NCBI RefSeq assembly: GCF_963576615.1
Contig: NC_088711.1
Location: 24,770,182-24,834,181 of the forward strand
Direction: 5' to 3'
DNA: 64,000 nucleotides
Source of the DNA: Watersipora subatra
Lineage: Eukaryota > Bryozoa > Gymnolaemata > Cheilostomatida > Watersiporidae
A program made the position numbers and the translations under genes. How positions within the stretch are numbered: the first letter of the stretch is position 1; every line of letters starts with the position of its first letter. Positions 1 through 64,000 of this stretch are shown one piece after another. Below the pieces are notes generated by a model. The model was not told the DNA's origin, searched no databases, and worked only from the letters and a program-made list of their open reading frames with translations.

Positions 1-869
1 TTATCAACGAAAACTCACTAAACATGGGATGAATGGGAAAAATTATACGCATTTATGTATGCAATGATGTCGCTGCAAGCCTGTGTTCGTCGTTTGTAGC
101 ATCATTGCAACACAGGTACATAATGTATTTCTACTTATTATGACTACAGCATGCTGATTTTAGAAAGTTTTTTTCATCAGTACCTTAACCGTATAATAGT
201 AATGTATAAACGCAATCCAAGTCATGTATTCTGCAACACTTGCGCAGTCTTGGTAACTAACTACATTTATATGTATATTATCGCTACTATTTATTTATTA
301 AATACTTCTGAGTCAGTTGCTTTTAGACATAAGCAAATATACTTGTAAATATACATTCAAGGACTAGCTCGCTTTTGTCTAAATTGAGGGCGATGACCAG
401 AAAACGATACAAAGGATTTTACATTATTTTGTGCTTGATAGAAATTGTACACATCTCTTCAAACATTTATGATTTGTTAAATTAAGGTTTGTTAAGTTTA
501 ATTAAGCGTACAAATATCAAACCCACATTGAAAGAAAACTTGCACTCGCACCTAGCTGGTAAAGGATGTCAAAAAAACAAGGATTAGTAACAAACGATAT
601 TTAACACAGACTTCAAAAATAAAACCAATATATTCTCTTGATATTAAATATCTAAAATTATTAACGATATGTTACACAAGTGTTATAAGCAACAGCATGC
701 TGCCCAGCTCACAAAAAGAAACTGACGCAGCGCATTAAGGTTATCTAAGAAAATGTACAGCTACAGCAGGTAGGGGAAACCCCGTGCTGAAAAAAACAGC
801 CAAAAATAATTCCATGAAGGTCGGCGATCAATTTACGGTCGCATCATAGAGGTAGATATGGGGCAGATC

Positions 870-920
870 AGAGCCATCGAGTGTAACACTGTTACACTGA
901 GTGTTACACTCGATGGCTCT
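870..920. repeat. Perfect 20-bp inverted repeat
   Basis: AGAGCCATCGAGTGTAACAC (870-889) and its exact complement (901-920), 11-base loop. Both sides are flanked by GGGGCAGAT. Confidence 0.93.
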
Positions 921-2306
921 GGGGCAGATGAACTTTATTAATCTACTTCTATAGGCCAATGAACTTAGTCTTAGATGTAGCATAACACCCGCCTTCGCAT
1001 GTAGCCGAGCCAGTTATTTTCATTTACTCATTATCGCGCAATTATGGACGATTTGTGCTACTATGATTTGCCATACATTCATCTAGCTTAGTCTAACGTT
1101 TTTACCACCAGTTCAGCTTTCTAGTTACATAGCAGTTAATTGAAAATTGAGTTTTGATAAGCCAGGTTAATAAGGTAAATTTTTCTCTCACCATGTGTGA
1201 CACAAAATCAACGCCCATATAAGGTTTACAACACAAATGTAGCAGCATCCTAAGTTAGAGTATTAAAGAATGCTGTTGTGGAAGTCAGTGTTGACTAGCC
1301 ACTTGCAAATTGGCTTTGCGTACAAGTTGTTTTCATGAAATGAGTAATAGCTCTCATGCACAACTGTAATTGTTGCAAGCAAGGCGACTGGCGAATGAGT
1401 GTAGTTCTTTATTACACTAGCTCTATAAGCATGAAAAGACGGAACAATTAGATACAATTCAATACAATCAAGCGTAATCCTGAAATGAGTTCACAAATAA
1501 TAAAAACTCAATCAGTTACACTTGTAAATATAAGAATGTCAATATATACGTGTACACTAAGCTGCACATAGAAAAGTTAACGTTACCACGCTGTTCTTAT
1601 TCATGATTAAGAACGTAATTCTTAGTCTTATAGTTTTGTCGCTCGTATTTCGTATTCCTTGCTCTGTGCTCTTTGTTCTCCCCTTTCACCCTGGAGCTCT
1701 TTTGCTTATATAGCAAGGGCTGGGTGTTAATCCATGGGCTTTCCACGCAAGCTGGCTTTTAAATTACAGGGGTAATCCGAGAATAGCTGAACACTTATAA
1801 TAATTAGAAAAGCTCAGCTTGGTAAATCCATCAAAATACATGTACATTGTTATTAATTAATACAAACGCTTCACATGCGTAGTTTTGTGTATTTTATATA
1901 AATCAGGATTGGATATAATTTTTAAAAATATATTTTGCTTTGTAACTTTTGTTCTAATTTTTATGGAGTAAGTAACATCATTCTAAATTGGATTGAAAAG
2001 TGAAATAGTTTGGATAAGTTTGTCTGATTAACTCCGCTCGTAGATGAGTTAATTAAAAAAACTTTGGCTGTTTTGACTGAATTAATTTGTTCAGTAAAAT
2101 TATTTATTCTATTAATGATTTTAAAATAAGTTTATATTAGTCAAAAGCAAAACTAGAGCTGGTATAACTTACACTTTTCCATCTCTTTTCCACAAATATT
2201 TATGGGCATCAAGTTTCCTTTGCCTTCAGACTCAAGAAACGACTTCATAATACAGTGAAGCTTTTATGAACAGTCTCTTTTTGTTATAAACAATGGCAGA
2301 ATACGC

Positions 2307-2340
2307 GCTGCACATAAAATGTGTAAATTTTATGTGCAGC
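2307..2340. repeat. 14-bp perfect hairpin
   Basis: GCTGCACATAAAAT, six-base loop, ATTTTATGTGCAGC. Confidence 0.85.
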
Positions 2341-3978
2341 AAGATACTGCAATGCACAGTGACACAATCCAGTTGAAGCAATTATAAGTATGATTATATG
2401 TTGCAAAAATGATCTATACGATGAGTTTTTGCGAAAACGATTTGCAGTTTTGAAACCAATATTTTCAGTTAGGAGCTTTTTTTGTAAATGTTAAAGCATG
2501 CAGCAAATTAATTGTTGCCATTAAATTAATTGTAATAGTTGTATCTGAAAATCGTAATACAAACAACAACCTAGGGAAAAGGGCAGTTGTTGCAATAACA
2601 AAAATGTTTGCAAAAGACGTTTATTGTACACTTACCTTTTCTGTTTTATATATAATAATTTGTGTGCAGTACATTGTACAGTTGTGCGCTATACCACATT
2701 ATATTAAGTGACTAGAAATCTTTTTATAATGTGTACATTAACATAGATCTAAAATGTAAACCCCCAACACCAATTTAGGTGTACACATGTATGGCATGCG
2801 CATCACACAATTGCTGCATTGGCAGTGTTTACCTGCCAACACTGAAAGGACTACCATTGCACACATCACTCACCCTACTATTGGACTATTAAATTTTTAT
2901 GAAGTTCCACACATGCATGGTATAATAGAAGTGTCCTCTGTCAGACAATAAGTTCACTATATTGGTTACAAATGAGTTATCCCCTAATAAACTCTAGTTC
3001 AACTCAATATGTTATGTGCTTACCAGCATAGATACATGATATTGATAGCTTAACAGATGCAAACAGGCACTGTAAAATTATACAACTACTTCTTACGGCT
3101 TGTCTCCCTGCTTTGTTGTAAAACAGTTAGAGGTTTGTTTACTTAATTTCATAAGTTACTTTGAAACCAATAACTCGTTTTGATTTTTTATCTGCTGGCT
3201 ATCTAGTTTGTCAATTTAGTTTATTACGGTACTTTGGCTAACACAATAGCTTTATTTCAAGCTTTTCTGCATGATATTATTTATCTGTCGATAAAAAAGC
3301 CAGAATTCCTCATTTGTATAATTGAACTGTTGCCAATGTTCAGTGTATTAGCAACAAAGGTTATCAAATAATAAACCTATTGTTAAAAAAATATGACAAC
3401 TTGTTATAAGCTTGGTTTGTACTGTATGTACTTTATGCTCAGTATGCCATTATCCATTATATTTCAGAAAAAGATAAATTACTAGTTACTAGTAATTTTA
3501 TTTGTATTCAAAGATTTTGTTTCCTATTTGTGTATTTGAGCCCATGTCAGCAATATAAACCAATTACTCTCAATCCTGAAAAAAATATTTAATAGATTTA
3601 TAGCTACTCAATGTATGTTTGACATCAATATACCGTAATACTTGTTAATGAGTATTAAACGATCTGCCTACATACTTCTTAAATAAAATGAAAATTGAAG
3701 AGTTGTTTTACAAATCCTCTGTATCTTATGAACCTGTCAAGTAATGAAACCTGCAAAATTTTTATGGAAGATCTTACTCATTTTAGGTACATATTCCGGA
3801 TGTCTAGATGATTGTACTAGCTGTAGGCTATAGTGTCAAGTTATAAGCTAGCATCACAGTTGAGGAACTTTATTATATTTACTTGTTTCGAAAATGTGGC
3901 ACAGTTGTTATGTCAGATAAATGTAGTTTTACATGCAGTTTTTGTCAAATTTATCTTAAACTTGATTTTGATGTAAAA

Positions 3979-4149
3979 ATGTCTAGGAAGTTCATGGTGT
4001 ATGAAGTCATGATTCCTCCTCCTCCTCCGCCACCTACTCCTAGTTCTACCAAGACCTTTTTTCATACTCCAGGGGATTCCACTAGGAACAATCTTACTTC
4101 CTCACATCTCATTGATGCAATCAAGGCAGGGAATACCTCTAAGGTTGAG
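3979..4149 (+). CDS. ASB-like gene, exon 1 (N-terminus)
   Basis: Encodes residues 1-57: a start methionine, a run of seven prolines encoded by CCT/CCG/CCA triplets, then the first helix of an ankyrin unit (SSHLIDAIKAGN). The donor reads GAG|GTGAGT in phase 0. The frame is also open upstream of the chosen ATG to about 3883, so an earlier start cannot be excluded. Confidence 0.75.
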
Positions 4150-7100
4150 GTGAGTAACTCACAGTTGTCTCAGCAGGTTCTCCAATCAAATTTTTTCTCT
4201 ACTTCGCAGCTGTTTTCCATCTGTCCTTATATAGGAGTTATTGAGTGCGGGTGAAGATATAAACCAGGCAACCATATTTGGGACTCCACTAAGCGTAGCA
4301 GTGAGAGAAGGCAATCTAGAGCTGGTCAAGTTGCTTACATCACTCACGTCGTGTCAGATTAACTCAACGTAAGTGTTGATGAGGATTCTATTACATAATA
4401 TTTATGTGTTTGTTTTTCTTTGATTAGAGTGATGAGGTGCCTTTATTAAACTTGGCTTTTTATTTTGGTTCAGTAACTGTGGTGTTATTGATTTGTGTCG
4501 ACAACTTTTTTTCTCATCACTTTCACTTGGCATTTCACATTCACTTCATGATTACTAGGTAATTTTATGTCAAGTCAATTGTAGCGCACATCTTCAATGG
4601 TAGCGTACATCTTCATGGTAGTGTACATCTTCAATGGTAGCATACATCTTCAATGGTAGTGTACATCTTCATGGTAGTGTACATCTTCAATGGTAGCATA
4701 CATCTTCAATGGTAGCATACATCTTCATGGTAGCGTACATCTTCAATGGTAGCGTACATATTCAATGGTAGCGTACATCTTCAATGTCAATTTTAATTTA
4801 TTTCACTTTTTTACTCAGGAAGGTGTAGAAAAAAAAATTGTATGTGTCTGAAATATAGTAGAACAAAAATTTATCATTATTCTAGTAATATAGTAATGAT
4901 ATAGCTATAGTAATTACTATAGTTAGGTCTTGGTCAATCTGTTTAAAACTCGGGTTAAAAATTAGGATAAAACATCACTGTCAACGAGACTCGAACTCAT
5001 GACATTTAGCTTGGTAAACTGGCACTCTTACTGCGCAAATCAGCCGCTTTTTTGAGTTTTTGAATGGTCATGCAGCTTCTTATTATTTGTGCTTTATCGA
5101 CACACCTGACCAACTCTTTTGGGACACCAGACTACCAGGATACTAGTACATGTATATACAATAGAGATACCCATATACATGTACATTTTTTTCTCAGAGA
5201 AAATGGTTTTTTAAGGCTACCTATAAGATTTTCATTATTCAAATAGAATGTGAGAGCTTGCACTAATTTGATGCTTTACATTACATGGAACTTTTTTACA
5301 TAATTCAAATCAAAATCGTTACATAAATTTTTATGTTAATTGGAATTTGCATTATAAAAGGTATACGCTTTAGGAGCGTCTAACATATTGCTATTTCTAA
5401 ATATAAACCTTCATATGATTAGATGCAATAGCGATAGGATTACGTTAGCATCTGCAATGTTTGCATCGGTTAAGCTATTTCATTTCTGTTACACACATTT
5501 GCAGCTAGCACATTGTCAAATGAGTTCTCCATATATTTGTTTGCTTCCTAGGCTTGGGTGAGGCATTTCTTTCCAAAGACATCACGTTTTAGTTGCCTCT
5601 TCATATCTTGATTATGGTGAATTGCAGAGACTATGATGGTGAAACAGCATTTTCTCTGTCATTGAGGAAGCCATTTTATGATATTAGTCTTTACCTGATA
5701 TCTAAAGGTTGTGCTCTTGATCGACTGGACCCTGTGAGCAACATATCTTATCTCGCCACTGCTGTTGAACAGAAGAACATCCAGGTGTTTAGTATTCTTA
5801 TATTGCTTTAGTATACTAGGACAAGGATAATTAGACAAACCAGAGATTCATCAGTTGTATAAATCTGGTTGGAAATGTTTAGTGTTTCAGGAGGTATTGC
5901 AATCATTTCCCGTCGTTGCAAAAATTTGTTACAATACCGACCTGCAGGTTTAGACCTTTTTTAATTATTTCGCGCTACAGGTAGTGGTAAATATTTTTTC
6001 ATCAGGCAATTACTCGTTATAAATTCCCTATTGCTTATCATGTGCAGGTGGTGAACAGCATGTTGGCTCACAGGTGCCAAGTGGACATAAGAGACAGCAG
6101 CAACCTCACACCACTTGCTCACGCCTGTCTACTACCAGAAAGAGAGTTTGCCACAGCTGAAGATCGACAGCTCAAGGCAGAGCTAATTAAAATTCTGTAC
6201 AAATCTGGTGCTGATGTACGTGAGATTCTTGAGCGGCTAGTCTTATGAGCGTCTAGAGATTTTGTCGAGCTCACAGTGGTATTTCAAAGCGGTTGTATTG
6301 CTTTGTGAATGCTTTTGTAGCATTCTCTCGCAAGCTGGTCAAGTTGATGCGTAAATCATATCAAAATCATATCAACTACTTTAGTTGTTTTTAAGGTTCT
6401 AAAACTTTTGAATGTCTGTTAATTTCTGTTTGATGAGAAGTTATAGCCACGCGCTTCGAGATGGCCATACCTTGTACTTAATGACAGTTTTTATTGCGGT
6501 TACGAGCAGTTAGCATCTGTTTTTTAGATCCATCTGTATTCCCATGATATCAACAACTAGCTAACAAACACAGATGCTAAGTGCTCGTAACCGCAATAAA
6601 AAGTGTCATTAGGTACAAGGTATGGCCATCTCGAAGCAGGTGGCTATAACTTCTCATCAAACAGAAATTAACAGACATTCAAAGGTTTTAGAACTGCTAT
6701 CTTACATGTTTCTTGAGGCTAACTTTTGTTGGATGCAGGTTTCGTGAACCAAAATATTAATTCTTTTGACTGGTTTAAAAGTAGTTTGTTGCTTATAATA
6801 GTCGTTAATAGTAGTTGTTTTTGTTGATATTTCCTGCTCTCAAATCAACGTAGAAGTAGATATTGTTAGCAGATGTAAGAAAAATATTTTCTTCTTCGTT
6901 GAAAGTACATTTTTGGTATTTATAGTGAATCCACATTAGTTTGTTCGTGTAAATAATTTGGCTAGTGTCCAATTTACGAACTTCATATTTCTTCAACTCA
7001 CGCTATTAAAGCACACTACTGTCGATGTGTATGTGTCTGCCATAGATATACATGTAGTAAGGGTTTATTATATCTATGGTAAGGGTTTATTATATCTATG

Positions 7101-10100
7101 TGTCTACCATAGATATACATGTACATGTAGTAAGGGTTTACCATAGATATAGTAAGGGTTTATTATATCTATGTGTCTACCATAGATATACATGTAGTAA
7201 GGGTTTATTATATCTATGTGTCCACCATAGATATAGTAAGGGTTTATTATATCTATGTGTCTACCATAGATATACATGTAGTAAGGGTTTATTATATCTA
7301 TGTGTCTACCATAGATATAATAAGGGTTTATTATATCTATGGTAGACACCATAGATATGGTAAGGGTTTATTATATCTATGTGTCTGTATGAAATAGTAA
7401 ACAATGATAAGTAAATATTTCAGGTAAATGTCATGGTGGGCCCTTTGTCCAATGGTCACCTTCTCCACCAACTCACTTTGGCCCATTGTTGCCATGCTAC
7501 GAGCATCCTTCTGGAGCTGGACAAGGAATCTTCATCTGATGATCGCAAACTGGACATCAACAAGCAGAATCCGGTAGAGAGAAACACTGCTCTCAATCTG
7601 GCTGTGGCCATTTGTGATAAGGACATCGTAGAGGTACGTGAGTTTTTTTTCATTTCATACTGCAGATTCATATATGCAGCCTGTGCATGGTTATATTTAA
7701 GACTATATTGTCAAATTTATTAATGTTCGCTTTTTCACAAGGATACAAATAGACATAACAGAGGCTTTTTATAAAAATTCAGATTTAAGGTCAAGTTATA
7801 ATAAAACCCTTTTTTCTTGTTTTTTATTTTATCAGTTTGGTTTTCCACGTAATTTAGGTTTTTACATTTAATTTTTTCTACGCAGTTTTCGATAAACATT
7901 TTTTAATGCTATGTTACTTAAATGCTTAATGCTAACTCACTTAATGCTTTTTACTTGAAGCACTTATTGTTTTGAGCTATGGAACGAATTAAACAAATGC
8001 AATGTATTTTTGTTATAGTATTTGCTCCAATTTTGAGGATTTTGACCTATGAAGCAAATATAAGGGCAGATTATTTTCAAATGTCAAGCGTTGACTGCAA
8101 CATTCCTTAGTTATGGCTGTTTGTATTTGCAACTCTGAGCATCTTGTGTCATACCTCATAGGCTTTATTCATCAGCTCTATCGCTCTCCTTGAAAATTGT
8201 CAGTAGTTTAATAAGATTACTTTCAGTACACATATTCCTTGCATATTCTTAAAAATCAATGCCTAATTTCTTTGTATTTATTCGTTGCATCATCACATAC
8301 TTTCCCTGTAAAATAAACAAACTGTTTAATGTGATTGTTCATAACAGACAAGTAAAATTCATTTGATTAAATGCTGTATCAAGGTGCAGCGTTAACAAGG
8401 AATCAGTTGGAGAATTATTGCTTTGGTCTGATCTTCAAGGTCTATAACTTGGACATCATGAAAAGCGGTTGACTTAGTCACTTTATTAAAGTGATTGTGT
8501 TGCAGATGGGTAGTAGGAAGCTTACTCACATGCTTAGAGAAGTTCACATCTTGTACTATTCGCTTGTATTACTATTGTAGCTGTTGCTGAGCTATGGCGC
8601 TAAATCAGACATAGGAAATGTGTTTTGCGATACACCCTTGAGCAAGGCCATCAATGATAGACTTTATGATCAATCTGAGATCATTCAACTGCTACTCGAT
8701 TACGGGGCTGACCCTAACTTTGAGGAAACCATATCTCGGAGCCATCGTCGGAAGGGTCCTTGCAAGCCCTTATTCGCTGCTATAGAAAACGGTAGTAAGC
8801 TGTGTCTATTCAGTTGAGAAATTGCTTATCAGGCATATCAGTTTCACGCCTCCTTTGTGTAAATCACACTTCTCCTTATCAGGTAGAGTCAATCTGTAAC
8901 TTCCTCCTCAAATGTTCACAGGGAACAAAGATATGCTTGAGCTGTTGATCAAGTATGGCGCTGAGTTGTCATCTCTTGACCATGCCGGCCGCTGTCCCAT
9001 CATGCCTTGTCTTTCCAATGGACTCTCAATTGGTTTGTTGCACTATGTGGTGGATGCAATGGATGAGCAGCATATCAGTTATGACATCAGCTCTTGGCAA
9101 TACCTTCATGCTGCCTTCCCCTGGACTAGGTATGTCAGGTGTCACCTTATCTATTCCACAGACTAAACCAATAAGTGTGCTGTGATGTAAAGTTTTAGAA
9201 TTAGCACCATTAACATAGCCTGTGTATGTATGGCACGTTGACACACCTATCATACGATATGCCTTTTCAAGTGCTCTTTATTTGCAGTGTGCCATGTATA
9301 TAGGTTAGATGGTTATAAGTTACATTGCTATAGGTGACATGGCTATATCAGACATTGCTATAGTGGAAATTGCTATTACAGTGGACATGGCTATAGTGAA
9401 CATTGCTATTGTAGTGGACATAGTTATATTGGACATTGTTATAGTGGACATTGCTATAGTGGCCATTGCTATTATAGTGGACATTCCTATTATAGTGGCC
9501 ATTCCTATAGTGGACATTGCTATAGTGGACATTGCTATAGGTGACATGGCTATTTTCAACGCATCGCTACGTTGTACGTTCATCAAGTCCTATTCTATTA
9601 CGTTGTGTAAGTGAACATATGAAGGGTTTAGTCATAATGAACCACATATTTTGATAAAGCTACTATTAGTTGTTGACGACTTACTATATTTATGGACACA
9701 ATAAGTCATTGTATTAATCAGGTTGACGTATATTAAGTTTAATAATAGCTCACTAGCCCTATAACTAGTGTTTTAGATAACTCTCTGGGGTTTGATATAG
9801 CCGGACTTGCCTCTACTTCCATCAAACTAATAATTTCCATCTAGCTGATGATAGTTTGAATTTTTACAAACTTTTTTTGTAAAAATAGAAACACCCGCAT
9901 CGTTCCCTCAGCTACAAGTTGATTTATAGAACGGTGTATACTAGTTATATTGTCATGTTTTCTTGTATTAGTAGTTGGTTCCTCCTGTTTCAGGCACCTC
10001 CAGTACTTGATTGACAGAGGGTTAGATATCAATGTGAGGAGTGAGCAAGGCCATAAAATCCTTCACACAAATGCGGTCAAGTTTTACCCAGCCAGCTTTG

Positions 10101-13100
10101 AGGTGCTCCTTAAAAATGGTCTTGACCCTGATTCGCTGTCAGGAGATGGTAACACTATGCTTGCTTCTTGCGCTGGTCTCAGCAAGTACTGGGAGGCGAT
10201 ACGGCTGCTCATGCAGTACGGAGCTGATATTAATCGAGTGTAGGTAAACATATTCCTATCTAAGGAGTTACTGATAGGCTGTGCCTTAAAACTTAGAAAA
10301 GGTTTTATCATAAAGGTATGAGGGAACTTTGATGCTGCAAAGAACTAGTCATAGAGTTATTTGTTGTGATGCTTTTGCGAAATGCCCTTTAGCACAGCTA
10401 TGAATGATTGGCTCTATTATCATTGAACTGCTACCCGACTATAGGTCTGACCTTAACCTTGAGCAAAAACTATCCCAAAGCCAACACCGGAAGGACCCCC
10501 TGCTGTAGAAAGGTGTAATAATCATGTATTTCCAGTCACTAGGCCATCTTATCATACTTATCAATATTACACCTCCCATATGCTATTGAGATTTCTCATT
10601 ATCTCTCGAACAGTATTTGAATTGGGTTGCAGGGTGTCTGTATTTCCAGTCAAAGGTGCTGTTGTGTTTTGTATTAGGAAATGTTTAGTTAAACCCTTTT
10701 ATTCTCAAATGATTTTAAATAGGATGCTGCAAAGATATTTGGTTTTGTTTGACACAGAATTTTTGAAATTTGTCTGTTTGTTGTGGCGTGATGACACTCG
10801 TGGACAGTAATTGATGACTCGTGGACAGTAATTGATGACTCGTGGACAGTAATTGATGACTCGTGGACAGTAATTGATGCGGACCCAAAATTGAATGAAT
10901 TTGTTGAATATTGTTCTGGCTGGAAGGCTATCAAGTTCTCATTAATAAACAGAAAATATTAAGGCTTTCATCTCAAGCCTGCCATAGATTTTTCCATAAT
11001 TTACTATTGTACAAGATTGCAGTTATTTAGAAGTAGTTAGCAGTTGGACATCACATACGGTTATCTTCGAATATAATAACGACAGTATTAGTAAAAATTA
11101 AGGTGGCTCTCAAGTTTGAGATGAATTTTAGAGATGACTAACAGGCCTCTCTATCTAATGCGAGATCGTTTAATGCAAAAAGTTCATGTTTCGCTAACCT
11201 TACAGTTACGTCTCTGATAATGAGGACGAGAAGTTGTCACCCCTTCAAAGAGCTTTTATATCTGCCTTTGAAGAGGATGTAGAAACAGTCGGCTGCACTG
11301 CTCAGTTTATTTATTTACTCAACTGTGGAGCCTCTTTAAGTCGGCAGACAGCTTTATGGAGGGATTCCTTGGTAGCTGATAGGTTGGTGGTTTTTTCTTT
11401 GATTTCTTGATTAATTTATTGAATTCTTGCATATTAAACGCTACATTCTCTGCTAACATTAGCTTAAGCGTCAAACTTCATACATTTATTTCATGGTTTT
11501 TTTTAAAGTAAAAACATTTGAATAGTTTACCAGTATCTATAGCCATATTAACAAAAATGTTATCTTTAAAAATACAAATTTAATAATGCATAAAAATTTA
11601 AACAAACTTGCATGTTTTACTGTAAAAATGTTGTAATGTTTTCATATTGTGAAAGGAATCGCTGTTTGCTCCCTTTTCCTTACTCTTATATCACTTGTCA
11701 TTGCGTTTAGAGCTGTGTAATAGATCACGCTTGGAGACCCAAAATGGCTTGTAGTAAGCTGACAGGCCTACAGCCGTTGGTTAGCACATTCGGTTTCTCG
11801 TAAGGCAGGAAGTCCTGTCATATAAATTTATTCTTATACTAGGCTGGAATGGTTTTCTCTAGACTTTAGTAATTTGATAACCTAGCAGAAATAATTTGTC
11901 AAGAAGTTTCACCAATGTGTATTTATTTCGGAGGTTGTCCGCTTTTAGGAATGACAACTTTGCGTTGTAGCGAGATTACTGAACTACTTGTGTACAAAAT
12001 GTTAGTAAAAAAGGGTTTTTATTACCTTCATTGTCTTCCTGGTGTTTCAACTAGTAATGATCACGGTTTCTTGGCAGCCCGACAATGGCACGTTATATTT
12101 TTTTTCTAGGTAATTGCACGGCATGGCACGGGTAATAAAAAATTAGTTTTTGTACAGCAAATTTATTTTTAATCACCATATACCATTATAACTTAAAATG
12201 AAGGTGTTTGTTTATTTTGTGTGTTATAAGTTTGACTAAGTTCATGCTGTATATATGTACATATATTTATAACATTGTGGGTAAGTCTGCACACTGTATA
12301 TATATACATATATTTATAACATTGTGGGTAAGTCTGCACACTGTATATATGTACATATATTTATAACATTGTGGGTAAGTCTGCACACTGTATATATGTA
12401 CATATATTTATAACATTGTGGGTAAGTCTGCACACTGTATATATATACATATATTTATAACATTGTGGGTAAGTCTGCGCACTGTATATATATACATATA
12501 TTTATAACATTGTGGGTAAGTCTGCGCACTGTATATATATACATATATTTATAACATTGTGGGTAAGTCTGCGCACATACTTTTCTTTAAGTAAAATTTT
12601 TCTCAGTATGTTAGTTCAAGCGTGTTAGATGATGCGCAGGTATTTTAATCAATCCTCGTTAAAGATAGGCAGGTGTATCAAGTATGTGCACAAATATTCC
12701 GTAGTACATGTGGTGCCTGTCTCCAGAACTGGAGTTTCCAGGTTCAATTCTATTGCAAAGCGGTTTTTTTCTAAAACTTTTCTAAAGACAGACGACCGAC
12801 AAACAACCACTGTGATTTATATATACATGTTTATAGCTAGTCTTTTGACATGTATAAGGTTTTTTGTGAACAACGATGACCAATATCTTAAAGACTATTT
12901 AAAACTGTCTGAAATTGAAAATTGCCATTCCCTTTCAGTTTTAAATGGTATGTTAGGCTCTTTTATAAACGTACGTGTCTGCCTTTGTCTCTTATGCAAG
13001 ACACCTACAAAACCAAAGCTCACAGCAAAAACTTGTACTTTATTTATAACTGTACAAATGCCCAGCATTGCACAGGTATTAAAAAACTGCTTATAGACAA

Positions 13101-14734
13101 TGGCGGGTAATGTAGTTGCCTGCCACTTGCCATTAGCCTGGCACATTGCCAATGGCTAATTTGAGTATGTTAGTACATATTCGCATTGCTAAACTTAGTA
13201 ATAAGAGCCGTAAGAGCAAGCTTTTGTGACATTGCACATAACGCAGAGTCGCTACGCGTATTGTAACCCAGATAGTGACTCATATTGCCCAATAAAACTG
13301 TTCCATTTCGGGTAGCTCAATAGGCTGGGTTATCACCTGGTGGATGGGAGGTTTCGAGGTCAAATCTACTGCAATGGGGATTTTTCATTGAAAGTTACTA
13401 ATCGCTGTAGCTGGACAGACTGAATGACTGAAGACAAGCTTTAAGATTTATATATACATGTATATACATGTAGATTGCTTGGTTTTCGTCAGCATTGTAT
13501 AAATTTAGAAATTAATCAGGTTACTTCTGAGCCATAAGATTTGTAGGCCTCTATTAACTCATATTTGTGTTCTAGTAATTGATGGTTAATGAAACAATAA
13601 ACTTGGAGCGGTACTGGGAAATTCTCAAATTGTCACCCATGGTTTCTTTTCTAAAATAAAACTAAATATCCATCTATCATTATGGTAGTTGTGTAGCCAC
13701 GTGTGCATTTAATTTGTTCGTTGTGTTAATAAACTTGTTTGTAAGGTGATGATCTCAAACTGATTCATCGCAATATAGATTTGTCTCTAAATTTGTCTTG
13801 AAATTTTGATAAATATATTATATTCTATCTATATAAAATAATTCTAAAACAGCATTAATATTTGTTCTCAAGATTCATCCTAGGTTATCTATAAGAGGCT
13901 TCTGGTTAGTTATGATCGGTTTTTGCAACTCACTAATATGCCAGAGCAAACTGCCGGAGTTTTAGCATTTTTTAGAAGGCATCATAATGATAATTTACAT
14001 TGCGTTATTATGGCTGTTGTTGGTCTGATACAACAAAAGCAGCTGATGCTCAATACAATTTTTTATTTGTATTACCAATAATTTAATTGTTTAATTCGTC
14101 TGAGTCATGCCTTTACTTATTTTTCTACATGTAGATCTTTTTCAATGTTACTGATAAATACTGCAGGGTAGCCATCATGTTACTGATAACTACTGCAGGG
14201 TAGCCATCATGTTACTGATAACTACTGCAGGGTAGCCATCATGTTACTGATAACTACTGCAGGGTAGCCATCATGTTACTGATAACTACTGCAGGGTAGC
14301 CATCATGTTACTGATAACTACTGCAGGGTAGCCATCATGTTACTGATAACTACTGCAGGGTAGCCATCATGTTACTGATAACTGCTGCAGGGTAGCCATC
14401 ATGTTACTGATAACTACTGCAGGGTAGCCATCATGTTACTGATAACTACTGCAGGGTAGCCATCACAGTATCTGAAGAGGATAGTGACTCTGACTCTAGT
14501 CTTTCTATGGCGGATGGACTCTCAGACTACAGGAGGCGTCTTCTGGCTGATATTGAGTCAGCATTTGCTCCTCTACCACTCACCATGTGCTGTCGTAATG
14601 TCATTAGATCAACAATTCTCGTAGCAGTTTCTCCTGGAAAAGTGAAAGAATCAATATATTCTCTGCAACTACCAACATCCATGAAGGACTTTGTAGCATT
14701 TATTAATGTTCCAACTTCTGACATCGTACGCTAA
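3979..14734 (+). CDS. Ankyrin-repeat and SOCS-box (ASB-like) protein, 10 exons
   Basis: Predicted substrate receptor: ankyrin repeats would bind a target and the C-terminal SOCS box would recruit Elongin B/C and a Cullin-RING ubiquitin ligase (family knowledge). Exons read from the sequence: 3979-4149, 4235-4368, 5628-5784, 6048-6215, 7424-7633, 8581-8791, 8922-9129, 9994-10239, 11206-11382, 14455-14734. All introns are GT-AG and every phase matches, giving 1962 nt including the stop (653 aa). After a proline-rich N-terminus (residues 12-20), ankyrin-like units are visible from about residue 45 to 545, with repeated LLxxGAD/IN-type endings. The SOCS box spans about residues 601-642: BC-box pattern L603-x3-C607-x3-I611, and a Cullin-box-like LPTS at 633-636 (Cul5 consensus LPxP, so the second proline is absent). 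Introns carry several minisatellites and a foldback repeat. The first ATG is chosen because it opens the exon frame; an upstream non-coding exon is possible. Confidence 0.87.
4235..4368 (+). CDS. ASB-like gene, exon 2 (ankyrin)
   Basis: Residues 58-101. Acceptor TTATATAG|GAG, donor AAC|GTAAGT, phase 0 in and 2 out. It contains a clear ankyrin consensus: GTPLSVAVREGNLELVKLL. Confidence 0.85.
4589..4786. repeat. 18/19-bp minisatellite, about 11 copies
   Basis: Unit CAATGGTAGCGTACATCTT, alternating with an 18-bp form lacking one A. In intron 2 of the ASB-like gene. Confidence 0.93.
4975..5052 (-). repeat. tRNA-like sequence
   Basis: Minus strand: GCTGATTTGCGCAGTAAGAG and CATGAGTTCGAGTCTCGTTG, the latter a good B box. 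No intact acceptor stem; SINE-like. In intron 2 of the ASB-like gene. Confidence 0.45.
5628..5784 (+). CDS. ASB-like gene, exon 3 (ankyrin)
   Basis: Residues 102-154. Acceptor AATTGCAG|A completes the split codon of exon 2; donor CAG|GTGTTT in phase 0. Contains DGETAFSLSL and LYLISKGCALD, both ankyrin-like. Confidence 0.85.
6048..6215 (+). CDS. ASB-like gene, exon 4 (ankyrin)
   Basis: Residues 155-210. Acceptor TGTGCAG|GTG, donor GAT|GTACGT, phase 0 at both ends. Contains NLTPLAHAC and ends in a KILYKSGAD ankyrin finger. Confidence 0.86.
6396..6694. repeat. Long foldback element (about 130-bp arms)
   Basis: 6396-6524 is nearly the reverse complement of 6565-6694 with a loop of about 40 bases. 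Matching words include GTTCTAAAAC/GTTTTAGAAC, GAGATGGCCATACCTTGTAC and its complement, and TTATTGCGGTTACGAGCA. In intron 4 of the ASB-like gene; a transcript could form a long hairpin. Confidence 0.93.
7045..7386. repeat. Palindromic minisatellite around TAAGGGTTTATTATATCTATG
   Basis: Units combine GTAAGGGTTTATTATATCTA with TGTGTCTACCATAGATATA, so CCATAGATATA and TATATCTATGG face each other. Reading frames are open on both strands through the array, a by-product of the repeat. In intron 4 of the ASB-like gene. Confidence 0.9.
7424..7633 (+). CDS. ASB-like gene, exon 5 (ankyrin)
   Basis: Residues 211-280. Acceptor TATTTCAG|GTA, donor GAG|GTACGT, phase 0 at both ends. Joining exon 4 gives SGADVNV across the splice, a typical ankyrin finger. 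Contains NTALNLAVAICDKDIVE. Confidence 0.87.
8581..8791 (+). CDS. ASB-like gene, exon 6 (ankyrin)
   Basis: Residues 281-350. Acceptor ATTGTAG|CTG; the join to exon 5 restores DIVELLLSYGAKSD. Contains DTPLSKAIND and IIQLLLDYGADPNF. Donor AACG|GTAGTA in phase 1. A decayed copy of this exon lies near 10372-10511. Confidence 0.87.
8922..9129 (+). CDS. ASB-like gene, exon 7 (ankyrin)
   Basis: Residues 351-419. Acceptor TTCACAG|GG completes a glycine codon; the join gives AAIENGNKDMLELLIKYGAE, an ankyrin unit. Donor ACTAG|GTATGT in phase 2. Confidence 0.86.
9308..9556. repeat. 15-18-bp minisatellite, GGACATTGCTATAGT type
   Basis: Imperfect tandem units (GGACATTGCTATAGT, GGCCATTCCTATAGT and similar), about 15 copies, in intron 7 of the ASB-like gene. 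Confidence 0.9.
9994..10239 (+). CDS. ASB-like gene, exon 8 (ankyrin)
   Basis: Residues 420-501. Acceptor TGTTTCAG|G completes an arginine codon. Contains YLIDRGLDINV, EVLLKNGLDPD and LLMQYGADIN. The donor is GAGT|GTAGGT (phase 2); the stronger-looking GTAAAC four bases later would place an in-frame TAG. Confidence 0.86.
10372..10511 (+). pseudogene. Decayed duplicate of ASB-like exon 6 in intron 8
   Basis: Compared by eye with 8625-8790: the order TTTTGCGA..CCCTT.AGCA, AATGATTGGCT, TTGAACTGCTACCCGACTA, CTGACCTTAAC.TTGAG and CGGAAGGACCC parallels exon 6. About 11 bases corresponding to the region around 8670 are missing, shifting the frame, and TAG follows at the end. Similarity seems to continue past the old donor to about 10590. 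It lacks a usable splice context and is a relic. Confidence 0.72.
10795..10878. repeat. 21-bp minisatellite, 4 copies
   Basis: Perfect or near-perfect copies of ACTCGTGGACAGTAATTGATG type units in intron 8 of the ASB-like gene. Confidence 0.93.
11206..11382 (+). CDS. ASB-like gene, exon 9
   Basis: Residues 502-560. Acceptor CTTACAG|T completes a valine codon. Contains SPLQRAFISAFEED and IYLLNCGAS, a weak last ankyrin unit. Donor GATAG|GTTGGT in phase 2, which needs a one-base codon completion in the next exon. Confidence 0.82.
12105..12835 (+). mobile_element. End-motif/tRNA-like element, copy 1
   Basis: Starts with GCACGGCATGGCACGGGTAATA, ends with a tRNA-like region (B-box-like CAGGTTCAATTCTATT at about 12739) and the tail AGACGACCGACAAAC...GATTTATATATACATG. 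Holds the 47-bp minisatellite. Confidence 0.65.
12247..12576. repeat. 47-bp minisatellite, 7 copies
   Basis: Unit begins CTGTATATATGTACATATAT and ends GGGTAAGTCTGCACA. The TGTATATATATACATA part is self-complementary. Located in the last intron of the ASB-like gene, within a copy of the end-motif/tRNA-like element. Confidence 0.95.
13058..13490 (+). mobile_element. End-motif/tRNA-like element, copy 2 (short)
   Basis: Starts GCCCAGCATTGCACAGGTATTA. The tRNA-like part has an A-box-like GGTAGCTCAATAGGCTGGG (13310) and a B-box-like GAGGTCAAATCTACT, followed by GCTGTAGCTGGACAGACTGA and TTTATATATACATG. Confidence 0.72.
14166..14460 (+). repeat. 32-bp minisatellite spanning an intron-exon boundary, ten starts
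   Basis: Unit GGGTAGCCATCATGTTACTG plus ATAACTACTGCA, starting at 14166 and every 32 bp to 14454. Each unit holds CTGAT/CTAAC-like branch-point words and a CTGCAG|G acceptor. The last unit supplies the acceptor of the SOCS-box exon. Confidence 0.95.
14455..14734 (+). CDS. ASB-like gene, last exon with SOCS box
   Basis: Residues 561-653 and TAA. The phase requires acceptor CTGCAG|G at 14453-14454, inside the last unit of a 32-bp minisatellite; the nearer ATCACAG at 14467 would give an immediate TGA. An acidic serine stretch (EEDSDSDSS) precedes the SOCS box LPLTMCCRNVIR and the Cullin-box-like LPTSMKDFV. Confidence 0.84.
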
Positions 14735-16840
14735 ATGTCTGGCTTTCAGGAATGATCGATTTTTACTGCGAGCCAACCTCGCTTAATGTCTTTGCTTTCA
14801 TCCCTCCTTTTTTACACCCTCATTAAATATGGTTTTTTAGTTTATACAATTCAGTACTTCTATTTTGCATGACAGAATGAGTGTTGATACTGGAAGCTCA
14901 AAACCTGTGAGAGAATATCTATGAAAATTTTTCACCCAACTAATTGCATAAGCTATTGCTGTTTAGCTTTTTTGTTGCATTCACCCTTGATTGTGGATTG
15001 CGGCTCTTATGTAAATTAGGTTCACAAAGAGATTAAAAACGAGGTGAGAAAACTTCTCATATCATTAAAACAATGTATCTCAATGTTTTTGTAGCATTTG
15101 GCAGTTTTCTGCTATCTCTCCCAATTCTATATTGCAATTATTTTTTATTATATTGAAGTTAAGTGAAAGGTTTGCTGTGGGTTGTGCAGTTTGACAATCT
15201 CTTGAAATAACTCTATTTACCATGTATTACTCTAAGCATATTCATCATGAAGTGTAAAGCATTAATACAAGCCAGAACTGTTTTACTTGGCAAGTGTTCA
15301 TGCATGTTATTGGTAATGCTAATAGTTATTGCTTGGTCATCTGGCTTTTTGTCTCATGAGTGGTGCTAATCTTTGAATATATATTTTGCAAAACAATTCG
15401 TATTCCTATGCTTTATTCCGCATTCATGCATTTTACTACAGCTACACCCATTCAGGGATTATACCAGTAGTGTAGTTCAATTAGCTGTTATCTTCTCCTG
15501 CTTTCTCCAGCGCGCATTAAAGTTCCCTCAAATATGTCACACTAACCCATCAATTCCACTTGCTAGCATCTATGTGTGAAGATGACATATTTTAACCAAC
15601 AAGAAATAAGCATTGCTTTTAAATCAGATGTACCCTCACCCTTTGCGGTGAATATTTTACTCATCGTCAAATTCGGTGTTGAATATTTACTGTAATAACT
15701 TTTCGGTGATAATCTTTCTTTACCAGAGAAGAACTTGCCAATCTTAAGGTGAACCAAGAACTTGAGGTGAGACATCTGTCTAATCGGTTTCCCATCACTA
15801 CTATTTTAACGTCCATAGAAATGTTGAAATATGATTATAGGAAGCATTCATTTCGATGAAAAAAGAATTGAAACGTATAAAGGTTGTCTTAATATGCTAT
15901 AAAGACTAGCAATGTGATTACGCTTAGTAATGCTCGATGGTTAGCTATAGAAATATTCTTTTGCAAAGACCAAACTGCTTCTGATTATATGTGTTATACT
16001 TACTTGGTTTAACGACAATGTATAGCAACCACATGTGTTTAACATCACATGCCTGCTACAGTTTTTCACGACAGTAGCAAAACATACATACATGTATGTA
16101 CGGCTATGTTCATATGACCACTAAAAGATTTGTAATTTTTCAAAAAGTGCTTGAAAATAAAAGTCGCATGACAGTTTGTTTGTTTGCTGGCTATAGGCTC
16201 TTTAGAACAAATAAACATGAAGGTCATGTGTCACTTAAACAGTTGCCTAGCAACAACTAAAGCTGAACTTTATTATGCAAAACTAAAAAACATGAAGTAC
16301 GTATATTAAATAGTTCAGAAATTCCATGACCGCATTCATAAAATGTGTATGCATACAGTTTGGATATTGGTGAATTTACAAAATATAGTGAGCCTAGTAT
16401 AAAATTAATTACTGTCAATTTAGGTTTCGTCCAGTTAAAAATTGATAGTGTGGCTTTATGAAAATGACTCCGACTTTTTATACACAAGTGATTGACATCA
16501 ACTAGCTGGCAAGAGAGAAAAGGAGCACAACTCCCTCTATAGGAATCGCACAGTTGCTCATCCTCTATGCTGTAGCCAAGCTATTAATAGATGCAGGACA
16601 TATAGAGTTCAAACCAATATAAGTCTAATAGAGAGGGATAAGGACGATTCCCCAACACGTTTCATAGCAACCACTGGTCTGTGTCAGTCTGTGTACGACT
16701 GGAATATTGAATAGTCTTTGACCCCATCTGTACTCTTCTGCTTCTTATGCATCTGCATATCAGTCATGCTTGATCAACTCACCTCTATCACGATTACCAT
16801 GTCCATCTAGTTTCTCCTAGCAACTATTACATCATATAAG
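14735..16840. other. Intergenic, no gene recognised
   Basis: ATTAAA at 14822-14827 could be the polyadenylation signal of the ASB-like gene. A weak tRNA-like word (ATAGAGTTCAAACC, 16600) is present. Nothing else supported. Confidence 0.5.
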
Positions 16841-16963
16841 TGGGGGTCCTCCCATGTTTTGTGACGATTCTGACGACCCGACGACAGGGATATTTAAAAA
16901 GTGACAGACGAGACGACCATTTACCAATGTAGGTGACGAGGATTGCGTAAATAGGATTACTAA

Positions 16964-17701
16964 AGGTACGGCTGCACGTAACGAATTTTTCGTTGGTTCG
17001 GAGTTCTGGCCGAAATCACGAAAAACGCAGAATTAATCGGTCAAAATTCACAGAATTATTTGAGCTGTGCATGCCCACCGAGTTCGTCGACGAACGCTTT
17101 TAACAGATTAAACAAATTATTAGCGAGCACGATTCTAGCGGCCTTAGTAATTAGTATAGTCCAAGACATGTACCGTGACACACAATAAAAATACGAAAGC
17201 ATTTGAACATAGAACACACGATAAAACTATCTAAGTCGCGCTATTATTAGTTAGCAAACACGACTTTAGCAAATTTTAAGATATATGTAGTCCGAAAACA
17301 TAATGCGACACACAAGAAAATTATTACAGAAAGTTATCATAGTAAATACGATGCAACTGACTTGTTTGCGCTAGAAATGTCGACATTCTCTACCACAAAA
17401 CTTTTGCTGCTAAAAAGGAAAAATAATTAAAAAAATAAACAAATTGTAGCTATAGCGTCCAAACAATAAATACATTCAATAACGCAATCTAAGCAGTTGC
17501 ATCGTGTGTACTATGTTGATTTGCACTTATACTTTTACTTTCGTGTGTCATTATACGTCTCTTGGACTATACTAATTGCAAAAGCTGCTGAGATCGTGCT
17601 CGCTAGCACGATTCTAGCAGCACAGAATAATTCTGTGTGTTTCAATCATTTCGTGATTTTGGTTAGAACCAACGGAAATTTTGTTACGTGTTGCCGTACC
17701 G
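16964..17701. mobile_element. Nested MITE, GGTACGGC inverted ends
   Basis: Left GGTACGGCTGCACGTAACGA and right (complement) GGTACGGCAACACGTAACAA; similarity continues for about 60 bp (CGTTGGTTC, AAATCACGAAA). TTACTAA occurs at both flanks (16957-16963, 17702-17708), consistent with a 7-8-bp duplication as in hAT-type elements (inference). Confidence 0.77.
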
Positions 17702-18140
17702 TTACTAACTTATTATTTGTTCATAAATCACCACGGTCAACCGAAACTTCACTAGTTTTGGTTTGAAGCATCTGGCCCAGCATTTATAGACTGCCAAATA
17801 ATTAAAGCAATGAAATGCCACGACATTGACAGCAAATCAGTTTCCAAGTCTGTGACTGACAGTGATTATTAAAGGCAATCTCGGTCTATTTTCAGTACAA
17901 GAAATATAGATCTAAAAACCTAAGACGGCTGTCACTCTTCGCGGAGTAATCAGCAACGCTCCCAAACATCACTAATATGTTTGTGAAGGTCGCTGGTTGA
18001 GCCATGCTTTTGGTTAGCAGAAGTTCAAACTGAGCGTGTTTCAGATTTTTAACGCAACCCAGTGCCACCAGTATAGATATTTGTATTAAAATAACGAATG
18101 TGAAGAAAGAGGTTGTTTTGGTTACCAATTTGAAAAAGGT

Positions 18141-18205
18141 GACAGTGATTTTAAAAGTGACGACAGTGATTTTAAAAGTGACGACAGTGATTTTAAAAGT
18201 GACTA
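18141..18205. repeat. 21-bp tandem repeat, 3 copies
   Basis: GACGACAGTGATTTTAAAAGT units, just inside the right terminus of the transposon at 16841-18238. Confidence 0.93.
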
Positions 18206-18242
18206 TTCTGACGACAGCTTTGTGTGGTAGGACCCCCATAAG

Positions 18243-21180
18243 TCAACTACCTTGGCCAGTGGCCTGATGCACAGAAATGTGTTAACATCTCACAGCTCAG
18301 GTTTTGAAAGAGTTCCTCTAAAGTAATAAAGCAACCTCCTTCTATTTTGACACTGACTATTCTTTCATGTAGGCCTATTATCTATTATCGATGTGTTTTC
18401 AATCGTGCAATATTATAGTTTTTTTTTTAATTGTTATACCTTATTGAATCATAACGTATCATATTGTAAATGATTATTGTACTACATTAAACCATACGTT
18501 GTTATAGATCAAAGATGGTAGTATTTTAAAAGTTTATAACCAAGTTTAAAGCAGTGTTTTAGAGGCAAACCAGAGTAGTATTAATTTGAACAAAAGGTTT
18601 TCGCTTCATGTTACAAGAATAAAAAAAACAAATTGTTTAAATTTTGCTAATCATCTTATATGCCTAGTTATTCATGGATTACGCAAAACAGACTGAACTC
18701 TGTAAATAATAAAACATTGACAAGTTTTTCGGTAAATGCAATCATCTAAGCATATTATTGTCCTTTCTCTCCTATCCTTCCATTGAGATTGAGAGCAAAA
18801 CTGAATTATGGGTAATGCTAATCCAATCATAGAGATAATAGACTGAAAGTTAGCCTGTCTTTAGCTTCAGTAATGGTAATTGTTAAGAGATCCTTCAATA
18901 CATTTCCTTTCTGGATTTACGTTCTCTGAATGTAAGTTATTGATTTCATTGCATTTGAACAATTTGCCGTTAATTGCAAATTAACTAATTTTTTGCTAGT
19001 CAAATCTAGCAGCTAATCCTATCAAACCTTCAGAAAGTTAGACCATGTTTAACGTGACATCACTTTTATGCTTGACTGCATTCAATAAATCATTGGAGAG
19101 GTGGAAGGCTCCATCCTCTGTCAAATGTGGTAACCCACTGGTAATTAGATTGTGCATACCATAGCCTGTTGGTATTATGAGATTCACCCTGTTTAGTATA
19201 TGCCGTGGCTACACAGTTCTTACTTATCTAAGCTTATTTTGCATTGACTACGAAATAGCTGACACTGAGGATAGCGAATGAACTACATGTAGGTTGAATT
19301 TGGTCCGAAGTGTACAACAAGCTTTCTCTATTTAGTTATATAGTCCTAATAATCTAGTGCCTACATCCATGTAAATCGCTGCACATCCAGTATTTGTTGT
19401 ACCGTAAGTACTTAAATAGTGCTAAGAAACATTCAAAGTCCCATTAAAACAGGTGGTTCTTCATTCTTTTATTGTTCATAGGTCTATTTGCTACGAGTGC
19501 TTAGCAATCGTTATAGTGATCGCTATAGCAATCGTTATAGCAATCATTATAGCAATCACTAGGAGTTGTAGCAATTACCGCAGAAGTTGTGGCTACTCTT
19601 TGGAATTAGGGGTGATATCTTACCTTTGAGATCGCAATATCGATCTCAAAGTTAAAATTAGTTCCACTCCGAAAGCAAGGAGCCTATAGTTGAAACTGCG
19701 TCGAGTCGCTATGCCACTCAAAAAATCCTGTTGGAGCATGTTTAAAAAAAGATGAAACTGTGAAGCAGCACACCCATAATCATGTATAATCAAATTAGAT
19801 ACGACAAACCTACAGAGCTGTGAGAAAAGAGTACATTTTCTCCTTCCAGTCAATTTAATGCTCTGCCATGCGCTATCGCTTTAGCAGTGATATAGTGATA
19901 TAGCATACCTATATTTCATAGCATTAATATAATGCTAGCGCATACGTACTATAGCTTTGCTATACTTGTGATACATGGCTGAACAACCGTGGTAGAGTGT
20001 TTGTAATTGGAATCTGTTTGCTAGAATATTTTTTGAGTGAACTATTTTGGTTTACTTTACGTTGTGTTGATTTTTAAGTCATAGTAAAGCTTTAGTAATA
20101 AAGCCATTTAAAGTACTCAAATACCTGTAGTTCCTATGCGTATTTGTCTATATTCACCAGTTTTCCACATGTGTTACGTAAAACACAAACTGTAATCAAT
20201 AACATTATACATTCAAGTCAATTAAAAAAACTTTAAAACAATTGAGCTGACCTGAGACGGATCTAAGAAGCAAATCCGTATCAACAGAGATTATATAAAA
20301 GTGTTAAATTTGTCATGCTTTTGCTTTTGTACTGACTATCAAAAATTCTATGATATTTTTGTTATGGCGTAATGACTTTAGAGCCCAATAATTGATTTCT
20401 GAATGATTAAATATTTCGCATAAAATTTTTAATTTTGTTCAAATATTTCAGTCTAAATGCATAGCACTTAGTCAGAGCCAACTATCACTTGCTCCATAAA
20501 TTTCATTTGACTCCTTTTTAGCTTTTAACAAATCAGCGACATTTGTGTTATACCGTATGTTTAAACTGGGAGTGATTTATTAACGTCTTTTATCAAAAAA
20601 TGCTGCCATCTAAATGGTAAAACAAGTAGCAAGTAATGTCAAATTTTTTTGTTTGTTTCAAGAGACTTTTACCCAAAATTCACAGCGGCTAGCAGTGATT
20701 ATAACTACAACCAAACCACAACATATCAAGTTGATATGTTCCAGTAATTGACTGGCATGTTGAAACTATAAGTTTTATTTATTTAAGTACTATTCGTATA
20801 AGAATAGGCTACATCGTAATTGATCAAATCAATCCAGACACTGATAAACAATAAATATTGTAACTAAATTACGTATTTCATTAAACAAGTAAATTTTATA
20901 GAACTAATTCAAAAGCTAAATGTAATAATATGATTTGAATGTAAAAAATAATAATGTAACATTCAAGAAAATATGCAGGTTCTGTAGTAAAGTGATAAAA
21001 TATGTAGCATAGCTTATATCAGATATTTATCAAATCAGCTTTTTTAATGTTTATTCTGTTTTAACAGTTAATTTTTTTTAACATATTTTATATTTTTGCT
21101 GGCAAATCTGCTATACTTTGGCAAGTCATATAACTCATATTTTGAAAATTACTTCGTGTGTTGCAAAGTATAAGTGCTGG
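18243..21180. other. Intergenic, no gene recognised
   Basis: AT-rich; a short AATCGTTATAGC-type repeat at 19505-19560 is the only structure noticed. Confidence 0.5.
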
Positions 21181-21410
21181 ATGGTATGTATTATACACTG
21201 TATACACACTGTATACACATTGTATATTATACAGTATATACGGTATGTATTATACACTGTATACACATTGTATATTATACAGTATATATGGTATGTATTA
21301 TACACTGTATACACATTGTATATTATACAGTATATACGGTATGTATTGTACACTGTATACACATTGTATATTATACAGTATATACGGTATGTATTATACA
21401 CTGTGTATTC
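21181..21410. repeat. 48-bp minisatellite, about 4.5 copies
   Basis: Unit contains TGTATTATACACTGTATACA and ATTATACAGTATATACGGTA; halves are partly self-complementary. Intergenic. Confidence 0.93.
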
Positions 21411-21674
21411 ACAGGTGATCATAGATATAAAGGTTTAACAGCCCATGCAGAGAATCTCTACTGACAAATGCTGGTTGAAAAAAATACCCGTGTTCTTCCA
21501 TGTAGAGAAAATAGCAACATTGAATGCAGGAAGATGGAGGCTACACAAGGAACTGGATGATTTCTAGGACTAGGAGGTGACGTAAGTTCAATAAGTATGG
21601 GTATAGGCCTACAGGTAGCATGGAAGGCCAAGGAGTTCAAAGGATAGAGTAGAATGGAGGACACAGTGGTACAG

Positions 21675-22025
21675 AGGGCGCAGTAGTCTAGAGGACACAG
21701 TGGTATAGATGATACAGTTTTATAGAAGATACAGTGTTATAAAGGTCACAGTGGTATAGAGGATATAGTGGTATAGATGATACAGTTGTATAGAAGATAC
21801 AGTGTTATAAAGGTGACAGTGGTATAGGGGATATAGTGGTATAGATGATACAGTTGTATAGATGATACAGGGGTATAGATGACCCAATGGTATAGAGGAT
21901 ACAGTGGTATAGAAGATTCAGTGGTATAGATGATACAGTGGTATAGAGGATACAGTGGTATAGAAGATTCAGTGGTATAGATGATACAGGGGTATAGATG
22001 ACCCAATGGTATAGAGGAAACAGTA
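21675..22025. repeat. GGTATAGAGGATACAGT-type minisatellite
   Basis: About 20 imperfect 15-18-bp units with a longer-period pattern (a block at 21890-21945 recurs at 21945-22000). Intergenic. Confidence 0.9.
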
Positions 22026-22724
22026 GTAGAGACAAAAAGGGTATGAATGATATTGAGACTCAGAAAAATACAAAGGTGCAGGAAGCACAAAAATGCAAAA
22101 CCAACAGGGGTACAGTGAGCACAGGACCCTCTATAGCCCAGGGCCATAGAGGGCACACAGCTACATTGCGCAATTCTAGACTGGTAATACCGGCTAGGCT
22201 TTAAATGTCTTATTTGATGGAGCAGTAACTGTGTTCACAGGGCTGAGATTATGATGACATTAGTTTTATTATATCCGGAACAAAGGTTTATTATATCTTG
22301 AAATAAGATTTTGATTATGTAACTGCATATATACAATGCATTTTTCTCAACTTATTTATTAGGGAATACTGTGTTTCATTTATGTAGAGTACTTTCAATA
22401 CCTCCGCATACACATGTACCTCAGAGGAGCTTGAGTGATAAAGTATCGGAAAGTATCTATTATTAAAAGGGGCAGGCACTATGAATTTATTTACACACAC
22501 ACGCTTCTCCATAAACTTAGAGTTATTCTTTTCAGGCTGCTTTCAAAGATTTATTACCGACGTGGTAATGGTGCCATCAATTTAAGGAATTAGCGCAAAT
22601 GAATGCAATAAAAACCTTCTTTGTCAAACATAAAACACATTTGTTACAAGGGTAACATCCTGCTGGCAAAACTTACAAAAGTGTATAAATATCTCAAGCT
22701 AATCTACTCTCAATGGCTTTGTCT

Positions 22725-22935
22725 TGACTCAGTTATCTTTTACCCTCAGGTACGCTGATCAATGCCCAAATGATCCTTACCCTGACACAGTTATCACTTA
22801 CCTTCATGTACCCACTCAATGCCCAAAGGATCCCTACCCTGACACAGTTATCACTTACCTTTATGTACCCAATCAATGCCCAAATGATCCCTACCCTGAC
22901 TCAGTTATCACTTACTCTCATGTAGTCCAATCAAT
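22725..22935. repeat. About 60-bp tandem repeat, 3.5 copies
   Basis: Unit runs AATGCCCAAATGATCCCTAC, then CCTGACACAGTTATCACTTA and CCTTCATGTACCCAATC. Intergenic. Confidence 0.92.
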
Positions 22936-23409
22936 GCCTAAAATAATGGGAGTTTCACTACAATTGTGCGGGTCACATGATTGAGAATTGAAAAGAGACA
23001 TCCGCATACTCTTTGGGTATCTTCTATGAACAAGACATTTGGCTGCGCCTGTAAAAAGGACTCAGCTTTGCTAGAGTCGGCCAACTTTTCCACATTGATC
23101 AACACAAGATAGAAGATGGTTTTAAAGTGACATCATCACTTGTCTATGCATAACAAGAGAGACTAGATCATTATAGGTGAAAACAACTGCATATCCCTCT
23201 GTTAATGGCCATCAAATTAATTAGCTAAATTGAAACCTGTCACATACAATATATTAGTGTAAAAACAACACCCTCCGTCTGTTACCTTTCCTCTCAGTTT
23301 AGCAACTTGAATGAATTTTGCTTGACGCTCTTATTGTATACTAGTAGTGCACTGTGAGAGATCGTCATGAGTAATCAGTATATAGAGAATTGTGCCATGA
23401 AGCAGAAAG

Positions 23410-23535
23410 GTGATTGAGTGATGTAGTTGTAGTGTGTTTTCCTCTGCATCTGATACCCCAGGTTCAATTCTTGTACGAAGCAATATTTCCTTCCCAACAC
23501 TCTTAAGACGGACACTGCTCTCGTTATAGTGAAGA
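23410..23535 (+). repeat. tRNA-derived SINE-like sequence
   Basis: GATGTAGTTGTAGTGTGTTTTCC resembles a diverged A-box half and CCAGGTTCAATTCTTGTACG a B box; then AGACGGACACTGCTCTCGTT. No tRNA clover could be completed. Confidence 0.5.
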
Positions 23536-23539
23536 TTTA

Positions 23540-23905
23540 GGATAAGGTTGTTAGTATAAGATATGCAAGAAAAAACAATATGTAGGTATAGTATATAATC
23601 AAAAAGAAGAAGTTGTTGGTTTAGTATATGTACCGAAGAGAAAAGCTGTTGGTATAATACATGTACAGGAGAGAGAAGGTTTTGATATACTATATGTACA
23701 TAAGGGAGACGTTAGTGGGGCGTTAGTATAATATATGTACATAAGAAAGAAGATGTTGTATAATACGTGTATATAAGGGAGAAGATATTGGTATAATCTA
23801 TGCACAAAAGATAGAGATGTTAGTATAATATTTGTACAGAAGGAAGAAGATGTTGGTATAATATATGTACAGAATAGAGATATGTTAGTATAATATATAT
23901 ATATG
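23540..23905. repeat. About 34-bp degenerate tandem repeat
   Basis: Around ten diverged units of GAAGATGTTGGTATAATATA plus TGTACAGAAGGGA. Ends in a TA-rich run at 23890-23930. Confidence 0.88.
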
Positions 23906-23935
23906 TATATATATATAATATATACATTATATAGA

Positions 23936-25973
23936 AGGAAGCTGATGTTTTATACACTATTAAAGGAACTGTGCCATATTATTAACACAACAACAAAAAG
24001 ATGCAGATCAGACAGCCTAATTTTAATAAAGAATAATTTACTTATAAAACAAGGTCATGAGGTTGAGGTTATTCAGGTCATTGGATCATGGTCTGTGCGA
24101 ACAACCACACTATATTTCTATGCTCAATGTCTTCATTATTATGTACTCGTTAAACTTGAACTAAATAAAGTACATTTTAAAAGTCAGTGAAATGTAACTA
24201 TTATTAATTATGTTGTTTTATGAAAGACATGAATATTTAATATCATCAGCGAATGATTAAATGTAACTCAGATTAAAATTGTAGAACTTCTATATTAGCT
24301 GAATCTGGTTACTTTCAGAGTTAAACTATGGTAAAGGCAGCTAAAAGAATGTTTAGTTGGCATTGTAGGATTGTTTCAAAAGACCAAGAGAGGACAAACA
24401 CTAATTTTAGTTTACTATAAACTAAAAGGATTAAGCAAAATATACTTTTAAAAATAATAAAAATACTCTGCCACACCTCCTTTTTGTACAAATAAATATA
24501 TTATGATTAGAGATCAGCAACATTCTTTGCTACTTTCCTATTACCAACTGTTTCACAAATTTTGGCAGATATGGCTGGCCCTTCTGAAGCAAAACAAGTC
24601 TATTTGAACAATTAAATTTATTTATTTCTGACATTTCTAACTAACCAAATATATTATTACATTTACAATGTATCAAGAAATTATTTATAACTAACATCAT
24701 AGTTAATTTTTTAATCTGTTGCTTTCTTTGTTGTTCCTGAGAAATGATTTTAGAAGCAAACATTCAGGCTAATTTTATAAACAAAACTATTTTTTAAAAC
24801 TTGTATCAGGTTTTTCATACTAGTAATTGTTTTTTGTAAAAATGATTTTTTCATTTCAAAAAACATTTACTATCTTATTGAACTTACAAAATTTGTGTGC
24901 AGTTATATATATTATCATTATTCTTATTATATACCAGTACATACTGTTTTACGCTAGAAAAGAAAAGGTAAGTCCGAAGAGGTAGAAACTTGAATAAAGG
25001 ATAGAAAAGTTTTATTTTTCAAAAATAATGAACAGTTCAGTGATAAAAGGAGCTATTTAAGTTAGGATGCATTAAAATTTAACAGCAAACGTTAAAGATT
25101 TTGATATTCGAATGTCAACAAGCAGAACAGGTGTGAAATCATAAAAACACTATGAATCATAACAGCAGACGTGTTGAACTCTGTTACATCCTTGCGATCG
25201 ATCGATTGATAACCACCATAATTCTAAGCGACCACAGAGCTAGGCAGGTATGGTTGGAGGTCAAACCCATCACCTAGAATACGGCGCCTGAGTGATGATG
25301 TCACGTGTTGAAGTGACGTTATTCCAGAAAACTTCGTGATTCGCTACTGGAGCATGACTTGACCTTGTTGTCTCACCAGACGTTATGGTTTTTTAGTATA
25401 TTATAAATCTTCTTGTTACTGGCCAGCCCACTTCATTGAGGACATAAACAGCAATGTTTTTGAGTTTAGAATACCATGCAGTAATTATTAGAATATCCAT
25501 ATAGTCAAGATAGATAAGTTTGTGGTCAATTCAAAAACATAGAACTTATGTATAATAGTTGATTCAAATCTTGGCATGAATTTAGCAGTCGGTTACAACT
25601 AGCGATATATTTATCATGGAAAAATATGAACGGCATAAAAAGAACAAACAGGTCTAACATGACCTTGGTAAGTGCCACACAATGAGCTGAATTTGGGTCA
25701 CAAAAGCATGACGTTGACAACTGAGTCATAACCAAAAATCAAGGCACAATGTTTGCTATGCCAGAGTAGAGTCTATGACGCCAACACCTATCAATCAAAT
25801 GTGGTTCTATATGACAGATATGTGAATATATTTATGCATTCTCCAACAGAGAGATGTCATCACTAGGTTAAACCTACCAGAGCATGGTTCAGTTGCAGCC
25901 AGCTCTGTAACGAGAGACTCACTAGCAACACTGCGCATCGAGCTAAAAAATTAGTTCATCAAAGAACTTACAG
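23936..25973. other. Intergenic, upstream of zinc-finger gene
   Basis: AT-rich to about 25180, then a less AT-rich stretch (25190-25400, with a B-box-like GGAGGTCAAACCCATCACC) leading to the presumed 5' exon. No coding exon seen. Confidence 0.45.
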
Positions 25974-26169
25974 GTAAGTGAAAGAATAATGCTTGCAGCG
26001 ATGTTTTGCATTTTAGAAGCAGTACCTCTTCTTACTAGTTCCACATGTGTTGCTCGCGTTGGTTTCCAACTATATTTGAAAATGTAGCTCATGACACATG
26101 TACTAGATTGTAGATTGGCGTTGAATCTCATTCATTCTTCGCTTTAAACTCAGCATGTATCTGTTGCAG
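25974..26169 (+). other. Intron in 5' UTR of zinc-finger gene
   Basis: A strong donor, ACAG|GTAAGTG at 25973/25974, and an acceptor, TGTTGCAG at 26169, bound a 196-bp intron just before the start codon. If spliced, an in-frame TAG at 25952-25954 lies upstream of the ATG, so the first exon is non-coding. Inference from splice signals only. Confidence 0.55.
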
Positions 26170-26186
26170 GTACAATTTGGAGCAAC

Positions 26187-27497
26187 ATGACACATAAATG
26201 TTTCAAGTGCGATGAGAAGTTTCAGACGTCGGGGAAAATGGTACAGCATATGAGAAAAGCACATTCATCGTTCGTTGAAGACACTCAGATGAAGATTGAT
26301 CGCAGCAAAGAGAGTTCCTATGAAGCTAAGAGAGCTTCGAACAACTATGTGCCAATAGCAAAGTGTCCATTTTGCTCGCTCGATTGCGGAACAAGCAAGA
26401 AGCTAGTACATCACCTGACAGTAGAACACCAAGAAGAAGATGAAGAGTCAGCTGTGGAACCAGAACTGAAGGTCATTAGAGTAGAAAATGATTCAGACCG
26501 AAGGCTATTTGGACACTTACGTGAAGAGGAAAGCAGAGGTAGCAGCTCCAAAGCCAATAACTCAAGTATAGTTAATGATTTGCTCAATGTCCTTGAGAAA
26601 AATTCACAAAAAGAGCTTTCCATCCCTGGCAGCAGCGAAACTGTTAAGGTCTCATCAGCATCAATAAAACTTACAGAAAAGCGCTACCGATGTTTTTGGT
26701 GTGATGCATTTTTTCGGAAACGAGGCAAATTGATGGATCACATCGACATGTTTCACAAAGCGAATAAGTTGCAGATAGCTGAAGAAGCCGAACTTCTTGT
26801 ATCTGCTATCTGTCAGACACCCACTGCCACTGATAACACACCGGTCAAACTTACCTCACCAACACCAACCAAAAAAACAGCAACCTCCATACCTGGCTAC
26901 AAAGCCGCACAACCCAAATCAACTGGAAGAAGAAGGAGCTCATCCAAAAAATCTACCAAAACTCACACGGCTGAAACAGATGCTTCAGACCTACCAAATA
27001 ACTACATCTGCAGATTTATTTGTTGTGGTAGTGTCACCGGTGTGTCACGAAGGAAACCAGTACAGCGGTATACCACTAGTAGTGAGATGTATACTAATAA
27101 CTGCCAATTCTTTAGAGCGAGTGACCCAAACCCTTTAACAACACTTGAGGCTATGAAGAACTTAAACGTCTCTGATGAGCCTTCTCCTGTCTTTCTTCCC
27201 GAACCCTCAAGCTTGGATACTGCGTACAACAGCAATGAACATTTGATGAACTTTCACAAGTCTGCCTATATGTCTCAACCGCCTGCGCAGCCGACAGCAT
27301 TCTCACCCCCATTTTTGTCACCTATTCAGTTCTACTCTCAGCATATGGCACCAAACCCACTAGCGAACCAGTCGCAACACAGTCAGCCCCAGATGGGCTA
27401 CCAACAGCGACAGCACATGAACCAATCTCTCTTTTGTTACACAGTTTATCACCAGGACCCAAACATTCCACTAGATTTAACAGTTACTAGGTACTAG
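26187..27497 (+). CDS. C2H2 zinc-finger protein with C-terminal PLDLT motif
   Basis: 436 residues in one exon, probably a nuclear DNA-binding regulator. Three C2H2 fingers are visible: C5/C8/H21/H26, C60/C63/H76/H81 and C169/C172/H185/H190. All have X12 between the second Cys and first His and X4 between the histidines. They are widely spaced and lack TGEKP linkers, so a tandem DNA-reading array is unlikely. Residues 82-165 are acidic and polar. Residues 200-270 are Thr/Pro/Lys/Ser-rich with a basic stretch (GRRRSSSKKSTK) that could be a nuclear signal. The C-terminal third is Pro/Gln/Ser-rich and low complexity. The last ten residues contain PLDLT (428-432), matching the PxDLS/T motif bound by CtBP corepressors (family knowledge). 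I do not recognise an orthologue. The start is supported by an upstream in-frame stop after splicing the 5' intron. Confidence 0.88.
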   Translation: MTHKCFKCDEKFQTSGKMVQHMRKAHSSFVEDTQMKIDRSKESSYEAKRASNNYVPIAKCPFCSLDCGTSKKLVHHLTVEHQEEDEESAVEPELKVIRVENDSDRRLFGHLREEESRGSSSKANNSSIVNDLLNVLEKNSQKELSIPGSSETVKVSSASIKLTEKRYRCFWCDAFFRKRGKLMDHIDMFHKANKLQIAEEAELLVSAICQTPTATDNTPVKLTSPTPTKKTATSIPGYKAAQPKSTGRRRSSSKKSTKTHTAETDASDLPNNYICRFICCGSVTGVSRRKPVQRYTTSSEMYTNNCQFFRASDPNPLTTLEAMKNLNVSDEPSPVFLPEPSSLDTAYNSNEHLMNFHKSAYMSQPPAQPTAFSPPFLSPIQFYSQHMAPNPLANQSQHSQPQMGYQQRQHMNQSLFCYTVYHQDPNIPLDLTVTRY

Positions 27498-28067
27498 CGC
27501 ATGAGTATCCCCTAAATAGCGAGAAACTAAATGCTCTATATTTTGTTTCACTTATTTAGCTATTCCTCTTGGTATGAGCCCATTTACAATGTTGGTTTTA
27601 TTGGTGTTATACATCTAAAGTTTAGAGAAATGTATATTTTCTTATGTATATATGTCTGTACTGCTTACTCATTACTAAATATAATCTGGAGGTTTTTCGT
27701 GGAATTGCATGACTTTCTAGACAGCTTGGTTCTCCCTGCAGTCTGTATTGGCTGTGTCACATTGATCATTCTGCTACTTTGTCCACTCGCAGTCATGATT
27801 CACATCGGCCAAGCGGGATGAAAAAGTTTGATAAAGCCAAACATTTTCATTTGTGTCATGTGTCTTTTAAGTCAATGTACTCATGTTTCCCTGGCTTTAT
27901 GTATATGCAGTGGCCAACATAAACCATGCTTAAAAATGATTATTCAATCACCATCTAATCCTTTAAAACACTTCAAATCAAAACTGATGATAGTTACTAA
28001 TAACTTTCTGCAGACGCTTCAGGAAAAGTAAACAAGTCTTTATAAAAGTTTTCTACAGCGAATATCA

Positions 28068-28345
28068 TTTTAATACACATTTAATACACATGGTGATGGA
28101 AGCGCTGTAAACATTTAATACACGTGGTGATGGAAGGGCTGTACACATTTAATACATATGGTCATGGAAGCGCTGTACACATTTAATACACGTGGTGATG
28201 GAAGCGCTGTACACATTTAATACATGTGGTGATGGAAGGGCTGTACACATTTAATACACGTGGTGATGGAAGTGCTATACACATTTAATACACGTGGTGA
28301 TGGAAGTGTTGTACACATTTAATACATTTGGTAATGGAAGTGTTG
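28068..28345. repeat. 34-bp minisatellite, about 8 copies
   Basis: Unit ACACATTTAATACACGTGGT plus GATGGAAGCGCTGT, diverging towards the right. It may lie in the 3' UTR of the zinc-finger gene. Confidence 0.93.
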
Positions 28346-28634
28346 GACACATTTAGAACATGCGGTGCTCGTAGTACTGTACATATTTTCCTAGCTTTAC
28401 TTTCTTCTATGGCGTCATACTATACACCAACCACTGTGTTCCTCCACCAGAGAGATGTACCATGTACAAGCCAACTGCTATTTGCCAACTGATATGTTGT
28501 ACTATGCATTGTCAAATGCACGGCCTAGATGCTGATTACAGCTTGTCCACTAGTTAGCCTGTTGCCAGATTTCCTTCCCTTCTGCCCATTCATTGCAGCC
28601 AGCACACATTTGAGGTCTACCAAATACTTTGTTG

Positions 28635-28640
28635 AATAAA
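28635..28640 (+). terminator. Possible polyadenylation signal of zinc-finger gene
   Basis: AATAAA, the first canonical signal I saw downstream of the zinc-finger stop codon, about 1.1 kb away. It would put the minisatellite at 28068-28345 in the 3' UTR. Weak evidence, since the hexamer is common in AT-rich DNA. Confidence 0.2.
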
Positions 28641-31012
28641 TTAGAAGTTTGACCAGGAAAACTTTTATAGCCATTAGCCGTTATTTGCTGCAGTGTTTTC
28701 AATTTCAAGTGCTTACTTCAATGGCATAAGCGTGTGACTGCCAATCAGAAATACAGAACTAAGTATGTAGAATGTCCGTAACTTAGGCCAAATAAGATAA
28801 CTTTGCTTGACAGGTATTGTTGTTGTAAACTGTCAAATATTCTACTTAAAATTTATAAACTATTTACTGCTTTTTTTATACAGACAAGAATGGACTACTT
28901 TGCCCTACTCTCTCTTGGCCACTACATTTCATCTCCACTACAATATTTACACACCGATCTGTCACATATTTAAAAACACGATTCTATGTCCATCAGTTAC
29001 ATACTCATGGTGAAGGTCTTAGTTCATTAATTGTCATACACATCTAAATGTTTATCGGAAACATCTATGCTTTCATATACATATATATGTAGTTTGTGTT
29101 CTGTCAACTAGCTCTGCTACAATTATAGTGTATAGTACCATTATCTCAGTATCCACGTCGCACGACAGAGCAATACCAATCACGTATTAACTTCAGTTTC
29201 CACCTGCTGGCTTGATAAATTTAACCACCTCAGATATACATTAAGGGTACTCTAGATGAAGTGTTATTCTTCATGTTTAAACCAACCAGCTAGTATCACA
29301 AGAACCACTTTAAAAAGCTTGTCTTGCAGGTTCCTACCTCTTCTAGCTACTTCCTAGAGTGAGAAATGTAGGTCATTCTCTACTCAACAGTTACCTGTCA
29401 AGGTTAGTGTGTATCACCTTCAAGTACCCTACAGAAATGTGAACTATTATATGGATGGATGAGCGGACCAGACTATTATTGTTAACGTTATTATTATTAT
29501 TATCAGCGCAGAAATTTTATTGCATGTGTAAAATGTGTCGGGTTGGGTGTAAAATAAGTTCAACTCAAACTTGACAATCATGTAAGAGTTATTCTTTAGT
29601 ATTTCACATTTATTCAGTAATTCAGCGTTGTAACAATCTGTTCAGTACAAAAAATGTCTTTGATAAAACAAGTCATGCTGAATGGCGAGAAGAGAAAAAG
29701 ATATTCGAACATGGCAATATGTTGCTATTTGCATATTCAATCAATAAATGGCAAGACAATTACATAAATGTATAACTAAGATCGAATTGCACTGCTTGAT
29801 AATAATAAAAATAATTGAAAAAACAAGAAAGTGCCTCAAATGCATAATTCAAACAAAGGGAATGAACCAGGAACATTTGCTATAGATAAGAGTAAATGTT
29901 AGGTGACAAGTTAGTCACAACTCTCAAGTGGACTCAGATTGTTTTCATTCATATTTCAGTCACTTTCTACTACTGGAATGATTTGACAGGTGTCTATAGC
30001 ATATGCTAGAAATAATGAAATACACTGTTTTATGTTCAAAAGATAGTCCTATACATAATTAAACAAAACTAAACTTAAGGACAATTCATCTTGGTATATT
30101 TTTCGCCATTCGTTATGATCTGTGAAACATCGAACACCTAGCTTTACTCCAAATGTTTGAGTTTGTCACTGGAATCTTACACTTTACAATAAAGAGCAAC
30201 AGACGCATGAATTCCGTTATAAAAATTGATGTTGATAATATCATAACAATACAAACACGACTTGAAATAAAACATGAGTCATAAGCCACTATCAAGAAAG
30301 AACGAAATACACCCAAAGAAATTGCACAGTTAGTTACGTTCCAGAGAAATCGGAAATCTTGAGCAAGAAATGGAGAATAAACACTAAAATCTAATATGAG
30401 ATATGCAAGACTGAAATATGGTTTAAACTTGAAATATTGATGAGAAGCTAATCACAAGCATATTAATTATATTATATAATTAGGCATAATAATTGTGACT
30501 ATTTCAAAGGAATGTTAGAGTTTTCAAAAAAAGCTTTGCCAGACAGAATTAATATTTATACTAAAGATATAAATGGATACTCAATAGGATATATTTATAA
30601 TACTTAACACAGTTTTATAAGTATCGTAGATATCCTGAGCACTAGAACTTCCCCAGTAAGGGCTGTCAGCATTTTGTGCCTACCTAAAATGTTCTGTTAG
30701 TACAAGTATTAGTGAGAGAGAAGTATACAAGGTGTCTGTATGCAGTCAGGTTTCAGAATACATATAAACTCAATAAATATTCAGTCTCAAGCACCAATGA
30801 GTGTCACATGATAAGTCCCAAGTTACAAGCGTAGGGACATACAGGATGTTTCACTCGCTGGTAGTTGTCATGACGGGGCAACGACCATCAGTAAAAACCA
30901 GAATTGTAAGTAGGTCTCTGGAAATGCCCACAAATGACACGATATATGGCTAGTGGTAACAAATGTAAAATTAAAGAGCATTATGGTGTTTTCTAGTCTG
31001 CAACGAGTAAAC
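28641..31012. other. Intergenic between convergent genes
   Basis: Lies between the zinc-finger gene (plus) and the LRR-ARH stop (minus). A TTATTATTATTATT run is at 29490. No gene, and no clear polyadenylation signal for the minus-strand gene close to its stop. Confidence 0.5.
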
Positions 31013-31205
31013 TCAGGGGATGGCCATAAGGTCAAGGAGGTGATTAATTTTCACATTGAGCCAATCAGTCTGTTGAGGAAGTAATTGGAGAACATAATCT
31101 CGTGGCAGATGGCTGTAGCCTGTGAGACCACCATGAACGGCACCTGTAATAGTAGCCGCTGCCTTGCAGTCTCCTCCAGCCATCACAACTTTCATCATAG
31201 TCAGC
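31013..31205 (-). CDS. LRR-ARH gene, last exon
   Basis: Acceptor TATGTAG|G completes a lysine codon. Encodes MKVVMAGGDCKAAATITGAV, GYSHLPRDYV, then a WLN...LLDLM tail and TGA, the recognisable C-terminal end of ARH proteins. The consensus GGDxDTNA has become GGDCKAAA. Confidence 0.85.
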
Positions 31206-34200
31206 CTACATAGCCAGCAAATGTATGCAATGTCTAGCCACTGATGAAAGCCTACATCATTAGCCTATATAGAAATCACCTCACAAGTGGTTTGATTAAA
31301 TATCGTGTTACATGTTGTGTTAATTTATTCTAAGCCAACTAACCAAGATTAAATTTTACAAAAGAATCTTTTTGACAAAAATTGCTATTGATCATTACGG
31401 TAGCTGCTAGCAATCATTATTTTTACGTGTTATTTTTCCGTTTAGAGATTCTAGACGGTTGAACACCAACTTCTAAGTTTTCTACAAAATGCTATTTTCT
31501 GACATGAAAGGCAAAAGTTAGCAACATAATTACATTTCTTTTACCAAAAATGAAGCAAAACATAAAGTTTGCCAACATTTGTCTGATTCAACTTACTCCT
31601 AATGAGGCTGCATATTTTAGAATGATAAACAAACTTGGCGTGAGCCACTATCAGCTATGGTTTGACCAAAGAAGCCTTTTAAAATAAAGAGCGGATCAAA
31701 TCTTGGGCTTTCATTGTGTTTTAGAGATTCGCCAAGGAATTGTATTTTCCAAGAAACGAGATTGAGTCCATACTGTCGATAACAGTTTTTGCAAGTACAT
31801 GTACAATGCTATTGGCTTTTGGTTTACCATTTTAAACTTCAAAACTAGAAACTAAATCTGAGACAATTTAAACAATGTAGGAAAAATAAAAAAATAGCCT
31901 CATGCATCGTCATAAAGTAGTACCATATTCGATTTCTGACTTTTACGGCCATTAAAGGAAAGTGTGCCTCCAAGATATAGCACTTGTCCAATCGATGCAG
32001 CTCTTCCACTGCTACATGAAGGCAATGAATGCCGAGGAGCATTAGCTTATAATACTTTGCTGAATCTGATATAAAAACAGAGAACATCCTTGTTGCACTC
32101 ATACTTCATGCATGACTGCAACTATTAATGGTTGTTTTGCATGTCATGACTTTATTAAAAATCTTTTGATATTGTGATATCACCAAAAATAACAATTCTT
32201 GGTGATATCAATCACCAAAACACCAAAATTCTGATCTCATCAAAAATTTTACATTCTATGATGCCATCCTTCAGAAACTTTCACTCCGACACAAAAGAGT
32301 TCTCAACTACAGATATAAACTGTGTCTTATCGACCAGCAAGCCATCTACACCAACCACACTATACACTTCAGTAGCAAGCAGTACTTTTAATGCTGAAGA
32401 TAGTTTAAGTTCACATGATTGGCACTGGTGGGGTGGAGCAGGAAACGCCCTCACTGATTAAATAACTATCAAATAGTTTTGTCCTTGAAGCAAGGACATG
32501 TAAGATGGTACAATTGATGTGCGGAACTTGATATGAAGTTCAAATCTAGAAGATAATGATTAGCATGTGGAGTTGTCTATACTCAGTATGAAATCCATTC
32601 TGTACTTTGATTTGGTTTGTTTAATCAAATGTGAACCAAGCTAGATAATCACTCAGCTCTGGCATTACAGTATGGTTGAGTTGGATGGCTGGAAGGAGTG
32701 CAATATAACTGCGTGAAAGACACACCCACATACGTGAATGACACACCCACATACACTAATCTGAAACTCCGCCCACTCTCTCTTTTGTCATCTATTAAAA
32801 CACAATAGGTCTGTCACTTTCTATGACGTGTCATAGAAGATATGTTAAAAATAGATATAGCACTTCAAGGAAGATAGAAACACACCCAACATGTATATCT
32901 CGAGACTTCTAACAATCTCTAGAATGGTCAGAGCATCAGGCTAATAGTTCCGGCTAAGTGTAAACCTGTTTCTCCTGACCAAACAGATCACAAGTATATC
33001 ATCTACACCTAAAATTATGACATTCTCGCCCACAGTCCTGGGAGGATACCTTTTAAATGAAGGCTTGATAAGAACTGGTGTCTGTAACAGATAGCGTCTC
33101 GAATAAAATGACCTATATGTTGGGGGATGTTTTTACAAGTTTCATTTGTTGATCATGCCAATACATCCAACAACTAGGCCTACTCATAATAATTTGGCTA
33201 TTGATTTATCACCCAATACTTTTATAAACAATAGGGAAGGAAATAGAAGTGGCACAATAAAAAATACTTTTTAAGACAATAAAACACAAAGAAGAGTGTC
33301 CGCCTTACTTACCATCGGTATGCTATTTCACGTTGAAACAGGGATATACGGCAACATAAATGTTATGTTTATTGCTGTCATAACCAACCAGTGCTATCAA
33401 CTAGCATTTGATGTTTCTAACCATCTTACTAATCAGGACAAAGGTTAAAGTTGATAAAATGTATCTGAGAGATGCATTAAGAGAGGAAGGGAATATAGAC
33501 CAAAGTATGAGAAATTTCCAAGAAAGACAGACGCGCTAGTGTGAACCACCGAATACATCCCCAGCAAACCAGATTACGACAACCTCTAAAACAGCCCAAG
33601 GTCAGAGTGAAACGGGCCTTTCCAAACATCATATAAATATTTTTAAATTCACAACTATAGCTGGTCGACAGAGAGCCAGCAGATGCACAACAGATTTTAG
33701 CAGATGTTTTCAAAAATCACAGCAGGAAGATTCAGAGCTAAAAGTAAACCATCTGACAAACTGGTTGTGTGACGGTAGTCTAACTATTAAGTATAATTCG
33801 GTTGGACGATTCAGCACTCAATGTTTATCCATAAAAACTCCTGAGAGACTAATTTGATGATATATAAGTGCCAGCTTAATGTTCACATTGACGTCAGATC
33901 AGGCCAGACCTTGTTTTCAATATGAGACCACCACATAAGCTGACATGTTTGACCTAAAAATGCTAAAGCCACTACTAAGCTAACACCAAGTGAGTAATTA
34001 TTAATAACTCAGTACATTATCTAGCCTGTAGAAGTATTGAATAGATCAGGAGAAGTACTAGTACCTCTCCTGATCTCACACAGAGTACAGATACAAGTAT
34101 GACAGCTGGTGCCGGCACACGTATGTGTATCACTAAGTCAGATAGAGGTGCCAATCAAGACAAAAATGGGTCTACACGAACAAGCAATAGGCATAAGTCT

Positions 34201-37200
34201 ATGAAGTGATACAGATATATGAAGCAGTGATACAGTGATATGAAGCTGGTACAGTCCATTGATAAACATAGATACTTATGTCGGTGTAGATGTGCGAACA
34301 CTGGTGTGGGTGCACGCAGGTAGAAGTACAGGCGCAAGTAGAAGAGCAAGCACAAGAGGTGATACCCTATTCATCTGGTATTTCATCAGGTATATATTTG
34401 ACACCTCCGCCTGACTTCATTTGCAGCGAGCTAAGCCAACACTCTTCTTCATAAGGGGTATGGCCAGAAATAAAATGTGGCTCAACTTGAAATCCTGCCA
34501 TTAATAGTAAGGCAAGAATATTCACCTGAAATCTCTACCCCATCTCAGAGACTGCAGCGCCACACGCAATGCTTTCATACATCCCTCTTTCTCTTCCATT
34601 CCCCTTCAAATAATAACACAACATCTGTGGTCGCAACTTAACATAAAAAAGAAATTAGTCACGTATGACCAGCACTGCCTTTCGAGCACAGACTGGTCTG
34701 TTGGCTGCTGTGGCATGATAATACAACAAAATAAAATGACATGCGGAGTAACTGTTACTATTAGAGAAGGTGTAGTCCTATACGAGTGCTCAGAGGATTA
34801 AGGGAACTGAGGCTAGAGGTTTAAGTGTGTCATCGCTACATATTTATAATGCCTCCCAGAAAGGTTCGCTAGTAACCTAAAAATAACGCAGCTAATTATA
34901 GTTTTCGGGCTGAGATTATCAAAACTTTTGTTAGGATTTACAGCAAAAATGAAGGAAACTAACATTACACCGTCCAGAGCTAGTAGCGTTAGGATATCCA
35001 TAGCAGGTGACAATGAGACAGGTCAGAGCCTCCCCTGGTCAGTCGTGTTTTGATAGACAAGGGATTCAAAATGGCTGCTTGGGACAGAATTTTGTGCACA
35101 CCAAAAGCGAGAAGAGGGTGTGGTGAGAGTGATAGAAAGGGGTGTTGAATATGAGGAGGGAAGGAGAGAACAAAAAGGTGAGAGAAGGGGGAAAGAGAGG
35201 TGATGAAGATATTTGTGGAACCATACTTTGCTGTAAGATGTAAGACTATGCTATTGGCAGCTTTAGCTCTGGCCTTTTTATTCTATTAATAATCTAAATT
35301 CCCTCTTTCATTTTCCTTATTGTCTTTCTTTTTTACTCACATTAGCCTTCTTAGCCCTTACACCCTGCATCAAACCTTACAGGCTGCAGTTATGAGTGCA
35401 GTTAAAATGGGCCTAAGTCTAAATAGAGGTTTGGTACATTAAAGCCAGTGGTAAGTAGGAATGCATATTCCCTTAATAAACAAATAGGTCTCAACTAAAA
35501 CTAAAATATCTGCTAATGAGTGTCAATCTACCATGATATCAGATCTGTGTTACCATTGGCTATGTAGTCAATAGGAAGTGCTATTATTTGTCGCTAAGCC
35601 ATGCGTATCTTGACTAAGATAGAGTTCAGCTAAGAGCAACAAATATCAGGAATAGAGCAGTCAGTCCATCATGTTCCTAGTCTACTGGGTCATTCTTAGC
35701 CCATAAACAGTTCTCATTACAGATAACTTACGAATAGAATATAACACCTCCCTCATCGTTAGAATAGGCTTGTGAAGAAACTAAGTCTTTCATACGCTCC
35801 ACTCCGAAGACAAATAAATAACCAGAAGGCATGGTAAATGAGCAGCAAGTTTTTTATTGACTTCCTGTGTTTACTAACTAGGTCAACGAAGATTGGCAAA
35901 AGTTGAGTGTAGTGAAATGCTTCATTTTACGTTGAATTTCGTCTTTTATGAGTGTGAAATACTGTGAATGTGAGAAGGATCAATTTTGAAAGCTAAACAA
36001 TCAGGGAAGACTGGAGGTAGCGGCAAGGTGGTTGAGTGAGATCGGAAAATAAATCTAAGTAACAAAAAATGAAAAGGCAGAAAAGAAATATGAGAGAGGA
36101 GGTAAATTTATGAACAAATACTTTTTATGAGTGTATCCACACAAATACAATGCTTACTTGGCTGGATTCTCGAAAATGGCTGCAAATTTATTCCTACTTT
36201 CTTCGTTGGGTAAATATTGTTGTGCTGCTATGAATGCCTCCTTGGCCAAATGATCTGGTTGGCAGTTAGTTCCCTAACAACATAATATAATAGATCAAAA
36301 TTTACAGGAGCCAAAGACAGCTCTGGTAAACTAGGTCACCATATACCAAACCAGGTCATGCTAAATTAGGTCACCGTTTACCAAACCAGGTCATGCTAAA
36401 CTAGGTCACCATGTACCAAACCAGGTCATGCTAAACTAGGTCACCATGTACCAAAACAGGTCATGCTAAACTAGGTCACCATGTACCAAACCAGGTCATG
36501 CTAAACTAGGTCACCGTGTACCAAACCAGGTCACTGCATGCTTAACTATGTAGGTAATTTTGTGCAGTGAGGAACCAAAAAACTCTTTCAGCGTTAGAAA
36601 ACAACCTGTCTGCCTCCATACTGCCATATTTACAGCAATGATTTTACATATATATTCACAACATTCAATCAGTAACTTTAGGAGAAAATTTCAGATGTAT
36701 TTTACAAGCTAAAGACACCAAGGAGTTTACTCAAAAAGAAGTGCATATGTAAAATAAGGTGCCGATGTAGAAAGGAACTACAACTTAGCATACAATGCCT
36801 CAAGTGGAAGCACCCAAAATGCATAAATAATTCATGGCTATAGCAAGCGTTGAGTAGAGAAATGACGACCCGTGTCATCCCTGCACATGCTCCGGCATAT
36901 GATTACTACAGCAGTAAATAATGAGGGCTGAGCAAGTAGTGGTTCTGTAAGTAATGGAATACTATGACTTGCTCGTCATCCAGAATCAGCACCTCTCTGT
37001 ATTAATTGACCAATCAGCATAGAGACCAGAGATCAGTGAAATGACCATTTGTAGTAGAAAAGTTCGTTGGCCAATGTTCGGAAATGTTAACAGCAATTTT
37101 GGGAGTATTTTATAGAATATTAAAAAGGAATTCAGAATGCATCACAAATTATTTGGTTTTTGCTGTCAAGTGACAATTGTAAATGATAATCGTATATAAT

Positions 37201-40200
37201 TTTGGTTAATTTAGTCACAAAAAGTACCAATTTTAAGCTTGATATTACTTTAGATTTGAGATACCTTTTAGAATTAAAACATGATAGTTTTGAATAAAAA
37301 TGTTTTATGTGTGGACACATCTCAATTGTGTCATCAGTGACCAAATCAGAACCAGAAGAAGTTACAGTCAAGCTTGGCCTCATGATGAACACCATTCCAT
37401 ATTGATTTCTTAACATATGATACAAAATCTAAGGAAATATTTGTCTCGATACGGATAGTAATTTCCAACATGTGACATTCAAAACTTTTCAAAAAATATT
37501 AAATTGCAAGTTAAAAGGGTGGTAAAAACTAAATATGAAAGCTATAAAAACGTATAAATTAAATTGATTTAAAGTATTTACAGTGTAAGCTAAAGTAAGT
37601 TACAGTTTCTGTTTTTACCATCCACTCTATTTCCAAAGTTGCTATGATTATTGTGTCTCAATGAAACCCCCAAAAATTCATTTTACTAATTTATACTTAA
37701 TTTAGTTTGTATCCATATTTATGCTTATATTATAATTATTTTTCAGTCCAGTTGTAGCTATTAAAATCTTGGAGTGAAAAGCTCACTACATACTAGATTT
37801 GAACTCACAGAGATTGCAACCACAAGTTTCTAACCACGCCTTTAACCACTGATCTACACAGTTCTTAAAAATACTATCGCTCTAATTATATACGGTACAC
37901 CCTTTACGCGACTGCACCAGCTAAATAAATGATTTAATAATTGATACATTGCGCCACGGGTTACAATGCCCCTGTTAAAAAATATTTTTTGCCTGACGCT
38001 ATGAAACACGATGCTTTCTGTCCTCGCCATAATGGGGCGAATTTGTTTTCCATCATACGATATCAACAATAATTTCTTTCGAAATTAAAATTTGGCAATT
38101 GTTGCACTTATTATGATAAAATAACAAAAATGTCGATATGCTATTTTTCCGCTATCTCAGTTCAGCGTTACGGTTCTGAACGTATTCGCTAACAAATAAG
38201 TGATAACATTTTAGTTAAAAATTAGAAGATTACTAAAATACATACTAAAACTTCCTTCAAGTATGTTTTTAGTGAGCTAAATTCATTTAAGTTAGATACA
38301 GCGTTTATGTTACACATATGTCTTGAAGGTAAGAACTCTGCATGTAGTACATTGTAATGTTACATCTGCTTGCAGACCATAACGACAAAATGCACTCAAG
38401 CTATTGTAGGTAACTATAGTTATCAAGGTTAACATATTGTTTTGTTACTACTTTTTAATGATGATGATTTTGATGATTTTTACCAGGATGTAATCGCATT
38501 AGATAATCACTATGGGTTTCTATACCACTCTGTATGTCTATGTGATATTTTCGCCTTGTGATGCCAACGTTGAAACAAACTAAAATCATATAGTTGTATA
38601 CCAAATAAATTTTCATTGTAGTCATAGCAAAATAGACCGTATTTAGCCATTATTTGCTAATGATTTCTCATTTGCATTTTAATTCCTTTACGGCTTTATT
38701 TCTCCTCCTAATTTATTTCAACAAAACACTATTCTCAGGATAAGAAATTTAAAAGTTACAGTTGTTTGAAAAAGTTTGAAAACCTTTACAGTGGTTTATT
38801 TTGCTTAATTCATTTGAACTGCACAAAAACACTTTTCTCATGATATGAAGTTTAAAAGCTAGAATGGTAATTGTTGTATATGTTAAATAAATATAAATTT
38901 TCTGTCCAAAGAATTTTTTATTACTCGGGCAACGCTGGGTATTCAGTTAGTACTATATATATTTACTTCTTTTTATTTTATAAAATGAAATAAATATATA
39001 AAAATTATATAAACTTATTATATCATATTTAATAAAATTTATATTTTATTATATATAATATAATACTATATACATTTTTACTTCAAGTACTACTGATCAT
39101 TATTTTTTAAGCTCTAAAGTGAATTATCAAAATACAATTCCTTCTTAAACGCACATTTGCTGCGAACTATGCCAGTTTTGACACACATGTACGTATCAGG
39201 TAAATATCAGAATATATTAACTTGACGTTTGACTAGATATTCTATAAAATCACTTAGTAAGAAGGCTGACAACCCCGCTTATGTAACTGGATAATGCTGC
39301 GGAGTTAAGAGAGTTAATGCCACGGAGTTAAGAGAGTTAATGCTGCGGAGTTAAGAGAGTTAATGCTGCGGAGTTAAGAGAGTTAATGCCGCGGAGTTAA
39401 GAGAGTTAATGCTGCGGAATTAAGAGAGTTAATGCCACGGAGTTAAGAGAGTTAATGCTGCGGAGTTAAGAGAGTTAATGCTGCGGAGTTAAGAGAGTTA
39501 ATGCCGCGGAGTTAAGAGAGTTAATGCCGCGGAATTAAGAGAGTTAATGCTGCGGAGTTAAGAGAGTTAATGCTGCGGAGTTAAGAGAGTTAATGCTGCG
39601 GAGTTAAGAGAGTTAATGCTGCGGAGTTAAGAGAGTTAATGCAGCGGAGTTAAGAGAGTTAATGCTGCGGAGTTAAGAGAGTTAATGCTGCGGAATTAAG
39701 AGAGTTAATGCAGCGGAGTTAAGAGAGTTAATGCTGCGGAGTTAAGAGAGTTAATGCTGCGGAATTAAGAGAGTTAATGCTGCGGAGTTAAGAGAGTTAA
39801 TGCTGCGGAATTAAGAGAGTTAATGCAGCGGAGTTAAGAGAGTTAATGCAGCGGAGTTAAGAGAGTTAATGCTGCGGAGTTAAGAGAGTTAATGCTACAG
39901 AGTTAAAAGAGTTAATGCCGCGGAGTTAAGAGAGTTAATGCTGCGGAGTTAAGAGAGTTAATGCTGCGGAGTTAAGAGAGTTAATGCAGCGGAGTTAAGA
40001 GAGTTAATGCAGCGGAGTTAAGAGAGTTAATGCTGCGGAGTTAAGAGAGTTAATGCTACAGAGTTAAAAGAGTTAATGCCGCGGAGTTAAGAGAGTTAAT
40101 GCTGCGGAGTTAAGAGAGTTAATGCTGCGGAGTTAAGAGAGTTAATGCAGCGGAGTTAAGAGAGTTAATGCTGCGGAGTTAAGAGAGTTAATGCTGCGGA

Positions 40201-43200
40201 ATTAAGAGAGTTAATGCAGCGGAGTTAAGAGAGTTAATGCTGCGGAGTTAAGAGAGTTAATGCTGCGGAATTAAGAGAGTTAATGCTGCAGAGTTAAGAG
40301 AGTTAATGCCGCGGAGTTAAGAGAGTTAATGCTGCGGAGTTAAGAGAGTTAATGCTGCGGAGTTAAGAGAGTTAATGCAGCGGAGTTAAGAGAGTTAATG
40401 CTGCGGAGTTAAGAGAGTTAATGCTGCGGAATTAAGAGAGTTAATGCAGCGGAGTTAAGAGAGTTAATGCTGCGGAGTTAAGAGAGTTAATGCTGCGGAA
40501 TTAAGAGAGTTAATGCTGCGGAGTTAAGAGAGTTAATGCTGCGGAGTTAAGAGAGTTAATGCCGCGGAGTTAAGAAAGTTAATGCCGCGGGAGTTAAGAG
40601 AGTTAATGCCGCGGAGTTAAGAGAGTTAATGCTGCGGAGTTAAGAGAGTTAATGCAGCGGAGTTAAGAGAGTTAATGCTGCGGAGTTAAGAGAGTTAATG
40701 CTGCGGAATTAAGAGAGTTAATGCTGCGGAGTTAAGAGAGTTAATGCTGCGGAGTTAAGAGAGTTAATGCTGCGGAGTTAAGAGAGTTAATGCAGCGGAG
40801 TTAAGAGAGTTAATGCTGCGGAGTTAAGAGAGTTAATGCTGCGGAGTTAAGAGAGTTAATGCTGCGGAGTTAAGAGAGTTAATGCAGCGGAGTTAAGAGA
40901 GTTAATGCTGCGGAGTTAAGAGAGTTAATGCTGCGGAGTTAAGAGAGTTAATGCTGCGGAGTTAAGAGAGTTAATGCAGCGGAGTTAAGAGAGTTAATGC
41001 TGCGGAGTTAAGAGAGTTAATGCTACAGAGTTAAGAGAGCTAATGCCGCGGAGTTAAGAGAGTTAATACTGCGGAGTTAAAAGAGTTAATGCTACAGAGT
41101 TAAGAGAGCTAATGCCGCGGAGTTAAGAGACTTAATGCTGCGGAGTTAAAAGAGTTAATGCTGCGGAGTTAAGAGAGTTAATGCTACAGAGTTAAGAGAG
41201 TTAATGCTGCGGAGTTAAGAGAGTTAATGCAGCGGAGTTAAGAGAGTTAATGCTGCGGAGTTAAGAGAGTTAATGCTACAGAGTTAAGAGAGCTAATGCC
41301 GCGGAGTTAAGAGAGTTAATGCTGCGGAGTTAAAAGAGTTAATGCTGCGGAGTTAAGAGAGTTAATGCTACAGAGTTAAAAGAGTTAATGCCGCGGGAGT
41401 TAAGAGAGTTAATGCAGCGGAGTTAAGAGAGTTAATGCTGCGGAGTTAAGAGAGTTAATGCTGCGGAGTTAAGAGAGTTAATGCTGCGGAGTTAAGAGAG
41501 TTAATGCTGCGGAGTTAAGAGAGTTAATGCCGCGGAGTTAAGAGAGTTAATGCTACAGAGTTAAAAGAGTTAATGCCGCGGGAGTTAAGAGAGTTAATGC
41601 TGCGGAGTTAAGAGAGTTAATGCCGCGGGAGTTAAGAGAGCTAATGCCGCGGAGTTAAGAGAGTTAATGCTGCGGAGTTAAAAGAGTTAATGCTGCGGAG
41701 TTAAGAGAGTTAATGCTACAGAGTTAAAAGAGTTAATGCCGCGGGAGTTAAGAGAGTTAATGCAGCGGAGTTAAGAGAGTTAATGCCGCGGAGTTAAGAG
41801 AGTTAATGCCGCGGAGTTAAGAGAGTTAATGCTGCGGAGTTAAGAGAGTTAATGCTGCGGAGTTAAGAGAGTTAATGCCGCGGAGTTAAGAGAGTTAATG
41901 CAGCGGAGTTAAGAGAGGTAATGCTGCGGAGTTAAGAGAGTTAATGCTGCGGAGTTAAGAGAGTTAATGCTGCGGAGTTAAGAGAGTTAATGCCGCGGAG
42001 TTAAGAGAGTTAATGCTACAGAGTTAAAAGAGTTAATGCCGCGGAGTTAAGAGAGTTAATGCTGCGGAGTTAAGAGAGTTAATGCCGCGGAGTTAAGAGA
42101 GTTAATGCTACAGAGTTAAAAGAGTTAATGCCGCGGGAGTTAAGAGAGTTAATGCTGCGGAGTTAAGAGAGTTAATGCCGCGGGAGTTAAGAGAGCTAAT
42201 GCTGCGGAGTTAAGAGAGTTAATGCTGCGGAGTTAAGAGAGTTAATGCTGCGGAGTTAAGAAAGTTAATGCTGCGGAGTTAAGAGAGTTAATGCTGCGGA
42301 GTTAAGAGAGTTAATGCTGCGGAGTTAAGAGAGTTAATGCTGCGGAGTTAAGAGAGTTAATGCCGCGGAGTTAAGAGAGTTAATGCTACAGAGTTAAAAG
42401 AGTTAATGCCGCGGGAGTTAAGAGAGTTAATGCTGCGGAGTTAAGAGAGTTAATGCCGCGGGAGTTAAGAGAGCTAATGCCGCGGAGTTAAGAGAGTTAA
42501 TGCCGCGGAGTTAAGAGAGTTAATGCCGCGGAGTTGAGAGAGTTAATGCTGCGGAGTTAAGAGAGTTAATGCCGCGGAGTTAAGAGAGCTAATGCCGCGG
42601 AGTTAAGAGAGTTAATGCTGCGGAGTTAAAAGAGTTAATGCCGCGGAGTTAAGAGAGTTAATGCTGCGGAGTTAAGAGAGTTAATGCCGCGGGAGTTAAG
42701 AGAGCTAATGCCGCGGAGTTAAGAGAGTTAATGCTGCGGAGTTAAGAGAGTTAATGCCGCGGGAGTTAAGAGAGTTAATGCAGCGGAGTTAAGAGAGTTA
42801 ATGCTGCGGAGTTAAGGGAGTTAATGCCGCGGGAGTTAAGAGAGTTAATGCAGCGGAGTTAAGAGAGTTAATGCTGCGGAGTTAAAAGAGTTAATGCTGC
42901 GGAGTTAAGAGAGTTAATGCCGCGGAGTTAAGAGAGTTAATGCCGCGGAGTTAAGAGAGTTAATGCTGCGGAGTTAAAAGAGTTAATGCTGCGGAGTTAA
43001 GAGAGTTAATGCCGCGGAATTAAGAGAGTTAATGCAGCGGAATTAAGAGAGTTAATGCTGCGGAGTTAAGAGAGTTAATGCTGCGGAGTTAGGGACACTA
43101 TCAATCTACAAACGGAGAGATTTCGCTATATTCATCAATTGTTTAATTGATCTGACAAGCCTTGAGAGAAGATTTTGAGGTCATCAGATTAGTGTTTTGT

Positions 43201-46200
43201 AGATTTTGAACATTCCTTTGGAACAAGTACAGAATTATATTGTGATGTTATTGTCTGAGACTGAAGTGCATGATGAATCATTACATACTTTGAATTTCAG
43301 CAGTTAGTGACGTAAGCGCTATGACGGCACGCCTATCTTTCATACCAATGGCTGCTTTGCTTTTAAACATGTTTGGCTATAGCTTTCAATAAATTTAAAT
43401 TGAAACTAGTCTTCTAGTATTTTGAATGATGTTGTTTCTGAGAGTTGGTCCATAGTTCATTAGAAAAAAATGTTCTTCACATGTATTATCTATGTTTTAG
43501 CCGTTTGGTAAATGGGTTGAGAATGCTACACAAACAGTGCATTACCAGATATGAAGTACAAAAAGTAAGAGTTATCTTTTCTTGTAATTTAAACAAAAAG
43601 TAGACAACAAAATATGTCATATTTGACATCAAACTATTATGAATGCTTGTTAAACTGATGAACTGATAGTCATTGGATTCAATGTTTCAGTGAGCAGGTA
43701 TAAAATTTCTCTATCAGCTTAACATCGTGTGGGAATCGCTAAAGAGAGATGTCTAAGTTCATGTATGTCATTGGCAGAGAGAGAACAATATTAAAATGTT
43801 TATACCGACTGCTGGTTAATACATTTTTGTGAGTAGAACATTTTTATGATATCAGCGTAAATTGATGTAGATGTTAATATACTTAATGTTTTATTAACAA
43901 TTTGATCTAGCAACTAGTCAGAATTATTATCTGTCAAAAAGCAACAGTGAAAAGTGATCTCAATGGAATATTCTCTGTCTGATCGATACATTGTCATCTC
44001 CACTTTGTAGTGTTAGTCACTTTTATTGAGTTCTGAAGTTTTTAAATACATTATATAACTCAAAACATTTATGACTTCAGATGTAAAGCACCGCATCATA
44101 TCTGTTCGTACAATGAACTCATCGACCTCAATTAACTGATTTCCTGTGAACCATTTTCAATCAGTGTTATTGCTATTAAGATTACTATACTACTGTAATT
44201 ATTAACAAATTGAGCTGCTTTTTTGGTGAAACAAGCTTCTCAATGAGCGCACATAAAATAGACTAAATAGAAATATTTATATACTAGATTATGAATTATT
44301 GATTATGGATGAATATTGATTAGGAAATTAAATGAGATTACACAATAAATTAGCTTAAATATAAAACCCAACACTGGCCTGTACCAAGCATGCGCCATAA
44401 TAAATAAATTAAAATGAACAACATTTATAATTATTCCACAATAGATAAATTGTTTTATGTTTTTACAAAAGTAGAGTGTAAGTTACTATAATAACGTCTT
44501 TTGAAGATGCAAAACTCCAAAAAGAAACGAAAGCAAAGACTAGACAGTAGACAAGTTTTTAGCGGAGTTACACCATGTCTATTTATACTCTGCAAAGTAT
44601 CTCTGGTCCAACGATATATATTCTTGTGTTGAAAATTGGTCTATCTGCAACTTCGACCGTAACATATGTGTAGGAATAGGAAACCGATGTAGACACAAAA
44701 AGCAGGTAGAAAGTGAAGATAACTGAAGATCAGTTCTATGAGAGTGTTTCACACAGCATTGGCGCGCCTTCACTTACCCACATGTACAGGTACACTTCAG
44801 GTGCACGCAGGTACACTTCAGGTACACACAGGTACACTTCAGGTATACGCAAGTACACTTCAGGTACACTTCAGGTACACACATCAATTTTTCTTCAACC
44901 TTACATCGCACGCAAAATAAATGATACAGGTATTACGGATGTGCTAACCTCAGATTACACCTGGAAACATTTGAGAATGCGGATGTACCATCGGATACCG
45001 TTTGAGGCGATTATTAGCATGCAGCTAGCTGGCTAGGACATCAATCACTTTGATTGCATCAAAGATATATAGACCGTGTATTGTATTCAAACCAGCAGAC
45101 GGTCAGTGAACTTTATTTGCCTTCTAGAGAGAGCTCACACTTTGTTCACATTTTTCGAAAAGGTAAATGCGTCGTACCTGCAGAAGGAGAGCAACAATCC
45201 CTGAGAGAAAAGCAGAAGCTGTGACGCATGTGGAAGAACTGTGAGTCACTTTACAAAGTCTGACTGAGTTTGCCATCACTTCCTCCAAATCGTGAAAGTG
45301 AGGAATACCTGGTGTTAGAAACAATCCAAACTTCATCTATTTAGAGCAAGGAACTCGAGAGGTAATGCTATTTACGGGGGTCTGACGTTCGTGCAGTAGC
45401 ACAGTCCATTTTCTAAGTAAAAGGAATATTTGACAGCTTAGCTTATCATTGGGCAGCAGCACCAAGCAGCAGTTTAACATTTTTAACAAATAGCTGCCGA
45501 CTGATATTGAGCAAGTGTAGTATTCGCAGGAGTAGACAACTGTAGATGATAAAAAAAGGTTTGCCTAGTAAATCGTGCATGCACTTGAAATAAAACTAAT
45601 GATGTTAGATAGTGACAGCAGCTATACAGAGTATAAGAGTGTGTTTAGTTGAGCCGTCCAGACTTAATATCACTGATATAGTGACATCAAGCATCTGTCT
45701 ATCATTTTCAAAGCATTTTTAGACTGCAAAAAAGTCACAGGCGGATCTTTAAAGGGATAAGCTAAATGATAAAAATGCACAAAGACCCTGGGACGGGTGA
45801 CACATTAGTAGGAAATTTGATTAATAGAAACAGTGTGTAAAACAGATGAATATTTAATTAAATACTCGGTTAATTAAATATGCGATGAAGTCACGTAGCA
45901 AAGAAGGAAAAACCGTATTTTAAACTCATCTTTCTGAAAAATGTTTTTCTAACAACCAGAAATGCTAAAAACCAACAAGTTATCTTATTCATTATACTAA
46001 TTTGCCATCTTTTACTGCCTAATTTGTGTAATATTTTATGTATTTTTGTATTTCGAACTTTCTGTGCTCCTTTTCTTGATGCTCGCTGCGCGGTAACAAA
46101 TAAAAGCACAATTAATTTATTTTTTGCGAGGTACGCATGTCGAAGTAGATTGATGACTTGGTTGATTTCAAATAGAAGCATATCAATATGTCTCAAACGT

Positions 46201-49200
46201 GGTTTTACATGAGCATATTTTTGACATGCGGGAGAGCAATGGCTAACACAAAGTGTTAGCAAAAACTTACTAGTGTGTTCATACCTTGAACACAGTTACA
46301 CGCATGTCAAACACTCGTCGTTACAAATGATGCTTCGTGCAAATTAAACTATTTAAAGCAGGCCCTGAGAATATGCGCGGAAAGGTTGCAAGATGGTACT
46401 GGGACAGGACCATCTTGGATATGAGACAGTTTCTAAACAGTCTATATTATATATGAGGATATGCAACTACACTTGCTCCAGCTCAGAAATGGTATGCAAG
46501 GTGCTGGCATACTTGATGAGCTTGTAAAATATATTTTCCATTATTCCAACCTGTAATGAGCGCTCGTACAAGGGCAACATCATCTTCAACCTCAGAATCT
46601 TGACTGGCAGCAACACGATGGGGGTCGGTGGTAAACTCAGAATCACACATTATCTTAAGAAGACCGGCAAATTAAATATTAAAGCAAAGCAGAGAATTAC
46701 CACGTGTTCAATACAACATATCAATCACTTTTAGCACCTTTTCTACTTTTATAAAAAATAAATTCATTCTTAGCTTATTCTTCCATGAGCAACTCGGCTA
46801 TGCTTAGTATGCCGTCTTGCTAGGATCTTGGCTACAGCATTCATGACATGCCCGTAAATGCTGTAGCCATAACATATACATTATTTGATAAAAAGAGTTG
46901 GTTAATCACAATGAACTTACCTGCGTATGCTTTACTGCAGGTTAAATATTGATAAATACATGTACGTAAGCAAGCCATAACTAACTCATCCAAAAAAGGT
47001 ATATTCCAGACGACATTTGACAGATATGCAAGCAGATCAATAGAATTATATAATATTGTGAACAGATTGCAGTGATAAAACAGAAAAATTATAGATGTTA
47101 CAACTTAACTACGAGCGTCAGACAAAGTAGTAAGTTCATTCTTAGCTCATATACCGCTAAGATCTCAATCCATTCTCACCACAAACTATCATTAGGAGCA
47201 CTGGCTATTGTCATCACGCCCCTCACTTCATGTGAGCACAAATTCATTTATAATTCTGGCAAAGATGAAGCACAATGTGTATCATAAAATAGAAATTGTT
47301 AACTAAAATGAACGATGATTTATCTTACAGAATTTCAATGCGTCTCACATGCAATACGATGCTAAACCATAAAAAATAAAATGCATCTGCTGTGAAACTA
47401 CAGCTTCCTAAAATTAATTCTTTATAAGAATATTTACTTGATAAATATTCATTGATCATTTATTTGGAAAAGCTAAAAGCTCTAAATAAAATTACCCTTT
47501 CTGTTTAAAGCAGATGACTGATTCTAGCATGCGTGCAAGAGAAGATGACTCTAGCATGCGTGCAAGAGAAGAGAAGATGACAAGAAGATATGAATACGGA
47601 GTACACGCTGGAGCAACTCTTATTTAATAGTAGTATTCAATTACAGTATTTTAGTTTATTCTTCATGTAAGCAATGAATATACACAAAAATCACTCAATG
47701 CCAAAATACTAGACAGCTACTTTGGTTACTTTGGTAGATGAAAGATATCTGCCTTTTATCTTGTCTGTAAACATTAATGCCTAGCCTGTGAAAGCAAAGC
47801 ACTAATGAATAAATATTTGTACCTCATCCGTTGATTTGGACAGACAGAAGCCATGCTTATCGCCAAGCTCAGGGAACCCCGAATAACGCCAGGCTAAGAG
47901 TCTCTTGGCAAACTCGAGTTCATCCACCACACCTGCCCACTGAATGATGCCATCCATAACCAAAGCCTGCGCAAACAACAGAAAATAATAGAGCTACAAA
48001 GGCTGACTAGTAACCTGCACATTCCACTCCTCAAATAAAAGACTAGTAGTCTGCACATTCCGCTCCTCAAAGAAAAGAAAGTGCACTCTTGTTTTTCACC
48101 TAAGACTGGCAGTGAGAACCAGAAATGGTAGGTTTATTACATTAAGATGATGATTATAGAGTTACTATTACACAGTGCATCTATTGATGCTTCATTACTC
48201 ACTGCAAACATCAATGTAACCCATCTATAGAATTTAATAAGAAAATCAGTTTCTCATTATTTCATTCGAATAGATTGCGGCATACCAAATGTGTTGACTA
48301 TAATTTTGGAGTAGAAGAGAGAGGACAAATCCAAAATATCAACCTTATTCAAATAAGGGTGTCTTGCTTTGCTTGTGACATAAATAAATACTACAACTAA
48401 AAAAAGACTACTTAGAAAAAGAAAATAAAGAAAAGTAGAAAAGAAATAAATAGATTAAGATGACTCAGCAAATGTCTGCCTCTTTTTATTAGATTAGATG
48501 GCAGAAAACAGCATTAGGGAGATTAAAATCTTTGTACAACATGACAAGCCACCGCCATATTAATTAAAAATGCTTTATTACAATATGCTCAACTCTTTAT
48601 TACATCTGTCTGTATTTTAATAGTTGAGTAACTCTCACCATTTGATCAAAGGCAGTAGTCCAATCCCCCTTCTTCCAGTGTGTCCTGTGCTCATCTCTGA
48701 TTATATCATCGTAGCACAGTGTCAAAGGCTTGTAGTGAAAAAGACACTCATCCACTGATAATTGTTCCGTAGCTAAGGCTAATGCATCACCAATAGCAGC
48801 TCCATATATCAAACCTGAACAAATAAGCGTTCCAACATTATTTTCGTCTGCAGACAGTCACAGGATTTATCTCCTATTTATCAGCTACGATAAACACGTC
48901 TATGCTAGCTACGTCTATGCGTGCCTGCTTTATCAACACCATCATAAGTAGAATAACCATTGACTAGAAAAGATGCTGGTTCACCCTAACTCTGTTGAAG
49001 TCACAGAGGAAAATCTCATAATATATTGAAAATAGTTTTTCTCAACCTTGACCTTGGCACTGATTAGTAAGACAAGGCAACAGCGAATAGTTGACAAAAA
49101 AATTGAAAATATGAGAAAAAATTACTTGCCGACAATTCTGTCTCTAAGATCTGCTGCGACGAGAGTAGATGAACCAATAGGTGGTATTAAGGGTGTCTTA

Positions 49201-52200
49201 ACTTTATCAGGGAATATTTGCAGCTGGGAATATTCAAGATTCCTAACACTAGCGTTGTGGCTGGACATAAGCAAATGTGGACTCAGTATCCTAGGAAACT
49301 CGAGAGTATATGTCACTTGTTGAGTGGGAAGACCGCTTGACATTGACCTCAATGCTTCAATTGTCTTCCAACTTCCTGCAAATATATTGTACTTTAATTT
49401 ACACTATAAGTTGATAGCTTTTTTAATAACTGAATCGCTTCAGGTGAAAATGCAATAAAACCAATATAAAAATTTAGATCCTGCTGTCAGCCTGTTAGAG
49501 CCTGCTTGCTAGCTTAAGAATTAGGATTTGCGAATAAATCTAAACAATTTTAAAGCTGATGGCAGTACAGCACTTCTGTCATACACATCGATATTACATT
49601 TCTGCTACAGCTAAAAAGCAAGTGTTGAATCAACAAACGACAATTTTTTATTGTACCTCTCAAAGCACTGCTACTAACACTCATTGAAAAACATTTTGGT
49701 TTTCATATACTGTATTTACTAAATGAATGCCTGGCATTGCCCAGGTAATAAGTCTGTGCACAGAAAATTTATTTTTATTTAACATATAACAATAGTTCCC
49801 ATTCTCACCTTCAAACTTCATATCATGAGAAAAGTGTTTCGTGCAGTTTAAATGAATTAAGAGAAAAAATAAAACAACTGTCAAGGTTTTTAAACTTTGT
49901 CAAGCAACTGTACCTTTCAAACTTCATATCATGAGGAAAATGTTTTGTGCAGGTCAAATAAATTAAGAAACAAAATAAACAAAGATAAAAGGGTTTAAAT
50001 GTAAATGTGAAATGATTAGCAAGTAATGGCTAAATTAAGCCTGTTTTGCTACAATTACAATAAAAGATGATTTGGTAATGATACGATTAATACGAACTGA
50101 AAAAACAAAATAAAAATCCTAAATATGTTGAATTAATCATAACAAATCGTGCATAAAAATGTGTGTATAATTACTGTTCCAGCAAAAGCTATCCATCAAA
50201 ACTTTGAATACGATGATACTGGTACCTCTTGACACTGGTACAAATGCAAAAATAAGATATCGGAGTTTCTTTGTCTGGTACTTTGTCTGACCGAATGGAG
50301 AGAGAATGTAGAGGCTATTCCTACTCGAGATAATACAATTGTCCACATGAAATGTATTAGCTTTTACCGATGTAGCTATCAGACCTTGCGAAAACCAGAA
50401 ATAAAAATGTAATGCCACATTTGAAATTGTAACGGCACATTTAAAAACTACAAAATTAAAAAAATAGGTGGTAGTAGCTAAAAATTAGTTTTTAAACAAT
50501 TTAAAACAATAACAAATTCAAAAGCTAATATTGGTTGATAATCAAAAGTGCACATTTAGCATGCAATTTTGCACCGTAAGAGTGGGCATACGGTATATGA
50601 TAGAATGCTGAGCATTGTATAGCTCAGTGGTTAAATATGTGGTTTGAATTTTGCGGTTGTAATCTCTGTGAGTTCAAATCCAGCAGTCAGCGAGCTCTTC
50701 AATCACAGATTTTAATAGCTATAACTGGACAGGCAGACATCTGAACAGACAGACATCTGAACAGACAATGACAAACTTGGAGATTTATATAGATAAATCT
50801 ATTCGTATAGTCTGTGTACACTATAACTATTTAAATCATAGTAGAGAAGCACTCATTGGTGTCATTTCAAAGTATCCACCAATATCAACTAAGATCACAT
50901 GACTGTAAAAATGTACACTCACTCAGTATTAGCTCATGTTATGTAATAGTGCTCTCACATGCCACGTAGCAGTATTAGTTAAGCTTTTTCAACTGTACTC
51001 ACCCAAATCACAAACCTCTTGAGAAGGCTTCTGTAAACGATTGTTTTGTACAAGAATGACTTGTAGAGGACATTGTGCCAATTCTACAGGAAGCTGTCGT
51101 AATCTATTATTACAGAGATTAAGCCTAGCCAATGAGTTCATCTCACCAATCTCTTCCGGCAACTCCTTTATAAGATTGTCTGATAGGTCTAATTTTTCTA
51201 GAGTGACAAGCTTAGTTACAGATATAGGCACAGCATCCAGTTCATTGTGGTCCAAGCGCAGCTCTTGCAGGTGAAAAAACAGTGCGAAAGTTTCTGGAAG
51301 TGAAGAGATTTTGTTGTAACTTAAAATCAGTTGAGTAAGATGAGGAATCCTGAGTGGGACCTCCTCGGGGATATCACTGATGTGGTTAAATGATGCATCA
51401 ATTTTCTCATACATGGTTGTGCTGTCTCTCAGGTCCCAAGGAATTTCGGTGAGACAATTATAGTTTATCTCCCCTCGTGAATGCTGTAGCCATAACAGAT
51501 ACATTATTTGGTAAAGAAAATTTTTCAATCACAATGAATTCACTTGCGTATGCTTTACTGCGGGTTAACTATCAATAAATACACTAGCAAGCCATAATCA
51601 ATCTATCTACATAAGAAACATTAGACAGATATGCAAGAAGATCAACAGAACTACATAATATTGTGGACAGATGGCAGTAATAATGCAGAGATATTATAGA
51701 CTTAATCTTAACATAACCAACAGTGCCAGATAAAATAGTGAAATTCATTTCCACATATGCCGGTATGTTTTGAAACAAAAACACTAAATACCAATAAATT
51801 GCAAGTTAACAGGGTTAAAAGGCGAGTTTGACCTTTTCCTCGCCTAAACAGAACTTATAAAGAGAGCTGCATAAGACGAGTCACCATATTCAAAATATTT
51901 CCTCAAGAATGTATTTATGATCAGTTGAGTGCCTGGGTTTGGTTTATGGTTATTTTACTGAGAGTTTATTGATCAAAATATACATTTTCCGAAATGGCGT
52001 TTGTTGAAATTAAAGCCTTTTGAAAAATTTAGGCTATTAGTCAGAAACTCAAACCATTTAGACAAAAAAAATAATATTGGACAAAAATATTATTATGTTA
52101 ATATTAAATTTTTACCTGTTACTTAAATTTATATTTAGCTTAGCGTTAGTTTAGCTTTATAGTTTTCTGCAAACTCTAACAGCTAAACATATGCTATGTT

Positions 52201-54372
52201 ATAATTGATGTACCGGTAAAATATTTCACATAGATAATTTTGTTGATAAGCATGCAAATCATTTTTATGTCATTTGGAAACACATGACTGTAATAATATA
52301 TACATAGACAACATATTGTGTGTTCCTTTGATTAAAGATTCCAGTTTTTATGCAAAATTTGACTTGTTGAAAGCTGAACAAACTTTACCGACATGCATGT
52401 TTACTTGTTCAACAAGCTATATATATATCTTACATTTATGTACAGTATCTATTTATATCTCAGTGTCCCGCTGTCTGTCCAGTTACAGTAACAAGTTTTA
52501 AGAACAACATATCCGTTTTGCAGAGGATTTGAACTCGGAACCAAGACTTCTCCATTAGACTACATGGTCAACTAAGCATGGAGATTAAGAAAAGTGAACA
52601 TACTCAATACATCGGTTAAAATACCAATAACGATGTTGCGATAACACCTAACAATGACCAGCTAGCCTCATTAAGCAAACGCCTGGTGTTGCAAAGGTAA
52701 TAAAAACGGCTTATAAACGATTGCAGGTAATGTAGTGTAAAGGTAATGTAGTAGGTAAGGGAATGTAGGTAATGTAATGTTTATAAGCGGTTTGTTTATT
52801 ACTCGTTCAATTCAGGGCATTCACCTAGTATATAAATATATACTAGGTGAATGCGCTGTATTGCACGAGTAATAAAATGATTACCCAAGAAATTTGACTA
52901 ACTTACGTCATAAGCTGGTAGTCTCAAATATTTATTAAAACAATAGCGATATTTAAGTACAGATTCTTCATTTCAAGACTAATAATAGCAATAGCTGGAT
53001 ATACCAAAACAGACGACGAACGTATTTCTCAAAGTTTGTTTATATTATTGAGAAATATAGATTATTTATATACAAGTCTTTGTTATTCGTTTGTTCAGTT
53101 GAAGCAATAAAGTTTTAGTAGCGAAAAATGACCTACTGGATTTGACCTCGCGACATTCAAATCGCAAGTCTACTCACAAGCGCGCCTAACCATAAGGCTT
53201 CGCCGTTCTTATCACAGCCATGGCTTTTACCATATACTGTAGATGCTTTCACACACTAAACATGTGTAAAAAGTATATACAGTAAACCCATTTCCTTTTG
53301 AGCACATTTAGTGTGTGCAGTGTGTTTACACACTGCGTTTACACAGTCGCAACACTAAATGTGTAATATTTATTACCTTTATTTATTTTTTGCCTTAGTA
53401 AGTGGAAAACAACTTCTCGTCAACCTTGCCATATGAAAGCGAAAATTTTGTTCGACTGTTTTCCGCCATACAATATCAACAAGAAATTGTCTCGAAATTA
53501 AAATGTGGTAGTCGGTGTGCTGATTATGTCGAAATAACGATGATGCCGATAAGTTATTCGCCGATATCCTACTCACAACGCCTGAAAGTAATACGATGCC
53601 CGCTCTCTCTATCACAGTTCAGCTCACCGTTATTCATTATAAGTTATAGTGAAAACGAAACCGAAAACAGTTAGGTGATAAAAATTTAGCCGTTGAGAAA
53701 GTTGAAGTTTAGTAAACTACATACTAAACCTTAGCTTCAAGTATGTGTTTAGTAAATTAAATTCATTTAAGTTAAATTCAAGGTTTATGTTATACGTTTG
53801 TTTCAAAGGTAAGAACTCTCTACAGTATGTATTGAACGTAGTACATGGTAATATTACACTTTATTCCAGATCATAACCACTAAATACAATAAAGTCGCTG
53901 TAGGTAACTATAGTTACTACGGTTAACATATTATTTTGTTAGTAATTTTTACTATACATGCACTTTTTAAAAATATGGTATGTAGTGTATATAAAATTTT
54001 TGACGATTTTTACCAGAGAGTGTTTGCTTTAGATATTTACTATAAGTTTCTATATCTCTCTATACAAAATTTTTGTCATACGACGCCAACACTAAAACCA
54101 CATAATTATATACCAAATCATTTTTATTGTAATCGCAGCAAAATAGATTTCATTTAGCCATTACTTGCTAACTATTTCACATCTACATTTCAACATGTTT
54201 ACAGTTGTCTTATTTTATCTCTTACATTATTTTAACTGCACAAAACACTTTCTTCATGATACCGTATGATGTTTGAAAGTTAAAATGGTAATTGTTGTTA
54301 AATGTGAAATAAAAATTAAGTTTTTTGTGCAAAGACTTTTTTATTACCTTGGCAACGCCGAGCATTCACCTA

Positions 54373-54419
<47 letters not shown>

Positions 54420-56588
54420 CCCGACATTGCTCGGGTGATAAAAAATTCTTTGGATAGTAGATTTATTTTTACCTAATCACAGTTACCATTCTCATTTTCA
54501 AACTTCATATCATGAGAAAATGTTTTGTCGAAATCAATTAGGAGAAAAAATAAAACAGCTGCAAATGTGCTTAAATGTGTTACTGTAGTTACCTACAGTT
54601 ATTGTAATTACGTACATTAACTTTTTAGTGTATTTAGTGGTTATGATCTGTAAAAAAATGTAACATTACAATGTACTACGTGCAGTACATACCGTTGGGA
54701 GGTTTTACCTTTGAGACAGACGTATTACATAAACATTTAATTAACTTAAATGAATTTAGCTTCCTAAATACATACTTGAAGCTAAGTTTTAGCAATGATA
54801 TACAACCCCACTTCATATCATTTATATCATGGAGGTTTATATCATTGGTTATAGTAAGTATTTTACTAAACTAAACTTCAACTTTGTCATGGGCTAAAAT
54901 TTTATCACTTATTTGTTTTCGAATTCATTTTTACTAAAACATAACAAATAACGCTAAACTGAAATAATGAGCATCGTGAATCTTTTTCAGACGTTGTGGG
55001 AAGAATTTCGGTGAACAGCATATCGGCATTTTGGTCGTAATCAATACACCGACTGCCAAATGTTAAATTCAATAGAAAATTTTGTTGATATCATATGGCG
55101 GCAAACAAATTTGCTCTAGTATGGCAAGGATGAAAAAGCATCGTGTTTCATGGAGTAAGGCAAAAAAATCTTATAACAGGGGCAACGTAACGCGTGGGCA
55201 CACTGTATTAATTAATAATTTAGCATGTGCAATGGAGAAAAGGATATACTTGTACAGTATATGGTAAAAGTGCATTGAGAATGGTAAGAATGTCTTAGGC
55301 TGTTGGTTAAATGCACTTGTATACAAACTTGCAGTTGCAATCTTTGTGAGTTCAAATCTAATACGAAGTGCATTTTTCACTCCTAGATTTTAATCGCTAT
55401 AGCTGGACAGGCGACAGACAAACTTTGAGATTTATATATACATTTGTAGATATATCTTTATATAGGCTATATAGTGAAATCTTTTGAGATGACATAATAT
55501 TCATGTTATGGCTACATCATGGACTAGTCTAGTCTCGCACTCAAGGTTTTTCGCCACACCCACCCCCACAAAACACGCAACACAAACAACTTGTTTGTTC
55601 GTATTGCATGTTTTGTGTGTGTTGCGTGTTTTGTGGGTGTGGGGATTAGTGGATGTGGCGGAAATCTTTGAGTGTGAGACTAGGCGAGCCCATGGGCTAC
55701 ATGTGCACTTTTTTAGAAATTGTAGCAAAATGATAGTGTTATAAAACAAGGATGTTTGGCAGTCTCCAATTTCGACTAATAATCCAAGCATTCGACTAAG
55801 TCTGTCGGCAACAATGGTTTCAGCCATTATCTATTTGGCTAAATTTCTATTTACCGCGTGTTTGTTTAAAGTTTACTAGCAGTATGAAAAATAAGCAACA
55901 GGCCTTAAATACAAACAAAAAATACATAGTTTTCAAAAACTGGTCATAATCTAAATGTCAACTTTCTGAAAAAGTTCAAGTTATTACCTACTAGTATGGT
56001 AAGAGAAACAGTGCTCTGACTAGCATATGTTACTTTGTAGTTGGCTCAATGTCAATATCGATCAAGGTTTAGAAGCAACAAAAAGAACATAACAGCTTTA
56101 CACATTTGCAGGTCATAAAGGTTGGCTTTATCACAAAAATTTTTGTGATAAAGCAATCAACTGTGCAAGTTGGTCTTGCAACAAACCAGTCCAAAACTGC
56201 TTTTTAATTTATAGTAATAAAACAGTCAATACCTGCAAAACAATAAATAAAAAAACAGAACTTGGCTCCATAAAAAACCGTGACTGATAATTAACATGAT
56301 TTGAAAATAATCAATACGGAAGCATGTAGTTAAAAATACTGTTAGCTACTGCTGTGTATATAAGAAAATATACAACAAATTAAGCAAAGTCAATTTCTAA
56401 TGAGTTGGATCATTTAACAATAAAAAGGCCGATCAAATTTCAACAATAAATCGTTTACTTAACTGAAACAACAGGCCAATGATTATGCATACCTTGACAA
56501 ATGCCTTATGAGAAACATGTCGACTTATGTCTAGCACTTTACTATTGGATTCATGTCTTCTCGGTATAGCGGATTCACTACTTCCCAT
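31013..56588 (-). CDS. LRR protein fused to ARH-like (ADP-ribosylglycohydrolase) domain
   Basis: Exons in transcript order: 56588-56493, 51483-51003, 49375-49130, 48814-48639, 47966-47823, 46653-46551, 45308-45178, 36273-36158, [one unfound short exon], 32065-31984, 31205-31013. Apart from the gap, all phases match; about 590 residues are recovered. About six leucine-rich repeats (residues 43-190) lead into a linker (193-274), then an ARH-family fold: RIVGLIYGAAIGDAL, FAKRLLAWRYSGFPELGD, FTTDPHRVAAS, GIPHFHDLEEVM, LCKVTHSS and the C-terminal AGGDC...GAVHGG segment. Family knowledge: ARH enzymes bind two Mg ions through a GDWTDD-like motif and a GGDxDT motif. Here these read GDWTTAF (324-330) and GGDCKAA, so the domain is probably catalytically dead. 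It could act as an ADP-ribose-binding or scaffold protein (inference). Most introns are 0.5-9 kb. Confidence 0.83.
31984..32065 (-). CDS. LRR-ARH gene, ARH exon
   Basis: Acceptor with a good pyrimidine tract, TTTTTATATCAG|AT; donor GACAA|GTGCTA. Encodes YYKLMLLGIHCLHVAVEEL, aligning with the family segment IGYTxKxLGxxxWAL. Phase 1 in does not match the previous exon (phase 2 out), so a short exon between them is missing from this model. Confidence 0.68.
34044..34075. repeat. 32-bp near-perfect palindrome
   Basis: GATCAGGAGAAGTAC facing GTACCTCTCCTGATC around ACTAGT, one mismatched pair. Confidence 0.85.
36158..36273 (-). CDS. LRR-ARH gene, ARH exon
   Basis: Acceptor TTGTTAG|GGA, donor CCAA|GTAAGC (phase 2). 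Encodes DHLAKEAFIAAQQYLPNEES, fitting the helix after the VTH motif. It is separated from the previous exon by an 8.9-kb intron holding the large 23-bp satellite. Confidence 0.75.
36325..36535. repeat. 35-bp minisatellite, 6 copies
   Basis: Unit AAACTAGGTCACCATGTACC plus AAACCAGGTCATGCT. It begins about 50 bp upstream (minus sense) of an LRR-ARH exon. Confidence 0.93.
37745..38955 (-). mobile_element. End-motif/tRNA-like element, full copy
   Basis: Minus orientation: end motif at 38930-38950 (complement of TTACTCGGGCAACGCTGGGTA), about 0.9 kb body, tRNA-like region complement near 37785-37870 (GATTTGAACTCACAGAGATT, complement of a B-box). Lies in an LRR-ARH intron beside the large satellite. 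Confidence 0.72.
39292..43091. repeat. 23-bp satellite array, about 165 copies
   Basis: Unit: GGAGTTAAGAGAGTTAATGC plus a variable TGC/CGC/AGC/CAC/TAC triplet. It contains two nested GAGTTAA half-units. Frequent variants include a 24-bp form with an extra G, AAAGAG for AGAGAG, and CTACAGAG. Groups of variant units recur in the same order, so higher-order blocks exist. No frame stays open. It lies in the 8.9-kb intron of the LRR-ARH gene. Confidence 0.97.
44787..44882. repeat. 18-bp minisatellite, about 5 copies
   Basis: Unit AGGTACACTTCAGGTACAC type, in an LRR-ARH intron. Confidence 0.9.
45178..45308 (-). CDS. LRR-ARH gene, ARH exon
   Basis: Acceptor AACACCAG|GT completes the glycine codon; donor CTGCAG|GTACGA in phase 0. 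Encodes GIPHFHDLEEVMANSVRLCK and VTHSSSTCVTAS, matching the ARH segment where active members have a C-x-VTH-x-D core. The Asp after THx is replaced by Ser. Confidence 0.85.
46551..46653 (-). CDS. LRR-ARH gene, ARH exon
   Basis: Acceptor CTTCTTAAG|ATA, donor ATTACAG|GTTGGA (phase 1). Encodes FTTDPHRVAAS (matching the ARH motif with DPHxAA) and VRALITG. Where most relatives have a PNGxxMRTS stretch, this one reads EDDVALVRAL, another departure from the active-enzyme consensus. Confidence 0.78.
46858..47150 (-). repeat. Duplicate of the intron end and exon start at the LRR exon
   Basis: Aligns by eye with 51482-51765: ATGCTGTAGCCATAACA, ACATTATTTG, AATCACAATGAA, GCGTATGCTTTACTGC, CAAGCCATAA, GACAGATATGCAAG and AAGATCAA/GCAGATCAA appear in the same order. 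The copy retains the acceptor GGCTACAG|CAT on the minus strand, followed by 18 open codons (HLRACHE...) and a stop. Confidence 0.75.
47524..47585. repeat. Short tandem duplication, 2 copies
   Basis: GACTCTAGCATGCGTGCAAG AGAAGAT occurs twice with one substitution. A similar twofold duplication (CTGCACATTCCACTCCTCAA type) lies at 48005-48082. Confidence 0.85.
47823..47966 (-). CDS. LRR-ARH gene, ARH exon
   Basis: 48 codons, phase 0 at both ends; acceptor TTGCGCAG|GCT, donor GAG|GTACAA. Encodes VVDELEFAKRLLAWRYSGF followed by PELGD, a conserved ARH-family helix and loop. Confidence 0.85.
48639..48814 (-). CDS. LRR-ARH gene, ARH N-terminal exon
   Basis: Acceptor TGTTCAG|GT, donor ATG|GTGAGA (phase 0). 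Encodes LIYGAAIGDALALATE (the ARH entry motif), then HRTHWKKGDWTTAFDQM. Homologues carry two aspartates directly after GDWT; here they are Thr-Ala. Residues 275-333. Confidence 0.87.
49130..49375 (-). CDS. LRR-ARH gene, linker exon
   Basis: Acceptor TGCAG|GA completes the glycine codon (VCDLG-SWKTIEAL), the usual end of an LRR C-cap. Encodes a linker with no recognised domain and the start of the ARH domain, DLRDRIVG. Its 3' end uses a non-canonical GC donor: GTCG|GCAAGT. Confidence 0.8.
49720..50800 (+). mobile_element. End-motif/tRNA-like element, full copy
   Basis: End motif GCCTGGCATTGCCCAGGTAATA at 49730; tRNA-like region 50615-50690 with A box TAGCTCAGTGGTTAA and B box GAGTTCAAATCC; then AGCTATAACTGGACAGGCAG and GAGATTTATATAGATA. 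The clearest Pol III promoter-like boxes in the window. Between LRR and linker exons. Confidence 0.75.
51003..51483 (-). CDS. LRR-ARH gene, leucine-rich repeat exon
   Basis: 160 codons plus one base. Repeats fit LxxLxLxxNxLxxLP: LTQLILSYNKISSLPETF, LQELRLDHNELDAVPISV, LEKLDLSDNLIKELPEEI, LARLNLCNNRLRQLPVEL and a last half repeat ending VCDLG. Acceptor CTACAG|CAT, donor TTGG|GTGAGT (phase 1). The frame is also open 5' of the acceptor, but that part is intron-like and duplicated elsewhere. Confidence 0.88.
52505..52575 (-). repeat. tRNA-like sequence
   Basis: On the minus strand GACCATGTAGTCTAATGGAG (A-box-like) and TTCCGAGTTCAAATCCTCTG (B-box-like) are spaced as in a tRNA. Stems pair poorly, so a SINE head rather than a gene. 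Confidence 0.5.
52682..53034. repeat. Three truncated element ends, alternating orientation
   Basis: End motifs at 52685 (plus), 52795-52817 (minus) and 52850 (plus). The last two meet in a perfect 18-bp-arm palindrome at 52817-52854 (GCATTCACCTAGTATATA, AA, complement). Confidence 0.72.
53035..54373 (-). mobile_element. End-motif/tRNA-like element, left arm of head-to-head pair
   Basis: End motif at 54345-54370 (complement TACCTTGGCAACGCCGAGCA), body to 53230, tRNA-like complement at 53110-53225 (B-box GAGGTCAAATCC on the minus strand), tail near 53040. Confidence 0.72.
54374..54415. repeat. TA microsatellite
   Basis: About 20 TA dinucleotides lying between two head-to-head copies of the end-motif/tRNA-like element. 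Confidence 0.97.
54416..55465 (+). mobile_element. End-motif/tRNA-like element, right arm of head-to-head pair
   Basis: Starts ACCCGACATTGCTCGGGTGA; tRNA-like region 55290-55370 (GAGTTCAAATCTAATACG), then GCTATAGCTGGACAGGCGAC and GAGATTTATATATACA. The small frame at 55082 (MLISYGGKQI) resembles one on the opposite strand at 38069 (MLISYDGKQI), from the shared body. Confidence 0.74.
55508..55702. repeat. Inverted repeat with CA-rich arms (MITE-like)
   Basis: GTCTCGCACTCAAGG and CGCCACACCCAC on the left face GTGTGAGACTAGG and GTGGATGTGGCGG on the right; the centre is CACAAAACACGCAACACAAA and its complement. Arms of about 80 bp, diverged. Confidence 0.82.
56125..56154. repeat. 30-bp perfect palindrome
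   Basis: GCTTTATCACAAAAA followed directly by its complement, with no loop, in the first intron of the LRR-ARH gene. Confidence 0.9.
56493..56588 (-). CDS. LRR-ARH gene, candidate first coding exon
   Basis: Reads M-G-S-S-E-S... for 32 residues, then donor AAG|GTATGC in phase 0, which fits the phase-0 acceptor of the LRR exon 5 kb away. Gly2 with Ser residues following resembles an N-myristoylation context. The sequence upstream is richer in CpG than its surroundings. No homology supports it, so it may be a wrong first exon. Confidence 0.5.
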
Positions 56589-56960
56589 TACTATCTATTT
56601 AACGGTCAAAGCACCAATATATTTGGCCAACAAGCCCCTTTGTAGTCGAAGTTCCACATCAGAATGCAATAAGGGTCAGTATTTTAACAAAGTTTTACTG
56701 AGCGTCGTCAAACACATACGTCGATTCTGATAGAACGAACGTCGTCAATACATTATAAAGGTAGACTAAAAATAGGCGGCCAGAGTTCACTCGAGCCAGA
56801 CACTAACATAGACGTAGACACTTACAGAAACGAAGTTATGGTTAATCTAGTGAAGCGTGTTGACGTCCTCCATGAAAAACGCTCCTTCCGACCTAGCGTC
56901 ACTGGCGAAACCCGTACAATATTTTTTTATCTTAGGCATCGAAAATGTTGCTAGGTGTCA
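56589..56960 (-). promoter_or_regulatory. Possible promoter / 5' UTR of LRR-ARH gene
   Basis: The stretch immediately 5' of the candidate first exon is visibly richer in CpG (many ACG, CGT, GCG words) than the surrounding DNA. It contains a CGGAAG (ETS-like) word on the minus strand near 56890. No TATA box is obvious. Inference from composition only. Confidence 0.3.
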
Positions 56961-57745
56961 AGGATATTATATGTGCATATACAACTGCAAGTTTTAATAA
57001 AAGTATTTGTTTTTAATACCTAATAACAGTTTTATTTTTTTAATTGCTAAATTAATTAAAAAAATTGTACAAATTATGTTTTCAAGTAACTAGATTATTA
57101 AGCCAGTACTTCATGTGCACGTAAAACCTAACTCGGGCTCAAACGGTTATGTTACGTTAGATTAAGTAGTGTGCATGTCTGCCTATTCTGGATGTCTCGA
57201 CCAATGATTCCAACACCTCCATGTTAGATTGTTGTTTTTCTCAAGACATGCAATTTAATTGATTTAGATTGCATGTCACATATTTTAATCCGAAGGCTCA
57301 TAGCTGTCACTCACAAGCTTCACATCCTACATGAACAAGGTGTCCTATCAAAATGTTTAATTTTATGCACTTCATTTATTGGTCAGAACTTGGTGTAAAT
57401 TATTACAGCATTGTGTTAGTTTTAGTTAACATTTATATAATTTTCCGTCGATGCACTTTCATTTTAACGATATCATATGTAGCAAGTATTCACCTATTTT
57501 CACATCACAGTTCAACAGCCTAGTTATCCAACCAAAAATATTTGTTTTTTATGTAGGCCTACTCGCTAAACTTGTTATATCGAGTTTTGTATGTTTTTTT
57601 TAACTGATTGATATATTTTCTGGGGATAAATAATGGTACAATGTACATACTTTTAAAAAAATGGTTCTGAATTATCTAGTTTTATCAACTTTTACTAATT
57701 TGTCTACCTCTCATAAGTGGTTGAACGGTTATATAAGCACTCAAC

Positions 57746-58753
57746 TCAATTAGATATAAGGTTTCTAAATACACCGCCACATATATTTGATTCGGGCGCC
57801 CAAATCTGTACAGGCATCAGACTCCTATAGGTTGATGTACATAGAGTGATGACCTCCCAATGCCCACCTGGCATTTTAAACTCAAGTTCCTGCAACTCAA
57901 TCAAGCACGCAACAGACACATGCATATATAACATGCCCTTTCTTCTTTTAGTCATTTAAACTGGTGTAATAAAACACCTCGTACACCAATAAACACAGTG
58001 GATCGATTTATTTCCAAGACAACAAATGCAAATAAACATCTTTTTCATTGTTGATTTTTTCCAAGATCATTCCAACAGATCTTTAAAGGCTGTATTCTTT
58101 CACTGCTCCTAATCTCGCTTGTTCAAGTGCCTTCCATGAGGCATCAGAGTAGAAGCCTTGGAACTCCTCTAGTAGATTCTCATGACTTGAAATAGCAGCA
58201 TCGCCAAAGCTCAGCCCCATAGGCCTTGTCTTCACCATACTCTCTCCGGTGTGAAAGACTCTGAACTGGTGCCGCATACAGTTTGCTGCTGCTACCAGCA
58301 GCAAATGATTCTATGGCCTCAACTTCCCTGAATGAGCCGGTCCCTTACCTGTGTTCGAATCATGGATAGCCTTGACCTCATCAGCGCTCTCCAATTTAGG
58401 GGGTGTGCTTCTACTTCTGCTAGTGTTGCCACTTGCAGTATCTTGGTGACCATAACTGCTTTACCAATGTTCCAACTAGCTTCACTCTCTTCCTCACTGC
58501 TGACAGTCATACTGGGACCTCATATGGTGCTCATCATCTTGGCTAGGCGCTCCAGGGCCTGTTATGTCTGCCTGTCCCTTTTGCTGTCAGTAGAAAAAAG
58601 GTTGTTTTTTTCTTCCTCACGCCTAGCCAGATTCCTCTCATAGACAGTTTTAGCTGCCCATCGCTTTCTGCAAATCTGTTTCTGAAACCAGAAACAGGTA
58701 ATAAAGATTAAGACGAGGACAAAATTAGTTTGGTTTTGTAAAATACATAGCAA
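57746..58753 (-). pseudogene. Degenerate coding remnant, possibly transposon-derived
   Basis: Several open stretches on the minus strand lie close together but in different frames. One (58688-58562) follows an acceptor-like TTTCTGGTTTCAG and reads KQICRKRWAAKTVYER, resembling the basic helix of MADF/Myb-SANT-like proteins. A second is Ser/Glu-rich, a third (58304-58083) ends HENLLEEFQGFYSDASWKAL. Stops and frame changes interrupt them. A 170-bp piece (57775-57955) resembles 60815-60945, suggesting repeat DNA. Function unknown; the family suggestion is weak. Confidence 0.35.
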
Positions 58754-58764
58754 AAATTAGCTGT

Positions 58765-59035
58765 GTGTGCGTGTTTAGTAGCTAAATCCATTTAAGTTAC
58801 ATTCAAAGTTATGTTATACATCTGTTTCGAAGGTAAAAGCTCCATACGGTACATACTGTACATAGTAGTGTTACATTTATTTGCAGATCATAACCACTAA
58901 ATGCACTAAAGTTTTCTCTTAGTAACTATAGTTACTAAGATTAATATACTATTTGGTTATTAATTTTTAATATGTACAGGACGTATATAAAATTTTGATG
59001 TTTTTTCACTAGGGGGTGTTTACATGAGTTACTTA
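58765..59035 (-). mobile_element. End-motif element, body fragment interrupted by a transposon
   Basis: GTGTTTAGTAGCTAAAT, TTTCGAAGGTAA, GCAGATCATAACCACTAAAT and AGTAACTATAGTTACTAAG match the body of copies at 38270, 53740 and 63730. Continues at 60709-60800 after the inserted transposon. Confidence 0.7.
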
Positions 59036-60708
59036 CTGTAAAAACTTTATTGGAACGCCATGGCGCTCCATTTTTCTCTTTAGAAACCACTCCAACCTTT
59101 CTCTTCGAGTGATGCTTTATTTGAGGTGACGTTCAAATTAAGATTGGCGTTGTATTTTTTAAACACTTCGTCAGGATGTTGAGTAGATAAATTTAACCCT
59201 TTCGCAGGCGAATTGAATGTCGCCATATTTTGGACTCTCCTTTGGGCAGTGCGACATTAACCCTTTTGGAGGCAAGAAATTTGCTAACTTACCTCCAACT
59301 TGTCATAGGTTCTTTTACAATAAATATGCACGAGGAAGCTGATACATGTCTTTACCGGTTGATATATCTTGCTTGCAACTAACCAATGATGATCTTATAG
59401 CCTGCGTTGCAATTTGTTGGAGCATTCAAGTTTTTTTTTCCATTTTAAATTATATTTTCATTTTATAATTATATTTAACAAGGCTGTATAAAGCTCATTG
59501 CAATCATCGATATGTTTGCTACAATTCGTGGCCACAACTGGCTTTTTATGTGCAATAGAACAGGAGTTACGAGCGTCGAGCCATTGTAAGCTGAGTTTAG
59601 ATTACCGCAATCATACTATCAAATAATATGCTATAAATATGCAAATTGATAAGTTTTCCATTAATAATAATCTTTTAAGTGCTACAAATGTATATTAAAA
59701 AACAAGTGACATAAACAAACCATAAATATAATACATGCGACAACAAAAATTGACATTTCAAAACAAATTTTAATATTTTTAAAACAAAAATATTAGCATC
59801 GTTTGCCAAGCCAGTTACATACCGATTGTTGCCTCTGTTTGAAGCCCTTTCATATTTTTTTGGCTGTTCACTACCTTACTCAGTGTCTTCTGACTTCAAC
59901 TACTCTTCTGCACAGCTGAGCTCACAGGAAGCCATTTAAATAGACTTCTGGCGAGAATAGAGAGAAACTGTGTGTAATACAAATAGCTTCGAATGTTAGC
60001 CTCAAAATACGTAGTGGCACATTTCCATGGTAAATGCGAAAGCTTTACCCCCACATACATCAAAGTATCAATACCACTCTAAAAAAGGAACTACTATTAG
60101 CCTGATACAATTACTAACTATTTCTATGGTGATGCAATTTGTTTCCAACGAAAAACTGGCTATGGATTATCCCTCGTTTATATGACATTCATTATATTAT
60201 TTGTAAATACTGGTTTTCTACTATTTTCATGGTTAAGTTACTAGTGTTATTTTTTCCTCTATTAGGTTATTGTTAACTCACTTGAATAGCTGGATGTTAC
60301 GTGATAACGGTGTCTGAGGGGTTGAGAGTTGGGTAGTAGTGAGAAAGAAATACATACGATCGCATTCTGATTTAACTGTCACAAAAACCTAGACTTGGTT
60401 TCTTCAAAAAGACCTAAAGGGTTGGAAAAGGGACTTCGACACAAACAGAAAAAACTAACGAATTGTTATCGGTGTAATCAAGTCATTATTAGTACGGTTT
60501 TGTGGACACTTTTCTTCTAATCACCTGCTATTATGGGTTCCCGAACATTAAGAATGTCAAATAGTATCGGTCAAATAGACGTGGCATTTAAAAGTAAGCG
60601 GTGTTAAATTAAAGGGTGGCGCTTTATTTTTCAACCCTTCTCTTGTAGTGGCTCTCAAATAGAGGAGATGTTCAAATAAAGGTGACGTTCAAATACAGAT
60701 TTTACAGT
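59036..60708. mobile_element. DNA transposon, CTGTAAAA ends, TA target
   Basis: Left CTGTAAAAACTTTATTGGAA and right (complement) CTGTAAAATCTGTATTTGAA, flanked by TA on both sides. Removing it rejoins an interrupted dispersed repeat (GAGTTACTTA + CTATGAGTTTCTATA, compare GATAATCACTATGGGTTTC near 38500). No transposase frame seen. Confidence 0.8.
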
Positions 60709-60800
60709 ACTATGAGTTTCTATACGCCGTATAGAAACTCTATAGTACTTCTATATGGCGTTTTCGCTTATGTCAACACTGAAACGAATTAATGCCATTT

Positions 60801-63374
60801 GGTCGGGGTCTACTGTATTTGATTTGGGCGTCCAAGCCTGTGCAGACATCGGGCTCCTATAATAGGTCCACATACTTTGAGGCATGACCAATCAAATACG
60901 AAACACATACATGCATATATAACATAGACACTAAGTCGTCATAGTTGCGAAAAAAGGGTATTTATTCACTTTAATAGCGTACCATATTGCACTGATTGTC
61001 AGGAATTTGCTTGTTTATCATTCTATGATTTATGATAGTTATAGTTGATCATCACTAAAATAATAATGCTATAAAGAACTATGCTCTTGAGATCATAACT
61101 GAGAATGCTGAGTATTGGAATAGGTTTTCTCAAATTTAAGCATGAAGAGTACTAATGAGTCTAGCTACTAGCGTAGAACCTGGAGTCTCGGACATGTTGG
61201 CATAATCTAACGCATTGTAATCATGATAATTTATTGTATCAAATACCATACAATCAAATATTTGACAAAAGTTCAGTGCAATCCAAATCATTTCCCAAAC
61301 CAATTAAAGTATAACCTTTTGTTGGTGAATTCTAAAGATAAAAGTTTTGTAAATGAAAAGATGATTGAAGCCACAATGATGGATTGTGAAAATAATAATA
61401 ATAATGTGCAATTCTATAGCTATATTATCATATCTGTACCTTGTGTGGTGTGGTTGGTGGTGCAAATTAATTTTGTACAACTCACAGATTTTTTCAGTTT
61501 TACAAGTTCATTAGAAAGCTCTATGCTCAATTATTATTTGGAGTGAAATAATATAAACATTAAATATATAATTTCGTCAAATTTATTTAGTAAATGCCCA
61601 TTGTAGAGGTACATCTCACGATATCACCAAAAGTTCACAGCAACTGATAACTTCATGCATCAATGATATAATCAAACCTTAAGAAATTAAAATTTTCTTT
61701 TAAATTGGAGATGAAGATTTGTCAAATCAACATAAATTTGGCTAACCAAAGCAACTGTTCAAATGTATTTGAATAAAACATCATGAATGTTTTCATTAGA
61801 GTCCATTTCAGTACAATATATAGCTCTACTGTCACTCACAATTAATTACTATTGCATCAGGTTGGGTATTATAAATTTAAATACCATACAGAGCCTTTAA
61901 ATAAATACATTAATATCTAGACAAGAAGCATATGCACACTATTGGTAACATATTGTTCTATACACCAACTCACCACTAAAGCAGATTGCATTAAAATCTG
62001 CTTGCAGCACATCATTAACTTTAAAGTCAAATTGTCTAAAAAGTGTTTTTACTTTTAAAAAGGTTGCAAGACCAGGTTATCTACAGCCAAGCAAAAAATT
62101 TATATCTCAAATGGCAATGCAATTTTAAAAAGTTAGTAATTTAAATTGTTTCGCGATACGATAAAATAACTGCTTCTTTTTTCCATAGTGATTAGTCTAT
62201 ATGGCTGTGTGCAACAAATAACACCATAAGTAATTGGTCTCTTAGTTGATGACTATGTGGTCTGTATATTTAATACGATGCACTTATGATACGAAGCATA
62301 GTGATACAATGACCATGAAGACAAAGCTTGTAGCTACAAGCTGCTATGATGCTAAACACCTCCAGTATTACATTAACCATTTGGTCATTTACAAACACTG
62401 AGCAGTGAGTAGCATTAATGATCTATGGTTAACACTCCAGCTGCTTTTTACAAAGGAATTCCATAGAGCTCCATGAAAAAGCCAATGCTCTCACATTTTT
62501 CTACTCATTTGGACAGTCAAAGAAGTTTCATGGAACTAATTTTTGTAAGGAATTAAGTTTAATCTGGAAAACTCCTAAAATCTACAAAATTTTATATTTA
62601 TGTAGAATTATTTAATCATCCTATAAAACTCAAACAATATGAAAATGAAAGTTTTTAATCGCTGCTTATTTCACTGTCTCAAATTTGTAAACCAGCAACA
62701 ATTGGCTGCACCTAGTTTGAATTCTTTTTATCTCCTTTCTGAAATAAATTAAGCTACTAATTATGAGTAAATGTTTGTCCAGTTTCAGTTTTTACACTGT
62801 TGTGTTGTGTAAATAGACAGTACATAGTAAATGGTCATCTATTTTCTTCCATATACCTTTCTAAAACAGCTCCAAGTTTGTACTACAGTATCATGTGATC
62901 TAACATCTTCAACCCTCGGTAAATAAACCCTGTAACTGATCAAAAGTAGCTTAACCTACAAGATAACAACAATGCTTGCTAAGCAGATTTATGACTGATT
63001 ATTGAACATATAAAAATTAAAGCAGGACTCGTGTGAATGCATATTTTGTTGTGCAGTCTTAAAAAAGTTTGCTCATTGCATTTGGTTTTCCATCAACTGC
63101 AATATTTGTGAACATTCTTTTCTGTGAAAACAATAATTTTTGTTAGAATTCACTTGGCTATTGGAAAACCTTAGCACTAAGTAAGTACATTATTGACATT
63201 TGTACGGCTCTATCTCAATATTACATCAATAAACAGACTTATGTATACGGCTCTCCCTCAATATTACATCAATAAACAGACTTATGTACACTTATAAGCT
63301 TATCGTTGTCATTCACTCATTATTAACATATTAATTATTGATGCATGACACAGAGAATTTAAAAGTATCATATA
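60801..63374. other. Intergenic, no gene recognised
   Basis: 60815-60945 resembles 57775-57955 (shared GGGCG.CCAA..CTGT.CAG.CATC and ACATGCATATATAACAT). Otherwise AT-rich DNA with one short tandem duplication. Confidence 0.5.
63183..63292. repeat. About 50-bp tandem duplication
   Basis: CTCAATATTACATCAATAAA CAGACTTATGTA is repeated twice, each preceded by TACGGCTCT. Confidence 0.88.
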
Positions 63375-64000
63375 CAGTGCGCCTCCGGGTTACGATGTTC
63401 CTGTTGTACGATTGTTTCACCTTACGATTTGGAGCATGTTTTTTTCCTCCCCATCATTCGACATGTTTTTCGCCGTGCGATATCAACAAAGATTTTACTC
63501 AAAATTAAAATTTGGCAGTCGATCCGCCGAATGCGTCAGAATAATAATAATAATAATATAATATTCGCCGCAATTTCTCTCACAACACTTCAAAAAGATA
63601 CAATGCTCACTCTCTCTCTCTCAGTGCAGCGTTATTCGTTACAAGTTATAGTGAAAACGAAACCGGAAACAAATACAATTTTAAAAAATGACAAAGTTGA
63701 AATTTAGTTTAGTAAAAACATACTAAAGCTTAGCTGAAAGTATGTGTTTAGTAAGCTAAATTCAACCTTTATTTTATATGCCCGTCTCGAATGTAAGAAC
63801 TCTCTGCGGTACATACTGCACGAAGTACATTGTAATGTTACATTTTATTGCAGATCATAACCACTAAATACACTAAAGTTACTGTATGTAACTATATTTA
63901 TTAAGGTTAACAAGCTATTTTGCTACTAACTTTTAATATTCGAAGTAAATATATAAACTTTTTCATGTTTTTTACCAGGGGGTGTTTGCATTAGATACCC
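63375..64000 (-). mobile_element. End-motif element, copy cut by window end
   Basis: Body words shared with other copies (CGTGCGATATCAACAAAG, GTATGTGTTTAGTAAGCTAA, GATCATAACCACTAAATACA). The left end reads ACAGTGCGCCTCCGGGTTAC. The GC-rich end motif would lie beyond 64000. Confidence 0.68.

Follow-up and report, generated by a model that had tools for sequence, protein, structure and literature searches.

ADP-ribosylglycohydrolase (ARH) folds that have lost their catalytic metal residues have a precedent in vertebrates. In the literature examined, the ARH pseudoenzyme is ADPRHL1 (ARH2), a heart protein that is 47% identical to ARH1 (available text of PMC9738213); its mammalian form lacks three of the four metal-binding Asp residues, and heart formation in Xenopus is disrupted when its cleft carries small deletions (available text of PMC7390403). 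What those residues do is best gauged from the active human enzyme ARH3 (ADPRS), where D77A, D78A, D314A and D316A each abolish serine-ADP-ribose hydrolysis, D314A leaving some PAR hydrolysis. According to the available text of PMC8141533, MgB (ligands D314, D316 and T317) is required for tight ADP-ribose binding: D77A, which loses MgA and hydrolysis, binds ADP-ribose 23-fold tighter, and D314A, without MgB, binds 44-fold more weakly, like the metal-free state. Because D77A binds more tightly while no longer hydrolysing, an enzyme of this kind can become a binder once its first Asp is lost. Our literature search, based on the texts as available, found no paper describing an LRR–ARH fusion, and the available text of PMC7390403 and PMC9738213 mentions no LRR in ADPRHL1.

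Within a window of 64,000 nucleotides of the bryozoan Watersipora subatra, the whole stretch of DNA analysed here, the minus strand at 51483..31013 carries nine exons with matching phases that encode an N-terminal LRR domain followed by an ADP_ribosyl_GH domain, in agreement with the phase-based join proposed in a preliminary description of the locus. Exon 1 (51003..51483) encodes the LRR domain (LRR_8, E 7.7e-22) and ends at a GTGAGT donor in phase 1; its acceptor is either CTACAG before 51483 or CACGAG with a start at 51473. Exon 2 (49130..49375) covers the LRR end and linker, closes with the residues LRDRIV that begin the ARH domain, and leaves through a GC-AG-type donor (exonic CG followed by GCAAGT), the one GC donor that the model requires. 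The N-terminal part of the ARH domain lies in exon 3 (48639..48814; GAAIGDAL..ATEQL..GDWTTAFDQM), and its helices continue in exon 4 (47823..47966; GVVDELEFAKRLLAWRYSGFPELGD), which aligns with MJ1187. Exon 5 (46551..46653) reads DPHR..EDDVALVRALIT, the counterpart of P..ANGGVMRTS in the homologs, and exon 6 (45178..45308) contains IPHFHDLEEV..CKVTHSSSTCV..ALLLQ. Then come exon 7 (36158..36273; phase 0 to 2), the weakest, with a variable middle helix GTNCQPDHLAKEAFIAAQQYLPNEESRNKFAAIFENPA, and exon 8 (34526..34603; phase 2 to 2; GMEEKEGCMKALRVALQSLRWGRDF), from which the distance to GGD is the same as in the homologs. Exon 9 (31013..31205) encodes MMKVVMAGGDCKAAATITGAVHGG..LLDLMAIP and the stop. 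All 16 splice sites of the eight model introns agree with GT-AG or GC-AG, and the 551-codon frame has a single, terminal stop against 31 and 45 stops in the two other frames, an openness that is partly built in because splice sites were picked to suit the frame. Read from 51483, the spliced product counts 555 residues. Intron 6 contains a 23-bp minisatellite of approximately 165 copies (39292..43091).

The assembled protein matches Pfam ADP_ribosyl_GH (PF03747) with E 1.3e-37 and 130.5 bits (cut-off 26.2) in a single stretch covering positions 1–286 of 287, so that the fold-defining segments are indeed kept and the domain is complete. A model lacking the exons at 36273-36158 and 34603-34526, with starts at 48847 and 31264, gave 1e-30 in two stretches, and the family HMM score rose from 111.1 to 117.6 to 128.2 bits over refinement. 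The start of exon 3 at 48847 was rejected in favour of 48814, and the exon 9 start at 31264 was replaced by 31205. A direct join of exon 6 to exon 9, with ANDVGFHQWLDIAYICWLC coding, was dropped; exons 7 and 8 fit the phase and complete the domain. An alternative middle exon at 35873-35796 scored 121.9, under several controls.

Support for individual exons was assessed by shuffling one exon and counting shuffles that reached the full family-HMM score (300 shuffles each). None did so for exons 2, 3, 6 and 9, and one did for each of exons 4, 5 and 8; a joint shuffle of exons 7 and 8 yielded 2/300, and another run of the test gave 1/500 for exon 2, which had been unsupported in an earlier model (200/200). 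Exon 7 received no profile support, with 256/300 shuffles reaching the score (313/500 in another run) and no gain when it was added alone (117.0 versus 117.6 without it); it was picked by eye among 19 listed candidates for a presumed resemblance. Exon 8 ranked top of 631 candidates pooled from the target region and controls, at 124.5 against 124.2 for the best control from elsewhere. Scored on their own, exon 3 (as 48612-48845) clears the Pfam cut-off (2.8e-8), exon 6 (45124-45336; 1.1e-5, 25.6 bits) and exon 9 (31016-31264; 7e-5, 23.1 bits) fall slightly under the 26.2-bit threshold, and exons 2, 4 and 5 give no Pfam match. A sub-profile scan for missing exons was underpowered, with exon 4 outside the best 12 matches and exon 5 ranked 8th; since these known exons ranked poorly, its non-detection of middle exons is uninformative.

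The LRR part scores 77.3 bits against a cut-off of 27 for LRR_8, bearing out, with the ARH match above, both Pfam assignments anticipated in the preliminary description. Its best PDB matches are SHOC2 chains (4.3e-50; among the best 60 of 292 matches), from which the present protein differs in its shorter LRR and its C-terminal ARH-fold domain: approximately 150 LRR residues match repeated parts of SHOC2 chains of approximately 500–580 residues, rather than a full-length SHOC2 array. The exon 2/3 junction, which aligns to bacterial homologs, divides the conserved first residues of the ARH domain (LxDRIV in exon 2, GLIYG in exon 3), and because homology runs across this junction the join of LRR and ARH is supported. 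That the two sets of exons belong to separate genes, the outcome that the preliminary description had named as fatal to a fusion, is thereby opposed, with the qualification that the exon 1/2 link is weaker than the exon 2/3 link and based mainly on phase. A query spanning the exon 1/2 junction drew 13 PDB matches, of which 3 continue beyond it and 10 end before; in the LRR search, 4 of the best 60 matches (of 292) continue beyond.

For the metal site, we took the six ligands as defined in human ARH3 and mapped their positions by motif (TDD, DxDT). Four of the six are replaced (three of the four Asp residues and one Thr), and one Thr and one Asp are kept. At the N-terminal T/S-D-D motif (48651..48659, minus strand), Thr291 is kept and Thr292 and Ala293 replace Asp-Asp, giving T-T-A where 62/62 homologs have TDD and T-D-D-T is likewise invariant (62/62). 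The C-terminal D-x-D-T/S motif (31160..31171, minus strand) consists of Asp500 (kept), Cys501, Lys502 and Ala503, so that GGDxDT becomes GGDCKA and D-C-K-A stands where the homologs have the second Asp and the Thr in 62/62 and the first Asp in 60/62. Both signatures are thus altered as first described, and the drift reported for two further motifs holds: VTHxD has become VTHSS, which retains the His, and NGxxMRT reads DVxxVRA, the N-G of the MRT loop having become D-V. The earlier wording that the domain had lost its metal ligands goes too far, since the protein retains Thr291 and Asp500 as well as Glu255, itself a conserved residue; Arg375 and His402 are also kept among the conserved-motif residues. 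A Lactiplantibacillus ARH at equal distance from the 62 bacterial homologs that served as reference (25.1% versus 25.2% mean identity) keeps 6/6 ligands, a contrast resting on this one control protein. Part of the ligand loss may be general drift, because fewer conserved columns are kept overall (37/85 here versus 42/85 in that single control).

Fold kept, catalytic metal residues lost and frame maintained are, at the level of sequence, the marks of a pseudoenzyme, and the complete domain and ligand replacements likewise support the pseudoenzyme suggested earlier. By somewhat better than an even chance, we read the gene as encoding an LRR-fused ARH-fold pseudoenzyme in which the LRR binds a partner and the ARH domain offers a non-catalytic binding or scaffolding surface. 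It would be a pseudoenzyme and not an enzyme because most of the metal-holding residues that such enzymes require are lost, and to judge from these residues hydrolysis is presumably absent; the product is most likely a non-catalytic adaptor. One animal gene would then encode an LRR and, C-terminal to it, a full DraG/MJ1187-type ADP-ribosylglycohydrolase fold with a broken binuclear metal site, the LRR domain engaging another protein while the ARH-fold domain serves, probably through its altered cleft, as a second surface. A scaffolding role is suggested by analogy with ADPRHL1, for which one has been proposed.

The best reading is that this pseudoenzyme is analogous to ADPRHL1, yet nearer to DraG-like proteins. 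Both belong to the ARH family and lack three of four metal Asp residues, and the cleft is still needed in ADPRHL1 (available text of PMC7390403); ADPRHL1 keeps its N-terminal Asp55, whereas the Asp kept here sits in the C-terminal motif. The best solved relatives of the ARH domain by phmmer are 1t5j (7.1e-15) and 6dre (2.9e-7); the PDB matches comprise MJ1187, 6dre and 2cwc, with weak hits to 8ydl (0.12) and 8za7 (0.81), and include neither ARH1 nor ARH3 (E up to 1) nor any ARH2 chain. With DraG/MJ1187-type proteins it shares the full-length PF03747 match and differs in its four replaced ligands, its LRR and its animal genome. ARH3, which is active, belongs to the same family at the profile level (1e-19 with a homolog profile) but is not found with the present sequence alone (E up to 1). 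If the pseudoenzyme reading is correct, ADPRHL1 would be joined by a second such protein, apparently of the DraG-like branch, with an LRR that might point to the partner, so that the binding target of an inactive ARH cleft could be sought in practice.

We consider it unlikely that the locus is a recently silenced copy, in which an inserted repeat would have removed the 5′ end of an LRR-ARH enzyme or pseudoenzyme gene and left it unexpressed. A dispersed repeat copy (51476..51749; 74% identity to 46853-47140 across 292 columns) ends at 51476, where the LRR exon begins, placing the 5′ end of the gene next to a repeat; that end may be incomplete, and a separate start exon was not found. Within this repeat lie the CTACAG acceptor and, at 51504, an in-frame ATG, an alternative start that speaks against silencing, as do the fitting splice sites and the open frame, within the limits of how those sites were picked. 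In neutral simulations, 20% of copies were still stop-free after 0.02 substitutions per site, which would suit a recent silencing, but silencing alone would leave the ligand replacements unexplained. Replacement of at least four of the six ligand codons occurred in 9% of runs at 0.2 substitutions per site and in 58% at 0.5; for these two distances 12 and 21 stops, respectively, are expected, and 0/1000 runs stayed stop-free. Neutral decay lasting as long as the ligand losses require is inconsistent with the open frame, and we infer past selection on the frame.

That the domain reads ADP-ribose, as put forward in the preliminary description, or an ADP-ribosyl-protein, binding without cleaving once the LRR has brought it to its target, is disfavoured and, in our view, quite unlikely. 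All five kept conserved-motif residues and the tighter binding of ARH3 D77A (as reported in the available text of PMC8141533) would suit a reader, but two of the three MgB ligands are also lost (the equivalents of D316 and T317 are Lys and Ala), which makes ADP-ribose reading less likely in light of the weak binding of D314A described there, and D-V has taken the place of N-G in the MRT loop. The published ARH3 mutants reduce the choice between reader and scaffold to a simple calorimetry question. More speculative, and improbable as it stands, is an LRR-guided metal-free cleft in which Lys502, at the position of an Mg-holding Asp, would stand in for the MgB charge, allowing the protein to bind ADP-ribose, or a related phosphate-ribose mark, on LRR-selected partners; an eraser would thereby have given rise to an ADP-ribose reader of a new class.

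Very improbable is a hydrolase still active through an unusual or single-metal site, for which the kept Thr291, Asp500, Glu255 and His402 and the residual PAR hydrolysis of ARH3 D314A could be cited, but three of four metal Asp residues are replaced, one by Lys, and every single Asp-to-Ala change abolishes serine-ADP-ribose hydrolysis in ARH3. LRRs are common sensors, but an immune decoy, as also floated earlier, which would lure a microbial ADP-ribosylating or ADP-ribose-handling effector and have the LRR as its sensor, is just as improbable, given the SHOC2 chains at the top of the LRR matches (among the best 60 of 292) and an assembled protein, possibly truncated at its 5′ end, whose listed domains (E up to 0.01) include none of the death, TIR or NACHT type.

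A viral scan with a Prevotella homolog returned no relatives; this homolog, not the present protein, was the query of the genome-contig scan. With an early 286-residue model as query, which lacked exons 7 and 8 and included approximately 30 residues now judged intronic, phage records and viral contigs held no relatives and five bacterial plasmid records did. A homolog profile also matched the ARH-family chains 6sga (mt-SAF23, 2.8e-5) and 8xks (ARHL, 1.4e-6) in the PDB, which, compared by name only, offer a lead to possible structural reuse of the ARH fold.

The window protein is encoded on the minus strand by an LRR-ARH gene for which our final model has nine exons: exon 1 (51483-51003 or 51473-51003), exon 2 (49375-49130), exon 3 (48814-48639), exon 4 (47966-47823), exon 5 (46653-46551), exon 6 (45308-45178), exon 7 (36273-36158), exon 8 (34603-34526) and exon 9 (31205-31013). 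Seven of its eight introns are GT-AG and one is GC-AG, with consistent phases, a condition that the splice sites were picked to meet. The reading frame runs for 551 codons from 51473 with a single, terminal stop (the two alternative frames contain 31 and 45 stops), and G+C is 41-51% in the exons versus 33.7% in introns 1-5 (4992 bases; earlier exon 3 start used). In Pfam, exon 1 alone matches LRR_8 (7.7e-22), while the joined protein matches ADP_ribosyl_GH in one stretch over profile positions 1-286 of 287 (1.3e-37); an earlier model that lacked exons 7 and 8 and had longer forms of exons 3 and 9 matched in two stretches (1e-30). Taken singly, exon 3 matches ADP_ribosyl_GH at 2.8e-8. Exons 2, 4 and 5 have no Pfam match on their own, and exons 6 and 9 each score slightly under the curated cut-off.

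On sequence grounds, the key join for reading this locus as a single gene is the one between exons 2 and 3. With the exon 3 acceptor moved to 48814, the junction becomes LRDRIV-GLIYGAAIGDAL, which aligns gap-free with DRIKGxIYGQAIGDAL of the bacterial homologs, and the score against their family HMM increases from 111.1 to 117.6, a value matched by 1 of 500 exon 2 shuffles (0/300 in the final model). Exon 2 was unsupported in the earlier model, where 200/200 shuffles reached the score. The exon 1/2 link is less firm: it has phase 1 at both sides and a consensus donor, an LRR_9 match (Pfam) extends to residue 167 of the joined protein, and LRR alignments pass the junction in only 4/60 of the matches listed and 3/13 from a second search. 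A putative LRR C-terminal cap motif would be split there.

Exon 7, picked by eye among 19 candidates, has fitting splice sites and phases and spans a variable part of the ARH fold; the bacterial profile does not support it (313/500 shuffles reach the score, 256/300 in the final model). Exon 8 ranked first when candidates from the target region were pooled with controls (631 in all), by a narrow margin (124.5 versus 124.2 for the best control), and is strengthened by its length fit and by the final model, in which 1/300 shuffles reaches the full score. Intron 6 contains a strongly GC-skewed 3.8-kb minisatellite (39292-43091), in which a 23-bp unit is repeated ~165 times at 93%.

At its 5′ end the gene adjoins a dispersed repeat present in two copies that are 74% identical (51476-51749 and 46853-47140). 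The first copy extends as far as the LRR exon, for which it may provide the acceptor or the start codon; an in-frame ATG at 51504 lies inside the repeat, and a protein from there would begin MYLLWLQHSRGEINYN. A second dispersed family occurs in both orientations (49705-49980, 38695-38952, 54187-54575). Within the 1.5 kb searched 3′ of the stop, ATTAAA is absent and AATAAA is found no closer than ~1.4 kb (29614, 29521).

Searched against the PDB, the ARH part best matches MJ1187 (1t5j, 7.1e-15), followed by the DraG-like protein 6dre (2.9e-7), 2cwc (1.4e-4) and two further weak matches. Human ARH1 and ARH3 are not among its matches up to E = 1, although the homolog profile does reach both. This pattern of matches would place the predicted domain nearer the DraG-like branch. 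The chains 6sga_FP (mt-SAF23) and 8xks_Q (ARHL) also belong to the ARH family, their names suggesting parts of larger assemblies.

For comparison, 72 loci were obtained from genome_contigs by using a Prevotella homolog as query, and 65 of them yielded a ≥230-residue open frame; 62 of the resulting 66 proteins (query included) measured 270-345 residues and were retained. At 85 columns with ≥95% conservation among these 62, the window protein keeps 37 and P0002, a Lactiplantibacillus ARH protein used as the single control, keeps 42, with mean family identities of 25.2% and 25.1%. P0002 retains all six metal ligands. The window protein, reading T-T-A for T-D-D and D-C-K-A for D-x-D-T, retains two, Thr291 and Asp500, along with the conserved Glu255; conserved columns outside the ligands have drifted too. 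Among the homologs, 60/62 have the first Asp of D-x-D-T and three (L023, L051, L059) fail a strict GGD.DT match.

In human ARH3, MgA is bound by T76, D77, D78 and D316 and MgB by D314, D316 and T317; D77A, D78A, D314A and D316A each abolish serine-ADP-ribose hydrolysis, D314A retaining some PAR hydrolysis (PMC8141533). The same source describes 23-fold tighter ADP-ribose binding by D77A and, for D314A, in which MgB is lost, 44-fold weaker binding that resembles that of metal-free protein. Equivalents of D77, D78, D316 and T317, assigned by sequence motif, are absent from the window protein. MgA should be missing and the MgB site would keep one of three ligands; this speaks against hydrolysis and, with less force, against tight reading of ADP-ribose.

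We simulated neutral substitution from the present sequence (1000 runs per level). Stop-free runs fell from 20% at 0.02 substitutions per site to 2.2% at 0.05 and 0/1000 at each of 0.1, 0.2 and 0.5, and at least four of six ligand codons were replaced in 0.4% of runs at 0.05, 9% at 0.2 and 58% at 0.5; stops in the earlier model gave the same picture. Recent silencing of the gene would be compatible with the stop-free fifth of runs at 0.02. Since neutral runs lose the open frame before ligand losses become likely, the frame was probably under selection during or after those losses.

The ARH pseudoenzyme is already known as a kind, because vertebrate ADPRHL1 is recognised as one (PMC7390403; PMC9738213). 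We found no paper on its combination with an LRR in the literature searched, which includes few subscription journals, and animal protein databases may already hold annotated LRR-ARH proteins. Animals are already known to have DraG-type proteins, given three sequences annotated as DraG in a coral proteome (PMC3750612).

Elsewhere in the window, the plus-strand interval 5991-14731 has ankyrin-repeat matches in several open frames (best Ank_4, 2.4e-8 at 9923-10240; the rest weak) and, after them, a SOCS box (8.1e-7, 14414-14731), together forming an ASB-like gene, a sign of an animal genome. A single plus-strand open frame of 449 residues (26148-27494) has C2H2 zinc-finger matches (zf-C2H2 3e-5, slightly under its cut-off; Zn_SUZ12 1.4e-6).
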